DNA of 64,000 nucleotides, taken from assembly GCA_001839685.1 (NCBI GenBank), contig MLAK01000738.1, positions 62,001 to 126,000 of the forward strand, read 5' to 3'. The position numbers and the translations under genes were made by a program. The number at the start of each line of letters is the position of its first letter. Positions within the stretch are counted from its first letter, which is position 1. Origin of the DNA: Tritrichomonas foetus (taxonomy: Eukaryota > Parabasalia > Tritrichomonadida > Tritrichomonadidae). Under the pieces are notes generated by a model. The model did no database searches, was not told the DNA's origin, and was given only the letters and a program-made list of their open reading frames with translations. Below are positions 1 to 64,000 of this stretch, one piece after another.

Positions 1-801
1 AAAATGCTCAGTGATGAAAAGGTGAACACTTCTCAATCGCATGAATCTATTTCAAAATTGAAAGATGATTTGATTAATAAGGATAAACTGATAGCTCGAC
101 TTCAGAAAAAACTCCAATTATTAAAAGAAATTACTAATGAGCAAAATGTAAGGATTTCTAATACTGAAGAAATCATTAAGAAAACACAGACAGAAAATTC
201 TGACCTTAAAAAATATTGTAAGAAACTTGAAAAGTATCGAGCAGAATATCAAAGAGGAGCTGCAGAAAATGGACGTTTTAAGGAGACAATACAAGATCTT
301 GAAGCCAAATTAGCTTATTCCCATAACTTATATAGTAAAAGTCAGATACAAATAGACTCACTCAGGAAAGAACTCAGTGAATTAGAAAATAGTTACTCTC
401 AAATGCAAAAGCGCTGCCAAGAAAGTCAAGAGATGAATACGAATTTGATGAATACAACAAGCAATAATAAGTCAGAGATTCACGAATTAAATGAGACAAT
501 AAACTCTCTTAATGACTTACTTTCCAAAGAAACAGCAAAAACTGGCAAGATGGCTAAGACTATTGCTGATATCCAAGATGAAAAAATTAAATTACAAGCC
601 ATTATTAATAATGAAGCTAATTCGAAAGAAAAATACCGACTGAAGAAGAAAACTCTCCTTGATAAAATTAAGGAATTAGAAAGAGAGAGAAGGAAATGGG
701 AAAGCGTAGCTAAGTTTAATCAGCATGTTTGTACTGTCAAGAAAGTTGCTGTTCAGGATGTATATGGCGAATTTCAAAATATTAATTTTCCATCTCAATA
801 A
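1..801 (+). CDS. Coiled-coil protein, probably 3' part of a longer gene
   Basis: The reading frame is open from the first base of the window, and the first ATG is at 4, so the true start may lie upstream. The 265 visible residues are almost entirely Lys/Glu/Gln/Asn/Leu-rich with heptad-like spacing, as in long alpha-helical coiled coils. The last ~30 residues (KVAVQDVYGEF region) lose the heptad pattern and may form a short C-terminal tail. No catalytic domain is visible. Family known: trichomonads have many such structural coiled-coil proteins, often annotated only as such. Function is not assignable. Confidence 0.75.
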   Translation, partial: KMLSDEKVNTSQSHESISKLKDDLINKDKLIARLQKKLQLLKEITNEQNVRISNTEEIIKKTQTENSDLKKYCKKLEKYRAEYQRGAAENGRFKETIQDLEAKLAYSHNLYSKSQIQIDSLRKELSELENSYSQMQKRCQESQEMNTNLMNTTSNNKSEIHELNETINSLNDLLSKETAKTGKMAKTIADIQDEKIKLQAIINNEANSKEKYRLKKKTLLDKIKELERERRKWESVAKFNQHVCTVKKVAVQDVYGEFQNINFPSQ

Positions 802-1157
802 TTTTTTTAATGTTATTTAATAAAATCGATATTAATCATGATTGCTCATTGTATATAAATAATATTCATTTTTGTTAATGGATGAAAATTGCTATCAGTA
901 TTCACTAATCCAGAACCTCTCCCAAAAAACTATCCTGATGATTTCCTCATTCCATCCACGTCAAAAAACCTGTGATTTGTTTTTTTTAAAAAAAAGATTG
1001 ATAGAAATATTGTCACAACTTTAACAGTAACGATAAGTTGAGACTATATATAAATGAATAAAAAATGTGAACAGCTATAGCAGTAGAAAAAACAACAGCT
1101 GTAAAATAATCTTTATATTTTTATTATAAAAAAGTTTTAATTATTTAATACAGCAAT
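802..1157. other. Intergenic, no gene seen
   Basis: AT-rich spacer between convergent genes (coiled-coil + and frataxin -). It contains A/T runs and no open frame with coding character, and probably holds the two 3' untranslated ends. Confidence 0.6.
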
Positions 1158-1532
1158 TTAATCAATTTTCATTGTTAATTCAATTTCCTTTTCAAGTGAT
1201 TTATTGATTTCAAGTGAACTATCTTTGTGGTCAACCCATGCATCAAGATCGGTATCATATTCAAATTTGAGGGAGCCGGAAGCTGGCGAGGAAACCCAAA
1301 TCTGGTGACTTGGAGCTTGTCTACTGCAAAGAATTTCATGTCCTTTAAGTCTGAGCGCGAGTGAATCATCTTGAGCATCAACTAAAAAATTTTCACCAAG
1401 ATTTTCATATTTTGTTGTGAAATAATCACTGAGATCGTAGAAAGTATCTGCGGCTTTGGCCTTGAAATCATTGTCAGTGGCAAATGCTGCATATCCTTTA
1501 ACAAAATATTTGCGGTATGTTGAGGAAATCAT
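1158..1532 (-). CDS. Frataxin, probably hydrogenosomal
   Basis: A 124-residue protein matching the frataxin/CyaY family. It has an acidic first helix region (ADTFYDLSDYFTTKYENL), then the diagnostic beta-sheet core: ...LRLKGHEILCSRQAP, the signature QIWVSSPASG at about residues 77-86, and the WVDHKDSS segment. Frataxin binds iron and stimulates the cysteine desulfurase/ISCU scaffold in Fe-S cluster assembly. In trichomonads this pathway sits in the hydrogenosome. The N-terminus (MISSTYRKYF...) carries Ser/Thr/Arg/Lys and no acid until about residue 20, which fits a short organellar targeting sequence, but that is inference. The ATG is the first in frame, with an Inr-like TCATT about 12 nt upstream. 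Confidence 0.9.
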   Translation of the reverse strand: MISSTYRKYFVKGYAAFATDNDFKAKAADTFYDLSDYFTTKYENLGENFLVDAQDDSLALRLKGHEILCSRQAPSHQIWVSSPASGSLKFEYDTDLDAWVDHKDSSLEINKSLEKEIELTMKID

Positions 1533-3153
1533 TGCAGATTTAATGATGAGAACATGGTGAATTATTAGGCGAATTTATAGGTCAATTTTGGATGATAAGT
1601 GGTCGGTGAATATTCAAATGAAAGTGTCTATTAACTTTTTCTGAACTCAAACATTCAATGTAACATTTTGGCAGATTGCACTTTTCTCTCCAAAGATCAC
1701 ATAAGTGAAATTAATATAGGATTATCCTATGTGACATAATCATTATATCAATAACCGCCAAAGTCATAAGGATGAAAAAATGGTCGTGGAAAGATAAAAG
1801 AATGAAAACATTAAGACCGAATATTCTTTCAAAAAGTTCCTGTTTCTTCTCATTGCCCATTATAAAAGTATCAAAAAACAAAACTTATAGGAAAAAATAA
1901 AAATCCGACGGGTTTTCAAGGATTCTTTACATAACAAAGAAAATAATAATCGGCGCATGTTGTTATTTAATTATGAGGTCATTCAAAAATCATGAAGAGA
2001 ATAGGGGAAAAAATCGATAAGATATATTGCTTTGAAAAAGAAATGATACCTTTCGTGAAGTGAAACTGCATGAAATTCATCGCTATTTTATCTCTTTAGT
2101 CAGGCATCACATTACAATGCTGGTATCATGATAGTGTGAACATTTTTCGTATCTTATAAAATGAACCTAATATTGATATCAATACCTAAAGTTATTTCCT
2201 ATTTTCTTATCCCTTTTTCAAATAAATGAAAAATATTTTTGTTTCATTTTATCATATTACTCCTCTTTGTTGGAGATGTATAAATAGTAATTATGAAATT
2301 GTTAAAACATTCAAATATTGATGTTAACATAAATAAAGATACAATTTTCTTTCATTTTTCATAATCTATTTACATTCTTATCAGGAATCATTATCGAATA
2401 TTGAAATAACGCATATCTCTTATTTAATCTTTTGTCAATATCAAAGATTAATAGCTTCACACTTGTGTTATTTGTAACTGTTGTCAATCTCCTCCTATTG
2501 ATCACATTAAACACGGAATGATATTGTGTTATATTTGAAATATCAATGATTTATATAATGCTGAATTATCAACATTCTCTTCCAGTATTATTATAAGATG
2601 ATCAAGAAAATATATTCTGAGATTTCTGATCAATTTCTACCTTATTTATAAAATGGCCATCATTCACAACATTTGAAATATAAAAGAAGTTTAATTGGGA
2701 TATGTTTCGTATGAATATTTTATGGAATGGTGAATCGAAGTGAATTTATATCGAAGTGAATTTATATTCACTCTCAACATTAAAATTAAGATAATATAGT
2801 CTTTGTAACTATATCTTATTGAATACAAGTATATAATTCAAAAAACTGCATCGAAAGAATAGATCAGAAAAATTGATATGAATTTTTGTTATGAAATTAT
2901 GTACAGAAATTAGTCATGTTATTTCATATACATTGTAGTTATCTCATTTATTTCTCTTTTTATTCCAAAGCGAAAAGCAAAAAAACTGTTTCTTTTGAAT
3001 TTCTCTCTCAGACTTTGGAATTATTTTCACTTTTTCAATATTTTCGAAAGCATGCTAAACTTTTTTTGAAAACACTTCGTTATATTTATTCGACTAACCG
3101 TTATAAACTAAAGAAAAATTAAGAGAGTTTATTTATCTAAATAGACTAAAAAA
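1533..3153. other. Long AT-rich divergent intergenic region
   Basis: 1.6 kb between frataxin (-) and the PP2A subunit (+), with frequent stops in all frames. A short open stretch at 2916-3122 has no coding character. A 16-bp direct repeat occurs twice in tandem at 2735-2766 (unit TCGAAGTGAATTTATA). Nothing else recognisable. Confidence 0.6.
1542..1546 (-). promoter_or_regulatory. Inr-like motif (TCATT) of frataxin gene
   Basis: Read on the minus strand the sequence is TCATT, with the A 12 nt before the frataxin ATG. It matches the trichomonad initiator TCA(C/T)(A/T), where transcription starts at the A. Sequence match only. Confidence 0.45.
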
Positions 3154-4908
3154 ATGGCACGTCAACAAGCCGATCCGTCATTCGTTTTAAACTTTTTCAT
3201 CGAAGAACTGAACAGCGACAATGTCCACCACCGTCTTTTTGCAGCAAACAACATTTCTCTTGTTGCTGCAGCCATGGGCCCAGATCATGCCCGTACTGAC
3301 CTTATGCAGTTCCTTATGTCAGCTAATCAGCTTGATGGCGAAGTCCAAATGAGCCTTGCCAGCGGTTTTGGAGCACTCATCAAATATGTTGGTGGAGCTG
3401 AATATGCACATGTTTTATTAGGTCCCCTTAAGGTCCTCGCTTCAGCCGAAGAATCCATCGTCCGTGACAAAGCTATCGAAAGCATGGGTACCATCTGCGA
3501 TGCCATTCCAGCCGCCAATGCCGATACGAATCTCATGACGACTTGCCGCGATCTCGCCGGAGCCGAATTTTTCACAGCAAGAGCTTCTGCATGCGCATTT
3601 ATTGTCAAAGTTTACGCAAAAGTTAGCGATCCAAATAAGACACAGCTCCGCAATATTTTCAAGTCACTTGTCAAGGACGAAACGCCAATGGTTCGTAGAA
3701 GTGCTTTGAAATATCTTCCAAAACTCTGTGAAGCCTTACCATCTAATGTTATTATTGGTGAAGTCGCCAAAGAAATTTTGACAAGCAGTGTAAATGATGA
3801 TGAAGATTCTGTTCGTCTTCTTCTTCCAGCTTCGCTTTCTGTCATTTCAGGAAAATTAAGTGACTCTGAAAGAGCTGCTTTAATCGTTTCACTCGTCAAA
3901 ATGATCGTGAAGGATGGAAGCTGGCGTGTCAGATCTGCTCTTGCAAATGATTTGCCAACAATTTCGAAGCCATTCACACAAGAATCTGTGATGAACGACA
4001 TCTGCCCACTCCTCCTCCGTTTAATGAGAGATCCAGAAGCAGAAACAAAGACAGCAGCTTGCAGAGCAGTTTCAGGAATTCTTGCCCTTTTGAAGGACCA
4101 GGAAGCATTCATTGCTGAAAAGTTCATTCCAGAAATCGGAAATTTGACAAACGATGGTGCACCACAAGTCAGGCGCGAAGTTGCTCTTAGACTTATGGAA
4201 TTGGCTTCTGTTATCGATCGCCATAATGCAAATGCTTCAATCGTTCCATTATTCATTCAAATTCTCCGTGAAAGTGATAATGAAGCATCTGTTGCACTTT
4301 TAACATCATTATTGACATATGTTGATAAGGTTGATCTTCCAGGAATGACACCAGCAATCTTACCAGTTATTCTCGAAATTGCAGGAGAAACACACTGGCG
4401 TGTTAAATGCGTTATCATTAAACTTATTCCATCATTTGCAAACGTGTTAGGTCTTGATGACTTCACCAAGAAATTATTCCCACTTGTCAACACTTGGCTT
4501 TCAGATTCAATTTATAGTGTCAGAGAAGCTATGGCTACACAACTTGGTGCTCTTGTCCAACAGTTTGGTGTTGATTGGGCCACACAAGCACTTGCACCAG
4601 TTATTCTTCAATTTAAGGCAAATCAGAACTACTTAATTAGACAAGTCACACTCATGTGTGTGAACCACCTTCAAGGTGTCATTCCAATGAGCGTCCTTGT
4701 AAAGCAGTTCTTACCAGTTGTCTTACACATGTCAAACGATAGAGTTGCAAACGTCAAATTTTTAGTTGCGAAAACACTTTTATTGTTCGTTGGAACAAAC
4801 GAGCCAAAGATCAACCAACAGATCCAAGCATGCTTGAAGACACTTTCCAACGATGCTGATACTGACGTTAAATACTTCGCTTGCATGGCTCTTCTCAAAT
4901 GCCAATAA
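3154..4908 (+). CDS. Protein phosphatase 2A scaffold subunit A (PR65)
   Basis: 584 residues, almost the same length as animal PR65 (about 589), built entirely of HEAT repeats (about 15 units of ~39 residues). Repeats are visible through recurring motifs such as VRDKAIESM, VRRSALKYLPKL, WRVRSALANDLP, VRREVALRLMELA, WRVKCVIIKLIP, VREAMATQLGAL and VKFLVAKTLL. The protein is the rigid scaffold that holds the PP2A catalytic C subunit and exchangeable B subunits. The first half uses many C-ending codons compared with its AT-rich neighbours, which suggests high expression. The start is the first ATG, in an A-rich context. No Inr-like motif within 20 nt. Confidence 0.95.
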   Translation: MARQQADPSFVLNFFIEELNSDNVHHRLFAANNISLVAAAMGPDHARTDLMQFLMSANQLDGEVQMSLASGFGALIKYVGGAEYAHVLLGPLKVLASAEESIVRDKAIESMGTICDAIPAANADTNLMTTCRDLAGAEFFTARASACAFIVKVYAKVSDPNKTQLRNIFKSLVKDETPMVRRSALKYLPKLCEALPSNVIIGEVAKEILTSSVNDDEDSVRLLLPASLSVISGKLSDSERAALIVSLVKMIVKDGSWRVRSALANDLPTISKPFTQESVMNDICPLLLRLMRDPEAETKTAACRAVSGILALLKDQEAFIAEKFIPEIGNLTNDGAPQVRREVALRLMELASVIDRHNANASIVPLFIQILRESDNEASVALLTSLLTYVDKVDLPGMTPAILPVILEIAGETHWRVKCVIIKLIPSFANVLGLDDFTKKLFPLVNTWLSDSIYSVREAMATQLGALVQQFGVDWATQALAPVILQFKANQNYLIRQVTLMCVNHLQGVIPMSVLVKQFLPVVLHMSNDRVANVKFLVAKTLLLFVGTNEPKINQQIQACLKTLSNDADTDVKYFACMALLKCQ

Positions 4909-5110
4909 AGTAATTAATCATTAATATTATCGGGTTTTCTTTACTTTTCATATCTCTCTATTTATAAATGAAAAACAAACTTTATGAAAAAAGAATTTTC
5001 TAAATGGTGAAATATATGAGATTTATCGGTGTTATTGATATAAATTTTGCGAAATTGCTTTTAACTTTTCATGATATTTCATCGATTTTCATGGAATCAT
5101 CAGAAGAAAT

Positions 5111-5152
5111 AAAATGATCATCAAAAGAAAGAAAATGATCATCAAAAGAAAG
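5111..5152. repeat. 21-bp direct tandem repeat, two copies
   Basis: Two perfect adjacent copies of a 21-bp unit (AAAATGATCATCAAAAGAAAG) lie in the spacer between the convergent PP2A-A and 14-3-3 genes. Confidence 0.8.
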
Positions 5153-5181
5153 AAACAAAATTAATGATGATAAAAACAATT

Positions 5182-5880
5182 TTACAAATCAACTTCTTGT
5201 TTGGGTTTCCATCTTTCAATATTTTCGGCCATGAGATCGACGATGTCTTGAACTTTGGCGCGTGTGTCAGGTGGATATTTTTCCAGGGACATTGAGAGTT
5301 CATGATGCTGTTGTGTAATTAAATCAAGTGCTTTAAGTTTCTGGTCCAGATAGTCAGCTAGCAAGATGCTGTAATTCAGATATGAAGACATCAAAATTTC
5401 AACATTTTGATTGGGCTGGGTTTTAAAGAAATCAATGGCTTTCATATAATTTGACCTGGATTCTGACCCGATTTTGGCAATTTCTGCAGGATCTACACAA
5501 TCTAATTTATATCTCTGGAAATCGGCCAAATATCGAAGAAATAAAGCCTTCCCTTCTTCTTCCATTGACTGGCTAAGAATGTGTGTTTGAATAATGTTTA
5601 TAATTTCGTCCAAATTTTTATTGAGAATTTCTGTCATTTCTTCGATTGCAATATGAATGTTATCGCATGGTTTAGGAATATCTTTCATATTTAATATCGC
5701 ACTGCGGTGTGGATTGACGATTGAAAGCCAAACGTTAATAACGAGCATTCGATCTTCTGGTTGTAAAACATATTTCGCTTCAACTAATTGACGAATAATA
5801 TCAGCAGCATCGTTTATTTTGCCGGATTCATAAATAACATGAGCCAAGTATATTTTAACTCGATTATCAGCTTCGAACAT
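5182..5880 (-). CDS. Divergent 14-3-3 family protein
   Basis: 232 residues with the all-helical 14-3-3 pattern from end to end. Numbered from the ATG at 5880, most phosphopeptide-contacting residues of human 14-3-3 zeta have equivalents: R59 (for R56), R123-Y124 (for R127/Y128) in FQRYKLD, N169 (for N173) in YLNYSI, and N220 with W224 near the C-terminus (ENIERW). The position of the key K49 is a Leu (L52). The frame continues upstream only to a TTG. The ATG at 5880 gives an N-terminus that aligns with the family start and has TCACA 6 nt upstream. 14-3-3 dimers bind phosphoserine proteins, but ligand binding here may be altered. Confidence 0.85.
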   Translation of the reverse strand: MFEADNRVKIYLAHVIYESGKINDAADIIRQLVEAKYVLQPEDRMLVINVWLSIVNPHRSAILNMKDIPKPCDNIHIAIEEMTEILNKNLDEIINIIQTHILSQSMEEEGKALFLRYLADFQRYKLDCVDPAEIAKIGSESRSNYMKAIDFFKTQPNQNVEILMSSYLNYSILLADYLDQKLKALDLITQQHHELSMSLEKYPPDTRAKVQDIVDLMAENIERWKPKQEVDL

Positions 5881-6241
5881 TTTTGTGAGAAAAATGATCA
5901 AAACACTCTGAATTCTTTTGTATCTTATGAATAAATAACGTTCTCCTATTATGTGAATTCAATAAACTATAACCATACTCTTTTCAATTTCATCTTTTGA
6001 GCCTTTCCAGGTTACAATGAAGATATATATTCATAGTCTGTTCAATAAATTTATGGTTCAATATTATAGTAATAATACATATCATTGGTAGTTGTGGAAC
6101 TTTTTCTTGTCGTGATAATTGCACGAAAAAAATAAAATTCATTATTTTCTGAAATATATTCAAATAATTAAATTTGTTCAGAATTGAAGATATATTGAAA
6201 GTATAATTGGTCTTATTTCCAAAAAGTGACAATTCATCCAA
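5881..6241. other. Divergent intergenic region 14-3-3 / HDAC
   Basis: About 360 bp of AT-rich sequence between divergent genes. Apart from the Inr-like motif of the 14-3-3 gene, the only candidate is TTCATCC just before the HDAC ATG, which misses the Inr consensus at its last position. Confidence 0.5.
5884..5888 (-). promoter_or_regulatory. Inr-like motif (TCACA) of 14-3-3 gene
   Basis: Minus-strand TCACA with the A 6 nt before the ATG at 5880. It matches the trichomonad Inr consensus and supports 5880 over the upstream TTG as start. Confidence 0.45.
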
Positions 6242-7522
6242 ATGAATTCGCGCAACAATCGAATCGTGTATTTCTATGATGAAGACGTCGGGAATTTCTT
6301 CTATGGACCGGGGCATCCAATGAAACCTCATAGAATTCAAATGGCCCATAATCTTATAGTATCATACGACTTACACAAAAAGATGCGAATTTTATCACCA
6401 CATCGAGCAACACCCAGCGAAATGATGCAATTTCATTCAGAAGAATATATAAACTTTTTACGAATGGCAACACCCGAAAATATATTGAGTCAAACCGGCC
6501 TCTACGATAAGTTTAACATTAGCGAAGATTCACCGATTTTTGATGGACTTTTTGAATTCTGCCAAATATCAGCCGGCGGTTCGATTTCTGCCGCAAGAGA
6601 GTTAAATTCCGGAAAAGCAGATATTGCAATCAATTGGGCAGGTGGGCTTCACCACGCCAAAAAATCAGAAGCGTCTGGGTTTTGCTATGTCGCTGATTGC
6701 GTCCTCGGAATTTTGGAGCTTTTGGAACGATACGATCGAGTTATGTATATTGATATCGATATACATCACGGCGATGGTGTTGAAGAAGCATTCTACACAA
6801 CCGATCGCGTTTTGACAGTATCGTTCCATAAATATGGCGACTTCTTCCCTGGAACCGGGCATATCGATGATATCGGAACATGCAAAGGAAAGCATTACTC
6901 AGTAAATGTTCCATTAAAAGATGGAATTGACGATGAAAGCTACAAAGTCATCTTCCAGCCAATCATTCGCCACTTAATCGAATGGTATCGTCCGCAAGCA
7001 ATTTTGCTCCAATGTGGTGGAGACTCACTAACAGGCGACCGTTTAGGATCATTTAATCTAACCATTAAGGGACATGCCGATTGTGTTGAATACGTGAAAC
7101 AATTCAAAATTCCACTTTTGGTCACAGGCGGTGGAGGTTATACTGTCAGAAATGTGTCAAGATGCTGGGCATATGAAACAGCTGTTTTACTTGACGAAAA
7201 TATCGACGGACAACTTCCATATAATGAATATATGAGCTACTATGGGCCAGACTACCAGCTTCATTTAAATCCTTCAAATATGGAAAATTTGAATACTTCT
7301 GAAGACCTTCACGAGATTTATGTGAAAGTTGTGGAGAATTTGAGGCATCTTCCATGCGCACCAAACGTAAGCCTGACTGCAGATAAGCCGTCGCTGCTCC
7401 TGATGGACTCAGACGACAGTGACAACGAAGTGTTTGACGACAGATTGACAAGCAGGTATATAACGACAAAAATGCGGCTCAACACACTCGATCCGAACGA
7501 GGAAGATAATGAAATGTGGTGA
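6242..7522 (+). CDS. Class I histone deacetylase (RPD3/HDAC1-3 type)
   Basis: 426 residues with the complete class I HDAC fold: N-terminal [20 protein letters not shown], then [16 protein letters not shown]. The catalytic His pair H137-H138 lies in [16 protein letters not shown]. Zinc ligands D173 and H175 lie in DIDIHHGDG, and the third Asp is in [11 protein letters not shown]. The transition-state Tyr is in GGGGYTVRN. The C-terminal tail is short and acidic ([12 protein letters not shown] ... PNEEDNEMW) like that of RPD3/HDAC1. It removes acetyl groups from histone lysines in the nucleus, usually inside corepressor complexes. All catalytic residues are present, so it is probably active. Confidence 0.97.
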
Positions 7523-7576
7523 ACAAATAAAAATATTAATATTACTAAATCTTTTTGATATATTTAATCGGGATTA

Positions 7577-7935
7577 GTTTTCTCTTTCCTTATGTTTTCT
7601 CTTTCCTTATGTTTTCTCTTTCCTTATGTTTTCTCTTTNNNNNNNNNNNNNNNNNNNNNNNNNNNNNNNNNNNNNNNNNNNNNNNNNNNNNNNNNNNNNN
7701 NNNNNNNNNNNNNNNNNNNNNNNNNNNNNNNNNNNNNNNNNNNNNNNNNNNNNNNNNNNNNNNNNNNNNNNNNNNNNNNNNNNNNNNNNNNNNNNNNNNN
7801 NNNNNNNNNNNNNNNNNNNNNNNNNNNNNNNNNNNNNNNNNNNNNNNNNNNNNTTGTTTTCTCTTTTCTTATGTTTTCTCTTTTCTTATGTTTTCTCTTT
7901 CCTTATGTTTTCTCTTTTCTTATGTTTTCTCTTTC
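7577..7935. repeat. 17-bp minisatellite, pyrimidine-rich, interrupted by N gap
   Basis: Head-to-tail copies of a 17-bp unit (GTTTTCTCTTTCCTTAT) occur on both sides of a run of Ns (7639-7853). A variant unit with TTTTCTTAT alternates on the distal side. The plus strand is almost pure pyrimidine apart from G and A at the unit edge. It lies 3' of the HDAC gene. Because 17 is not a multiple of three, open frames through it are artefacts. Confidence 0.95.
7639..7853. other. Assembly gap of 215 Ns inside the minisatellite
   Basis: A run of 215 Ns flanked on both sides by the same 17-bp repeat, so the true copy number is unknown. Confidence 0.99.
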
Positions 7936-8039
7936 TAAAAATTAAAAGTAATCTTTTGAATGATGATTCTGACCCAATACATTATTGAAAAGAAACTATA
8001 TGTTTATCTTTCATGATAATGGGATGAAAAAGAACCAAA

Positions 8040-8151
8040 GGAAAATAAGTCTTTTTCATTATATTTATCTCGATGAAGATCACAAGTCATTTTGGAAGAA
8101 AGTTAAAAATTAATTTTTCAGTGAAAAGAATAATAAAAAGACTTATTTTCC
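8040..8151. repeat. Foldback with 17-bp perfect arms
   Basis: Arm 8040-8056 (GGAAAATAAGTCTTTTT) is the exact reverse complement of 8135-8151, with about 78 bp between. It lies between the minisatellite and the 3' end of the RhoGAP gene. It could be a small MITE remnant or a transcript 3'-end structure. No clear target duplication. Confidence 0.6.
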
Positions 8152-8234
8152 TAATTTATTAAGTTTAATGAAAAAAGTAAAAATGCCAAATATAATCCTA
8201 GTTAATCACTTAGTTTGTTACCTCATGACTCACT

Positions 8235-9185
8235 TTAGTCGAGGGAGAAGCTTGAAACTTCCTTTTCAGTCTTTGGACTAACGGAATTTCCTGGTTTGAT
8301 CATCTTTGAATTCAACAAAGTTGTAAGAACTTGTTGTTGTCTCAATGTTTCGTCTCCTTCAATGTTTGCTGGATCAGGTGGATCTCTTGTTGGTCTTTCG
8401 AAGCGCTTTGTTTTGACGAGTCGGCAAAGAGGAACAAAAGGAATGATGTGACCATGTCTGAAATTACACCTGAAGATTTGATGCTGAATGTGGACAACGT
8501 TAATCGGTGGAGCGTTGAAGAGGCTAAAGTCTTCTTCGTTGCAGAAAAGAGATTCATCTACTGAAAAATCTGTGAAAATATCATTAAATCTGGATATGAG
8601 AAGTGCCAAAGCTTTGTTTGCTAACTGAGCCTGCTGCATTGCATCAAGTGGTGGAACGTTAGGTGATGTAATAATATTTGGTGCAAAACAAATCGCTAAG
8701 TTGTCTGGTGTCATTTTGTTCTTGGAACTACTTTTAGCTGTCTCGTTAAGAAATTGGCAAAGATATCCAAGTGTGATCATTCTAATTTTTGGGAGCATTG
8801 CTAAAACATTTTTGAAGACATCAACCTCTCTCTCTTCGTCGTTGATTCCCATTAAACCGATAACGCAATCGTAAACATCCAAAGTGACCAAAGGCTCGTG
8901 TTCTGACATTTGTCGGAAATATCGTTTCAAAGCAGTAGCAATAGTGTGGACATCGTCATATTTCGCCCAATTAGTAACGCGGTCCTTGTCGAGATCGTCA
9001 CAGAGCTCCTTTGTTTTCGTGTCGGAGCCGTTTAAACGGAAAATACCTTCGACGTCGGCCCAATTTCGATTTTTGAGTTCAGCGATTAAATCTGTAACAA
9101 TGAAAGGGATCTTGCCGTGAAATGCTTCGGGTGGCATTTCGAAAAAGTGATGAATTTCTGTGTTATTTACACTATTTTCGAGCAT
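8235..9185 (-). CDS. RhoGAP-domain protein
   Basis: 316 residues from the ATG at 9185 (the frame extends one codon to a TTG). A RhoGAP domain fills residues ~20-205. IPFIVTDLIAELKNR leads to the arginine-finger motif EGIFRLNGS with R50. The conserved Lys K87 is in ALKRYFRQM, and the Asn-Pro region is LAICFAPNII. These are the residues that stimulate GTP hydrolysis by Rho/Rac GTPases. The remaining ~110 residues have no recognised domain. The likely role is to switch off Rho-family signalling to actin at the cell cortex. An Inr-like TCATA is 11 nt upstream. Confidence 0.92.
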   Translation of the reverse strand: MLENSVNNTEIHHFFEMPPEAFHGKIPFIVTDLIAELKNRNWADVEGIFRLNGSDTKTKELCDDLDKDRVTNWAKYDDVHTIATALKRYFRQMSEHEPLVTLDVYDCVIGLMGINDEEREVDVFKNVLAMLPKIRMITLGYLCQFLNETAKSSSKNKMTPDNLAICFAPNIITSPNVPPLDAMQQAQLANKALALLISRFNDIFTDFSVDESLFCNEEDFSLFNAPPINVVHIQHQIFRCNFRHGHIIPFVPLCRLVKTKRFERPTRDPPDPANIEGDETLRQQQVLTTLLNSKMIKPGNSVSPKTEKEVSSFSLD

Positions 9186-9193
9186 CAAAAAAT

Positions 9194-9198
9194 TATGA
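9194..9198 (-). promoter_or_regulatory. Inr-like motif (TCATA) of RhoGAP gene
   Basis: Minus-strand TCATA with the A 11 nt before the ATG at 9185. It fits the trichomonad Inr consensus. Confidence 0.45.
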
Positions 9199-9340
9199 TT
9201 ATGGTGATGATTGAAAAAAAACCTTTTTGACTGATTTTCACAGAAAATACATTTTTTCTCAATGGAAAACTTTTTCAGTATTTTTAGACATCAAATAACA
9301 GAAAAACATTTTCCTTTGAGAGGAAATACATTTTTGGTGA

Positions 9341-9376
9341 ACTAACTTTTTGTGATATTAATCACAAAAAGTTAGT
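9341..9376. repeat. Perfect 16-bp-arm hairpin
   Basis: ACTAACTTTTTGTGAT (9341-9356), a 4-base ATTA loop and its exact reverse complement (9361-9376). Pairing can extend a little further after one mismatch. It sits in the spacer between the divergent RhoGAP (-) and APC2 (+) genes, so it is not a 3'-end structure of either. Function unknown. Confidence 0.8.
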
Positions 9377-9579
9377 GCACAAAAAAAGTCATGATAATGA
9401 AAAACTGAATATGGATCTTTGAAATTTTGAGTATGGGTTTCAATAGATTCGTAAAAATTGAAAGAATTTGAACATCCTGTATTGGAAAATGCCGAAATTT
9501 CAGATTTTCTCTATAATAAATTTGACTTATCAAGTTTTGTGAAAAAATTAAATTTGAATTAATTACGTTTTAAAATAAA

Positions 9580-11589
9580 ATGAAATCGATGATGAACTTT
9601 ATCATGAATCTGAATACTAATGAGCTGAAAAACTGCTCATTAGATTCAATTCCTCCAGAAAACCATTCTTTAGTCTTTAAACTTATTCTTACATCTATTC
9701 GACATTACTGTTCAAGAATTATTCGCAATTCTCCAGGCAAAACGATATCCGAAATTGCTATCACTTACATGAAAAATCTCACAGAATTCAAAAATATCGT
9801 TACTCAATTTAATCCAAAACTAAACGATGAAATTCAAACATTAATATTTTCTGTTTTACTTCTGCATTTTCCAAAAGGGCTAAGCGATTTACAATCAGAT
9901 GATATCGACGAATTGAAATATTTGGATGAAGAAACCTATGATGCATTTTCATTTTGTGGATTATCAAAACGTCTTCGATCTCTTATTGTTGATCAAATTC
10001 GATCCGAATGCCTCAAAACAGTTGAAGAATATACAGATAATTATGAAGAGTCAGCTCTTTCTGCGGCACTTGATAGATTATCTATTTTGAATGCAACTTT
10101 CCAAAAACGGTTTCCTGACATTTCACAAGAAAAGCACAATCTTGAACGTGATATTTATAAAGCAGTTGTTAAAGCGCGATCAAACATGATTTTCGAAATT
10201 GTTACTTCCTATCCAGACTCAAAGCCAGCTCTAATTGATCTTCAAAAAGGATGTGCTCGTACTAGTGCTCATCGTGAAGTTTCACAAATAGCTGTTCAGA
10301 TTTTCACAAATAGGCTTCTCCATTTAGGTGCAGCAACTTCTGACATTGTTACACAATACATTAATGCAATTCAAGCTTTAAATATTGTTGATGAAAGTGG
10401 TGGTTTAACTCGTGCTGTATCTCCACCTATTCAATCATACTTAACAACACGTAGTGATTTGTTAGACACAATCGTTGAACGAATTTTAGAAGATGAATCA
10501 CTTGTAGCAACTGGAATATCAGCACAAAAACCAAATGATGATGATGTTTTAAGGGATGCCGATGCACAAAAAGAATTAGACTTTGGATGGTCTCCTGAAC
10601 CAATGCATTCGCATATTCGTGATCTTCAATCACTTGTTCGAGATGCATCTGATTCTGACGCACTTGCATTATTGCTGAATGTTTATGGATCGATTAAATC
10701 TTTTGTAACACAACTCGAAAAAGAAATTGCAAAAAGAATTGAAACATCTCCTGGATTTACATTTGACAATGAAGTTCGTGCTATTGAGTTATTGAAATGG
10801 AGGTTCGGCAGTCAGAGCTTCCTTAATTGTGAAGTTATTTTGCGTGATGTTGCTGATTCTAAACGTCTTGCTGCGACATTTGATTGTCAAACAGTTCAGC
10901 CTTTAACAGTTTCACATCTATATTGGCCAGCAATGTCCAACGACTTCTTGAAATTACCAGAAGAAGTTGAAAGAGAAATTGAAAGATATACTGAAGAATT
11001 TGAAAGACTTAAGCATCCAAGAAAATTAAAGTGGCTGAATTCCGCAGGAGCAGTTGAAATTGAATTATCATTTGATGATAATGAAACTATGCAAATGACT
11101 GTTCCTCCAATTTGTGCATCTGTTATGTTATTAATGAATGATAATAATGAAATAGATATTGATACAATTTGTAATGAATTAGAAGTATCAAGGCAATCAG
11201 CAGAAACAGCTTTAACGTTCTGGATATCATCAAATATTTTTGTCAAAGATGGAAATAAATGCAGAATGGTGAATAAGAAGCCAATTTTGACTGCTACTTC
11301 ATATGATACACCAGAAGGTAACAATGATGAAGAAGAAGAACCAGAAGAGGAAGAAGAAGAGCCAGATCAGAAAGATGCTAAAATGTTCCAGAGATTTGTT
11401 TTAAGTATTTTACAAAACCGTAGCAAAGAGAATATTACATTACCTAATTTATATGAATTACTTAAGAAATTCTGCCAGTATCCTAAATTTGATAGAAGAT
11501 ATGATCAATATGAAAAGATGATCAATGTTTACAAAGCGAATAACTTTTTGGTAGTAGAGGATGAAATTGTAAAATTGTCACCTCAATAG
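9580..11589 (+). CDS. Anaphase-promoting complex subunit 2 (cullin-related APC2)
   Basis: 669 residues with cullin-homology architecture. The middle (residues ~320-480) carries the APC2/cullin signature: LLLNVYGSIKSFVTQLEKEIAKRI, then ELLKWRFGSQ, then CEVILRDVADSKRL. SHLYWPAM follows, then the segment FERLKHPRKLKWLNSAG. An acidic stretch (EEEEPEEEEEEPD) precedes a C-terminal ~65-residue APC2 winged-helix domain (FQRFVLSILQNRS ... YKANNFLVVEDEIVKLS). APC2 binds the RING subunit APC11 and forms the catalytic core of the APC/C ubiquitin ligase for mitotic exit. The human protein is 822 residues, so this one is compact. Confidence 0.88.
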   Translation: MKSMMNFIMNLNTNELKNCSLDSIPPENHSLVFKLILTSIRHYCSRIIRNSPGKTISEIAITYMKNLTEFKNIVTQFNPKLNDEIQTLIFSVLLLHFPKGLSDLQSDDIDELKYLDEETYDAFSFCGLSKRLRSLIVDQIRSECLKTVEEYTDNYEESALSAALDRLSILNATFQKRFPDISQEKHNLERDIYKAVVKARSNMIFEIVTSYPDSKPALIDLQKGCARTSAHREVSQIAVQIFTNRLLHLGAATSDIVTQYINAIQALNIVDESGGLTRAVSPPIQSYLTTRSDLLDTIVERILEDESLVATGISAQKPNDDDVLRDADAQKELDFGWSPEPMHSHIRDLQSLVRDASDSDALALLLNVYGSIKSFVTQLEKEIAKRIETSPGFTFDNEVRAIELLKWRFGSQSFLNCEVILRDVADSKRLAATFDCQTVQPLTVSHLYWPAMSNDFLKLPEEVEREIERYTEEFERLKHPRKLKWLNSAGAVEIELSFDDNETMQMTVPPICASVMLLMNDNNEIDIDTICNELEVSRQSAETALTFWISSNIFVKDGNKCRMVNKKPILTATSYDTPEGNNDEEEEPEEEEEEPDQKDAKMFQRFVLSILQNRSKENITLPNLYELLKKFCQYPKFDRRYDQYEKMINVYKANNFLVVEDEIVKLSPQ

Positions 11590-11705
11590 ATTTAAATTAT
11601 AAACATATTACACCATATTAAACTTTCCATTTTTGATTAATTCCTTTTTTTGAGTTGGTTGTTGATAAACTTTTTCAATAGATTGATAAATTATTTGTAT
11701 AGTTT

Positions 11706-13472
11706 ATGCTCTACTTTTTTACCGCCAATAAACAGAAAAACTGGAATATGTTACACAATTTTTTTCGATTTCTTTTTGGGAGCCAAAAAGAATCAGAAAA
11801 AATGCAGACGAAGTTTTCTGCATTAGTTCCTTCAATTATCACAGAATCGAACGATCTCGATACCAACCCGCAAGATTCGCAGTATTTTTGGCATTCTTTC
11901 TTTCTTTTAAAGCCAGAATTTTTGATAATGCAAACAACATTATCATCAAATTATTCAATTCCTGCGCTTCGTACTTTAATAGCAAAATGTCTTGATGCAA
12001 TTGGAATTCGCGACCAAAGCCAAGTTTCAAAAATGCGCAGAGCAAACGCTTCCTATTTACTCGTTCAAATTTTGGAATCTCTTTGGCCCAGAATTCGTGC
12101 AGGCACTTTCGGAATAGATACCATCAATATTTTATGCGGCTTGGACCAATCCGAGAAATTTTTCGATAGATTGTTTGGATCAATTCTATCCCAAAGTGAT
12201 TCAGAACCAGCCCTAGTTTTATTGTCGATTTTGTCAGCAACAAGAGACATTGAAACCAACGCACTTACAGACTTTTTTACACAGAATTGTGGCGCCATCA
12301 CGAAATATTGCTTAACTGCTTCAGATCTTCATCTTTTATTATTCTCTCTTTTATTGCAGCTTGATCGTCCATCTGGTCCATTCATCCAGCATTTCAGATC
12401 TATTAAAGAGCCAATTTTCAATTCACTTGTCGCAAATTTAATTGCTCGCTGTTCACAATTATATATTTGCTGTAAGCCAAAAGTTCGATACATTTTCCAA
12501 CGCGCAATTTCAAATCCATCTGTTGCAAAATTAGGTTTATTTGTTCCATCTGATTATCAAATGCCGCTTTATTTTTCTATTTTTGAACCTTTCGTTGATT
12601 CTGCCATTTTATGCTTTTATGAACTTGCACAAGATTTGAATGACCAAGCTCTTATTTCATCAGCTCTATGTCTTCTATCCTTTGTAGTTGCTGCTCCGTA
12701 TACTCCACATGCCGGTGATCGTCTTCGCATGTCATTGATTTCATTTGCCTTTTTGTTTGATCGTTCACCAGCTTCAGCTTCTCTTCCATTTGACTACAAA
12801 CAGTTTAAATCATGCTTCAATGAAAAAGTTGCAGAATGTCGTGAATGTACTGTTGGCGCCATGGCTCTTGAAGTTGTTTCTCATCTTCTGCAGATGAAGC
12901 AAGACATGATTCCAGTTTCTACAATGCTTGGAAGAATAATATACACTGTTTTATCAACATTTATTCAATATCGAGGAAATCACAATGTTAACTGGAAAGT
13001 ATTATTCGAAAGACTTTTTGGCTACTGCCGAAAAATGATTGGAATTGAATGCGAATTTAATGGTTATGCAATAGCGATTGTGTCTATTTGTTCATCTTTT
13101 CGAGCGGCGTTGTTTAAGAAGGATGACGGGTATATTTCAATGCTCCAAGCTCTCGCAAAAGAGCCATGTGTGGCAGCCTGCCCTTACTTGGTTCCTGAGG
13201 CGCTGAGCCGAGCGACAGATTTCATGAAAAAATGCAAGAATCACGTGGAAAAGTTATCAGAGTCAATTGGACCAGAAGTCGGTGATATGCAAGATGCTCA
13301 AGTTGAAGCAATTTTGCCAAATTTGAAAGTGGAGGTTGTCAATCATGATATTTTCCCACAGATTGAGAAATTGAGTGAATGCCCAACTTTCACTCAATTT
13401 TTCCACATTTATGCAAGACAACATTGTGAAAATATACAAGCGTTTCTACAATATACAGTTTCTCATATTTAA
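11706..13472 (+). CDS. ARMH3 (C10orf76)-like armadillo protein
   Basis: 588 residues, all-helical and Leu-rich. From memory of human ARMH3, three segments align in order: FWHSFFLLKPEFL (family FWEELFLMK), GIDTINILCGLDQSEKFFDRL (family GFDIINMLMGFD), and LVLLSILSATRDIETNALTDFF (family LCLVTVTDNISQNTILEY). In animals ARMH3 is a cytosolic/Golgi protein that works with PI4KB and GBF1 in Golgi PI4P supply. The first ATG at 11706 is used here, but a second ATG 14 codons on (MLHNFFRF) is equally plausible. It follows APC2 by 116 bp on the same strand. Confidence is moderate because the match is by recall. Confidence 0.65.
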   Translation: MLYFFTANKQKNWNMLHNFFRFLFGSQKESEKMQTKFSALVPSIITESNDLDTNPQDSQYFWHSFFLLKPEFLIMQTTLSSNYSIPALRTLIAKCLDAIGIRDQSQVSKMRRANASYLLVQILESLWPRIRAGTFGIDTINILCGLDQSEKFFDRLFGSILSQSDSEPALVLLSILSATRDIETNALTDFFTQNCGAITKYCLTASDLHLLLFSLLLQLDRPSGPFIQHFRSIKEPIFNSLVANLIARCSQLYICCKPKVRYIFQRAISNPSVAKLGLFVPSDYQMPLYFSIFEPFVDSAILCFYELAQDLNDQALISSALCLLSFVVAAPYTPHAGDRLRMSLISFAFLFDRSPASASLPFDYKQFKSCFNEKVAECRECTVGAMALEVVSHLLQMKQDMIPVSTMLGRIIYTVLSTFIQYRGNHNVNWKVLFERLFGYCRKMIGIECEFNGYAIAIVSICSSFRAALFKKDDGYISMLQALAKEPCVAACPYLVPEALSRATDFMKKCKNHVEKLSESIGPEVGDMQDAQVEAILPNLKVEVVNHDIFPQIEKLSECPTFTQFFHIYARQHCENIQAFLQYTVSHI

Positions 13473-13769
13473 ACTATCTTTTTTATCGACAAAGATTAAT
13501 CTTCTTTTTAATATAGAACAATATTTATATTATTTTATTTTTCCAATTTATTGAAGAGAATAAAATACATCAACTTGAAGTGAAGCTGTTATATAGTCAT
13601 AAGATAGAAAGTAGACTTATTCATGAGAAATTGATTGTTCAACAGATTCTGGTTATCGCGGGAAATTTCACCATAATTTCACCTATATTGAGAGAGTTTG
13701 TTTAGAGAAAAATTAATTTCATAAGAAAATCGGTACGTTTGAAAATTCTATTTCTATCAAAAATTTTAA

Positions 13770-16403
13770 ATGATTTTAGTTTTATTTCCATTTATTGCGC
13801 TTTCTATTGGACACGATAGTATACCAATTCTCGATACTTTTTGTTCAGATGATCACCAAGTATATAATTGGTCCGAATACCAATGCGTGACATGCCCGAA
13901 CGATATGGTAAACGTTGATAATGTGTGTAGACCGAATTCTACATACAAATATCTTGATGATTACGTAAATATGACATATACGACAGTTTGCAGCCAAGGG
14001 AAAACCAATTTTGGTCACGGATTGGTTTGTTTTCCAGAAACTTTTTCAATCAATCAATCAATTGTTGATATGAGGAACAAATTTAAAGCAACTTATTACG
14101 ACATTACAACTGGTGTTAACAGCCCCAAAATTTCTGGGACTTTTGAACTCACCGATGAATTTGTTGAACAATATGTATGGGCAGAAATATATCATAGCAT
14201 AGACATTTCAAATCAAACAGCTGTTGGATTTTTAAGTAATGCCTGTTCAGTTTTTAATTATGATATTTCCCTTTATCCATGTGAGCAGTTCCAACTTAAC
14301 TATACTTCGCGAATAAGTGGAAATAAATATGGATACCGATTTTGGCCAGCTCAAGGTCCTTTCATCACGTATGGAAACAATAATCCTTTAAGCTATGTTT
14401 TAGAAGAAGATTATATTTCATCCACATATAATTTTGGACAAATAGTTAACTTTCAACTGGCTAGATTTTCAAAGTATGGTGATTTCAAAGGATTCACACC
14501 ACTAACAATTGATTTTCAGAAATGTGGAGATTCTAATGACATTATTGAACTGTGGAAGCAATTTGGTTATAACTATTATAGTGAATGTTTTGTTGATTTA
14601 AACGAGTTGGTTACAGGTGATTCAACAGATCTTTTTGATGCATTTATCGAAGATGGTGCTGTAAATGGGATACCTGTTTTAAGACCTGTTCCTGTGTTCC
14701 TAAAAAACTATCGTGGTATTCGAGGAGAAGCAGTTAATCGAGGAAAATCTGAAGCAAATTATCGTGCAGTAAGACGATTTTTTGTAAATGATAACTACAC
14801 ATCAAATCAGATCGTTCAACATATGACTAATTTTTCTATTACTTTTAATCTTAAAACAGATAGAAGTAAACAAATACTCCCGCCATTATTTACGATTGAA
14901 TATGATCAAGTTTACAGATCAGATCTTGAAACAAGTGATTTTGTTGTTAAAATAGATGAAGAATCTGTAACGCATCCCACTTATTCATTCAGTGTACTTT
15001 ATGTAATGCAAATGAACGGCTTCTGGAATGCATTAACAATTGTCTTTTCAATTTCTGTTGCTCTTGGTTTTGTGTATATTTGTTTTAAATTATTCATGTT
15101 TCTTCGAACACATGCAACAGATGGTGCTAATTTTTCTTTTATTATGGGAGTTCTTGGTTATATCTTCGACATAGTTGGAACTGTACTTTTTGTTGTGGCT
15201 TTTGCTTTTGCAGTGTATGTTTTTATTTTTTTCAAATTCCAATCAGCTGTCTTTATTTGTCTTCCTCCAGAAGAGGATTTCAAAATTTTAGTTCCAATTT
15301 TATGGACAACATTAGCTTTGAAATTTGTTGGAATGGTATTTTTGATCATTATGAAATCATCTACTAATGTATTCATAATTGATTGGGAAAATCCAAAAGA
15401 AAAAGATATCCCAGTGAGTAGCTGGAGAAGAATTATGGTTGCTAATGAATGGAATAGAATTTTAACAGTGAGACAATATAGTATGCCATTTACAGTTTTA
15501 ACAATGGCATTTATTATTGGTGGATTCAATTTGAATCTTTTGTCTACTCCAATTCCTTCTACAAAACTAATAGATATGGATAAAGAATACCTCATCTTAA
15601 GATTCGCATTTACGTCATTTGTTTGGTTACTTTTAGTGCTTGTAGAGTTTATTTGGTGCAGATTTATATTCTGGCCATTGTTTGGAAATCCATTTCTGAA
15701 TTTTGTTGATTTATGCTCAACATCCAATATTTCTGTTTTAATAAGAATGTCTTCTTTTCAAGGCTATTACATCCATGGAAGAAATACTCATGGACGAGCA
15801 GATGAAGAGCTAAATGAACTTAGAAAACAATTAGATGCAGAGAAGAAAGGACAAGCTCAGCATAGAGGAATATTACCTGATACACCTAATCAAGTTTTCC
15901 AAACATTTTTTGCGCCTGAATTTAGACATCAATTAAATGATCTTTATGATTCTCAACTTGCTCAAACTGGTGCTCCATCAGTGTTAAGTATTCGACCACA
16001 TGTAGCTGGCGATATTCCACATGCTGCATACGAAACAAACCAAGAAGTAAATGATTTCCTCAGAGATTTCTTCTCCAAGAAATCAACAGACCACAGTTTT
16101 GTTATTCAGCCAGAATCATGTTCACAAGAGTTGATAAATTCTGCTCCAACAGTTATTGAAGAATCTGTTTTAACTATTGTAAAGGATTGGATGTATAAAA
16201 ATGCTTTGATTGGCGGAATAGAATGGAGATTGCAGTTGTTTTATTTAGTTATATTTGTTTGTATTGGAATTCCAACAAATTCACCATCTATATCAGCTAT
16301 AGTTGTTTTTATCGTTGATGTGATTATCGTTAAAATATTTAATATGATGGGAAGGGCAAACCTCTCAAAGAAATCTCTTCTTGATGATCGCTTCTTTTTG
16401 TAA
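13770..16403 (+). CDS. Meckelin (TMEM67/MKS3)
   Basis: 877 residues (human about 995). It has an N-terminal signal peptide (MILVLFPFIALSIGHD), then a Cys-rich ectodomain start (CVTCPNDMVNVDNVC). A large ectodomain follows, then several membrane segments from ~residue 415 onward. The family signature is in the C-terminal third: FVDLCSTSNISVLI, GYYIHGRNTHGRAD and the terminal LSKKSLLDDRFFL, all closely matching animal meckelin. Meckelin is a receptor-like protein of the ciliary transition zone MKS module. In a trichomonad it should act at the base of the flagella. No truncation or frameshift is visible. Confidence 0.93.
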   Translation: MILVLFPFIALSIGHDSIPILDTFCSDDHQVYNWSEYQCVTCPNDMVNVDNVCRPNSTYKYLDDYVNMTYTTVCSQGKTNFGHGLVCFPETFSINQSIVDMRNKFKATYYDITTGVNSPKISGTFELTDEFVEQYVWAEIYHSIDISNQTAVGFLSNACSVFNYDISLYPCEQFQLNYTSRISGNKYGYRFWPAQGPFITYGNNNPLSYVLEEDYISSTYNFGQIVNFQLARFSKYGDFKGFTPLTIDFQKCGDSNDIIELWKQFGYNYYSECFVDLNELVTGDSTDLFDAFIEDGAVNGIPVLRPVPVFLKNYRGIRGEAVNRGKSEANYRAVRRFFVNDNYTSNQIVQHMTNFSITFNLKTDRSKQILPPLFTIEYDQVYRSDLETSDFVVKIDEESVTHPTYSFSVLYVMQMNGFWNALTIVFSISVALGFVYICFKLFMFLRTHATDGANFSFIMGVLGYIFDIVGTVLFVVAFAFAVYVFIFFKFQSAVFICLPPEEDFKILVPILWTTLALKFVGMVFLIIMKSSTNVFIIDWENPKEKDIPVSSWRRIMVANEWNRILTVRQYSMPFTVLTMAFIIGGFNLNLLSTPIPSTKLIDMDKEYLILRFAFTSFVWLLLVLVEFIWCRFIFWPLFGNPFLNFVDLCSTSNISVLIRMSSFQGYYIHGRNTHGRADEELNELRKQLDAEKKGQAQHRGILPDTPNQVFQTFFAPEFRHQLNDLYDSQLAQTGAPSVLSIRPHVAGDIPHAAYETNQEVNDFLRDFFSKKSTDHSFVIQPESCSQELINSAPTVIEESVLTIVKDWMYKNALIGGIEWRLQLFYLVIFVCIGIPTNSPSISAIVVFIVDVIIVKIFNMMGRANLSKKSLLDDRFFL

Positions 16404-16562
16404 TTAAATCATAATATATTCATTTTTGTTGGTCTTTTTTGGAATTATTATTATAAATATTAGGTATATCATATGATTCATGACATTCAATCATGAAATA
16501 ATAAGAATAAGAAAATTAAAAGATTAGAAATAATCAAGTTGATAAAAACAAACAAATATTTA

Positions 16563-19500
16563 TTAAAACTTTCGTGGCATTAAAGATTGATTTGACATAA
16601 CAGATCTACGTGATCGGTCTTCTCTAATAATATGCTGTGAGCTTGTATAGTTTTGGATTGAAAGGGCAACAGCTGAAGAATCTGTCGGGACTTCTGAGAT
16701 TTTCAGAACAGCTTGATGCTGAGAATCAATCATTGCTGCAAGATTTTCAATGTTCTTTTCTCTATCATCAAAAATCTTCTTTACAAGTTCAACTAATTTT
16801 TGTAATTTTTCAAGCTGACTTTCGAGTTGTTCATTAGACTCGATATTGAACGATGGTTTGCCAATAGGTAAACTCATTAAAGCTTGAGCAACACGATTTA
16901 AAAGCTTCTTATGCTTTTCTATCAAAGTTTCATCAGAGGGAGCAATATTAGAAATTGTTTTTGAAGATAATTTAAATTTATGCTTAAATGAGATTGAGAC
17001 TTCATCAATTGCAAACATTTTTAATATTGGATTGAGCTTATTCACAACTTTTTCCAATTTATTTGTATTAGTTCCAGATGAATTCAGGATAAGTGGTATT
17101 TGTGTTAAACTATTCATTAGCTTATCTGTCTTTTTCTGCGTTTCACTCATTATTGAATTGTTTTGTTTTTGTTGGATTGATAAGGCTTCACATTTATCTT
17201 TTAATTGTTGAAGTTCAACATTTCGAGATTGAAGGTCACTTTTACATTTTTCTAATTCAACTTGAACATTTTTCAGTGGCATAAGTTCATCAATTTGATG
17301 ACTATCATTTTGAATTTGCTTTTGAAGCTTTTTGATTAATTCTTTTTTCTCATCAATATCTCGTGATAATTTTTCGATTTTATCTTTCAATGCTTCTTCT
17401 TTCTCAGAAAATAGATTAGTTAGTGATTCAATTTGTTCCTCCTTTTGAATAATATGGGATTTACTTTTTGAAGATTCAAATTGATGCAATTTCTTCAACG
17501 AATCATATTTTTGTTGAAGATCTTCATATTTCTGTAATGGAATTTTTTCTTTGTTCTTTTCTAATAAGTCATGAATTTGATCATTAAGTGATTGAGATGA
17601 CTTTTCGAGTTCCTTAATTTGTTTCTTTGCTTGTGATAATTGTTTAGCTCTTTCTTCGTTGTCAGCTTCATGTGACATCTTTTCGTCTTCATATTTTTGA
17701 AGCATTGAAGTATATTTTGTATTAATCTCATTATTTTGTAGTTGAATATCATCAATATTATGCTGAAGGAATTGATTTGTTTCTTTAAGCTGATTGTTTT
17801 CTTTTTGCTTAGCTGCTAAATCGTCTTTTGTGACCGAAAGGTTAGTTTTCGCTTGGGTTAATTCTGCTCGCAATTGTGACAATTCACTAACTTTTTGTTT
17901 TTCATTTAATTGTTCTTGATTATTTTTTTGATCGATTATTTCGCGGGCATCGGATAATTGTTGTTTGAGGGATTCAATTGTTTTTTGTTGAATGATATTG
18001 GTTTTATTATTCATGTCTTCATTATTTCTCAATTGAGTAATAGTTTCTTGATATTTTTTTTGTAAGGAGTTTAGAGAGTTTGATAAAGCAACTTTTTCTC
18101 CATTTAATTTTTCAATTGCTTGAGCATTTTCTTCATTAATTGCGTTTAATTGAGAAAGTCTATCACCAACTTCTTTACTTTTATCAAGCACAGCTTGATA
18201 TGAATCTGCTGAAACTGTGGATTTTTCAATACTTGCGATCTTTCTTTTAAGATTATCAATTTCCATTAATTTTTCCGTAATTTGATTTTGAAGATCAAGA
18301 TTTTGCTGTCTTAATTGTGAAGTATTATTGTCTTGTTCATTTACTTTTGATTGAGCTTCTTCAAGTTCTGCTTTAACTACATTCAAATTCTGTGCCTTTT
18401 CAATTAACAGTGAATCTAGTTTTTGCTTATCTTCGTTTGCATGTTGAATTTCAGCTTGAAGCTCACTGCAATTTTCTTTGAGTTGTTTTATTGTGGATTT
18501 TAACTTTTGTTGCTCATTATCATTCTTCTGGCAAATTAAATGAAGATCATCATATTGCTGCTGAAGGTTTTGGTATTTTGCAGTAAGCGTTTTAAAGAGA
18601 TGTTCATTGGTATTCGACATTTCTTTAAGTCTAATCTGTTGCTCAAAATTTTCTTTTTCTTTTTCAACAAACTCCTCAATTTCTAGTTTTAGTTTTTCAT
18701 TTTCTTGATGAATTTTCTGGTTTTCATTTTGGATTTGGATAATAAAGTCTTTGTATTTCGCTTCTTTTCTTAGATTTCTATTAATTCGATGAAGTGCTTC
18801 ATCCAACTTTTTCTGTAAATCAGAAATCTCACCTTTATATTTTTCATTTGATGTGTCGAAATCTTTCTTCAATGAATTGATTTTTAGATTCAAATTATCT
18901 TGTGTTTCTTTATCTTCTTCTTTTTGTTGTGAAAATTCAAGATTGATTTGTTGTAATTGTTTTCGAAGCTTTTCATTAAGCATCTCAATTTCTAGTATAT
19001 CTTGGTCCTTTTGATGAATTTTCGCATCATATTCACTTTGAACATCCATTATAGAAATGTTGGCTTGATTTAATTCGGAAATTTGCTGTGAAAGTTGTTG
19101 AATTTTCAATTGTAATTCAGTTTTCTCTGCTTCACATGTTTTAATTCGTTCTTTAAGTCTGCTTTCTGTCTCATTCTCGTTTGCTTCCATCTTGGCTATT
19201 GTATTTGTAACTTCTTCTCTAAAAATTATAAATTGCTCAATTTGTGCACTCATTTGGTTTTTCTCAATATTCATTTTATTGATTATTTCTTTCAACCTTA
19301 ATACTTTCCTTTCATGCTTGGCACATTCAAATCTATATTCTTCAGTTTTTTCACGTTTTTGCTTTAATTCACTTGAAAGTTGTTCAACCCTTTTCATCAG
19401 TTCTGCATTTTCTTCATCTGTTGCTGTTTTTGTTTGAATTATTTCATTTTTTGCTCTCTTCTGTTGAGATAATTGTGAAACCATTCTTTTTAATGTGATA

Positions 19501-21320
19501 TTATTTTTATCATTTTCGGCTTGAACTCTATCATATTCATTTTTAATCTGCAAATACTCATTTTTCGAAACAGTATTATTTAATTTCTCTTTAGACATTG
19601 CAAGCTCTCGATTTAAAGTATCAATGTTCGCCTTTAGTGAGCGAATTTGTTCATTGTTAGTTCTTTGTTCATTGTAAAGTGAGTCAATTGTTTTTTGTTG
19701 GTTTTGCTTTTTAGACTTTGTAGATTCGACTTTGTTTTTCATTTTGTCATACTGAACTTGAATCTGTTTAAATGTTTGAGTACAAAGAAGATAGGTTTGC
19801 TCTTCAAGTGAATTAGCAATTGGTTTATTATTTGAAGTAAGTGAATAAAATTGTCTTTGATTATCAATTTCGGATGCAAGAGCTTGAAATAATGATTTAT
19901 ATGTGGATTCATTGGATTCATTTGCCTTTTCAACATTAATGTAATTTCCAATTTTTTCTGTCAGTAAAGTTTCACTTTGTTGAAGTTGTGAAATTAATGA
20001 TTCCTTTTGATTTATTTTGTCTTGAAGTGGTTTAATTGAATCATCACGACTTTTTATTTCTGTATCATATTTTTCAATTAACAATTCCTTTTCTTTTTGA
20101 TATACTTTTATAGAACTTTGAAGTTCATTATTAACACTTAATAGTTGGTTATATGAATTTTCAAGTACCTCGAGCTTTTCTTTTTGATTATTTAATTTTT
20201 CTTGAGTATTATTTTGATTATATTGAGAAGTCATAAATTGTGATTGTTCTTGTTTTAATTCACCAATTTGATCATATAATTTACAATTTGTTGATTGAAG
20301 TTGTTGATTATCTTTTAAGAGTCTATCAACTTTTTCTTGAAATTGAATTGTTTTATTTTTCATATTATGATACTCTTGTTGATAATTTTCACTTTCTTGA
20401 ATTTGATAAGTTAAAAGTTTATTTTCTTTGTTTTTTTGTGCAAGCTCATCTTGCGTTTGATGAAGCTTGAATTGCAAATCTTTAATTACTGTGCTTAATG
20501 GATTATCTTGATTAATTGATTTTTCCAATTCTGTTTTTGTGCATTGTAACTTTTCAATAATTTGATCTTGACCTTTAATATGTTCAATTAATTGAGATTT
20601 TTCCTTTTTCCACTTCTTCATTTCATTTATACTACTTCCATCGATTTGATCTTTCATTTCATTTAAAATTTTTCGATATTTTTTGTTTTCTGCGATTAGT
20701 GAAGCGTTTGTTTCAGCTAATTCATCAATTTCTGCATGACCAAATCTTCTGTTTGCTTCTCTTCTCATTTTTGGTTCGATTTGTGTTCTGTTAACAACCA
20801 TTAATTGTGGAAGCACATAAATGCAAAATGGAATAATATCTGGATTGCAGGAAACAGGAGTTGTTACAAAATCAATACAGTGAAGGTTAAAATTTTGACG
20901 CAATGATAAAAATGTACTTCGATCTGAGATTGGATTATTAGAAATCTGTAAATTTTTAAGATTAGAAAGCGACGATATTGATTTTGGAATATTTTCAATT
21001 TGGTTATGACCCAAATGCAACAATTCGAGACGGCTTAACTTCATTAATGGAACGATTGATTGAATTGAATTCCATGATAAATTCAATTTTGTTAAATTGG
21101 CTAGAATTGATAAATTTGAAATGTCATCGATTCCGTGCCCAATTAGCGAGAGTTCTGTGATTAATCGATACCGAATTAAATGATCTATTTTGGTAATCCT
21201 TCCGACTGATGGCGAAAAATCGAAAACTAATGATGATACACCTTTGTTTTTGTAATTCTTTATCACTTTCTCCGCAAGATCATCATCAAAAATTAAAGAT
21301 GGAGTAGATTTCTCATCCAT
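16563..21320 (-). CDS. Leucine-rich-repeat plus long coiled-coil protein (centriolin/LRRCC1-like layout)
   Basis: 1585 residues. Residues ~50-190 hold about five SDS22-like LRRs (ITELSLIGHGIDDISNL, LTKLNLSWNSIQSI, LELLHLGHNQIENI, LKNLQISNNPI). An LRR-cap-like segment (VLPQLMVVNRTQI) follows. From ~200 to ~1450 it is continuous Gln/Lys/Glu/Asn-rich coiled coil. The last ~130 residues lose strict heptads. N-terminal SDS22-type LRRs fused to long coiled coil recall centrosomal/basal-body proteins such as centriolin and LRRCC1, but orthology cannot be shown by eye. Start is the first ATG; no Inr-like motif close upstream. Confidence 0.85.
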   Translation of the reverse strand: MDEKSTPSLIFDDDLAEKVIKNYKNKGVSSLVFDFSPSVGRITKIDHLIRYRLITELSLIGHGIDDISNLSILANLTKLNLSWNSIQSIVPLMKLSRLELLHLGHNQIENIPKSISSLSNLKNLQISNNPISDRSTFLSLRQNFNLHCIDFVTTPVSCNPDIIPFCIYVLPQLMVVNRTQIEPKMRREANRRFGHAEIDELAETNASLIAENKKYRKILNEMKDQIDGSSINEMKKWKKEKSQLIEHIKGQDQIIEKLQCTKTELEKSINQDNPLSTVIKDLQFKLHQTQDELAQKNKENKLLTYQIQESENYQQEYHNMKNKTIQFQEKVDRLLKDNQQLQSTNCKLYDQIGELKQEQSQFMTSQYNQNNTQEKLNNQKEKLEVLENSYNQLLSVNNELQSSIKVYQKEKELLIEKYDTEIKSRDDSIKPLQDKINQKESLISQLQQSETLLTEKIGNYINVEKANESNESTYKSLFQALASEIDNQRQFYSLTSNNKPIANSLEEQTYLLCTQTFKQIQVQYDKMKNKVESTKSKKQNQQKTIDSLYNEQRTNNEQIRSLKANIDTLNRELAMSKEKLNNTVSKNEYLQIKNEYDRVQAENDKNNITLKRMVSQLSQQKRAKNEIIQTKTATDEENAELMKRVEQLSSELKQKREKTEEYRFECAKHERKVLRLKEIINKMNIEKNQMSAQIEQFIIFREEVTNTIAKMEANENETESRLKERIKTCEAEKTELQLKIQQLSQQISELNQANISIMDVQSEYDAKIHQKDQDILEIEMLNEKLRKQLQQINLEFSQQKEEDKETQDNLNLKINSLKKDFDTSNEKYKGEISDLQKKLDEALHRINRNLRKEAKYKDFIIQIQNENQKIHQENEKLKLEIEEFVEKEKENFEQQIRLKEMSNTNEHLFKTLTAKYQNLQQQYDDLHLICQKNDNEQQKLKSTIKQLKENCSELQAEIQHANEDKQKLDSLLIEKAQNLNVVKAELEEAQSKVNEQDNNTSQLRQQNLDLQNQITEKLMEIDNLKRKIASIEKSTVSADSYQAVLDKSKEVGDRLSQLNAINEENAQAIEKLNGEKVALSNSLNSLQKKYQETITQLRNNEDMNNKTNIIQQKTIESLKQQLSDAREIIDQKNNQEQLNEKQKVSELSQLRAELTQAKTNLSVTKDDLAAKQKENNQLKETNQFLQHNIDDIQLQNNEINTKYTSMLQKYEDEKMSHEADNEERAKQLSQAKKQIKELEKSSQSLNDQIHDLLEKNKEKIPLQKYEDLQQKYDSLKKLHQFESSKSKSHIIQKEEQIESLTNLFSEKEEALKDKIEKLSRDIDEKKELIKKLQKQIQNDSHQIDELMPLKNVQVELEKCKSDLQSRNVELQQLKDKCEALSIQQKQNNSIMSETQKKTDKLMNSLTQIPLILNSSGTNTNKLEKVVNKLNPILKMFAIDEVSISFKHKFKLSSKTISNIAPSDETLIEKHKKLLNRVAQALMSLPIGKPSFNIESNEQLESQLEKLQKLVELVKKIFDDREKNIENLAAMIDSQHQAVLKISEVPTDSSAVALSIQNYTSSQHIIREDRSRRSVMSNQSLMPRKF

Positions 21321-21987
21321 CGAAGTTTTTAATAAACGTATAGAAAATTTGGAAGTTAATAAAAAACTTGTTAACCAATTATATCATATTCATTCGACTA
21401 GCTCTTGTTTGATATTTTTCGATATATTCCATCCTTAAGCAAAACTTATAATGAAGTCTTATCAACTCTGAAATTTTCTTTTCAAGATAATATTCACACT
21501 CTCAATGAGTTAATTTTTTGAAAATATCTATCGAGTGAGTGAAATGATGAATACCTAGTTATTAGAAATACTAATTATTCTTTTTAAATTTCAATGGTAC
21601 CAATTAGACTCAAAAACCTTCTTAGAATGTTGTGAAAGTCTTTCTAATTTATACTGTCCAACACATTTTACATCAGAATCTTATAGGACTAAACCTACTC
21701 ATTATTTTTGTGCTTAATGACCTATTCCTAATTCATATTCTTCAAACAACATCACTTAAATGTCTAATTTATTTATCACTTTCACTCATGATTCATTTGT
21801 AAAATACCAAACATGAATATCTTTTAAGATTATGTGCCTAAAAATCCCATTTTGTACGAAATTTCCTGTTAAAAAAAAGAATAAAGGAAAAATATATAAT
21901 ATAAAAAGCATTGAATACTATCATACACATTAATGCTTTAATAAAAATAGAATAAAAAACTATTTTATTTGAATACAAAAAAAAAAA
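21321..21987. other. Intergenic, nothing recognised
   Basis: 667 bp of AT-rich sequence upstream of the LRR/coiled-coil gene and downstream of the next minus-strand gene. No open frame, repeat or RNA gene recognised. Upstream control of the LRR gene presumably lies here. Confidence 0.5.
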
Positions 21988-23196
21988 TTAATGACTCATA
22001 TGATCAGCCATTTGTTGCAACTCTTTGGAAATTGTACGAAGTTCCTCAATCAATTCATTTACTTCATCGCTGTTTGGAAGCAGCATTTCAAATAAATCAT
22101 GAAGTGGCTTCAATGTTGCTTCAAACCTCTCTGCCATTTTCAAACCATTAACACGCAATTCTGGGAAAACCACTTTTTGACCTTGAATTCCAATAAGTAC
22201 TTTTTTCAATTCTTCACATTTTTGGTCAAGAAATGAAAGTTTACTATTTATTTGATTGAGCACCGATTTATTTACGATAAATCTAGATAGATCAGGTGCT
22301 TTTTTATTGATGCCTATTCCAGCTTGAAATAACTTTTGGGAAAGTTCCATTTTTCGAGTAAAAACTTCATCTTTTTTAGATTCAGTTAAGCCTTTTTCGT
22401 TTAAAATTCGTTGATTTTCTTCTTTCGCTTTATTTAAATCATTTTCAGTTTTTGAGCACTCTTTCATTGCATTTTCTATTTCCTGATTCAGATTTTCAAT
22501 ATCTTTAATTAATTTCCGAGATATTAAAAGGGTTGGAATTTGGCCATCAAGTGATGAATATGAATCATTAGAAGACATTTGAAGTAAAATATCATCCGGT
22601 ATTTTCTCACAATCTTCATCTGTTATAAAATATTTTATCGAATCTGGGAATTTGACACAACATTTCAGAGCAAATAAATAACGCGATTCTGGAGATGAAA
22701 AAGAAGAATTTTCCGAATGAATAATCTTCTCAAGAATAGATGGTTGTAATTCAAAAATTTTCTGAGATTTAATTATTTGCTCAACATTTGATTCTAAAAA
22801 TTGAAGTGCTTCATCTTCATTGATGATTTTGAATAGAATTCTTTGAATGATATTGGAGATAGCAAGTGGGGACTGTAATGACTGGTCTGTCAGTTTCTTT
22901 AATGTTGGAATTTCTAGAAGGTTTGCGAAATTATCTAATGGAAAATCATTATCTGACGAAATCTGAACCTTTTTTCCATTTAAGAATGCAGAAACCATTG
23001 AGAATACGTTATAATTATCATCTGATGGGATTTCAATTGTTGTTATTGATTTGTTTTCTTGGATTTTCGATGAAATAAACTTCGATAGTGAAGAAGATAA
23101 ATCTTTGTTGACGAAATACTGTTTTCCTGCAATTGAAAGTGATAAATCTTTCGAAAGTTCTGATAAATATATCGAAATCTCAGCTGGAGAGAGCAT
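21988..23196 (-). CDS. BTB/BACK-like coiled-coil protein, unknown function
   Basis: 402 residues. Residues ~1-110 resemble a divergent BTB fold (LSIAGKQYFVNKDL, FSMVSAFLNGKKV, FANLLEIPTL). A helical region to ~210 is BACK-like (ILEKIIHSEN ... RYLFALKCCVKFP). Residues ~225-300 are coiled coil, and the C-terminal ~100 are helical. Trichomonads have large families of such BTB-like proteins, and their partners are unknown. It is transcribed divergently from the propeller-like gene, with only 95 bp between the two ATGs, so the promoters are shared or adjacent. Confidence 0.75.
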   Translation of the reverse strand: MLSPAEISIYLSELSKDLSLSIAGKQYFVNKDLSSSLSKFISSKIQENKSITTIEIPSDDNYNVFSMVSAFLNGKKVQISSDNDFPLDNFANLLEIPTLKKLTDQSLQSPLAISNIIQRILFKIINEDEALQFLESNVEQIIKSQKIFELQPSILEKIIHSENSSFSSPESRYLFALKCCVKFPDSIKYFITDEDCEKIPDDILLQMSSNDSYSSLDGQIPTLLISRKLIKDIENLNQEIENAMKECSKTENDLNKAKEENQRILNEKGLTESKKDEVFTRKMELSQKLFQAGIGINKKAPDLSRFIVNKSVLNQINSKLSFLDQKCEELKKVLIGIQGQKVVFPELRVNGLKMAERFEATLKPLHDLFEMLLPNSDEVNELIEELRTISKELQQMADHMSH

Positions 23197-23291
23197 TGAT
23201 TAAAATTAGATTTGAATTGTCAAATTTTAAAAAACCTTATTTATATCATCAATCGAACCGAAGACCTCAATTTTTCAATATCTATCGTAAA

Positions 23292-24557
23292 ATGAATATC
23301 GTGGAATGGGGATCGGAGTTTCCTGTTTCAGGAAACATTCAACAAATCCTATACTCTTTTACTCATAAATTCAAAAAATTACGCACATTTATTCGAGCAC
23401 TTCATTCAATTTGCTTTTTATACGAAGATTCGACAATTATCATCCTTCCTGTCGCCGTTTTACAAACTAAAGCATCACTTCAAACCATTCAGCAATTCCT
23501 AGATACGAAAAAAGACCCGCCTTCCTCAATATTATATTACGAAAACAAAATTCCAGTGGTTGACGTCATTTCCCTCTCGCCACAAAGTGACGTAATACTT
23601 CCAGACTTTCTCATATATAAAGAAAATTTCACATTCGATCTCATTCGCACTCAAAATGATAAATCAATCCAATTAAAATTAAACGAGCCAATGACAATTC
23701 ATGACAGCTTTCTTAAGAGAGTGAGCATCAATAATGGCTTCATTTCGATTGTTACACAAAGAGAGAATGAATCCAAATATACAATTTATTCCGCACAATA
23801 TTCTACAAACCATCAAGTTTCAGCTTGGGCCCTTCAGTGTGTTGTTGACTTTGTTCCAAGTCTCATTTTCACTCGCCAGCCAACCCTTTATGTGTATCAG
23901 CAATCTGACTCAGGAATTTTTGGTTGTTCACTTGATAGTAAAGGCTATCGTCGTTTTCCAAGACCGCTTACACTTGTTTGTCAAAATGACGACTTTATTC
24001 CAGTTCATTCGTTAATTGGCTTTTACATCTTCGATAAAACGAATTCAACTATTCTTCAAATTTCTGGTAAAAATACCAAAAAAGTTTGTTCGTTAAATTC
24101 TGGGAAAATCCTTGAAATTTGTCTTCTTGGAAGTCGTGTTTTCGCCCTCACTCAAAACTCTATTGTTACACATGATATTCTAACAGGTGAGGCGATCCAT
24201 ACAATGAGTGTTCCAAATACAGAATCATGGAAAATAAGCTTAGATGAGTCATATGGTATCGTTTTTTGCGGAGCAAAAAATTATACTGTTTCAAAAACTG
24301 AAATTCCGCCATTAATAAACTTGTATGCTGAAAAAAGCGAACTGATGAATCAAATGATGAAAGTGAATCAGACAGTCGGAACAGTGGCTGCACCCATTTT
24401 ACTTTTATCGAATCGTTCGCCTTATCTTGCAACAACACTTCTTTCTGAAGAAATCAATAATGAAGTTCAGAAGTCCTACACAGAAACATCTATTCAAGGA
24501 CAAGTTAGGCCAACTCTGGAGAAATTAAATGAACTACTCAAACATAAACCAGAGTGA
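23292..24557 (+). CDS. Predicted beta-propeller-like protein, unknown family
   Basis: 421 residues from the ATG at 23292 (MNIVEWGSEF). The frame is open further upstream only from a TTG that overlaps the neighbouring gene, so that extension is rejected. The sequence is rich in short hydrophobic beta segments with repeated blade-like motifs (IHSLIGFYIFDKT type, LLGSRVFALTQNSIVTHDILTGEAIHTM, GIVFCGAKNYTV). The last ~90 residues are helical. WD-like 'D-hh-TGE' wording suggests a propeller, perhaps part of a trafficking or tethering complex. I do not recognise the family. Confidence 0.7.
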   Translation: MNIVEWGSEFPVSGNIQQILYSFTHKFKKLRTFIRALHSICFLYEDSTIIILPVAVLQTKASLQTIQQFLDTKKDPPSSILYYENKIPVVDVISLSPQSDVILPDFLIYKENFTFDLIRTQNDKSIQLKLNEPMTIHDSFLKRVSINNGFISIVTQRENESKYTIYSAQYSTNHQVSAWALQCVVDFVPSLIFTRQPTLYVYQQSDSGIFGCSLDSKGYRRFPRPLTLVCQNDDFIPVHSLIGFYIFDKTNSTILQISGKNTKKVCSLNSGKILEICLLGSRVFALTQNSIVTHDILTGEAIHTMSVPNTESWKISLDESYGIVFCGAKNYTVSKTEIPPLINLYAEKSELMNQMMKVNQTVGTVAAPILLLSNRSPYLATTLLSEEINNEVQKSYTETSIQGQVRPTLEKLNELLKHKPE

Positions 24558-24643
24558 GTTTTGTTCGCTTTATATGATATTAAGTAAATGTCTGTCGTTC
24601 TTATTATTTCATGATTTTTTTTTTGATTTCATCAAGAAAGAAA

Positions 24644-24683
24644 CACATCAAGAACAAATATATCACATCAAGAACAAATATAT
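24644..24683. repeat. 20-bp direct repeat, two copies
   Basis: Two perfect tandem copies of CACATCAAGAACAAATATAT, with the start of a third (CACATCA), lie 3' of the propeller-like gene. Confidence 0.8.
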
Positions 24684-25256
24684 CACATCATCAATGAAAA
24701 ATAGATGATCATGTACAATTATGTAACAATGAGCTTTTCTCAATAGCGCAATTAATTCAACAAAGATTGAAAAAATGTTTTTAACATACAACAAAGTCAT
24801 ATTATTACGTTTGCATCTGGAAGAGAACCAGATTATCAAGATATTTTTGCATTGGTATAATATTTATTAGCCTCGGAATTTCTATCTTTCATAAATTTTA
24901 TAGCTTGTGGCATGATTTGAAAAAAGAAAGCCACTGTTCCGAGCCCTAAACCATACATTTGTCGAGTTCAAGATTTTTAATATATAATACCTCAATAATG
25001 CGAACTTCAATGCAGATTACAAAAACATGAAAGGTGAAACTATTTGACCTAATGTCTTCACAAAAATTTTTGCATTTGAATGAAATTTCATTTCTCGATA
25101 ATTCCTCGGCAAATTTTACAGAAATGTGGATAATTTAATTTTGCCTACGATATAAGAAGATATCAAAATTTGGGAACGATCTGTCGGTTAAAGTTTGGTT
25201 TAACACTTCTATCATCACTCAGGCAATATTGACAAGTCAAAAAAAAAAAATTGAGA

Positions 25257-25261
25257 TCATT
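25257..25261 (+). promoter_or_regulatory. Inr-like motif (TCATT) of ankyrin-like gene
   Basis: TCATT with the A 10 nt before the ATG at 25269, just after a 12-base A tract. Confidence 0.45.
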
Positions 25262-25268
25262 TAATTTC

Positions 25269-26687
25269 ATGGAAGAATCGAAACATATTATCAATTATCT
25301 TGAAAAGGAAAGTTTAAACTCTGTGAACGTTTATTCGGCTATTCGTACAATAGACAATTTTAATTTTGAGGATAATTTGCATACAATTTTAGAACTTGGA
25401 AAAAAACATCAAGACATTCTTTTTAGAACAATAAGTGATCATTGTTTTAACTTTTTTGATCATGACTATGTCATTTCCAAGTTACTGGTCCACCTATATA
25501 ATCATCCTGACTTTCATCAAAGATGCGAAGAAATTTTATTAAATCAGTCATCACCACTGGTCATACGTACAAAAGATTTGCTAGGTCTTCATCACCAAAA
25601 TAAACCTATTGAAACTGAATGGGAAAGTCCAGCTGTGGAAGGGATTTTTAAAATGACCAAAGAATGGATTTCTGATCATGTTCATCCTGATTCGATTACA
25701 CATGCAATTATATTTGATGATATTTTACGCTTAGATCAGCTTTATCATAAACGATCTCTTAATTTGTCCAATGAACAGCCAACATATGGTACAATGGGTC
25801 ATGGTTTCCCTCTACTTGATTATGCGGCCTTGGCAGGAGCAACACGATGCTTTTTTTATCTCATCGAACATGGTGAAATTCTCCAAAACACCTGTTGGAC
25901 TGCAATTAATGCATTACATGGCCAAAGTCAAGAAATCTTCAATTATGTTCGAGATAATTTAAAAGTTAATGATAGTTTAAACTATTATGATTGGAATTAT
26001 AATAAGTATATCGAATTTTATCAATATCCCGAAAATGTTGAGTTTTCAGACCTTTATTCAATAATTCTTGATGGATTCTATGATTTGGCGAAGTTTATTT
26101 TATTAAGAAATGATCACTTCCAACATACAAATAAGCCACAATCACTTACAGAATTAGCAAGTATGATAAAAAACCAAGATCTTTTTGATTTTTTAGTTAA
26201 TATATGCAAACTTCCTAATATTAAGCATCAATTACCTAATTTTGACGATCTGATTGGAAATGAACTTCAATTAACCGAAAAAATCACACATGAAATTCAA
26301 TGTAATAATTTTCATCATATTTTGGAAATTTGTCAACAAGAAAAAATTACTTTAAAAAATATTGATTGGAGGAGTATTTTCGTCAATAATGAAAACTTGG
26401 ACAAATTCCTAGATTTTATTTTTGAGAATAACATCGAAGAGGATGTATTTGATTCGACATGCGATGTTAAAGTATTACAAGGGATGATTTCTCGAGGTTA
26501 TACATTTGAAAGGCCACTTAAGGCATTTGGAGAGTCATTAAGCTATATTATACCACGTGCTCAAATTGGTGGTCTGGTAGATTTGAATCGAAATCCAGCA
26601 GGAATATGGTTTGATGAGGTAGAAATGGGAATTGAATCAATTGTTTACTACACTAAGAAGTATTTAAAAGAAGGTGGATCAATATAA
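25269..26687 (+). CDS. DUF3447/ankyrin-like trichomonad protein
   Basis: 472 residues starting at MEESKHIINYLEK (the frame reaches only a TTG upstream). The N-terminal ~130 residues are helical. Around residues 170-220 there is a degenerate ankyrin-type unit (PLLDYAALAGATRCFFYLIEHG). Further weak helical repeats follow, such as YSIILDGFYDLAKFILLRN and LTELASMIKNQDLFDFLVN. This arrangement matches the large trichomonad family annotated with DUF3447 and ankyrin repeats. Function is unknown; ankyrin units suggest protein binding. No transmembrane segment or catalytic motif. Confidence 0.75.
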   Translation: MEESKHIINYLEKESLNSVNVYSAIRTIDNFNFEDNLHTILELGKKHQDILFRTISDHCFNFFDHDYVISKLLVHLYNHPDFHQRCEEILLNQSSPLVIRTKDLLGLHHQNKPIETEWESPAVEGIFKMTKEWISDHVHPDSITHAIIFDDILRLDQLYHKRSLNLSNEQPTYGTMGHGFPLLDYAALAGATRCFFYLIEHGEILQNTCWTAINALHGQSQEIFNYVRDNLKVNDSLNYYDWNYNKYIEFYQYPENVEFSDLYSIILDGFYDLAKFILLRNDHFQHTNKPQSLTELASMIKNQDLFDFLVNICKLPNIKHQLPNFDDLIGNELQLTEKITHEIQCNNFHHILEICQQEKITLKNIDWRSIFVNNENLDKFLDFIFENNIEEDVFDSTCDVKVLQGMISRGYTFERPLKAFGESLSYIIPRAQIGGLVDLNRNPAGIWFDEVEMGIESIVYYTKKYLKEGGSI

Positions 26688-27016
26688 AATTAAAGAAGAA
26701 ATTAAATTGTCATATTTCCAATGATTAATATACTTAATTAAAATAATTTAATAATATAAAATTAGTTTTTAAGAAGCAAAAAAAGATGATATGAAATTTC
26801 GACAGGATAGAATTTTAAGAAGCGAGAATATTTTGCAAATCCTTTAACAGTCAATGTTTAACTAATTTACATATTTAATTAAAAAATACAACTCATTTTC
26901 TGATACTGTTTATAGTTTCATGTGTTTTCGCTATCCTGCGAACTCTGAGAAAACCTTGAAAAGAAGAAGATGTTAAATAATTTTGTGCAAAAAACTGTGA
27001 AATAAATTATTTTGGG
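26688..27016. other. Intergenic, nothing recognised
   Basis: About 330 bp of AT-rich spacer between two plus-strand genes, without repeats or open frames of note. Confidence 0.5.
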
Positions 27017-27493
27017 ATGGTGATTATCTCGAACCTGGTCTATCGTTTTTTAACGTCCGAATATTTTACTTACCTTATTTTTGAAATGCAGAGTTCCTCA
27101 AGTGGATTTCAAATTAATGATCCTGTTGATGCAGATGAATTGTTCAAAAAAATCAGGCATATACGAAATAAGCTTCAATTACAAAAATTGGCAAAAAATA
27201 AAACTCTTGAAATAGTCGCCGAAGAACTTATTCAGAATGAAACTCTTGCTCCAATTGATGAAAGAAAAATGAATTACGTAACTTTGTCAATATTATCGAT
27301 TTTAGATACTTTCAAAAATGAATCAACAGAACAATTAATCGACAGATGGCTCGCTGATGCAAATAAACGGCCTGTAGTTCTTGGTGTTGGAAATTATGCT
27401 GCATTGCACATTGAGTACGATAATGAAGAACATTCGTCAGGCAAAGTTGCCCTTATTGTTGCAATGATTTATCGTCCCAAGCAGGACAAATGA
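27017..27493 (+). CDS. Small protein, possible CAP/YkwD-like domain
   Basis: 158 residues from the first ATG. An alternative ATG at 27086 gives MQSSSSGF... and 135 residues. The order of segments loosely recalls a CAP (SCP/PR-1) domain. A first helix resembles 'IRHIRNKLQLQKLAKNKTLEIVAEEL'-type spacing. A later stretch, WLADANKRPVVLGVGNYAAL, resembles the family 'W..s..HR.ni...~G.g', ending in a beta strand (GKVALIVAMIYRP). The catalytic-site-like His pair is not evident. With the first ATG the N-terminus is hydrophobic and could be a poor signal anchor; with the second it is cytosolic. The family call is tentative. Confidence 0.45.
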   Translation: MVIISNLVYRFLTSEYFTYLIFEMQSSSSGFQINDPVDADELFKKIRHIRNKLQLQKLAKNKTLEIVAEELIQNETLAPIDERKMNYVTLSILSILDTFKNESTEQLIDRWLADANKRPVVLGVGNYAALHIEYDNEEHSSGKVALIVAMIYRPKQDK

Positions 27494-28119
27494 TTGCTAT
27501 TTAATGTTTAGATTTATAAAGAAAACGAAATTTATATTTTTTGACTTTCATATCTTTGAAATTCATTGTTTGAGATTTATTATAATTTCCAGCATTTTCA
27601 TGATCACAATTGATTGGATAGTTATTAAATTATATAATTTAATCGATATACTGAAGTGGAAAAAACTATATTTCATATTTGACACATTCGAAGAACTAAT
27701 GATATTTTTAATTCAACAAATTTCTTTATGGTGTTATTAAGCTGGATTTCACACATAAGTTCATTTTACCAAATGAAATCAACGATAGCATTCATTAATA
27801 ATTTATAAATCTTGGTCAACAATTTATGAGATAACAAATTTTTCAACATAATATTAAATCAAGATATCAAACAGTTTGGTGAAAATCAGCAATATTGTCA
27901 AATCATTGGAGTTTTACGACTAAATAGAGTCTGAAAAAGTTAGTTTTACATTCACATTCAAAAGTTCTATATGATCGTAAGAAAATGGAAAAAACCGCGG
28001 TTTTTTACATTAATATGATACCATTTAAAAAAAAAGAAATAAAGTATTTAAAAAGATCGACATATTCAATTTTGATATGTTTATGGGCATACGTTTAACC
28101 AAAATTTCCCCTTCTTCGG
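27494..28119. other. Intergenic, nothing firmly recognised
   Basis: About 0.6 kb of AT-rich sequence. An open stretch at 27504-27740 is Phe/Ile-rich only because of base composition. No Inr-like motif directly before the giant gene. Confidence 0.5.
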
Positions 28120-31100
28120 ATGCAATCAGATTTATCAATTTCGCTCAATTCAATTTTTTCCGAAAGAGAAGAAGGGTTTCTCCACTCACTTCAGCAAGCT
28201 TTGTCGGCCGCAACCACTGATAAATACATTCGTCAAATGTTTGATGATAAATTGTCAGCGAATTACGTTCCTGATCGAATTTGTGAACTCATTAAGTTTT
28301 TTCTGAACGACGAACGCGAATTATTTGTTGAAGAGCTGCTTCGCAGATTAAAAGCATTAGAGGCTTGCTTAGGATCAGAGAGGATTAAACAGCTCGAAGA
28401 AATTGGTCAAAGACTGATGGAAGTTTCACAAACGCAGGCACAAAAAGAAGCCGAATACCGAAAATGTGTTCAAATTTTAAATGATCAGATTGGCAATTTT
28501 CAAGAAAATATTGGAGATGAACTTAAAATTATGAAAACTAATGTTTCTTCATTATCTAATTCAACCAAATCTATTTTCAATACACTTCAAAAGTTTAAGT
28601 TGTCGTTAAGTTCAGATTTCCAAGATTTTAAAAAGCAAAGTCGAAAATTGGTCAAAAATTTATCAAACACAAATGAAAAAGTGAATGATCAAATGAAAAA
28701 AATAAAGTCTGATAATTCGAATTTAATGAGACAAGTTAACCAATTAAAAGAGGCACTTGATGAATTAAGAATCTCAAAAGATAATGCATTAAGAGCACAG
28801 GCTGAACAGTTTTACTCAGATATTTCGAAATTGAAAGAAGATTTTAATAATCAAAGAATGGAAGATTTAGAATTAAATAAACAAACAGAAAATCAAATGA
28901 ATCAAATGAGGGAAACATTAAGAAATAAATTTGCAGATAAAATTCAAAAAATTCAACAAGAAGCAGAAAATGCAATTAAAGAGATGAATGTTGCACATGA
29001 CAATGATGTAACAGCACTGCAGAAGAAAGTGAATCGATTAAATGCAAAAAATAATATGCTAAAAGATGAGCTTTCTCAATCACTAAATTCCATAAATTCT
29101 CTTAAAAATGGCCAAGATGTTCAAATACGAAAACTTCAAAATAAAATTCTAAAATTATCTGAACAAAATGAAAAAAACGAAGCAGATTTATCTCGTAAAC
29201 AGGAAAAAATAAAAAAAACTCAACAAGAAAACGATAAACTCAATAATGAAATTCAAATCATTAATCAAAAATTACTTGAAAATGATCGAATGCTTCAAGA
29301 TGCAGCAAAAAATTTAATGCAAAAACAAAATGAAGTTGATCATAATGTTTTCGAAAAAAGTAAATTAATAGCAAGTAAAAATGAAATTAGTCAATCTTTA
29401 TCAAATATGAATGATGAATTAAGAAATAAAGATAAAGAGTTATCTCAAATTCAAGATAAATTGGATGAAGTTAATAAGGAAAAACAGTCAGTTATTAAAG
29501 AAAAAGAGGATATTCAATCTGAACTGAATAATCTCATCAAAAAAGCAAAGAAAAAAGATGAAACAATTGATCAACTTTCTGAAAAAGTAAAAGAAATTCC
29601 AAAATTACAAGATGAAATCGACGATCTAAAAGGAAAAAATGGGAAACTAGAAGAAACTAAAAATGAAAATTCTGAAAACAGACAAACGATTGAAAAACTA
29701 CAAAATCAGAATAAGAAATTGCAAGCTTCTGTAAATAAACTTCAAAATCAAATAAAAGACAAAGATTTTGAACTTGAATCCAAGCAAAATGCAATAGATT
29801 CTTTCGAAAAAGAGAATAATGAACAAACAGATTTGAATACGAAATTACAAACTTCTTTAATGCAAACTAAAGATCAAATTCGGCAAAAAGATAAAGAACT
29901 CAATATGCTTAAGCAAGCAATTGAAGAACAACAGTCAATGACTCAAAGACAGTTGTTTGATTTGGAAAGTATGCAAGCTCAAGTATCGCAAATTCCAACA
30001 TTGCAAAATGAAAAGCAAGATGCAATTATGAAAGCTAATTTATTGGAAAGGCAGAATCACGAATTAAAGTCGAAAATTAATGAATTGCAAATTACCATAC
30101 AACAAGTTAGACAACAGTTACATCAAATTAAAGCTATTGCTCAAGCTGGGCCAAGTAAAGAAGAGCTTTCTAGACAAATTCAAAGTTTATTGAAAGAGAA
30201 CTCCACATTAAAGGTGAAAAATAAAAATTTATTAGGTCAATTACAGTCTTGTCAAGATGAGTTATCCTCGACCAAACACCATTTTGATACTACGACCTCT
30301 CAATTTAGAGAAAAAACGCGAAAACTAAATGAATTACAAAATAAACTAAATTCTTCACAAGAAATTGTCAATGATTCTAAATTAAAAATTGAAGATTTGA
30401 CAGAAAAATGTTCAGAATATGAATCTTCCCTTAAGATTTTGGCGAAAAAATATCAGCAAAAAGATAAATTGATTGGATCCCAGAAAAAATCACAAAATGA
30501 GCTTCGTCGTAAACTTCAAGCATCAGAAGAAAATAACCAAAAATTGAGTTCGTCTTTATCGAATGTAAATAATGAATTACTTAGTTTAAGAGAAGAGTTG
30601 AGAAATAAAAATAATGAAAATGTACAATTAAAAGAAAGCTTAGAGAATAATTCTATGACAGCCAGAGAACTTACTTCTACTCAAAGGTCATTGAATGATA
30701 AAATTTCTCTATTGAACAATTGTGAAGAAAGAAATGCAGCATTACTCAGAGATATTGAAAAGAAAGAAGCGAAAATTGGCCAACTTTCCGATACTTTAAT
30801 GGAAAAAGACAAAGAAATTCAAAATTTGAAACAAGCGCAATATACTCAAAAGAAACAAAACGAAACTTTAACAGCACTAACTCAAGATCAACAGCGCCAA
30901 CTTGATGAAGGTCATAGGAATCTAATGAAGATGCAAGAAGAAATTTTACGGGTTCAAAATGAAGCCCTATCAAAGGGAGATTCAATAAAAGCTATTGAAG
31001 TTGATCACAATAGAGAGGCGGAAGGTCGAAAGCAAATTCAAGCATTAATCAATGAGGACAGAGAAAAATATCGTGAAAGAATAACTAAACTTCAAGATGA

Positions 31101-34100
31101 CAATTCTTCTTTATTAGTCGAAAAAGCAGAATTAGAACATAAAATTAATCAAATCAAATTTGAAAATCAAACACTCTCCCAGCTCTTAGAATCAAAAGAA
31201 AGTGAATTATCTTTTGAAAAAGAACGGGGAAATCAAGATTTATTATCTACAAGAGAAATGACAAGCAAGATTATGGTTGAAAATAAACAACTTAGGCAAA
31301 AGCTTAACGACAAAGAACAATATGATAAACAACTCCTTGCTCAAATCCAAGAGTATATCAAATCTTTAATTAATCTTGATGATATACCTGAATTATCTCG
31401 TAAAATGATGGAAACTCAAGAAGAGCTTCAAGAAATCTGTGACACTTTAAACGTAAAAGATCCCTCAGAAATTCCTGGGGAAATTGACCGAATTAGAGAC
31501 TTAAATAAAGCTCTTAAAGCTAATGAAAACAAGCTTCATTCACTATTTCCAGATAATAATGCTGATGATATTTTTAATTTGATTAGCAATTTGAAAAAAG
31601 AAAACTCAGAACTTCAAGAAATGAAATCACAACTTCAACAACTTACAAAATCTAGTAATATTATCAAAAGTGTTCAATCACTTCTTCTAACTATCAAAGC
31701 GTTTGACAAAAGAGAAACCGAATTAATCCGAATGATACCCAATTATGAATTTGAAAATTTAACTAAAGATATTGCCAAATTGTTAAAAGATAATCAGAAA
31801 CAAAATAATTTATTGGAAGAAATCAAAATTGAATCTGGTTCTAGTTCTATTGACTCAATTCCTTCTATAATTTCTGAGGCAATTAATAAATTGAATTTTT
31901 ATACAAATATTGAGAAAAATTTGAAACAATTGATTCCAATTTCTTCAATGTCAGAAGCCTCTGATTATATTGAAAAAATATTAAAGTCAGATGATGAACT
32001 AGGTCTTGAACTAAGTAAAGCCAATGCATGTATTCCAAGTGAATATGAAGGCGATTTATCATCAAAAATTTCAAATCTTGCAAAAGATAATCTAGAAAAT
32101 AAATCAACAATTAAAAGTATAATAAAAGGTCTTCCCGAACACCTGCAAATGACAAATGATTTATCAGGAACTGTTTCAAAAATTGCCCATGAAAATGAAG
32201 AACTAAAAAGACAACACAAAGATATCTTAAATACTCATTTAAACAATGCACTACAAAATAATCGTGAGCTTCTTAAAGAAAGAAACCAAATTGCCTTAAA
32301 TCTCAATTGTACTGAATCTGATGATCTTCCTGAAAAAACGCTTGAGGTGATCGAAGAAAAAAATAGATTTTTGCAAATGGTCGAAGAAATCGAAGGAATT
32401 TTACCAAAGTCTTCTAAGGGAACTGACATTTTTTCTCGGTTGAAATTTTTATTAAAAGAGTTAGAAAATTCACAGAAAGTCTTGAAAGCTATTCGACATT
32501 CAATTGATTCAGATGATGATCATCTTATTAATAATGTAAACAACTTAGTGAAAAAGTTTGCAGATTCGGAAAATTTATTAAATGAAATAGAAAGTTATTT
32601 CCCACCTAGCCATGAAATTCTCTCTGATAGAGTAAAATATTTAATTGATAACTCAAACGAAATGAATGAACAACTTCAAGCTTTAAAAAATCTTTTCCCT
32701 AAGTCAAATAAAGATCTCCAAAATGATGTCGCAAATCTCCTGAAAGAACATAATCATGTTAATCAAACAATCAAGCAATTAAATGAGATTATCAATGGTG
32801 AAAATAATCATGACAATATAATTGAGAAAGCTAAAGAAATGAAAGAAAAGATTGAAAAAGGTGATCAATTGTTAACGAAAGTAAAGGATATCTTGAATGA
32901 TCCAACACTTGAAAATGACAATGTTCCTCCAAGTTTACAAGCCCTTGTCAAACACATACAAAAGCTTGAAAATAAAATGAAAGAAATTGATGGATTGTTA
33001 CCAAAATCAAAAGGACAAGAAGATGTTGTTACAAAATTAAAACGAGAAAAGAAGAGAAAAGAAGATCTTAAAAAATTACTGGATAATATCATTAATTTAC
33101 TTCCACATTGTTCGACGGAACAAGAAATTGAGAGGAGTCTTTCCGAAATTTTGGAATTTTTGAAGTCACTTTATCATTTAATTTATATTCAAAATATAGA
33201 TAAAATGAAACGAGTTATAAAAACAGATATAAAGACACAAGAAGCAGATTTATTAAGCATTCAATGTATTGAATATGAACAAATTATAGATGATCTTCAG
33301 CATATTTTCGAGGAATTTCAACATAATATCGTGATTCTTTCAGATTTTGATCAAATATTACCTCGAAATAAAGATACTAATATCATTAATCGTTTGAACA
33401 AAGAGCTTCAGAAAAAGAAACAACAAGAAGATTTATTGAACGAAATTCAAAAAGCATTATCACAACGAAATCATCATACTACCGATATATTATCATGCCT
33501 TCAAGAAGAACTGGCTTTATCAAATGACCTTCAAGACATTGTAGAAACACTACATTCAATTTTACCTCAGAATCATGATGATAGAAATCGGTTCGAAGAT
33601 GATTTTGATGCAGAAAAGCGTGAATTCAATCGAAGTATTATTCCAAAAGTCCAACAAGAAATCGATATGAAAAATTCCTTCCAGAAGAAGATTTTGGAAA
33701 TAGAGAATCTTCTTCCTAAAAGTAAAGATGATAATCTTTCAAACCGTCTCAAGAAAGAACTTGATAAGAAAGAACAACTTCAGAAACAACTTGATGATTT
33801 ATCATCACGTTTTGATCATTGTAAAACATTTGATGATCTTTCTTCACACATTTCTGAACTTCTAAGAAATAATTCCAATTTGAAAAATATTTTATATCAG
33901 ATAGATGGTTTGTTTAGTGAAGTTCAGAATAAAGTAATTAATGACTATGACGAAGAAGATGAAAAAGAAAAAGACGACTTTTCTTATCTTATTCAAATAA
34001 TTGGTCAGTATATTGATAATACAAATTCTCTCAAAAGAAAACTCGAAGAAATTGAATCACTCCTACCAAAATATAAAAACCAAGGTGATTTGGTTTCAAG

Positions 34101-34743
34101 ACTCAAAGATGAATTCAATAAAAAAGAAAAAGTTCAACAGCTTGCAGGAAAACTTCAAAATATCATTCCAGGTGTTAAAACTCCAGAAGAACTCGCTAAA
34201 AAAGTCCAGAAAATCCTCCAAGAAAAAGAAATTCAAAAAACTATTATTGAACAATTAAATGATATCCTTCCAGAACTCAGCGAAAATAGAACTTCAAACT
34301 ATGATGAAGAGGAAGATGATAATCAAATGATTGAAATTGGTCATAATTTGCCAAAACGAAGTCAAGATATTATGAATAAGTATAATCAAATGAAAACTTT
34401 ATTAGACGCAATAAATAATTTACTACCTCAAAATAATAAAAATGATTTAATTACTAAGCTTAAAAAAGAATTAAAGAATAAAGATAGGGTTCAACAACAA
34501 ATGGAGAAATTGAATAACTTATTAGATAGTACTTCCGGTAATGGTGCAGATCTTTCGTCGAAATTAAAAGATTTAATTCAAGAAAATGAAGAAATGAAGC
34601 AACAGCTTGATGAACTTGATTCTACTTTACCTCAAACCAATGAGGATGACGATCTTTTAACTCGTATTAAGAAACTAATAAAATCGAAAGAAAATCAAGA
34701 CTCATTGGTTACTGAAATTGAATCTACTTTACCNCTCGATTAA
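28120..34743 (+). CDS. Giant coiled-coil protein, N-terminal part (same gene as 34737-40211)
   Basis: The frame runs 2207 codons from ATG and ends at a stop created just after an ambiguous base (N at 34734). That stop is probably an assembly artefact. Residues 1-110 are globular-helical (SIFSEREEGFLHSLQQAL ... ELIKFFLNDERELFVEELLRRL). Residues ~110-1080 are classic continuous coiled coil. From ~1090 on, the coil is broken into units with a recurring 'hhPxS' hinge (for example EIEGILPKSSK, EIDGLLPKSKGQ, EIENLLPKSKDD, EIESLLPKYKNQ) followed by a Lys/Glu helix such as RLKKELDKKEQLQKQL. No motor or kinase domain is visible. A scaffold of cytoskeleton or basal body is plausible but unproven. Confidence 0.85.
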   Translation: MQSDLSISLNSIFSEREEGFLHSLQQALSAATTDKYIRQMFDDKLSANYVPDRICELIKFFLNDERELFVEELLRRLKALEACLGSERIKQLEEIGQRLMEVSQTQAQKEAEYRKCVQILNDQIGNFQENIGDELKIMKTNVSSLSNSTKSIFNTLQKFKLSLSSDFQDFKKQSRKLVKNLSNTNEKVNDQMKKIKSDNSNLMRQVNQLKEALDELRISKDNALRAQAEQFYSDISKLKEDFNNQRMEDLELNKQTENQMNQMRETLRNKFADKIQKIQQEAENAIKEMNVAHDNDVTALQKKVNRLNAKNNMLKDELSQSLNSINSLKNGQDVQIRKLQNKILKLSEQNEKNEADLSRKQEKIKKTQQENDKLNNEIQIINQKLLENDRMLQDAAKNLMQKQNEVDHNVFEKSKLIASKNEISQSLSNMNDELRNKDKELSQIQDKLDEVNKEKQSVIKEKEDIQSELNNLIKKAKKKDETIDQLSEKVKEIPKLQDEIDDLKGKNGKLEETKNENSENRQTIEKLQNQNKKLQASVNKLQNQIKDKDFELESKQNAIDSFEKENNEQTDLNTKLQTSLMQTKDQIRQKDKELNMLKQAIEEQQSMTQRQLFDLESMQAQVSQIPTLQNEKQDAIMKANLLERQNHELKSKINELQITIQQVRQQLHQIKAIAQAGPSKEELSRQIQSLLKENSTLKVKNKNLLGQLQSCQDELSSTKHHFDTTTSQFREKTRKLNELQNKLNSSQEIVNDSKLKIEDLTEKCSEYESSLKILAKKYQQKDKLIGSQKKSQNELRRKLQASEENNQKLSSSLSNVNNELLSLREELRNKNNENVQLKESLENNSMTARELTSTQRSLNDKISLLNNCEERNAALLRDIEKKEAKIGQLSDTLMEKDKEIQNLKQAQYTQKKQNETLTALTQDQQRQLDEGHRNLMKMQEEILRVQNEALSKGDSIKAIEVDHNREAEGRKQIQALINEDREKYRERITKLQDDNSSLLVEKAELEHKINQIKFENQTLSQLLESKESELSFEKERGNQDLLSTREMTSKIMVENKQLRQKLNDKEQYDKQLLAQIQEYIKSLINLDDIPELSRKMMETQEELQEICDTLNVKDPSEIPGEIDRIRDLNKALKANENKLHSLFPDNNADDIFNLISNLKKENSELQEMKSQLQQLTKSSNIIKSVQSLLLTIKAFDKRETELIRMIPNYEFENLTKDIAKLLKDNQKQNNLLEEIKIESGSSSIDSIPSIISEAINKLNFYTNIEKNLKQLIPISSMSEASDYIEKILKSDDELGLELSKANACIPSEYEGDLSSKISNLAKDNLENKSTIKSIIKGLPEHLQMTNDLSGTVSKIAHENEELKRQHKDILNTHLNNALQNNRELLKERNQIALNLNCTESDDLPEKTLEVIEEKNRFLQMVEEIEGILPKSSKGTDIFSRLKFLLKELENSQKVLKAIRHSIDSDDDHLINNVNNLVKKFADSENLLNEIESYFPPSHEILSDRVKYLIDNSNEMNEQLQALKNLFPKSNKDLQNDVANLLKEHNHVNQTIKQLNEIINGENNHDNIIEKAKEMKEKIEKGDQLLTKVKDILNDPTLENDNVPPSLQALVKHIQKLENKMKEIDGLLPKSKGQEDVVTKLKREKKRKEDLKKLLDNIINLLPHCSTEQEIERSLSEILEFLKSLYHLIYIQNIDKMKRVIKTDIKTQEADLLSIQCIEYEQIIDDLQHIFEEFQHNIVILSDFDQILPRNKDTNIINRLNKELQKKKQQEDLLNEIQKALSQRNHHTTDILSCLQEELALSNDLQDIVETLHSILPQNHDDRNRFEDDFDAEKREFNRSIIPKVQQEIDMKNSFQKKILEIENLLPKSKDDNLSNRLKKELDKKEQLQKQLDDLSSRFDHCKTFDDLSSHISELLRNNSNLKNILYQIDGLFSEVQNKVINDYDEEDEKEKDDFSYLIQIIGQYIDNTNSLKRKLEEIESLLPKYKNQGDLVSRLKDEFNKKEKVQQLAGKLQNIIPGVKTPEELAKKVQKILQEKEIQKTIIEQLNDILPELSENRTSNYDEEEDDNQMIEIGHNLPKRSQDIMNKYNQMKTLLDAINNLLPQNNKNDLITKLKKELKNKDRVQQQMEKLNNLLDSTSGNGADLSSKLKDLIQENEEMKQQLDELDSTLPQTNEDDDLLTRIKKLIKSKENQDSLVTEIESTLXLD
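32965..34733 (+). repeat. Internal tandem duplication, copy 1
   Basis: Copy 1 of a duplicated coding segment. 32965-33196 is identical to 35292-35523 and 33621-34733 is identical to 35969-37081 by direct reading. The block between them (33197-33620) is clearly related but diverged. Confidence 0.95.
34734..34734. other. Single N marking a probable collapsed-repeat junction
   Basis: The bases before it (33621-34733) are identical to 35969-37081, and the bases after it (34735-34877) are identical to 38704-38846. The join therefore jumps about 1.6 kb relative to the second copy, and it shifts frame by one. This is a mis-join or closed gap, not a natural stop. Confidence 0.85.
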
Positions 34744-37700
34744 AGCAAGAATTTGATAAGAACAAGAAGAATGAAGAAGAACTTCAACAACTTTATTCAC
34801 ACTTTTCCAATAATGACAACATTTCACATATTTTAGAAGAAATTTCACAATATCGTCATGAAATTGAAGAACTTACTGACATTTTCAAAAATGAAATTCG
34901 ATCTAATCCACAACATTCTCAAGAAGATCTTTCACAAGAAATTTCTCCGATTATTCTTGCTCATCGAATTTTAGCTGATAAAAAAGAAAATGAAAACATC
35001 ATTCAAGAGATTGATTCGATTTTGCCTGACTCAAAATCAACAGATACAACTATTAATAAAGTAAGGAAAGTTCTTGCTCTCAATCAACAGTTAGATAAGA
35101 ATTTTAAAGCCATTCAAGATATGTTCCCTGATGCAAAATCAACACAAGAAATCATTTCAAAAATCCGTGAACTTCAAGAGCTTGGTGATATGTCTAAAGA
35201 TGAGCTCGATGAATTATATAGCATTTTTTCAGATTCTAATGATAGCAATATTAAGGATAATATTGAAAAGCTTGTTAAGAATAAGAAAGAACTTGAAAAT
35301 AAAATGAAAGAAATTGATGGATTGTTACCAAAATCAAAAGGACAAGAAGATGTTGTTACAAAATTAAAACGAGAAAAGAAGAGAAAAGAAGATCTTAAAA
35401 AATTACTGGATAATATCATTAATTTACTTCCACATTGTTCGACGGAACAAGAAATTGAGAGGAGTCTTTCCGAAATTTTGGAATTTTTGAAGTCACTTTA
35501 TCATTTAATTTATATTCAAAATAAAGATCAATTGAAATTAATATCAAAGTACAACATTGAAAATGAGAGTGATTTGAATCTCGAAAATATTAGATATGAA
35601 CATATTATAGATGATCTTCAACAATTTTTCAAAGAATATAAACGAAATATGAATATTCTCTCCGATTTGGATAAATTATTGCCCAAAAATAAAGATCCTA
35701 ATTTAATGAATCGATTAAATAAAGAACTTCAAAAGAAGAAACAACAAGAAGATTTATTAAAAGAAATAGAAAACACCTTACCACAACGAAATCAAAGCAA
35801 TGTTCCTTTGATTACACGGCTGAAAAATGAATTGAATTTATCAAACGACCTTCAAGACATCATAAATAAAATTCATTCAATTTTACCACAATACAAAGAA
35901 AATACCAATCATTTTACTAATACTGAAGATGAATATGAAAGTGATAATGAAAGTATTGAAGATAAGAATGAATTCAATCGAAGTATTATTCCAAAAGTCC
36001 AACAAGAAATCGATATGAAAAATTCCTTCCAGAAGAAGATTTTGGAAATAGAGAATCTTCTTCCTAAAAGTAAAGATGATAATCTTTCAAACCGTCTCAA
36101 GAAAGAACTTGATAAGAAAGAACAACTTCAGAAACAACTTGATGATTTATCATCACGTTTTGATCATTGTAAAACATTTGATGATCTTTCTTCACACATT
36201 TCTGAACTTCTAAGAAATAATTCCAATTTGAAAAATATTTTATATCAGATAGATGGTTTGTTTAGTGAAGTTCAGAATAAAGTAATTAATGACTATGACG
36301 AAGAAGATGAAAAAGAAAAAGACGACTTTTCTTATCTTATTCAAATAATTGGTCAGTATATTGATAATACAAATTCTCTCAAAAGAAAACTCGAAGAAAT
36401 TGAATCACTCCTACCAAAATATAAAAACCAAGGTGATTTGGTTTCAAGACTCAAAGATGAATTCAATAAAAAAGAAAAAGTTCAACAGCTTGCAGGAAAA
36501 CTTCAAAATATCATTCCAGGTGTTAAAACTCCAGAAGAACTCGCTAAAAAAGTCCAGAAAATCCTCCAAGAAAAAGAAATTCAAAAAACTATTATTGAAC
36601 AATTAAATGATATCCTTCCAGAACTCAGCGAAAATAGAACTTCAAACTATGATGAAGAGGAAGATGATAATCAAATGATTGAAATTGGTCATAATTTGCC
36701 AAAACGAAGTCAAGATATTATGAATAAGTATAATCAAATGAAAACTTTATTAGACGCAATAAATAATTTACTACCTCAAAATAATAAAAATGATTTAATT
36801 ACTAAGCTTAAAAAAGAATTAAAGAATAAAGATAGGGTTCAACAACAAATGGAGAAATTGAATAACTTATTAGATAGTACTTCCGGTAATGGTGCAGATC
36901 TTTCGTCGAAATTAAAAGATTTAATTCAAGAAAATGAAGAAATGAAGCAACAGCTTGATGAACTTGATTCTACTTTACCTCAAACCAATGAGGATGACGA
37001 TCTTTTAACTCGTATTAAGAAACTAATAAAATCGAAAGAAAATCAAGACTCATTGGTTACTGAAATTGAATCTACTTTACCAAAATCAAACAATCAACTT
37101 GGCATTGTTTCTCGAATCAAAAATGAATTAAAACAAAAAGAAAAATTGCAACAGCAATTGGATTCTTTGAAATCTATCTTGAATACTCCAAACAATAGTG
37201 ATATCATTAATCAATACAAAGAAATGGCACAAGACAATTCTGATATGAGACGAATTTTGGATGAAGCGAATGGTTTATTAAGTTCACATGATGAAGATAT
37301 CATTCCTAAAATTGAAAAATTGTTAAAACAAAAGGAAGAGCAAGCTCAAACAATTGAAGATATTGAAGGAATTTTACCAAAATCTAAAACTAAAGACAGT
37401 ATTGTTAAGCGCATTCAAAAAGAACTTCAAAAGAAAGATGAATTACATAAACAACTTGAATCAATGAAATCCGTCTTGCCAGGTAACAAATTGTCTGGTG
37501 ATATATCTGACTATCTTAAACAACTATTAGATGAAAATAATTTGTTGAAACAACTAAATGAAGAAATTAATGATATTCTTCCTTCTGGAGATGAAGAAAT
37601 GCTTGCAAAAATCCAAAATATGACACAAGAAAATGAAAATCTTAAAAAACAAGTCAGTGAAATCGATTCTCTTGTTCCAGGTTCACCAAGTCGAGAAAAT

Positions 37701-40211
37701 ATTGTTGATAAACTGAAAAAGGAATTTAAGAAAAATCAAAAAACACAACAAAATCTTAATTCCCTCATGTCTCTTTTACCTGAAGTTAGCACACCTGAAG
37801 AATTGTATGTTGCTCTCCAAAATATCATGACAGATAATAATATAATGAAACGAGATTTGGAGAATATAGGATCAATATTTGCTGAAGGTGATGAAGATTT
37901 GCACAGTAAAGTACAATCTTTAATGAAAGAAAATGATGGACTGAATCATTTAGTGAATGAAATTGATTCATTAGTACCAAAACAAAAAGGAAAACAAGGA
38001 ATTATTGATAGGTTGAAATCTGAGTTCAAATCTAAAGAAAAACTTCAAAAGAAATTAGAAGAAATGAATGATTTAATGAATTCTTCTAAAACCTCATTAA
38101 ATGATCCTATGTCATCCCTTCAATCTCTTCTCGAAGAAAATTCTAATCAACGTGAACTTCTTGAAACTATTTCATCTATTCTTCCAACTAAAGAAGGAAT
38201 CGAAGAGAATGATATTATTTCACAAAGTCAATTTGCCGTTGACGAAATTTCTCGATTAAATGGAATAATTGAAGATATTGAACGATTATTACCAACAAGT
38301 AAAACTAATGATAATCTTATTTCCCGATTGAAGAAAGAACTTGAACATAAAACTAAATTTGAGAAAGGAATTGAAAACATTCAAGAACTTCTTCCAACAT
38401 GTAAAAATATTAATGATCTTCCTACTACCATTTCTAATCTTCTAGAATTGAAAGAATTATTCAAGCATTATGTTTCCGATATTGTTTCTATTGTAAATCA
38501 ATCTAACAATAATCAACGTGAATCTGAAAAAGAATATGAGACAGAAAATGAAATTAGTGATGATTATCCAGAAAATGAAGGGAAAGAATTTTTGAATGAA
38601 TTAGAGAAACTTATGAATGAATTTGAAGAAATGAAAACAGAACGAAGACAAATTGAAGAATTACTTCCTAAGATTAATAATAAGAACAAAGAATCACTTT
38701 TAACTCGATTAAAGCAAGAATTTGATAAGAACAAGAAGAATGAAGAAGAACTTCAACAACTTTATTCACACTTTTCCAATAATGACAACATTTCACATAT
38801 TTTAGAAGAAATTTCACAATATCGTCATGAAATTGAAGAACTTACTAACATGTTTGAAAGTGAACTTTCACCTCAACATAATTATTCTGATTATGAAAAT
38901 GATTCTGTGATCGAATTAGCTAAGAAAGTTATAGATGACAAAAAAGAAAATGATAAGATTATTTCAACCTTAGAAAAAATTATTCCAATGAAAGACAAGA
39001 AGGGAGATATTGTTGTCAATGCCAAAAAACTTGTCGATGAATATGATAATTTAATGAAACATGTGAATAAAATCATGAAGATCCTGCCAAAATCTAATAG
39101 CTTTGATGATATTACAAAAAGTATTCAAGAAATAATGGATGAAAAAAATGAATTAAATAATAAAATGAATCAATATCAAACGATCTTCCCAATATCAAAT
39201 TCACTTGATGATTTGGAGAACCTACACATAAATGAAAATGGTGTTGTTGAAGATATTCCGACGCGACTGAAAAGATTGATCAAGGAGAAAAAAGAAGTTT
39301 GTGAATTACTTGGTGTTCCTGATGATATTAAAGCTGCAATTGACGTGTTACTCGATGAAAATAAAACCTTGAAGAAGGAAAACGGAGAATTATACCTGAT
39401 TATTAATCAATTAAAGGAATTGTTTGAAGTTAAATCTCATTCAGAACTTGTTGATGCAGCAATTCACCAAAGAGAAACAATTGAATCAACTTCTGATCTA
39501 TTTGTTAAGCTACTTGAAATTTTGGCAGGACCAATGAATACATCAATAACACTCAGATTGCCAATTTCTCCACAAATAAAAGAAAAACTTTGGAAGATTC
39601 TCACTGAAATGAAACAGAAAATGAATGACACTGATGAAAAAATAATCCACATTTTGACAAAAGCAAAACGTGCAGGATACGAAGGAATAGATCCGTGCGA
39701 TGCTGTAAAATTCTTGGAAGAAACTGCAACTCTTTATGAACAGCAAAGAGTGAATGAATTTTTCCATGGTCAAGTCTCAAGTATTCGTGAATTAATGAAT
39801 GAACAGCATAAAACATATGAAAGTACCAAAAATAAATATAATCGACAAGCCAAAGAGCAAAAAGAAATGTTATTAGAAATGCAAGAAAAATTTGCTCTAA
39901 GGGAAGAAGAAATGATGCAGGAATGTGAAGATGTAAATAATCAAATGATTGCATTGAAAGAAGAGCTTGAAAAGGCAAATAAACTAAAAACAGAAATTTT
40001 ACGATTAGCATGCGGACAAGCAGCAGATATGGAATATTTAAGATCAAATATGAGTAGAACAGAAAATTCATTATTGAAAAATGCTGAAAAAATGAGAACT
40101 ATTGTTGCACAAGTCCAAGCAAGGTCAGCCAATAAAAAAAAGAGTACAAAAGTACAAAAGAAACCACAGGTAGAACATTTGTCTGTTCAGCCTGAAAAGC
40201 CAACTCAATAA
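34737..40211 (+). CDS. Giant coiled-coil protein, C-terminal part
   Basis: Open without interruption from just after the N to the stop. The first ATG is only in its 'SKST' region and is not a real start. The part before it (RLKQEFDKNKKNEEELQQL...) is coding and matches an internal segment at 38706 onward. It continues the proline-hinged coiled-coil units (EIESTLPKSNNQ, DIEGILPKSKTK, EIDSLVPGSPSR, EIDSLVPKQKGK, DIERLLPTSKTN, QIEELLPKINNK), with units every ~80-100 residues. It then changes to a uniform coiled coil over the last ~350 residues and a basic C-terminus (RSANKKKSTKVQKKPQ). It belongs to the gene starting at 28120. The true protein is probably above 4,000 residues. Confidence 0.85.
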   Translation, partial: RLKQEFDKNKKNEEELQQLYSHFSNNDNISHILEEISQYRHEIEELTDIFKNEIRSNPQHSQEDLSQEISPIILAHRILADKKENENIIQEIDSILPDSKSTDTTINKVRKVLALNQQLDKNFKAIQDMFPDAKSTQEIISKIRELQELGDMSKDELDELYSIFSDSNDSNIKDNIEKLVKNKKELENKMKEIDGLLPKSKGQEDVVTKLKREKKRKEDLKKLLDNIINLLPHCSTEQEIERSLSEILEFLKSLYHLIYIQNKDQLKLISKYNIENESDLNLENIRYEHIIDDLQQFFKEYKRNMNILSDLDKLLPKNKDPNLMNRLNKELQKKKQQEDLLKEIENTLPQRNQSNVPLITRLKNELNLSNDLQDIINKIHSILPQYKENTNHFTNTEDEYESDNESIEDKNEFNRSIIPKVQQEIDMKNSFQKKILEIENLLPKSKDDNLSNRLKKELDKKEQLQKQLDDLSSRFDHCKTFDDLSSHISELLRNNSNLKNILYQIDGLFSEVQNKVINDYDEEDEKEKDDFSYLIQIIGQYIDNTNSLKRKLEEIESLLPKYKNQGDLVSRLKDEFNKKEKVQQLAGKLQNIIPGVKTPEELAKKVQKILQEKEIQKTIIEQLNDILPELSENRTSNYDEEEDDNQMIEIGHNLPKRSQDIMNKYNQMKTLLDAINNLLPQNNKNDLITKLKKELKNKDRVQQQMEKLNNLLDSTSGNGADLSSKLKDLIQENEEMKQQLDELDSTLPQTNEDDDLLTRIKKLIKSKENQDSLVTEIESTLPKSNNQLGIVSRIKNELKQKEKLQQQLDSLKSILNTPNNSDIINQYKEMAQDNSDMRRILDEANGLLSSHDEDIIPKIEKLLKQKEEQAQTIEDIEGILPKSKTKDSIVKRIQKELQKKDELHKQLESMKSVLPGNKLSGDISDYLKQLLDENNLLKQLNEEINDILPSGDEEMLAKIQNMTQENENLKKQVSEIDSLVPGSPSRENIVDKLKKEFKKNQKTQQNLNSLMSLLPEVSTPEELYVALQNIMTDNNIMKRDLENIGSIFAEGDEDLHSKVQSLMKENDGLNHLVNEIDSLVPKQKGKQGIIDRLKSEFKSKEKLQKKLEEMNDLMNSSKTSLNDPMSSLQSLLEENSNQRELLETISSILPTKEGIEENDIISQSQFAVDEISRLNGIIEDIERLLPTSKTNDNLISRLKKELEHKTKFEKGIENIQELLPTCKNINDLPTTISNLLELKELFKHYVSDIVSIVNQSNNNQRESEKEYETENEISDDYPENEGKEFLNELEKLMNEFEEMKTERRQIEELLPKINNKNKESLLTRLKQEFDKNKKNEEELQQLYSHFSNNDNISHILEEISQYRHEIEELTNMFESELSPQHNYSDYENDSVIELAKKVIDDKKENDKIISTLEKIIPMKDKKGDIVVNAKKLVDEYDNLMKHVNKIMKILPKSNSFDDITKSIQEIMDEKNELNNKMNQYQTIFPISNSLDDLENLHINENGVVEDIPTRLKRLIKEKKEVCELLGVPDDIKAAIDVLLDENKTLKKENGELYLIINQLKELFEVKSHSELVDAAIHQRETIESTSDLFVKLLEILAGPMNTSITLRLPISPQIKEKLWKILTEMKQKMNDTDEKIIHILTKAKRAGYEGIDPCDAVKFLEETATLYEQQRVNEFFHGQVSSIRELMNEQHKTYESTKNKYNRQAKEQKEMLLEMQEKFALREEEMMQECEDVNNQMIALKEELEKANKLKTEILRLACGQAADMEYLRSNMSRTENSLLKNAEKMRTIVAQVQARSANKKKSTKVQKKPQVEHLSVQPEKPTQ
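35292..38846 (+). repeat. Internal tandem duplication, copy 2
   Basis: Copy 2 of the same segment. Its far end (38704-38846) is identical to 34735-34877, which defines the copy as ~3.5 kb and the repeat period as roughly 3.9 kb if copy 1 is restored to the same length. Confidence 0.85.
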
Positions 40212-40443
40212 AAAGAGATTGATATGGCATATATTTGCCAATCATCCGAATGATCATAACATTAATATATGTCACTATAGAATAAATTGTATGCACTAGA
40301 ATGAAATTAGGACGTTCTAAATGCGGTGTAAAACTAAATACTTTTAGATGCAGGTGAAATCTTTGAAAGCATCTAAAAATTGTTTCTGTATTAAATTGTA
40401 TTTATTCCAATAATCATAATCTTTTTTCAATTTCCATTATATA

Positions 40444-41729
40444 GGGTGTCCGGTAATGTGATGTCACTNAGTNTAATNAAGTCATTTCTAATAAGTNATN
40501 TTTTATTGATAAGTATTTCAAAATATGTAGTCTCCATTGGCATCAATAACTTTTTTCAGTCTATTTTGCCATTCTGCAAAAACTGAAAACAAAGTTTCCG
40601 ATGGAATTTCATTGAAAATTTGGACTATTGTTTGAATCAAATGGCTTGGTGATTCAAAAACAATTCCTTTAACTTTTTCTTTAATAGTTCCAAATAAAAA
40701 AAAGTCGCTAGGCGCCAAATCAGGTGAATATGCCGGATGTGGAACTGATTCTAGTGAGTTTTCATTTATATATTTTTTGACAATTTTTGCCACATGAGGC
40801 TTTGCATTGTCATAATGAACAAATAATTTTTTATAATTATTCGAGTTTTTAAACTCAACAATTTTTGACATAATGGCTGTAATATAATATGCAGCATTAA
40901 ACTTTTCATTTGGCGGCAAAACATCAATATGAATTATCCCATGAGGGTTCCAAAATACAGTCACCATAAATTTAGTGATCTGAAACCCTGGATTTTGAAT
41001 AGTTGGGATTACTGAGTTTTCAGGAATCCATTGTGTATTGAAATCAGTCTTGGAATAAAACCAAGACTCATCTCCTGTTATTAAAAAGGTGAAATTAGTT
41101 TTTTGTTCTGCATTCAAAATTTTAAGAAGTTTTTTTGCCAATAAAACTCTATTGGCCTTTTGATTTTCTGTTAGAATATGTGGCACCCATCGAAGATGCA
41201 CATGTTTATACATTAATTTTGATGTTAAACGATCATAAATTGTCGATTTTGGTTCACCTAAAACATTAGCAATATATCGACACGATGAATGTGGAAATTC
41301 GGTTAAAACATCTAAAATTTTCCAGTCAAGAATATCATAACTTTGGCACTTTTTCTCTTTTTTCACAGGCTGTGTGTTTTGACTTCTGTTCAGTTCTGCC
41401 ATGACTCGGTAGATTTGTCTTTGAGACAAACATTTTTCTTTCAAGACACTCTTCATTTCTTCATATATTTCTTTGCCCCTTTTTCCTTCAAGCTGCAGAA
41501 AAGTTATGATTGAATGTTGATCAATCATTTTTTAATAAACGTGCATCGTGTACGTTTATAAATTATTCTTTTTTTTTATGAAAAAGATTCTTTATCTCTA
41601 TTTTCAGTCAAGAGAAAAAAAAATTGTTTTCAAAATTTTTATGTTAACATTGCATAGTNTATTATTTATAAATATNATGTATTGATTNCNCTTCTAATGT
41701 GGGTAGTGACATCACGCCTCCGGACACCC
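40444..41729 (-). mobile_element. Mariner (Tc1/mariner, DD34D) transposon, Tvmar-like
   Basis: 1286-bp element flanked by TA on both sides (40442-40443 and 41730-41731). The terminal inverted repeats begin GGGTGTCCGG and share GTGATGTCACT after three or four mismatches, which gives about 25 bp at each end. It carries one intact transposase gene on the minus strand. Size and layout match the mariner elements known in trichomonads (Tvmar1 is about 1.3 kb). Nine ambiguous bases lie in the two non-coding ends (40469-40500, 41659-41690). That suggests many near-identical copies were merged in the assembly. Confidence 0.95.
40518..41528 (-). CDS. Mariner transposase
   Basis: 336 residues, full length for mariner (about 340-350). 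The N-terminal ~110 residues form the paired helix-turn-helix DNA-binding region (QRQIYRVMAELNRS; SSCRYIANVLGEPKSTIYDRL). WVPHILTENQKANRV is the family linker motif. The catalytic triad is intact: D in TGDESWFY, D in FVHYDNAKPH, and D in YSPDLAPSDFFLF with exactly 34 residues between the second and third. It cuts at the element ends and inserts at TA. No internal stop or frameshift, so it could be active. Confidence 0.97.
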   Translation of the reverse strand: MIDQHSIITFLQLEGKRGKEIYEEMKSVLKEKCLSQRQIYRVMAELNRSQNTQPVKKEKKCQSYDILDWKILDVLTEFPHSSCRYIANVLGEPKSTIYDRLTSKLMYKHVHLRWVPHILTENQKANRVLLAKKLLKILNAEQKTNFTFLITGDESWFYSKTDFNTQWIPENSVIPTIQNPGFQITKFMVTVFWNPHGIIHIDVLPPNEKFNAAYYITAIMSKIVEFKNSNNYKKLFVHYDNAKPHVAKIVKKYINENSLESVPHPAYSPDLAPSDFFLFGTIKEKVKGIVFESPSHLIQTIVQIFNEIPSETLFSVFAEWQNRLKKVIDANGDYIF

Positions 41730-41857
41730 TATATTATAATAATGATATAAAGTCCTTTGATTGAGTCGAATAGGCACTATATCTTATGATGGCAAAACCA
41801 TAATATGGTATATATATAGCATGTAAGTATTTCGTCGAACTCTTCAACAAGAGTGTA

Positions 41858-42025
41858 AATAAGAAACAAATTATCTATAAAGATGAACAAATTAATGACA
41901 AAGATGAACAAATTAATGATAAAGATGAACAAATTAGTTATAAAGATGAACAAATTAGTAATAAAGATGAACAAATTAGTAATAAAGATGAACAAATTAG
42001 TTATAAAGATTAACAAATTAATGTT
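41858..42025 (+). repeat. 21-bp minisatellite encoding a KDEQI-type heptad
   Basis: Seven tandem 21-bp units from 41879 (core AAAGATGAACAAATTAGTAAT), preceded by one degenerate unit. In one frame every unit reads K-D-E-Q-I-(N/S)-(D/Y/N). That frame is open from 41804 but stops inside the last unit (AAAGATTAA), and it has no ATG. Since 21 is a multiple of 3, three frames on each strand stay open through it, so open frames here are not evidence of a gene. It may be the relic of a repeat-containing gene. Confidence 0.85.
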
Positions 42026-42137
42026 AAAAAAATATTTAGATACAAACAATAAATTTTCGCATATAAAAAGTCAATTATGGTTTTGTCGTTTGAGAAATAA
42101 TATTAACAGCAATACGCAAGCAAATAGGAAAAAATTA

Positions 42138-42710
42138 TTAGAATTCATCGAAAAATGTCCAGCTAAAAATGTCTTTTTGAAGAGTTAATTCAAAAGCCTC
42201 TTTCGATTCTTCAATTTTCTTTTCAATTTGAATGACTGGTCCACTTTTTTGAGGAATTATCTGATGAAATTGAGTAACGCACTTCATAATTTTGGAATTT
42301 GGAGGATATTCGCGAAGAGACCAGTTTCTAGATTCGCCAGATGAAATAATTTTTTGTATTTGCTGTTTATAAAAATGATCATCTGAAAAAGTTGATGACC
42401 ATTTTTCCCTTCGAAAACTTGAAGAAATTCTGGATCGGCATGAAAATATATTTTTGCTCAGCAATGAAATATTGACACCGCAGCATTTATCGAAAAAGAT
42501 CAGGCCTGTTTCTTGTAAAAATACTAATGGATTTGATGATCGTAGCGAATATTTAATAATACATAATAATTCGTCTTCGATTTTCGATGGAACTGCACAT
42601 TTTCCTGTGTCTTTTCTTAATAACGTAAAATATGTCTGCATTTGACTGAGAATTGAATCATCGGAGATATGTTTCGAATCATCTGTTTTATTTTGATTCA
42701 TTTCGTTCAT
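42138..42710 (-). CDS. Small initiator-binding-domain (IBD)-like protein
   Basis: 190 residues. The central ~110 residues follow the same order of landmarks as the IBD protein at 61964-63172. These are a helix with NP..FL..(T/I)G, a Cys-containing strand (FFDKCCGVNI), LSKNIF, then SSFRREKW, and after a gap RNWSLREYPP. In IBP39 of Trichomonas vaginalis this winged-helix domain binds the Inr core promoter element. This one has almost no C-terminal domain. Its ATG is only 39 bp from the ATG of the divergent neighbour, and TCATT lies 4 nt upstream. A small promoter-binding factor is the likely role. Alternative: an unrelated winged helix. Confidence 0.6.
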   Translation of the reverse strand: MNEMNQNKTDDSKHISDDSILSQMQTYFTLLRKDTGKCAVPSKIEDELLCIIKYSLRSSNPLVFLQETGLIFFDKCCGVNISLLSKNIFSCRSRISSSFRREKWSSTFSDDHFYKQQIQKIISSGESRNWSLREYPPNSKIMKCVTQFHQIIPQKSGPVIQIEKKIEESKEAFELTLQKDIFSWTFFDEF

Positions 42711-42711
42711 G

Positions 42712-42716
42712 AATGA
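42712..42716 (-). promoter_or_regulatory. Inr-like motif (TCATT) of small IBD-like gene
   Basis: Minus-strand TCATT whose A is only 4 nt before the ATG, inside the 39-bp gap shared with the divergent gene. Weak, because the leader would be extremely short. Confidence 0.3.
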
Positions 42717-42749
42717 AGAATTGAAACAATCTGGCTGAATAATTGCGAC

Positions 42750-44486
42750 ATGTTAAGTGAAAAGTGCATACGGGAAATGCAAAGTCACTATGCCTCATCA
42801 TTCCTGTTTGCTCAAACAAATTCATCATTTGCAAACAACAGATTTAACAATTTTCCAATCGACTGGAAAAACTTAAATGCAAACTCTGTTCCTTGTCTGA
42901 TCGATATATGCAATGAACTGCATATTCCTGTTTCAAAACCCGTAATAAAAGCAGAATTGATAAATTCTCTTCGAAACCACTTAAAAAACCACGATCCTCC
43001 TTCAATTCAATTATATCCGTCATTTTCCGCTTACAACAACGACCCATCAAAAATAACGCCAACAAAAATCCAAGATTGCTACTCTCAACAACACCCCTCG
43101 ATTTCTTCGTTTTTCGGCACACAGAGCTCCTTCATTCCGCGCGTTATTTCCCCATTTGCAGAAACGCTCAAAGACATCCGGAAAGCCAACCAGCAGCAAC
43201 CTCAAGAAAATGCAAAAGGAAATGCTCACCTCAAAATCGAAATGACTGATCTGAAGAAGAAAGATAAGAATCTTAATTATAATAACAAAAATAAAACTCA
43301 ACAAACCGCTAAAAATAAAGCAGAACCTATTGTCACCAATTTTGTTCCAAAATCAAATCATCCACAACACAACAACAATAACAACAACATTAATAAAAAT
43401 GTACAACCAAATAATAGTAATAATAATAAACAAGTAAAAGTCGAGCAGTTCATTCCAACACCAAAACAAATTGTATCACCACCACAAAAAACACAGCAGA
43501 TTCAAAAACCACCACACCCAAGCCAAATTGTTCCAAGCAAGCCAAGCAGTAACAACATTAACAACAACAATAACATTAACAACAACAATAACATTAACAA
43601 CAACAACATTAACAACATTAAAAATAGCAACAACATTAACAGCAACAATAAAAACAAAGAAAATATATCTATACAAAAACCAAATCAACAACAACTAAAA
43701 CCGCAACAAGTTATTTCATCTCAAACACCACAAGCACAAACTCCTCAAGCTCAGCAAACAACAATTCAAAAGGCAAATAAAGAGCAGAAACAACAAGTCA
43801 TAATCCAGACAAATACTCAGAATCTAAACCAAACCAATACAAAACCAGTTGTAAAACCAGTCATCCAAATTCCCACAAGTTCAAGTAATAAGAAAAAAGA
43901 ACCACAAAGTTCCAATTTCAATCAATTCTCAATCCTTCAAAGCAACAAAGAATACAGTGAAATTTCAGAGCCAAGTTCTGAAGGTTTCCAAAAGGAAGAT
44001 GATTTAGATGATGAAGAAGTATCAGTTCCACAAAAAGTTCAAACTGATAACCAAACAAGTGATCAAAAGCAATTAAGTCAAAACAATCAAGTTGTTGAAG
44101 AAACCAAACATAATGAAAACAAGAAAAGCAACCAAAAGAAAAATGAGCCAAAGGACAGTAAAAGGTTCAATAGATTTAACAAGTTTTTCCAAAGGCCAAC
44201 AAATCAAATGCCAAGCAAGAAAAACGATAAGAAACAAACAGAACATCCACCTGAACCTGAAAAAATTCCTGAAACTAAAGAATCTGAGCCTAAACCTGAA
44301 GAAGTTGTTTATGTAGAAATTCCAAAAGTAAAAAAGACGAAAAGAGTTCAAGCAAACTTTTTTGGATTTACTCCACAACAGCAAAGGTCATTTTTCAGAA
44401 TGCTTTTCATCGCTATTCATGCTTGTTTGCTCCTTCTCTTCATCACTGCAAATGATTTCAGCCTAAGTATTCCATATAAATTGTAA
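42750..44486 (+). CDS. SAP/HeH-like, Asn/Gln-rich, tail-anchored membrane protein
   Basis: 578 residues in three parts. (1) Residues ~30-75 resemble a SAP/HeH helix-extension-helix (NSVPCLIDICNELHIPV ... KAELINSLRNHL), a DNA-binding or LEM-like fold. (2) A long low-complexity middle, very rich in Asn, Gln, Lys and Pro, is coded partly by AAC-type trinucleotide repeats near 43550-43640, with acidic and basic patches later. (3) A single hydrophobic segment (MLFIAIHACLLLLFITA) sits ~15 residues from the C-terminus, as in tail-anchored proteins. HeH plus membrane anchor recalls inner-nuclear-membrane proteins of the Src1/Heh/MAN1 group, although those have two membrane spans. The role is inferred. 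Confidence 0.75.
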   Translation: MLSEKCIREMQSHYASSFLFAQTNSSFANNRFNNFPIDWKNLNANSVPCLIDICNELHIPVSKPVIKAELINSLRNHLKNHDPPSIQLYPSFSAYNNDPSKITPTKIQDCYSQQHPSISSFFGTQSSFIPRVISPFAETLKDIRKANQQQPQENAKGNAHLKIEMTDLKKKDKNLNYNNKNKTQQTAKNKAEPIVTNFVPKSNHPQHNNNNNNINKNVQPNNSNNNKQVKVEQFIPTPKQIVSPPQKTQQIQKPPHPSQIVPSKPSSNNINNNNNINNNNNINNNNINNIKNSNNINSNNKNKENISIQKPNQQQLKPQQVISSQTPQAQTPQAQQTTIQKANKEQKQQVIIQTNTQNLNQTNTKPVVKPVIQIPTSSSNKKKEPQSSNFNQFSILQSNKEYSEISEPSSEGFQKEDDLDDEEVSVPQKVQTDNQTSDQKQLSQNNQVVEETKHNENKKSNQKKNEPKDSKRFNRFNKFFQRPTNQMPSKKNDKKQTEHPPEPEKIPETKESEPKPEEVVYVEIPKVKKTKRVQANFFGFTPQQQRSFFRMLFIAIHACLLLLFITANDFSLSIPYKL

Positions 44487-44711
44487 ACACTGTTAATATT
44501 TATATGATGCTTTGTATTTTTATTTCTTTCGGTATTAACACTTTCGTCTCTCTCTTTTACTGTAGTATAAGATTTATATATGTCCCTCATTATAATTATT
44601 TATATAATTCTCTATTGAGGATATGTACAGAATCGAAAAATGCCAAAATATAACAAACATTTATTAATAATATATATATAAATATAAACAATGATATAAA
44701 AAGCGTCTCTA

Positions 44712-45968
44712 TTAAGAAATTCCAATAATTGGTGGGGGTCTTCTCATACTTCTCTGTGATATGGTTATAGCTTGGTCAATCATCTGTAATGCTTCTAAAA
44801 CATTTTCCTGTGTAATGAACCCTTTTGTTTCATTGTCAGTAAATTCATCGTTTTCTTCTTCTTCATTTTCATTGGAAATTTGATTTTCTGTTTTATTTTC
44901 ACGACATTTTTGGATAAGCAAATCTTTACTACAGTTCAAGCCATGAAAAAGTTCACCTATTTCATCGAAAACGTCAAAAAAAGCTTCTTCATCATTCTTT
45001 TTTTGGTTTTCAATTTCATTTAATCGTTGTAAAAGATCAGAAGTTTCTAAAGAAAGTTCAGTAAGTTCACTTTTGAAGCCAATTTCTTTTTCATGACTTT
45101 CAATTTCCATTTTTTCGAAAATTTCTTTCACTTCATTTCTTTTTTTAAGTAATTCTTGCCTAAATGGTTCATGTTTTGCCAAAAAAATTGACATTTCTTT
45201 ATTTTCCCGCTCAAGCTTTTCAGCAATCCCAAAAACTTCCGGAAGATTTTTCATATTTGTTAAATCTAAGACTTTTTGAAATGTAATATTAAATTCATCA
45301 ATTTGAAGCATCAAATTGTGAGCAATATGATCGGACTCACTAAAATTTTGGGGATTTTTAGAAACTTCATTTTTTTTTGTTTCAATATCTTTTTGATGGA
45401 TTTGTAAAAGTGAAGTATTTTCCATGATTGGTTTCCTTCCGCCTTTATTTTCTCCACTTTTTTCAACTGCGTATCTTTCTGTTCGATATTGATCCAATTT
45501 ATTTCTCATTTTTTCCAAACGTGATAAATTTTCTTTATAGCTTTTCTGTAACTTATCCAATTTTTCTTGGAGCACAAAAAGACTGTTATTTAATTCTGAA
45601 CTATCGTCAGTTTTCAAGAATGAATTGTTTGCTTTATTTTTGGCCTCTCGAACGTCAAGTTCTAGTTTCATTTTTGTTTCCAATGCTTCTGCCAATTCTT
45701 CTTTTAGCTTATTCAGCTTTTTATATAATGAATTTTGTTGGAGAGATTTTTTCCTAAGAGTTGTGTTTTTTCCATCGTCTGTAGCTAGTTCATTTAAATC
45801 AAAAGTCAGATTTAAATTCTGGGAAATATTTTTTTCTGGCGATTTTGTATTTGAAAATTTTATGGAATTTAAATATTCTTCATTTGGCTTCTTAATAAGT
45901 CGATTCTTTTTGAGTAATGCTGAATTGGCATTCCTCTTTGATTGGCTGTAAATTTGCTGATTCACTGC
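44712..45968 (-). CDS. Coiled-coil protein; 5' end unresolved, possible spliced first exon
   Basis: About 416 codons of clear coding sequence with coiled coils (KKLNKLKEELAEALETK; LQEKLDKLQKSYKENL; SELTELSLETSDLLQRL), an acidic patch (ENEEEENDEFTDNE) and a C-terminus RSMRRPPPIIGIS. The N-terminal ~100 codons look coding but contain no ATG. The frame runs back to GTG at 45963-45965 and on to a stop at 45990-45992. Directly before it on the minus strand is TTTTAACGTACACAG, which resembles the trichomonad intron end (ACTAAC...ACACAG). I infer an upstream exon. Otherwise the start would be the internal ATG near codon 99. Function unknown. Confidence 0.7.
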   Translation of the reverse strand, partial: AVNQQIYSQSKRNANSALLKKNRLIKKPNEEYLNSIKFSNTKSPEKNISQNLNLTFDLNELATDDGKNTTLRKKSLQQNSLYKKLNKLKEELAEALETKMKLELDVREAKNKANNSFLKTDDSSELNNSLFVLQEKLDKLQKSYKENLSRLEKMRNKLDQYRTERYAVEKSGENKGGRKPIMENTSLLQIHQKDIETKKNEVSKNPQNFSESDHIAHNLMLQIDEFNITFQKVLDLTNMKNLPEVFGIAEKLERENKEMSIFLAKHEPFRQELLKKRNEVKEIFEKMEIESHEKEIGFKSELTELSLETSDLLQRLNEIENQKKNDEEAFFDVFDEIGELFHGLNCSKDLLIQKCRENKTENQISNENEEEENDEFTDNETKGFITQENVLEALQMIDQAITISQRSMRRPPPIIGIS

Positions 45969-45983
45969 TGTGTACGTTAAAAT
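45969..45983 (-). promoter_or_regulatory. Candidate 3' splice site with adjacent branch-like motif
   Basis: Minus strand reads TTTTAACGTACACAG immediately before the open coding frame that lacks an ATG. Trichomonad introns typically end with a branch motif and ACACAG close together. A possible matching exon is ATG at 46224-46226 followed by GTATAT at 46211-46216, which would keep the frame (phase 1), but the 5' motif is imperfect. Confidence 0.35.
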
Positions 45984-46434
45984 AATAAGTTAAAAATTGA
46001 CAAAGTGTGTTTGTCAAAAAAACTCTTTATCAAGAATCATTCTATAAAATATGTACACAGAATAGCATCGTTCTTTTACAGCTTGTATTAGTTTCTTTTA
46101 TATATTAGAATGATTTGAATTAATTTAAATGTTAGTCAAATACATTAAAATTCGTTAAATATTGATTATTTAATGCTATTGATTATTTCTGGAAAAGAGA
46201 CGGTATTTGAATATACATTCTAGCATTTTATAAAAGATCTTATGATAAAATTAGAAATAAATTATTTTGTCGAAAATGAGATATCTATTTCCAATCTCTT
46301 GAATAAAATTTGTTAAAAAATATAGTTTTTAATATTACCTGATATCTAAAGAAGTTAATAATATCAAAAGTTAATTGATAATTTTCTTTCAATTTGTCGA
46401 TAAACAAGAGCCGAAAAAATACTTTACCGTGAAA
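45984..46434. other. AT-rich region, possible intron and 5' exon of the preceding gene
   Basis: About 450 bp with stops in all frames. If the gene at 44712-45968 is spliced, its first exon and intron lie here. Nothing else recognised. Confidence 0.4.
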
Positions 46435-46442
46435 GTCCAGAA

Positions 46443-47353
46443 AGAGTACCTGAAAGTAAAAAAAAGGTCACTTTTTTCCCTTTATATTCTGGACTATAAT
46501 AGAGGTTGAGTATATACCTAGGAATGAATAGGTGTGACCNGTTAGAAGGAATGATAAGAGGAGATAAAACGAAAATAAAAAAAATGGCAAAAATAAAAAA
46601 TAGCAATATCTTGGAAAATTAAATAAATATTTTTTAAATATTTTGTTAATATATTTTGCCATTTATTTTGGATATAGAAATAGATTATATAATAAAAATA
46701 TAGGCCAACAAGGAAGATATTTTTGTTTTTAAAAATTAAGTTTCAAGTTTGTTTTTTTCAGAAACCGTCTTACAGATTTTTCTCATATGTTGCATACATG
46801 CGCAATAATACATGCTCTATCGAAATCAGAAAAGAAAAATAGGGATAGTTTAACTATTTAAGAAGTTATGAAGTATGACCAAATAATGGTTCAAAATCGC
46901 TTAACGTACATTAATAATGGAGAAGAAAAAACGCGCCCAAAAAGCCAGAGAAGTCATCACATGCAAAAAACTATCACATCACAGAAGTGTGAAATAATGC
47001 TGAACAAAAAAACGATCAAAAATTTGAATTCAAACATCAGCGAATTAAATGATCAACATCAATCAACAAAAAACGTGCAAAATAAAATATTGAATGAATT
47101 TAATCAATTCAGCAAGATTAAACCTACAACACGACGATATATCCCAATTATTATAAGCTTTTCATTATTGAGTAAATCAATTTTATTGAATACTTTACAA
47201 CTTTTCAATAATTTTTTTTATTATNTCTTTATCTCAGTATTTCTTCATTAATTTCGCTCGACTTCATTTTCATATTTTACCTCTGACATGACNTGAATTC
47301 ANCATCAAAATATAAAAACATTTTGTAAGAAACGCAATACTTTCAGGTACTCT
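46443..47353. mobile_element. Inverted-repeat DNA element with 8-bp target duplication
   Basis: 911 bp bounded by perfect 16-bp inverted repeats: AGAGTACCTGAAAGTA at 46443-46458 and its reverse complement at 47338-47353. The same 8 bases, GTCCAGAA, lie directly outside both ends (46435-46442 and 47354-47361), as expected for a target-site duplication. An 8-bp duplication is typical of hAT and P superfamilies, but the ends do not settle the family. No transposase is recognisable; one open frame (46868-47251, 127 codons, with an N) has no known motif. It contains four ambiguous bases, which suggests a multicopy, non-autonomous element. Confidence 0.8.
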
Positions 47354-47361
47354 GTCCAGAA

Positions 47362-47861
47362 TAGAAAAAGTATACTTTTATCATATGAAAATAAAAATTG
47401 ATCGTTGGTGAAGCTAAAAAGGAAGATGGGCATAACTAAATGCAATTTGTACAACTTTCGTATCGTATTAAGGGGGAGTAGATTGAGTAATTGTGTAGAT
47501 TATTAGTGGTTATTTTTATTCAAAAAATGACCACACATTTGTGAATATTTTGTGATATTATTCAAGAATTTGAATAATGATTCAATTAAATTCAAGATTT
47601 TTTTTTATCTCGAAGGGTTAAAAAATGCTTATTTTATTAATTGTTTTCATAAAGAATAAAAATAATAACACCTTGTTTAGTGGTTGGATCAAATCTAATT
47701 CAATGTCCATATTAGATAATTCCAAAAAGTCTAATTTGATAATTCAATTGAAGGCAAAATTTCACGGTATTTTTACTAACTTTTTGAAAGAATAAAACAA
47801 TATCGTATCAAATTTTTAATTATCACAAAAAATTGTTTAAAATTTATTTTCATTTTATAGC
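47362..47861. other. Intergenic upstream of WDR11-like gene
   Basis: About 500 bp, AT-rich, no genes seen. It ends with the Inr-like motif of the next gene. Confidence 0.5.
47850..47854 (+). promoter_or_regulatory. Inr-like motif (TCATT) of WDR11-like gene
   Basis: TCATT with the A 10 nt before the ATG at 47862. Confidence 0.45.
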
Positions 47862-50828
47862 ATGTCATCCTTGAGTCTGTCATTCAAAGAGTGGGCTTTT
47901 CCGTCTAAAACAGATTTGCCGCATTTAAGTGCTTGGGGACAATGCGGATTATTTGCCACTACTCAAGGAAGCAATATCACAATTTTTTCCTATGAGAATG
48001 GAAGATACTCACCAATGTTTATGTTTTCACCATATGAAAACAACAATATAACAGCCATAGGATGGTCTAATGGAAGCTCCTATCCAACGCTTGTTCAGCC
48101 ATTATTAGCAATTGCTCTTGACAATGGAAAAGTTGTTGTATACAATTTTAATACAAAAGAAGTAGTTGGGAAGAATAATTTCAATGAAAAAATAAATTGT
48201 ATCAAATGGTCAGCATTTGAAAGCAATAGACTTTATATTGGGACACAAAATGGATATTTATATTTTTGCACTATTCGAAATAATGTAATAGAAGTCACCC
48301 AAGAATATAAATTTGATTCTAATACTATAGATTTTGTAGATGAAGACGGTTTAGATGGATCAACAATTGCTGTAGCAGGTAAAAATGGATTTATTGGGTG
48401 CATTAAGAATATTCATAAAAACAGAGTTCATCCTCAGAGCTTCAAAATCAATGATAATGTGAATTTTTTTGAGTTCTTTCCAAACCATCACAATTTTTTA
48501 ATAGTTGCAACAAGCAAAGAAATAAATTTATTTTCTGTTCATGAAGAAACTTTAGTTCCATTCATTCCAACTCCCGAAGCCAAATTTGTATCAATTCCCA
48601 ACTCTTCTGATAATCAAGCAATAATTGGTTATGATAACTCTCTTGCACTTTGGTCACTTAATGGTGATTTTTGGAAAAGGTTATCTTTGACCAATTTGGC
48701 TCCAATAAAAAATCAAAAAGCCGAAATTTTAACCTATTCACAGCTTGATGATAAAATATTAGTGACGACTTCATCTCATTGGTTAACAGTTATTGAAGAA
48801 AAGAGAAATAAATTATTCATTACAGAAAGAGTGAAATTATTAGATTCGAAACCAAAAGATTGGGATTTTCGAAAGGGATCAATTGCCTTTGTAACAAAAA
48901 ATGGAAATATCTCGATTACAAGATGGACTCCAGATTCAATAGTAAAGCAAAAATTTGGTCAAGAGAATGAATTTCCTTCAGTTGATGACTTATCAAAACA
49001 TTATTATTCAAAATTAGCACTTCATGAATGGAGTGATTTAGAAGATGAACAGGATCATCCTATTAATAGTGAATTAGGACACTCTTTAAATGAAACAAAT
49101 GGTTTACGATTTAGTAATACTTTTGTCAGTTTACCATATTCATCTCAAATTATTAGGAGCCAATCATCAAGTATTATCGATGATTCAAACTCTGTTTATG
49201 AACAAATTATAGATAATTTTAATCATGTTAATAAAGAAAACTCACTTGAATCGCTAAAAAGTACAAACACTAAATATAATTATGAACAGAAAACGAAAAG
49301 TTGGATATCCAAGAAACCCAATACCAAATGCAAAAGTAAAGAATTATCAACTTCATTGTGTGGTAATTCGAATACCCTTCTCTTAACAATGAATGTTTCA
49401 CAAGAATATATGCAAAATATAATATGGGTTCTTGGGGGAAGACTTATAGCATGGAATTCAAAATCACTTTATTTGATTGACTTAAAATTACGACAAGCAA
49501 CTGAACTCTTGAATTCAAAAATACAGGCAAGCAATTCCATAATTACACAAGTATTTTTCACAAAAAAGCGTTCAGCTATGTGCATTGTATTAGATGGAAT
49601 GAATTCAATATTCATGACAACAGGATCATCACCAAAAATTATTGGAACGTTATTATTTCCGAAATGTAAACGAATCATTGGTTCTTTTTCTCCAAAAGAA
49701 GATCAGGTGATTTTTGCATCAGATCATACTATTTATTTGTCCAAATTTAACTCTAATTGCGTTTCATTTGATTCAAAAAAGAAATTTACTACAAACTTTG
49801 GGCATGTTTCATTTATATCATGGAAAAAATGCGGAATTATTATCGGAACACATTCAGGTGAAGTTTTACTTGTAAATAAAGAATTAAAAATCACTAAAAA
49901 TATTTATAAAGGAGAAAATGAAATAAAGTTTGTTGCACCTTGCGCTAATAACAGTTTTGTAGTCACTGAAATAAATGGGAAAACGCATGTTTGTTCTAAT
50001 GGAGCTTATAACCTGATTAAAGGAAATGTAAGACATATTCGATTAGCAAATAGGAATACTTTTCTCGTAAAATATGCACATTCATACAAATTAACCTCAG
50101 TTGCTGCATTTGGTAAATTTACTCCTTTATCACCACCATGTTTATCAAGATGTCAATTAATGTTAGATCAAAAAAGATATCTGCGAGAACTCAAAAATTT
50201 GAAAATTGCCTCTTTTCAACAAGCTCTAAATAATGCTAGACTTTTTGGTTCAACATTCGTCCAAAAACTACTTGTGAATAAGGAAAATCCAAATATTTTC
50301 CGAAACAATATTGCATTATTGTATAAAATAGTGTCTACGCATTCATTATTTCACTCATGGTGTGTTAGAATAGCTTTAAAAATAGGTGAAATCACAGAAG
50401 CTCGAGATTTATTATTTAAGACAGATCCAAAAAGCAAAGATTATATGGTTAAAATGTCATTAGCCGCTTTATTTGATACAAAACTTCCTAGTGAATCGAT
50501 AGATCTTGTAATCAACAATTTAATTCAAAACAATCGATTCATTGAGGCAGTTGACATTATTTTGGTTACTCAAGGCCCTAAAGCAGCAATTGAAATGCTG
50601 CTTAGAAATGGGAGATATAGAGAAGCATATATAATTATAATGCTTCAAAAAGCCAAAGATATTGATGAAGAACTTGTTCATAAATTAGCGAATTATTTGA
50701 TTGAAGATAACTCTATTTTACCTGCACTCAAATTACTATCTGTCTGCGGAAACCAAGATGAAATAATTAAGATAACTACTAGTGTCATCGGAATAGATTT
50801 ATCGCCGATCTTGAAGTGGCTTGACTAA
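47862..50828 (+). CDS. WDR11-like WD40 propeller / alpha-solenoid protein
   Basis: 988 residues. The N-terminal ~400 form a beta-propeller starting with a WG..GLFA motif (LSAWGQCGLFATTQGS), followed by LAIALDNGKVVVYN and INCIKWSAFESNRLYIGTQ. After a polar linker (~380-500) a second propeller-like region runs to ~740. The C-terminal ~250 residues are helical solenoid. Segments such as KIGEITEARDLLFKT, SIDLVINNLIQNNRFIEAVDIIL and MLLRNGRYREAYIIIML align with the WDR11 tail as I recall it. WDR11 acts with FAM91A1 in capture of endosome-derived vesicles at the Golgi and has cilium links in animals. Other propeller-solenoid families (IFT, coatomer) are less likely but possible. Confidence 0.65.
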   Translation: MSSLSLSFKEWAFPSKTDLPHLSAWGQCGLFATTQGSNITIFSYENGRYSPMFMFSPYENNNITAIGWSNGSSYPTLVQPLLAIALDNGKVVVYNFNTKEVVGKNNFNEKINCIKWSAFESNRLYIGTQNGYLYFCTIRNNVIEVTQEYKFDSNTIDFVDEDGLDGSTIAVAGKNGFIGCIKNIHKNRVHPQSFKINDNVNFFEFFPNHHNFLIVATSKEINLFSVHEETLVPFIPTPEAKFVSIPNSSDNQAIIGYDNSLALWSLNGDFWKRLSLTNLAPIKNQKAEILTYSQLDDKILVTTSSHWLTVIEEKRNKLFITERVKLLDSKPKDWDFRKGSIAFVTKNGNISITRWTPDSIVKQKFGQENEFPSVDDLSKHYYSKLALHEWSDLEDEQDHPINSELGHSLNETNGLRFSNTFVSLPYSSQIIRSQSSSIIDDSNSVYEQIIDNFNHVNKENSLESLKSTNTKYNYEQKTKSWISKKPNTKCKSKELSTSLCGNSNTLLLTMNVSQEYMQNIIWVLGGRLIAWNSKSLYLIDLKLRQATELLNSKIQASNSIITQVFFTKKRSAMCIVLDGMNSIFMTTGSSPKIIGTLLFPKCKRIIGSFSPKEDQVIFASDHTIYLSKFNSNCVSFDSKKKFTTNFGHVSFISWKKCGIIIGTHSGEVLLVNKELKITKNIYKGENEIKFVAPCANNSFVVTEINGKTHVCSNGAYNLIKGNVRHIRLANRNTFLVKYAHSYKLTSVAAFGKFTPLSPPCLSRCQLMLDQKRYLRELKNLKIASFQQALNNARLFGSTFVQKLLVNKENPNIFRNNIALLYKIVSTHSLFHSWCVRIALKIGEITEARDLLFKTDPKSKDYMVKMSLAALFDTKLPSESIDLVINNLIQNNRFIEAVDIILVTQGPKAAIEMLLRNGRYREAYIIIMLQKAKDIDEELVHKLANYLIEDNSILPALKLLSVCGNQDEIIKITTSVIGIDLSPILKWLD

Positions 50829-51446
50829 GAAATGAATTTTGTTCTATTTATCATATCGGGTTATAATAAATTGTATCAATACAATTTTTTTTATTTTTTC
50901 GATATGCCAGAATAAACAACTATCGGGAATAATTCACATATAGTGATGATTATAGCTAATGTTCAAGGAAGTACTTTATAAGTAGACTGGGCAGTACAAT
51001 GTTAATATGAGATATACTTTTGACAGAAAAATGGTTATATGTGATGTGACTTTGCCTGCCTCTTCGACTCATTCGGCCACTAGAGGACTCCGGTTCGCTA
51101 TGCTCACTACACCATGCGCTCACCAGTGCCTCCTCCAGGTTGAAGAACCAACAAAGTTCACATCACATTTTTTTCAATTTTGACCTTTATTTGACCATCA
51201 CTTAATGTATTGTTCTTCTAATTAAAAATAGGACTTCTGCCTCAGATCGGAGGTTAATATTTATTATTTGTTGACAAAAAGGAATTATTCGTCATATATT
51301 ATAATAATAACAAGTGTACAACGTGAATCGGCTTCAATATATGAATCAGAAATTATTATTTTCGCTCTTTTTTAAAATGTTACTGTTAATATAATATTTT
51401 ATCTGTTTGTCATTATGTTGCTTATCAAATATATGTTAAACGCTGA
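50829..51446. other. Intergenic, contains GC-rich foldback island
   Basis: About 0.6 kb downstream of the WDR11-like gene. It is AT-rich except for the island listed separately. No protein gene seen. Confidence 0.5.
51039..51168. other. GC-rich foldback island, possible pol III ncRNA or MITE
   Basis: 130 bp bounded by near-perfect inverted arms (51039-51054 and 51152-51168, one extra base in the right arm). The ~96-bp core is about 57% G+C in a region that is otherwise far more AT-rich. On the minus strand it holds TGGTGTAGTGAG, which resembles a pol III A box, then GAGTCGAAGAG, a weak B-box match 32 nt later, and a TTTTT run beyond. A full tRNA cloverleaf cannot be drawn, so it is not called a tRNA. 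Confidence 0.4.
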
Positions 51447-52398
51447 TTAAGGATAAACTCCGGTGAAGTGATGACAAATCGACGATAAGAAACTTTTTGA
51501 TGAAAAAAGTCCTTTTTATAAACGTGCTTTTTTTATCAATTTTGAATCCATGTTCTATCTATCCACTCAGTATTCGGAAATTCGGTTTATCTCATTTAAT
51601 CAAAACAATAATCATCCACAAAGCAGCTATAAAGCCGTCCTCTAACAAGGGAGTTCAAATTAAAGATCCTAGAATGCAAAAAGTTATCCAAAATTATTAT
51701 TTTCTCCTTCGCCGGGATCTCTTCCCAAAGTTATGAGCAAAATATATATCTTCAAAATTTTTTTATAGATTTTCATAGCAATACACTAATCATCTTTTTT
51801 GTCAAATATAAAAATAATTCATTTTTTAATTAATATTCATTTCATCAATGAAGATAAATCTAATGCATTTCTGGAGACAGATTCTTACTACCAGAGATAA
51901 GTTACAAAAGAAGTTCGGTATGTTAACAATCTATTTTTCCTTAATATTTTCATCACAGTGATTCTGGAAAGTAACTCGTTATAACTTATAAATTCTTTAT
52001 TGAATGCTACTATATATATTATTGTACACATCTATAAAATATGATAATTAAATATCATTTAATTTCAATACTTTGACCTAATCTCTAGAATTCAAACTCA
52101 TGTAACAAAACATAATATAACATCTAAATAGTGAATTTAAGAAAGCAATAATAATCATTTGAAATAGCTTTGGGGAGAAAAAAAAAACAGGACGATACTC
52201 CGAATTCAAAGGAATAGCAAAAGCACATCAGCACATTGAAACATAGTGATGTATGAATATCTTTTTGAGTATCATCTTTCTTTTTTTATTCTCCTCTTTT
52301 AATTCAATAGTATTTTTGTCAACGTAAAGATTTTACTTGGTTCTTTAAGAATAAGATTTAGTGATAAATTCGCTTCATTTACCCAATTATATTTCAAT

Positions 52399-53389
52399 NN
52401 NNNNNNNNNNNNNNNNNNNNNNNNNNNNNNNNNNNNNNNNNNNNNNNNNNNNNNNNNNNNNNNNNNNNNNNNNNNNNNNNNNNNNNNNNNNNNNNNNNNN
52501 NNNNNNNNNNNNNNNNNNNNNNNNNNNNNNNNNNNNNNNNNNNNNNNNNNNNNNNNNNNNNNNNNNNNNNNNNNNNNNNNNNNNNNNNNNNNNNNNNNNN
52601 NNNNNNNNNNNNNNNNNNNNNNNNNNNNNNNNNNNNNNNNNNNNNNNNNNNNNNNNNNNNNNNNNNNNNNNNNNNNNNNNNNNNNNNNNNNNNNNNNNNN
52701 NNNNNNNNNNNNNNNNNNNNNNNNNNNNNNNNNNNNNNNNNNNNNNNNNNNNNNNNNNNNNNNNNNNNNNNNNNNNNNNNNNNNNNNNNNNNNNNNNNNN
52801 NNNNNNNNNNNNNNNNNNNNNNNNNNNNNNNNNNNNNNNNNNNNNNNNNNNNNNNNNNNNNNNNNNNNNNNNNNNNNNNNNNNNNNNNNNNNNNNNNNNN
52901 NNNNNNNNNNNNNNNNNNNNNNNNNNNNNNNNNNNNNNNNNNNNNNNNNNNNNNNNNNNNNNNNNNNNNNNNNNNNNNNNNNNNNNNNNNNNNNNNNNNN
53001 NNNNNNNNNNNNNNNNNNNNNNNNNNNNNNNNNNNNNNNNNNNNNNNNNNNNNNNNNNNNNNNNNNNNNNNNNNNNNNNNNNNNNNNNNNNNNNNNNNNN
53101 NNNNNNNNNNNNNNNNNNNNNNNNNNNNNNNNNNNNNNNNNNNNNNNNNNNNNNNNNNNNNNNNNNNNNNNNNNNNNNNNNNNNNNNNNNNNNNNNNNNN
53201 NNNNNNNNNNNNNNNNNNNNNNNNNNNNNNNNNNNNNNNNNNNNNNNNNNNNNNNNNNNNNNNNNNNNNNNNNNNNNNNNNNNNNNNNNNNNNNNNNNNN
53301 NNNNNNNNNNNNNNNNNNNNNNNNNNNNNNNNNNNNNNNNNNNNNNNNNNNNNNNNNNNNNNNNNNNNNNNNNNNNNNNNNNNNNNNNN
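52399..53389. other. Assembly gap of 991 Ns
   Basis: Unsequenced run inside the TTAA-flanked element. The open frame drawn through it is meaningless. Confidence 0.99.
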
Positions 53390-53901
53390 GTTCGTTTTCT
53401 TCTTCTACTTTATCTTCAAATCTTTTTAAACGTAAACCCCTTTTATTTGTGGAATTTTATATAATTTTTTTAAAAAATACATCTGATTAAATTTATGAGT
53501 TAGTCATGGATCAATGATAGTTTTATTGTTGGGATATCATAAGTTGAATCGATCAGTTGTATTAAATTCTTTAGAATAATTTTTAATTGGTTCTATCAGT
53601 TTGAATTCTATTGATGAATATTAAAAATAATTAATTATGCTTTATAATTTTTATAAATATTGAAATGAGTTTAATTACTTTCTTTCTTTGTTATTTAACA
53701 ATCATTGAAATATTAATGATTGGTAATATCGAAATCATTGGAAAATAATGGTGATAAAAAGTGCCAAAATTCGACTTCTTCTTCCATTTTTCATATATTT
53801 TACTATTTTTCGTTAAATTAAATGTAATACATGACTTGTAATTGAAGTTCATCTTTAAAAAATGGAATAATATGGAGTAGCTAATTTTTCTATTAAATTT
53901 G

Positions 53902-54074
53902 GTTAACCAAAAAATATATCGGTCGGTTGGTGAAAGGTTTTTGGTAAACCAACCAAATGGTTAGGTTAACCTTTAGTTAGATTTTTTTTGTTAACCTTTG
54001 AGAGTTTCAACCGAGTATCTCTATCGTTCGATTTGGTTAACAAACCGGGAATTTTGGAACTTTTTATGGTTAAC
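53902..54074. repeat. Cluster of five GTTAAC palindromes
   Basis: GTTAAC occurs at 53902, 53965, 53990, 54036 and 54069, mostly as GGTTAACC-like extended palindromes, with related GGTAAACC and ACCAACC words between. It lies inside the TTAA-flanked element. It could be a degenerate repeat array or binding-site cluster. Confidence 0.6.
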
Positions 54075-54711
54075 CAGGTCATTTTGGCAAAGGCTTAGTG
54101 AAATATGGTGGACGATCTTTGATGAAAACATGTTTATGAATGATGCAAATTTGAATGTATGAGAAAAACTACATAGGGAGTAGAAAACTATAAAGTATAA
54201 CCAGGGGCACTATGGAAAATTACTGAAAGATAAAAAACATTGGAATCAATCTGAAATCAGAAATTAGATAAGAGAAAATGAAATGAGTTGCGTCAAGCTT
54301 TATGTTTGCTTCAAAAGATTTTATTAGATTGTTTGTTTAATTGCTTTGCGATACTTTTGTTTTCGATATTTGTATCTTATTCATTTTGACCTTTAGGCCA
54401 ATCTGAAAAGGGACCCTAATATTTTACATCGTTCAAATGCTCAGAATATGAACAAACTTTTTGATCCCGAGGTCATCCATTGAAGAATGATTCTTCACAT
54501 CACTTCACCGGAGTTTATCCTTAATGTTTTCCATCATACACATTCACTCATTTTATATTGAAAATATTGAGTGTTCTATTTGAAAAATTTCAATACTCTA
54601 TTTAATCCTTCTGAAAAATAAAGAAACATGTTTTTCAAAAATCCAGATGATTTATCAAACCAACAAAAAACATAGTTTAATTCAAAAAGTTCAAGTGAGT
54701 TAAATACGAAA

Positions 54712-57153
54712 ATGAGTTTGGACCAAAATCAACTCAACAATGAAATTCTCAGCGAAAAAGATCAACAGAAATACGTCAATGAGTCAATTGAACGTACCCA
54801 AGGCTTCGCTTTTTTGATGCACCGTTCATTAGATCAAAGTGACGTCGATCAAGCTTTTCAATACGCCTCCCAAATTGTTGAAGTGCTTAAAACAGAGGGT
54901 CTTAATCCACGAAACTATTATACCCTTTACCACGTCATTTCTCAGTATCTTCTCGAATTAAATGATGCGATTTCTGATAGAGAGCGGTTTGAAGATAAAG
55001 TTGTCTGCGAACAATACGAAACAGCTCAATATCATCGATGCGTTTTACAGCGTTTATATCTAATGATCACAGCTGGGCCACAACTTGCTGCACGTGGCTA
55101 TACCAGATTAGTTGATGTCCTTGATGATCTATCGGAAATGATTCGGCAGTCACAACACGTTGTTCATGCATTATTCATTCGTCATTTTTTGTTGAGTGTT
55201 TTTAAGCAACATCTTGCAGATTCGACTCAACAAGAAATGGAAAGATCACTTCACTTTTTACTTCATAACTTTGCACAAATGAATAGAATGTGGGTCAGAA
55301 TAGGTGACACAATTGATGGAAAGAGCGATCAAAGAAAAGAATTGTCTGTTTTGATTGGAATGAATCTTACTCGAATTTCTTCTCTCAAAAATTTAACACC
55401 AGAAGGTTATAAACGAATCATTCTTCCTTATGTTTTCAAACATGTTGAATTATGTGAAGATGAAGTTGCACAAGAATTTATTTTACAATCTATTGTTCAT
55501 GCATTCCCTGAAGATTTCCACATTCTTACAATCGATCAATTGTTTTCTGTTCTTGGACGAGTTGAGCAATCTGTTCCTGTTTTAAATATAGTTAGTCAAC
55601 TTCTTGATCGATTTTTGAAGTATGTTGGCGGTATTGAAGGTGAGCTAGGAAATACTGTTTTTGTAACAATTGCCAAAAATATTGAAGAGTTATTCAATTC
55701 TGAAAATCATCTTCCATTAACTGCTAAGTTTACAACAGTCGAAAAATTGATCCGATTTGCATTGAAGCTGAATCCAAATGATGTACGAAATGTTAAGAAT
55801 TTATTTAAGTTCGTCGATTTCCATATCGATCTCGCAATTAATGATGAACCACTTGCAGCAACAGACGCATCAGCTGCACTCCGATCCTGTATCGAAGCTC
55901 CCCTTAAAATCTTTCAAACAGCCGATCAAATATATGAGCTCGAATACTTGCCAATTTTAATTAAACGACTTCTTCCTAAAGATAGGTATGCAGTTGCCAC
56001 ATTTATTTGCCAGCAATTCATTAATTCTTCAACGAAAATAGCTTCACTTGAGAAATTCAAGTTCTTTTTGTCTTTGACATCTTCTCTTGTCCGTGAAGGT
56101 CCCGGAAAAAGTTGTTTCTTTTCAACTTTTCATCTCATCGACGCTGGTTCAGTTTCAGCTACAATGTCAATCATTCAAGAATTAGCAAACGCTATGGATT
56201 CTGTCACAAATCGTGCTGCTGAACGTGCAATCTTTCCAATTGGCTTCAAAGTCATTAAACTTATGCATGAAGCTGATGAAGAGGACTTAATTAAACTTGT
56301 TAAGTTTTTAGCACAATATGGAAAAAATTCGGCAGAAAGGAATCCAAATACCGCACTTATGCTTTTTATAGAAGCCGCTAAAACGTTAGATAACTTAGAA
56401 TATGAAGCAGAAGCAAATGAACTCGCTGATCTTGCAATTGAATTTTATTCTCAAATTCAGAAACCATCAGTGAAGTATTCGACTTTTATGTATCTCCTTC
56501 AATTCATAATTTCATCAAAGAAAATTGATTTATCACTCAATTCACAACTTTGTTCACTTGCTGCTAACTTTACTGATCCATTACAATCAACCAATGTATT
56601 CTTAAATTGTGCTAATCTGTTTTGGAGATCTGATAGACGTTTGAATGAAGCTAAAAATGTTCAAGCTTGCTTATCAAAGGCTTCAAAAGCTGCTGCAACT
56701 TGCCAAAATAGCGCAGTTTCACTTGAAGGCCTTTATTTGGTATTTAGTTTCTCTGCTTACTTCTTGTATAAGAAAGTTCAAATTGAGCAAAAATGGGTAA
56801 GCGCTTTAGTATCCCTTATTAATGAAAGACATAAGGATATTAAAGAGAAAGGACAAACAATAGAAACAGTTCTTTCTAAAAGTGTATCTGCTATGTATAC
56901 AAATACTGTTCGTTTTATTCAAGAACATAATCTTGTTGATGATGCAGGAGATAATGAAGGCTGGATAGATGAAGAAAATGAAGAAGAAGAAGTCCATGAA
57001 GAAGATGCCCATGAAGAAGATGGTCTTGAAGAGGATGCCCATGAAGAAGATGGTCTTGAAGAGGATGTCCATGAAGAAGATGTCCATGAAGAAGATGGTC
57101 ATGAAGAAGAAGAAGAAACTGGTGAAGAAGAAGAAGAAGAAGAGGAAGAATAA
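54712..57153 (+). CDS. VPS35, retromer core subunit, with acidic His-Glu-Asp repeat tail
   Basis: 813 residues. The N-terminus carries the family segment QRLYLMI (residues 113-119), equivalent to the PRLYLM motif that binds VPS26 (first Pro replaced by Gln). LFIRHFLLSVFKQHL follows, then an alpha-solenoid over the rest (KLIRFALKLNPNDVRN; RLNEAKNVQACLSKA). Retromer sorts cargo from endosomes to Golgi or plasma membrane. The last ~60 residues are unusual: repeated HEED(A/G/V) units (coded by 15/30-bp repeats, 56994-57110) followed by a poly-Glu end, absent from the family as I know it. Start is the first ATG. Confidence 0.93.
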   Translation: MSLDQNQLNNEILSEKDQQKYVNESIERTQGFAFLMHRSLDQSDVDQAFQYASQIVEVLKTEGLNPRNYYTLYHVISQYLLELNDAISDRERFEDKVVCEQYETAQYHRCVLQRLYLMITAGPQLAARGYTRLVDVLDDLSEMIRQSQHVVHALFIRHFLLSVFKQHLADSTQQEMERSLHFLLHNFAQMNRMWVRIGDTIDGKSDQRKELSVLIGMNLTRISSLKNLTPEGYKRIILPYVFKHVELCEDEVAQEFILQSIVHAFPEDFHILTIDQLFSVLGRVEQSVPVLNIVSQLLDRFLKYVGGIEGELGNTVFVTIAKNIEELFNSENHLPLTAKFTTVEKLIRFALKLNPNDVRNVKNLFKFVDFHIDLAINDEPLAATDASAALRSCIEAPLKIFQTADQIYELEYLPILIKRLLPKDRYAVATFICQQFINSSTKIASLEKFKFFLSLTSSLVREGPGKSCFFSTFHLIDAGSVSATMSIIQELANAMDSVTNRAAERAIFPIGFKVIKLMHEADEEDLIKLVKFLAQYGKNSAERNPNTALMLFIEAAKTLDNLEYEAEANELADLAIEFYSQIQKPSVKYSTFMYLLQFIISSKKIDLSLNSQLCSLAANFTDPLQSTNVFLNCANLFWRSDRRLNEAKNVQACLSKASKAAATCQNSAVSLEGLYLVFSFSAYFLYKKVQIEQKWVSALVSLINERHKDIKEKGQTIETVLSKSVSAMYTNTVRFIQEHNLVDDAGDNEGWIDEENEEEEVHEEDAHEEDGLEEDAHEEDGLEEDVHEEDVHEEDGHEEEEETGEEEEEEEEE
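56994..57150 (+). repeat. 15/30-bp coding repeat in VPS35 tail
   Basis: Repeats of CATGAAGAAGATG(C/G/T)(C/T) type, alternating with CTTGAAGAGGATG, encode HEED/LEED units, then GAA/GAG runs. In frame and multiple of three. Confidence 0.9.
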
Positions 57154-57523
57154 AAGCCAAAGTAAATAATGAAATAGATATTTTTGAAAGATTTTTTTCT
57201 ATGTATATAATGATTAGTTTTTTGTGTTTTTAATACTTATTAATCCTGAATGTTGTTTATCAGATAACTGATTCATAAGTAAATAATGGATTTTCAATTA
57301 AAACATAAAAATAGAATATGTAAAAAAAAGTAGAGTTGAAATAAACGAATAATGAGTCATCAATGATAAGATTAGAAATCTTTTTACAAAAACAAATTAT
57401 ATTATTCCTAGTATATATATATATAATATAAGCGAATCCAAAAGATAACATTCGCTATTAAAGATATATAAAATACAAAAAAATATAAATAACAAACAAC
57501 TGCCAAAATTCTTTGGTCGAAGG
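57154..57523. other. Intergenic between convergent genes
   Basis: 370 bp of AT-rich sequence holding the 3' ends of VPS35 and eIF4E, with a short TA microsatellite near 57410-57428. No gene seen. Confidence 0.5.
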
Positions 57524-58114
57524 TCATTTCTGACTTACAGTTTTGAGTAAATTTGGTTTTGACCTACAAACTGGACCATCATGTTGAATAATAAATTGTT
57601 GCTGATGTTCTTGAAGTTTTGGATTAAAGGTATTATACCCTATTTTTGAATTCAATGGTAATTCAAAAACATCTTGTAAAACTCGACAAATTTCAATTTT
57701 TACATGATCATCGGTTGTTGTTTGGTGCCATATATAGATGAAGTCAAATTTTTGCCTAACTGTGACTACAACGCCAATTACATCCATTGGAAATTGTTCG
57801 CCGATTAAATTTAAGAGTAATCTTTCCCAGAAAAATTTGGTTTGCCCTTTTGGAATTTGACAATAAAATGATCCGCCATTACAATTTTCTGGATCTTCCC
57901 ACATCGCCCGCGAATCATTACGGAAAAACTGAAGCGATATATTCTGTGAAAGTTTATCTGGACGAATTATATGCGAGTAATAATGCCAAAATTCTTCGAT
58001 TGTTGAAACTTTCCCGATTTTGTGAATACATTTGTCATATGAAATATCGCTGTTTGGTTGTTCTGATTTTTCGAAATAATAAAACGTCCAGGGAGTGGCA
58101 AGCAAATGTGTCAT
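57524..58114 (-). CDS. eIF4E-family cap-binding protein, 4EHP-like (class II)
   Basis: 196 residues covering the whole eIF4E fold. Equivalents of mouse/human landmarks: W9 (W43), Y12 (W46), Y26 in SYDKC (W56), W72-E73 in AMWEDPEN (W102/E103) and W129 in YIWHQT (W166). EEFWHYYSHI and FFWERLLLNLIGEQF are the dorsal-surface helices that bind eIF4G or 4E-BP-type partners. The Trp-to-Tyr change at the W56 position and the SYDKCIHKIG, SHIIRPDKL and MWEDPEN wording are closest to 4EHP (eIF4E2). It probably binds the mRNA cap, as a repressor-type or as a trichomonad general factor; which one cannot be told. Inr-like TCATA lies 6 nt upstream. Confidence 0.9.
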   Translation of the reverse strand: MTHLLATPWTFYYFEKSEQPNSDISYDKCIHKIGKVSTIEEFWHYYSHIIRPDKLSQNISLQFFRNDSRAMWEDPENCNGGSFYCQIPKGQTKFFWERLLLNLIGEQFPMDVIGVVVTVRQKFDFIYIWHQTTTDDHVKIEICRVLQDVFELPLNSKIGYNTFNPKLQEHQQQFIIQHDGPVCRSKPNLLKTVSQK

Positions 58115-58525
58115 AAATATGAAGTAAAAAAGTGGCAGAAATTGAGAAAATATTGTGATAATAATTATTGAAAAAGTGAGATTTTGAACTTTTTAATGTA
58201 CATTCAATTTTATTGAACTTTTCTCAATTATACTTTGGTGACAAACTTTTTTAACTAATATCTGGTCAAAACTTGAATAAATCAATATCAACGGAAAAAT
58301 ATGAAGTCAACGAATAGAATTTTCCCTTATCATCAATTTTTTTCATTGTGATAAAACAAACATAATAATTTCATCAACCTTGTTGTGAGCATTTAATTCG
58401 TTTAGAAAAGAAATGTTTGATTTAACATTTTGACAAAATAATTATTGACACGAAAAAAGGTCAAAATAATTATAATAAAGATATTTTATCTTATAATGAG
58501 AATCTTATTAAATAAACCGGTTCAA
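58115..58525. other. Intergenic, nothing recognised
   Basis: About 410 bp of AT-rich sequence between two minus-strand genes. It contains the promoter of the eIF4E-like gene and the 3' end of presenilin. Confidence 0.5.
58118..58122 (-). promoter_or_regulatory. Inr-like motif (TCATA) of eIF4E-like gene
   Basis: Minus-strand TCATA with the A 6 nt before the ATG at 58114. Confidence 0.45.
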
Positions 58526-59758
58526 TTAAAATGCGAGCAAAGTGTCTCTCAAATTAATATCAAATTTCCGGAACGTCAGTGCTCCAATGACAAAGAAAAT
58601 AATACCAAGAATAAGCGAAATTGGAAGGGCTGGAAGTGGTCTTTGAAGCCAAGCAAGAAGCAAAAGTGTCAAAGATAATCCAAGAATAACAGCGAAAATG
58701 CAAAGAATGGTTAAATCCCAGCCAAGTCTTGCTGCACGAGTAATTAAAATACCGTAGAAACAGAAATCACCAAGACCGAGTCTGACACCATCCCTTACCT
58801 TCTTCTTCTTATGAGCTGTCTTGTGTTGTTTCTTCTGTTGGGGATTTTCAGCATCTTCCTTCTTGGCAGCTTCTTTGTCACGGTTGTCGTTCGTTGTTTC
58901 TTCATCGTCGTCATCTTGATCTTCAGCTCGGGTTTTCTTAGATGTTTTTTCATCATCAGAACTGTCGCCTTCCATTCCATCTTGGCTATCGTCTTCACTT
59001 TGTGCTTCATCCTGCTCTTCCTGGGCAGCTTCCCATCCTTCATACTCATTCCAGTGGTGATCTTCACCCATGTGATAAGCTGCTGATGCATAAACAAGAG
59101 CTGGAATTTCATCGTTCCTTTCTTCGGATTTTTTAATAAGCATATTGAGTAAACCGTGTGGGCATAAAACAACACAGCAATCGTAAATAACTAAGATAAC
59201 AAGTAGAATCCAAATGGTCCAATCTGGGAATGTCAAGAAAACGAGGGCGATTAAAACTGATATGAAAACCAAGAAAATTTGAGTGACGATTGGTGGAGCT
59301 CTCCAGAAAATTGAAAGGTCGCCAACAACAACAAGGTTGATGATAAGAATTATGAATGTAATGTAATCTACTGGGAAATTTAATAATGCTGGAATTCGTC
59401 CGACATACATCCAAACGTAATATGATAAAATGATACTGACAGCGAGAACCATCCATACGAAAATAACTTTTGTAAAGCCGTAGTAGTAGCAAACAAGCAA
59501 GATCGCGGTAACGATAATAATTGCTGCGATTAAGATTAGAGCAAGGTAAATTGACCATTCTGTTGAAAGTCCGGCTGAATTGTATGAAAGCGTTTCTGAG
59601 AAGGATCTGTCCAGAGAAACTGAACCACGAGTATTTTCGAGCAATCTGGTTAAAATAGCGTCTAAAATAAGAGTTAAAACGACTGGAACGGCAATCTTAA
59701 CGATACGAAAAGACGCCTCTTCAAGAAATTCTTCTGGATTTTCTTTATCTATTTGCAT
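58526..59758 (-). CDS. Presenilin, intramembrane aspartyl protease
   Basis: 410 residues with nine predicted membrane spans. Catalytic Asp D193 lies in VIYDCCVVLCP and D331 in RLGLGDFCFYG (GxGD), and the PALP motif is at 376-379. VDYITFIILIINLVVVG and WTIWILLVILVIYD match the family closely. The long hydrophilic loop (residues ~206-325) is highly acidic (EEQDEAQSEDDSQDG; EDQDDDDEE), ends in a basic stretch, and separates the N- and C-terminal fragment regions where autoproteolysis normally occurs. It is the catalytic subunit of gamma-secretase, in ER/Golgi/endosomal membranes. Both catalytic Asp are present, so it is probably an active enzyme. Confidence 0.97.
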   Translation of the reverse strand: MQIDKENPEEFLEEASFRIVKIAVPVVLTLILDAILTRLLENTRGSVSLDRSFSETLSYNSAGLSTEWSIYLALILIAAIIIVTAILLVCYYYGFTKVIFVWMVLAVSIILSYYVWMYVGRIPALLNFPVDYITFIILIINLVVVGDLSIFWRAPPIVTQIFLVFISVLIALVFLTFPDWTIWILLVILVIYDCCVVLCPHGLLNMLIKKSEERNDEIPALVYASAAYHMGEDHHWNEYEGWEAAQEEQDEAQSEDDSQDGMEGDSSDDEKTSKKTRAEDQDDDDEETTNDNRDKEAAKKEDAENPQQKKQHKTAHKKKKVRDGVRLGLGDFCFYGILITRAARLGWDLTILCIFAVILGLSLTLLLLAWLQRPLPALPISLILGIIFFVIGALTFRKFDINLRDTLLAF

Positions 59759-61073
59759 TTTTCGCGAATTTTTTGATAAATACTTTCCTAATTATTTCTG
59801 TGAAATTGTTCTGTGAAATAAATCTCAGAAAAATTAGATAAAAAACTTCTATCGGATCTTTTATCGTCAGAGAGAATTCATTGAAAAATATTGAAAATGA
59901 GATTTTTCACTTGTAAAAATTAATCGAAATAGAAAATTGATTTTATCTCTTGAAATTTATCTCTCTGTGGTTCACAACATGTCGCTGATATCAGCTTCCT
60001 CAGTGACTGATAATTACATGATCTAATCAATATTGGTCATTTAGTTCTTGACAAATCGTCGCGGTTGAAATTGAGAGGGGAATTGAATAAAACTGTCCAA
60101 AATTCAGAATCTTATTTTGACACTTATCGTGATTTGATTCATGTGAATCTACCTTTAAAAACTATCCAACACTCTGATAATGTTTTGGAAAACATGCATA
60201 TGTGTGCTATTAATCGAAAATTGAATGATTCCAAAATTATTGGAAATACCATTTCATTGATTTGTATTTAATGTTAATGATAGAATTGGCCATTAATATG
60301 GAATTAAATATCATAAATATTGTAATCATGTGAATGTTTCAAAGTGTTTCGAATATTTGACATTCATTTCAATACTTCAGGTGAATATTTTAGAGAACAA
60401 TGTATGCAAATCTTTCTGATAAAGACGTGGAGTCAACTTTAAATCGCAATTGTTTCATTCCGTACATTTTTACGCTTGAAGCTCCTGAAGTTAATCTTTC
60501 CAAATGTTCAATGGTATTTTTATGCATCTGGAAAACACAGCAATACAGACAGGAGTGAGAATTTGGTTTAGTCAAAAGAAATAATATCGGGAAAGTATAT
60601 CAACTGTTTTTCACCATATTATCAAACTTTTTTGCCATTTTAAGGAAAAACGTATGATACCAAACTATCTCAACAAACAATAAATAAATTTCAAAAAAAT
60701 CAAGAGCTACAACATTAAAATGTTTTTTCTTTTAGAAAGCATCAAATGATAACCAAACACATACGGTACCTGTCTCATAACTAGTGCAGATCTACAGTGA
60801 ATCCCTAATATATAGATTCTTTCATATTGATTATGAATCTCAATACTTATGTTTCATTTATGTACGTTTGTTTGTATTTTTCTTATCCAATTAAGATCAC
60901 TAATAAAATATTCGCTAAAATTAATTAATCAAAATGTGGTTTTTCTCAAGTATTATCATGATCAGCACGAATTTCAGAAATATTATTTATTGTCGTATTA
61001 ATACATTAAATTTGGAGAACATGATTTTTGTAAAGTACTCAAAATGTACAGATATCTGTTTCATTATCGTTAG
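59759..61073. other. Long divergent intergenic region
   Basis: 1.3 kb between presenilin (-) and tetraspanin (+). Open stretches at 60065-60271 (TTG start) and 60390-60575 have no coding character or recognised domain. A TCACA lies ~40 nt upstream of the presenilin ATG, further than in other genes here. Nothing else seen. Confidence 0.5.
61061..61065 (+). promoter_or_regulatory. Inr-like motif (TCATT) of tetraspanin gene
   Basis: TCATT with the A 11 nt before the ATG at 61074. The ATG itself follows an in-frame TAG, so the start is fixed. Confidence 0.45.
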
Positions 61074-61694
61074 ATGAGATTCATTTATCTTTCGATTTAT
61101 CTCTCTGTTATTTCGATGACTGTTACTATTATCGTATTAAATAATACAAAATCGTGGCTTCATCGATCAGGTTTGTATTATTTTGATAATTCTCTGATGA
61201 ATTCTATAAAACTATCTGGTATATGTACATGTTTATCAACAGTGATATTATTTTATCAGGTGTATAACAAAACAGAATTAAAAACAGTCGTACTTTCATT
61301 TTTGATTGGAACAGTTTCCATTCTCGAATTTTATACTGGACTGTCACTTGTTTTTGATGTAAGATCTTATTTGTCTACTTTTAGATGGAAATGGATTCAA
61401 AATTTACACTCAGTTAAAATTTGTGAGATTCAAAAAATATTTAATTGTTGTGGATTTGATAATGTTGTGGAATTTAACCATTGTTTTTGTGAAATTGTGA
61501 ATCCACAGCCATGTCTTGCAGTCATGTCATCATTACTGAAGAAACCAATAAAATCAACAGGATTTCTCATGATTAACCTGTGCATTTCTCATTTAGTATC
61601 TATTGGAATGGTATGGATGGATTTATTGAATGATAAATCGCCAAAGTATAATGACATTGAAGTTGAAAATTCGAAAGAAGCATTCTTAAATTGA
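61074..61694 (+). CDS. Tetraspanin
   Basis: 206 residues with four hydrophobic segments: the N-terminus from FIYLSIYLSVISMTVTIIVL, ~LSGICTCLSTVILFY, ~VVLSFLIGTVSILEFY, and a last one from ~GFLMINLCISHLVSIGMVW. Between TM3 and TM4 is the large loop with the diagnostic CCG (FNCCGFDN), then further Cys (FNHCFCEI and PQPCL), giving the expected disulfide set. The in-frame TAG directly before the ATG fixes the start. Tetraspanins organise membrane microdomains. In Trichomonas vaginalis they are surface and exosome proteins linked to adhesion and migration. Confidence 0.85.
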   Translation: MRFIYLSIYLSVISMTVTIIVLNNTKSWLHRSGLYYFDNSLMNSIKLSGICTCLSTVILFYQVYNKTELKTVVLSFLIGTVSILEFYTGLSLVFDVRSYLSTFRWKWIQNLHSVKICEIQKIFNCCGFDNVVEFNHCFCEIVNPQPCLAVMSSLLKKPIKSTGFLMINLCISHLVSIGMVWMDLLNDKSPKYNDIEVENSKEAFLN

Positions 61695-61963
61695 CACTAT
61701 GAAGATAGTCGTAAATTGAAATTGAAACTGAGAAAACTGAATTTTCAAGGAGTTGAAGTATATCATTTTGGAACACATTATATTTCTGTATTAAAATGAT
61801 GTCATCATGTTTGCCAAAACTCACTTTAAAATCAAGAAAGTATTTTTTATTGTGTATCAGTATCACCTAATCAGGTGAAATAAGAAATATTTAATTTAAA
61901 AGTGTTGATTCAAATATATATTTTTTATTGTAAAAAATTAAATTCTATATAATTTTCTAAAAT

Positions 61964-63172
61964 TTATTCAATTGAATCATTAATTGCTTGAAAATCATAA
62001 TAACAGTAGGAAGTTTCATCATTTGGTGATAGATAAAAATCTGGCCCGATACAATTATCTTTATTACTATTATTTTCATTAATATTTTGTTGTTGTTTGT
62101 TGATATTGAAACTATGAAATGATTGATCCTCATTAAGATTTAAAACGTTAAATAATAATTCATTTATGTTTTTGGCGTATAATGTGGTATTGTTGATCTG
62201 TATGGATGCTCTTTTGTCGAGATCTTTGTTAATTGGATCATTATATATTGTGTATTTGGTGTGCTCATTATTAGATTTAGTATACAATTCAAAACTATTT
62301 AATTCCTTTCCCTCTGTCAAGAACCAAGTATTATCCTTCGAATATTCTTTGTTCATCAGTTCTTTTGGAATAAACCATGGAATAAACTCATGACTCTCAT
62401 TGATAATTGATAAACAAAAATGTATCGGGTTCTCAGTATTTCCGTATCTTAAAAATATTTTTACAAATGATTGGAATGAAATCAGATTGTTAAATAAACG
62501 ATACTTATTAAAGATTAAGAATGAATTGCATTGAGGATATAAAGAATCTAGATATTCAGTTATATCATCAATTCTACAAAATGGAATTGGTGAAAACAAT
62601 GATGTCCAAGTTGTTGTTACAACAGTCAGAAACGAATCAATCCAATTTCGATCATTTTTCAATTGACTAATAATGTCAGCCATTGCTAGCCTTTGTGATT
62701 GATCATGTTCTAATAGTATTGCTGTTTGTTGAGGGAGATGAATACGTGGAAGTACCGAATTGAAACTATCTACCATTTTTATTTTCAGAGAATTTATTTT
62801 TAATATATTGGAAATATCAAGATTTCGAGAAAAAGAATACGACTGTTCATATCTAATTTTCCAATGTCGTGTGTTAACAATATCAGAGAACTCATTTTGA
62901 AAACTATCTGTATGGCTTGGAAGGATAGGAAATCCATATTCGCGAAAATTGGTATTGACTGAATTCGATTTGAGATTCAAAAATTTACCTAATATAATAG
63001 AATTGGTAACAAAATGGCACCCATCAGTACACCATTTGGTCCCAATTTTTTCAAGGAACTCTGGGTTTTTTTCGACAAACTGCAAACAAATGAAAACTTT
63101 CACAACAAATTTCTTTTTTGAGCCTTTAGAGAATGATCCTAACTGAGATTGAAGTTCTTGAAAAGTCGACAT
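61964..63172 (-). CDS. Initiator-binding-domain (IBD) protein, IBP39-like
   Basis: 402 residues from the ATG at 63172 (MSTFQELQS). The frame extends 39 codons further but with non-coding-looking sequence, and TCACA lies 10 nt before the chosen ATG. Residues ~18-110 match the winged-helix IBD: NPEFLEKIGTKWCTDGCHF, LGKFLNLKSNSVNTNFREYGFPILP. In IBP39 this domain reads the Inr of protein-coding genes, and the C-terminal region contacts RNA polymerase II. The remainder here (~280 residues) is not clearly the IBP39 C-domain. The end is Asn/Gln-rich (INKQQQNINENNSNKDN). Likely a nuclear core-promoter or gene-specific regulator. Confidence 0.8.
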   Translation of the reverse strand: MSTFQELQSQLGSFSKGSKKKFVVKVFICLQFVEKNPEFLEKIGTKWCTDGCHFVTNSIILGKFLNLKSNSVNTNFREYGFPILPSHTDSFQNEFSDIVNTRHWKIRYEQSYSFSRNLDISNILKINSLKIKMVDSFNSVLPRIHLPQQTAILLEHDQSQRLAMADIISQLKNDRNWIDSFLTVVTTTWTSLFSPIPFCRIDDITEYLDSLYPQCNSFLIFNKYRLFNNLISFQSFVKIFLRYGNTENPIHFCLSIINESHEFIPWFIPKELMNKEYSKDNTWFLTEGKELNSFELYTKSNNEHTKYTIYNDPINKDLDKRASIQINNTTLYAKNINELLFNVLNLNEDQSFHSFNINKQQQNINENNSNKDNCIGPDFYLSPNDETSYCYYDFQAINDSIE

Positions 63173-63179
63173 ATCATTA

Positions 63180-63184
63180 TGTGA
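63180..63184 (-). promoter_or_regulatory. Inr-like motif (TCACA) of IBD-protein gene
   Basis: Minus-strand TCACA with the A 10 nt before the ATG at 63172. It supports that start, and suggests the gene may be controlled by its own protein family. Confidence 0.45.
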
Positions 63185-63894
63185 ATAAAGAAAATAATGG
63201 TTGCTTAAAATTAAAAAATGCAAAAGTGAATCACTTTTCAATAGTGAAGGAAATGTTGAAAAATGATGTTTATTCAAATTTGAAATCATTTACAGTCAAA
63301 AATTCCATAATTCATTGAGTTATCTGAAAATGATTCAGTGTTGTTCTTGGCCAAGCTTTCATTGGAGCGATGAATGATTTCAATTTCATAAAATATGTGT
63401 TTGTATTTGTTTTTCATCAGTATCCAGAAATTCATTCCTGATTCATCAAATAATTTAAAACGTTTGAAATTATTTGATTTCCGTGATAGAAGGAAAAAAG
63501 TAATTTTATAATTTGAATCAAATTATAAATTAAAAATATATTACTGAAACAGTGAGTAAAAAATTATCTTATCAATTGGCAATAATGGAGTATCATAGAG
63601 AATTATATTTATTCTGCTTTCAGTTGTCAGAGGTTTAAAGCATTTCTAAACTATTTCTTCTCTCAAAGCTATGAATTTTCGAATCTATATCGGTGTGAGT
63701 AACATTATTGAAATGGTAATACTCATAGCACTTCAATATGAAATGTGAAGTTTTAAATACAATTAGGGAAATAGATTTCTTATTTGATTCTTTGATTTCT
63801 TATGAATAAAGCAAATAAAACACAATAAAATAAAAAACTTATAATAATAATTGTTGATATACAAATCTTTTATTACATCATATCCACAACAACA
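63185..63894. other. Intergenic, nothing recognised
   Basis: About 0.7 kb of AT-rich sequence upstream of the IBD-protein gene and downstream of the gene entering from the right edge. No repeats or open frames of note. Confidence 0.5.
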
Positions 63895-64000
63895 TTATTC
63901 TATATCTAGCACATTGTTTTCAACATTATCATTTCGGTAATTTTCATCAACATTCGAATTAAAAGACGGTGGTTTTGCCGGGGGTTTTCCAAACAGCGTG
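63895..64000 (-). CDS. C-terminal end of a gene cut by the window edge
   Basis: On the minus strand an open frame enters from the right edge and runs 34 codons to TAA at 63895-63897. It reads ...TLFGKPPAKPPSF, then Asn/Asp-rich residues, ending VLDIE. The G+C-richer Pro/Lys stretch against an AT-rich background supports real coding sequence. Too little is present to name it. Confidence 0.6.
   Translation of the reverse strand, partial: TLFGKPPAKPPSFNSNVDENYRNDNVENNVLDIE

What the first reader, a model, noticed from the sequence alone, without database searches (positions are those of the whole stretch)
28120..40211. One giant coiled-coil gene (>4,000 residues) split by a collapsed tandem duplication
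Seen: 33621-34733 equals 35969-37081 and 34735-34877 equals 38704-38846, so the single N at 34734 joins positions that are ~1.62 kb apart in the second copy and shifts the frame by one. Restoring a collinear copy would add about 1.6 kb and reopen the frame from 28120 to 40211. The stop at 34741 is therefore probably false, and gene models splitting here are wrong. Inference: a full protein of roughly 4,500 residues with a ~3.9-kb tandem duplication.
Basis: partly seen in the sequence, partly recalled or inferred. Interest (0 to 1): 0.75.

Follow-up and report, generated by a model that had tools for sequence, protein, structure and literature searches.

The report
Giant coiled-coil gene split by assembly gap
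In the draft genome of the cattle parasite Tritrichomonas foetus, one very large filament-type protein gene has been cut in two by an unresolved gap inside a duplicated stretch, so the public gene model stops about half-way; the gene is one of a family of similar large genes in this parasite.

Summary
The window is Tritrichomonas foetus, very probably the strain K short-read draft. The lone N at 34734 joins points that are 1,622 bp apart in copy 2, and the frame changes there.

That the two ORFs are one gene was shown without using the repeat: 12 of 12 relatives (11 T. foetus paralogs, one 3,570-aa protein of unnamed source) match an N-terminal domain at their start and a C-terminal domain at their end; among 191 window frames the N-domain profile hits only ORF1 and the C-domain profile only ORF2. 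The stop at 34741 is an artefact; TRFO_05683 (2,207 aa) is truncated.

Two corrections. The duplication is old (dS about 1.0 outside the identical blocks), so the exact blocks mean later gene conversion or cross-filled assembly. And 1.6 kb is only one estimate of what is missing: continuity of the frame cannot fix the size, and a residual gap of one N, not about 1,600, speaks against a long piece. The two sides encode 4,028 residues; about 4,570 if copy 1 is collinear.

Likely function, inferred only: cytoskeletal scaffold.

The parts
28120..34733 (+). 5' part of the gene (ORF1; its public model TRFO_05683, 2,207 aa, runs on to the stop at 34741-34743, so its last residues come from beyond the N)
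   Evidence: open frame, 2,204 codons up to 34731; named
28120..28509 (+). conserved N-terminal domain (about 125 residues)
   Evidence: profile of 11 paralogs and P0003, window left out: iE 5e-47, only hit among 191 window frames; alignment A3
28510..31419 (+). coiled-coil zone with 7-residue period (residues up to about 1,100; end approximate)
   Evidence: autocorrelation peaks at 7, 14, 21, 42
31543..39092 (+). zone of 'LLP' units, 17/34-residue period, first to last motif match, interrupted by the N
   Evidence: 13 + 23 motif matches against shuffle means of 1.7 and 2.4 (with a slightly wider pattern 14 + 24); periods
32944..34733 (+). duplication copy 1, left arm (outer limit approximate)
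   Evidence: alignment to 35271-37081
33621..34733 (+). block identical to 35969-37081 (1,113 bp)
34734..34734 (.). single N: false join of non-collinear sequence
34735..34877 (+). block identical to 38704-38846 (143 bp), right arm of copy 1
34741..34743 (+). false stop codon produced by the frame change at the N
34737..40211 (+). 3' part of the gene (ORF2 frame, 1,824 codons plus stop)
   Evidence: C-domain hit
35271..39240 (+). duplication copy 2 (right limit approximate)
39360..40163 (+). conserved C-terminal domain
   Evidence: profile of 7 paralogs and P0003, window left out: iE 1.4e-71, only hit among 191 window frames

Best explanation
28120-40211 is one gene of Tritrichomonas foetus for a giant coiled-coil protein: N-terminal domain, heptad coiled coil, long array of about 34-residue 'LLP' helix units, C-terminal domain. 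An old tandem duplication inside the array has been partly homogenised between its copies. The longest homogenised tract could not be resolved from short reads; a gap was left in copy 1, extended from both sides, and ended in one N at a false join, which shifts the frame, gives a false stop and splits the gene. The protein is most likely a structural scaffold of the parabasalid cytoskeleton (striated fibre or microtubule-organising centre). Shown: identities, frames, shared architecture of the family, age of the copies. Inferred: the gap-filling history, the size of the missing piece, the function.
For: Exact identities and frame switch at one N. N-domain only in ORF1 and C-domain only in ORF2 among 191 frames, and both ends present in 12 of 12 relatives; direct BLASTP of the window N-end hits 11 of 11 paralog ORFs at 1e-14 or better, and of the window C-part the ends of 9 of 11. 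P0003 aligns with ORF1 (150-2204 to 17-2128) and with ORF2 (1-1822 to 1698-3570) as one 3,570-aa protein. ORF2 has no stop in 1,824 codons and no 5' boundary but the N. dS about 1.04 and dN about 0.29 between the blocks against 0 in blocks of 61 and 370 codons. AllPaths-LG plus GapFiller draft; GapFiller extends both edges and closes only on overlap.
Against: No reads could be examined. GapFiller history is inferred, and the announcement's reference for GapFiller is a different program of that name from the one whose paper I consulted. One N instead of about 1,600 does not fit a long missing piece if the gap estimate was good. No sequence or fold evidence for a cytoskeletal role: no Pfam family above its cut-off, no convincing PDB match, both models of low confidence. 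The N-profile was built with the paralogs it is then counted on; only the window was held out for it.
Confidence: 0.75

Rival explanations
1. Same single gene and same false stop, but copy 1 is genuinely shorter than copy 2 (an internal loss of up to about 1.6 kb inside the repeat array), and both extensions stopped at the branch point where the copies part. Little sequence is then missing, and the protein is nearer 4,030 than 4,570 residues.
For: The residual gap is one N, while other unresolved gaps in the window kept 215 and 991 Ns. GapFiller's authors say extension halts where alternatives are equally supported (passages). The frame test allows it.
Against: A direct junction would drop the loop between two helix units and break the 34-residue register, and the two break sites in copy 2 are no more alike than random pairs from the repeat zone (score 67; control median 66, 95th percentile 90, n = 267).
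Confidence: 0.35
2. The blocks next to the N are not real copy-1 sequence but copy-2 sequence pulled into the copy-1 gap during gap filling, so the 100% identity there is an artefact and not gene conversion.
For: Identity jumps from about 0.7 to 1.0 at 33621 and falls back after 34877; both blocks end exactly at the N.
Against: A third exact block, 32965-33196 (232 bp), lies about 1.5 kb from the N, so homogenisation seems real in this gene; conversion tracts also have sharp edges.
Confidence: 0.3
3. Two real adjacent genes, or a real frameshifted pseudogene, with the N a single miscalled base.
For: The sequence as printed reads so; a public protein ends there.
Against: ORF1 lacks the C-domain and ORF2 the N-domain, while 12 of 12 relatives have both; ORF2 stays open for 1,824 codons with no 5' boundary of its own; a miscalled base does not explain flanks 1,622 bp apart in copy 2.
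Confidence: 0.03

Closest known systems
TRFO_05683, hypothetical protein of T. foetus (P0002)
   Same: It is the 5' part of this gene.
   Different: 2,207 aa; ends at the false stop; lacks the rest of the repeat array and the C-domain.
P0003, 3,570-aa protein, source ENA, organism not named
   Same: Same N-domain (64% identity over 84% of residues 1-160), heptad zone, 'LLP' zone and C-domain in one protein.
   Different: About 460 residues shorter than the two window parts together; aligned once to the region that the window has in two copies (ORF1 ends at 2128, ORF2 begins at 1698).
P477, atractophore-associated giant coiled-coil protein of Trichomonas vaginalis (review passages, PMC13071381)
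   Same: Very large trichomonad coiled-coil protein, proposed scaffold.
   Different: Sequence not at hand; homology not tested; the name-based size is my reading.
Costains 1-3 of the T. foetus costa (review passages, PMC13071381)
   Same: Predicted helical coiled-coil cytoskeletal proteins of the same species.
   Different: Main costa bands are given as about 100-150 kDa; this protein is several times larger. Sequence relation not tested.

Membership tests
N-domain/C-domain coiled-coil family of T. foetus (defined here) | N-terminal domain at the start | tested here: met
   ORF1 frame iE 5e-47, window held out
N-domain/C-domain coiled-coil family of T. foetus (defined here) | C-terminal domain at the end | tested here: met
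   ORF2 frame iE 1.4e-71, window held out
N-domain/C-domain coiled-coil family of T. foetus (defined here) | both domains in one reading frame | tested here: inconclusive
   True of 12 of 12 relatives (10 read whole; C858 and C211 in two adjoining stretches); interrupted in the window by the N
P477 (T. vaginalis atractophore protein) | sequence homology | not tested
   P477 sequence not retrieved; three protein searches returned only TRFO_05683, P0001 and P0003
P477 (T. vaginalis atractophore protein) | location at the atractophore | not testable with these tools
   needs microscopy
Costains | sequence homology to costain 1-3 | not tested
   costain sequences not retrieved
SMC / Rad50 | score above the curated cut-off and an ATPase head | tested here: not met
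   best SMC match 69.9 bits against a cut-off of 567.35, within the coil only
Dynactin subunit p22 (PF07426) | score above Pfam's cut-off | tested here: not met
   19.9 bits against 25.2; matched by 1 of 12 family members

The most novel reading that the evidence does not exclude
The gene belongs to an undescribed, expanded parabasalid family in which two conserved end domains cap coiled coils and, in some members, arrays of proline-punctuated 34-residue helices; array length changes by tandem duplication and gene conversion, so the protein could act as an evolvable ruler that sets the spacing of a striated cytoskeletal fibre.
Probability: 0.15. Interest if true: 0.55.

Novelty: new member of a known kind. 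Interest (0 to 1): 0.33.

Why it matters
The public model of this gene is cut short by an artefact, so searches, proteomics databases and domain surveys that use it miss the 3' part with its C-domain. The family (at least 12 genes in this assembly, counting this one) gives two sequence markers for giant coiled-coil proteins in a group whose striated fibres are described in a recent review as made of not yet completely characterised proteins (PMC13071381, passages). More generally, homogenised tandem copies inside long genes are a predictable way for short-read drafts to split them.

Tried and rejected
Two genes or a pseudogene: rejected on the family architecture. SMC/Rad50 and Dynactin p22 membership: coil-only or weak matches below cut-off; CCDC93_CC likewise (E 0.0015, 18.1 bits against 30). 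Weak PDB matches (kinesin E 0.011, dynactin subunit 3 E 0.29; GntR regulators E 0.2-0.59) were not taken as relatives. Structure prediction: repeat zone mean pLDDT 50.8, N-domain 48.5, both too poor, so no fold search was run. A scan for the initiator-like motif TCAYTW gave 482 matches in the window, too common to be of use. Pfam accessions listed for P0002 by the protein search (PF27241, PF24161) did not appear in hmmscan here and were not followed. Self-comparison of P0003 by BLASTP showed only the main diagonal, but so did ORF2 against itself, which has known repeats, so it says nothing. Paper searches: TRFO_05683 in no paper held; costa, P477, atractophore and filament searches gave mainly one review; 'costain' alone matched 'costaining' papers. 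Unresolved: to which organism P0003 belongs.

Full report
What was checked. Inside 28120-40211 there are three exact direct repeats of 25 bp or more: 232, 1,113 and 143 bp. In the 63.7-Mb assembly the 1,113-bp block was found twice and the 1,622-bp stretch between the copy-2 partners once.

Where it comes from. A protein search names ORF1 as TRFO_05683, hypothetical protein of Tritrichomonas foetus. That this is the strain K draft is inferred from the locus tag and the make-up of the assembly; the held copy has 63.7 Mb in 1,064 contigs, the paper gives 68.5 Mb in 1,573 scaffolds, so some scaffolds seem to be left out. The draft was made from Illumina reads with AllPaths-LG and improved with GapFiller using Illumina and 454 reads; 62% of the genome was estimated to be repetitive (PMC5399258, text part 1 of 2 read). 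The deposited protein ends at the stop at 34741.

One gene, shown without the repeat. Searches of the same genome with ORF1 and ORF2 found 11 other loci (10, one more, C946; the tool scores only the best candidates, so this is a lower bound). All 11 were fetched; none of the 11 stretches printed holds an N. In alignment A3 the 11 N-ends are 26-49% identical to the window's. An N-profile from these 11 plus P0003, and a C-profile from seven of them plus P0003, both without the window, were run on 191 window frames of 60 aa or more: N hits only the ORF1 frame (iE 5e-47), C only the ORF2 frame (iE 1.4e-71). The four paralogs left out of the C-profile also match it (C858 8.5e-41, C163 1.1e-25, C211 3e-22, C511 2.5e-13). 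So 12 of 12 relatives have both ends. Ten were read whole; C858 and C211 were read in two adjoining stretches, and one search reports open frames of 3,744 and 3,489 aa for them. Direct BLASTP is weaker at the C-end, as expected for coiled coils: of 11 paralogs 10 match at 1e-3, one of them (C858) not at its end because that stretch was cut, and C211 not at all for the same reason. P0003 (3,570 aa, unnamed source) aligns with ORF1 over 150-2204 to 17-2128 and with ORF2 over 1-1822 to 1698-3570 (weaker, off-register alignments are listed too, as coiled coils give).

Age of the duplication. Aligned as codons, 33190-33620 and its partner differ at dS about 1.04 and dN about 0.29 over 141 codons; a further 20 codons at the left edge give dS 0.61 and dN 0.10. 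The identical blocks have no difference, silent sites included, over 61 and 370 codons. The gaps in that alignment are whole codons by construction, but both copies stay open. So the duplication is old, the lower dN suggests that both copies were kept under purifying selection, and the blocks were made alike later. Gene conversion is the natural reading. Pulling copy-2 reads into the copy-1 gap is the rival for the two blocks that touch the N, less easily for the 232-bp block about 1.5 kb away.

How the split arose (inferred). By its paper, GapFiller extends both edges one base at a time and closes only if the extensions overlap by at least 10 nt and fit the estimated length within 50 nt (passages of PMC3446322). 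Caution: the announcement's reference for GapFiller 1.11 is a different program of the same name. Single Ns also occur elsewhere in the window, mostly in small clusters; the one at 34734 differs by its non-collinear flanks.

How much is missing. The 1.6 kb assumes collinearity. Frame continuity cannot decide the size. For a shorter copy 1: one N is left, while two other gaps in the window keep 215 and 991 Ns. Against a direct junction: it would break the 34-residue register, and the two break sites are no more alike than random pairs of the repeat zone (score 67, control median 66, n = 267). The two sides alone encode 2,204 + 1,824 = 4,028 residues; the collinear case gives about 4,570.

What the protein looks like. 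N-domain; up to about residue 1,100 heptad periodicity; then an array of 'LLP' units with peaks at 17 and 34 residues; then the C-domain. Motif matches are 14 in ORF1 (mean of 300 shuffles 1.7, maximum 6), 24 in ORF2 (2.5, 7) and 30 in P0003 (3.9, 11). Among the paralogs the motif exceeds every shuffle in 3 of 11 (L027, L029, L035) and not in the other 8, two of the 11 (L032, L035) being incomplete; so the array marks some members only. No Pfam family reaches its cut-off and no PDB chain matches convincingly. Both AlphaFold models are of low confidence; the repeat model shows helices mostly of 25-36 residues separated by short loops, weak support at best.

Function. A scaffold of the cytoskeleton is the best guess from the architecture. 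A review describes P477, a large coiled-coil protein at the T. vaginalis atractophore, and coiled-coil costains in the T. foetus costa (PMC13071381, passages). Homology to either was not tested. No paper held mentions TRFO_05683.

Verdict. A true assembly artefact, correctly spotted, with its size claim open and its age corrected. The by-product, an apparently undescribed family of large proteins with conserved ends, is of moderate interest; that it is undescribed rests only on the searches and on the family libraries used.

Noticed in passing
own-genome loci L027-L039: Eleven paralogous ORFs of about 1,100 to 3,700 aa share the N- and C-terminal domains; no Pfam family above cut-off at the N-end. 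An apparently unnamed expanded family.
   Followed up: partly
13770-16403 (+): Meckelin (TMEM67), full-length Pfam match, E 5e-175: a ciliary transition-zone protein by general knowledge, in a flagellate.
   Followed up: no
9580-11589 (+): Cullin-family ORF with the ANAPC2-like TPR domain: probable APC/C subunit 2.
   Followed up: no
7639-7853 and 52399-53389: Gaps of 215 and 991 N; the ORFs listed across them (7555-7988, 52361-53464) consist largely of N and are not evidence of genes.
   Followed up: no
40469-40500 and 41659-41690: Two clusters of single Ns (5 and 4) in short A+T-rich stretches on either side of the ORF at 40518-41528 (-); both lie next to a similar TGATGTCACT-like / AGTGACATCA-like sequence in opposite orientation, possibly the ends of an inserted repeat element.
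   Followed up: no
1-801 (+): The end of another coiled-coil-like ORF enters the window at its left edge.
   Followed up: no
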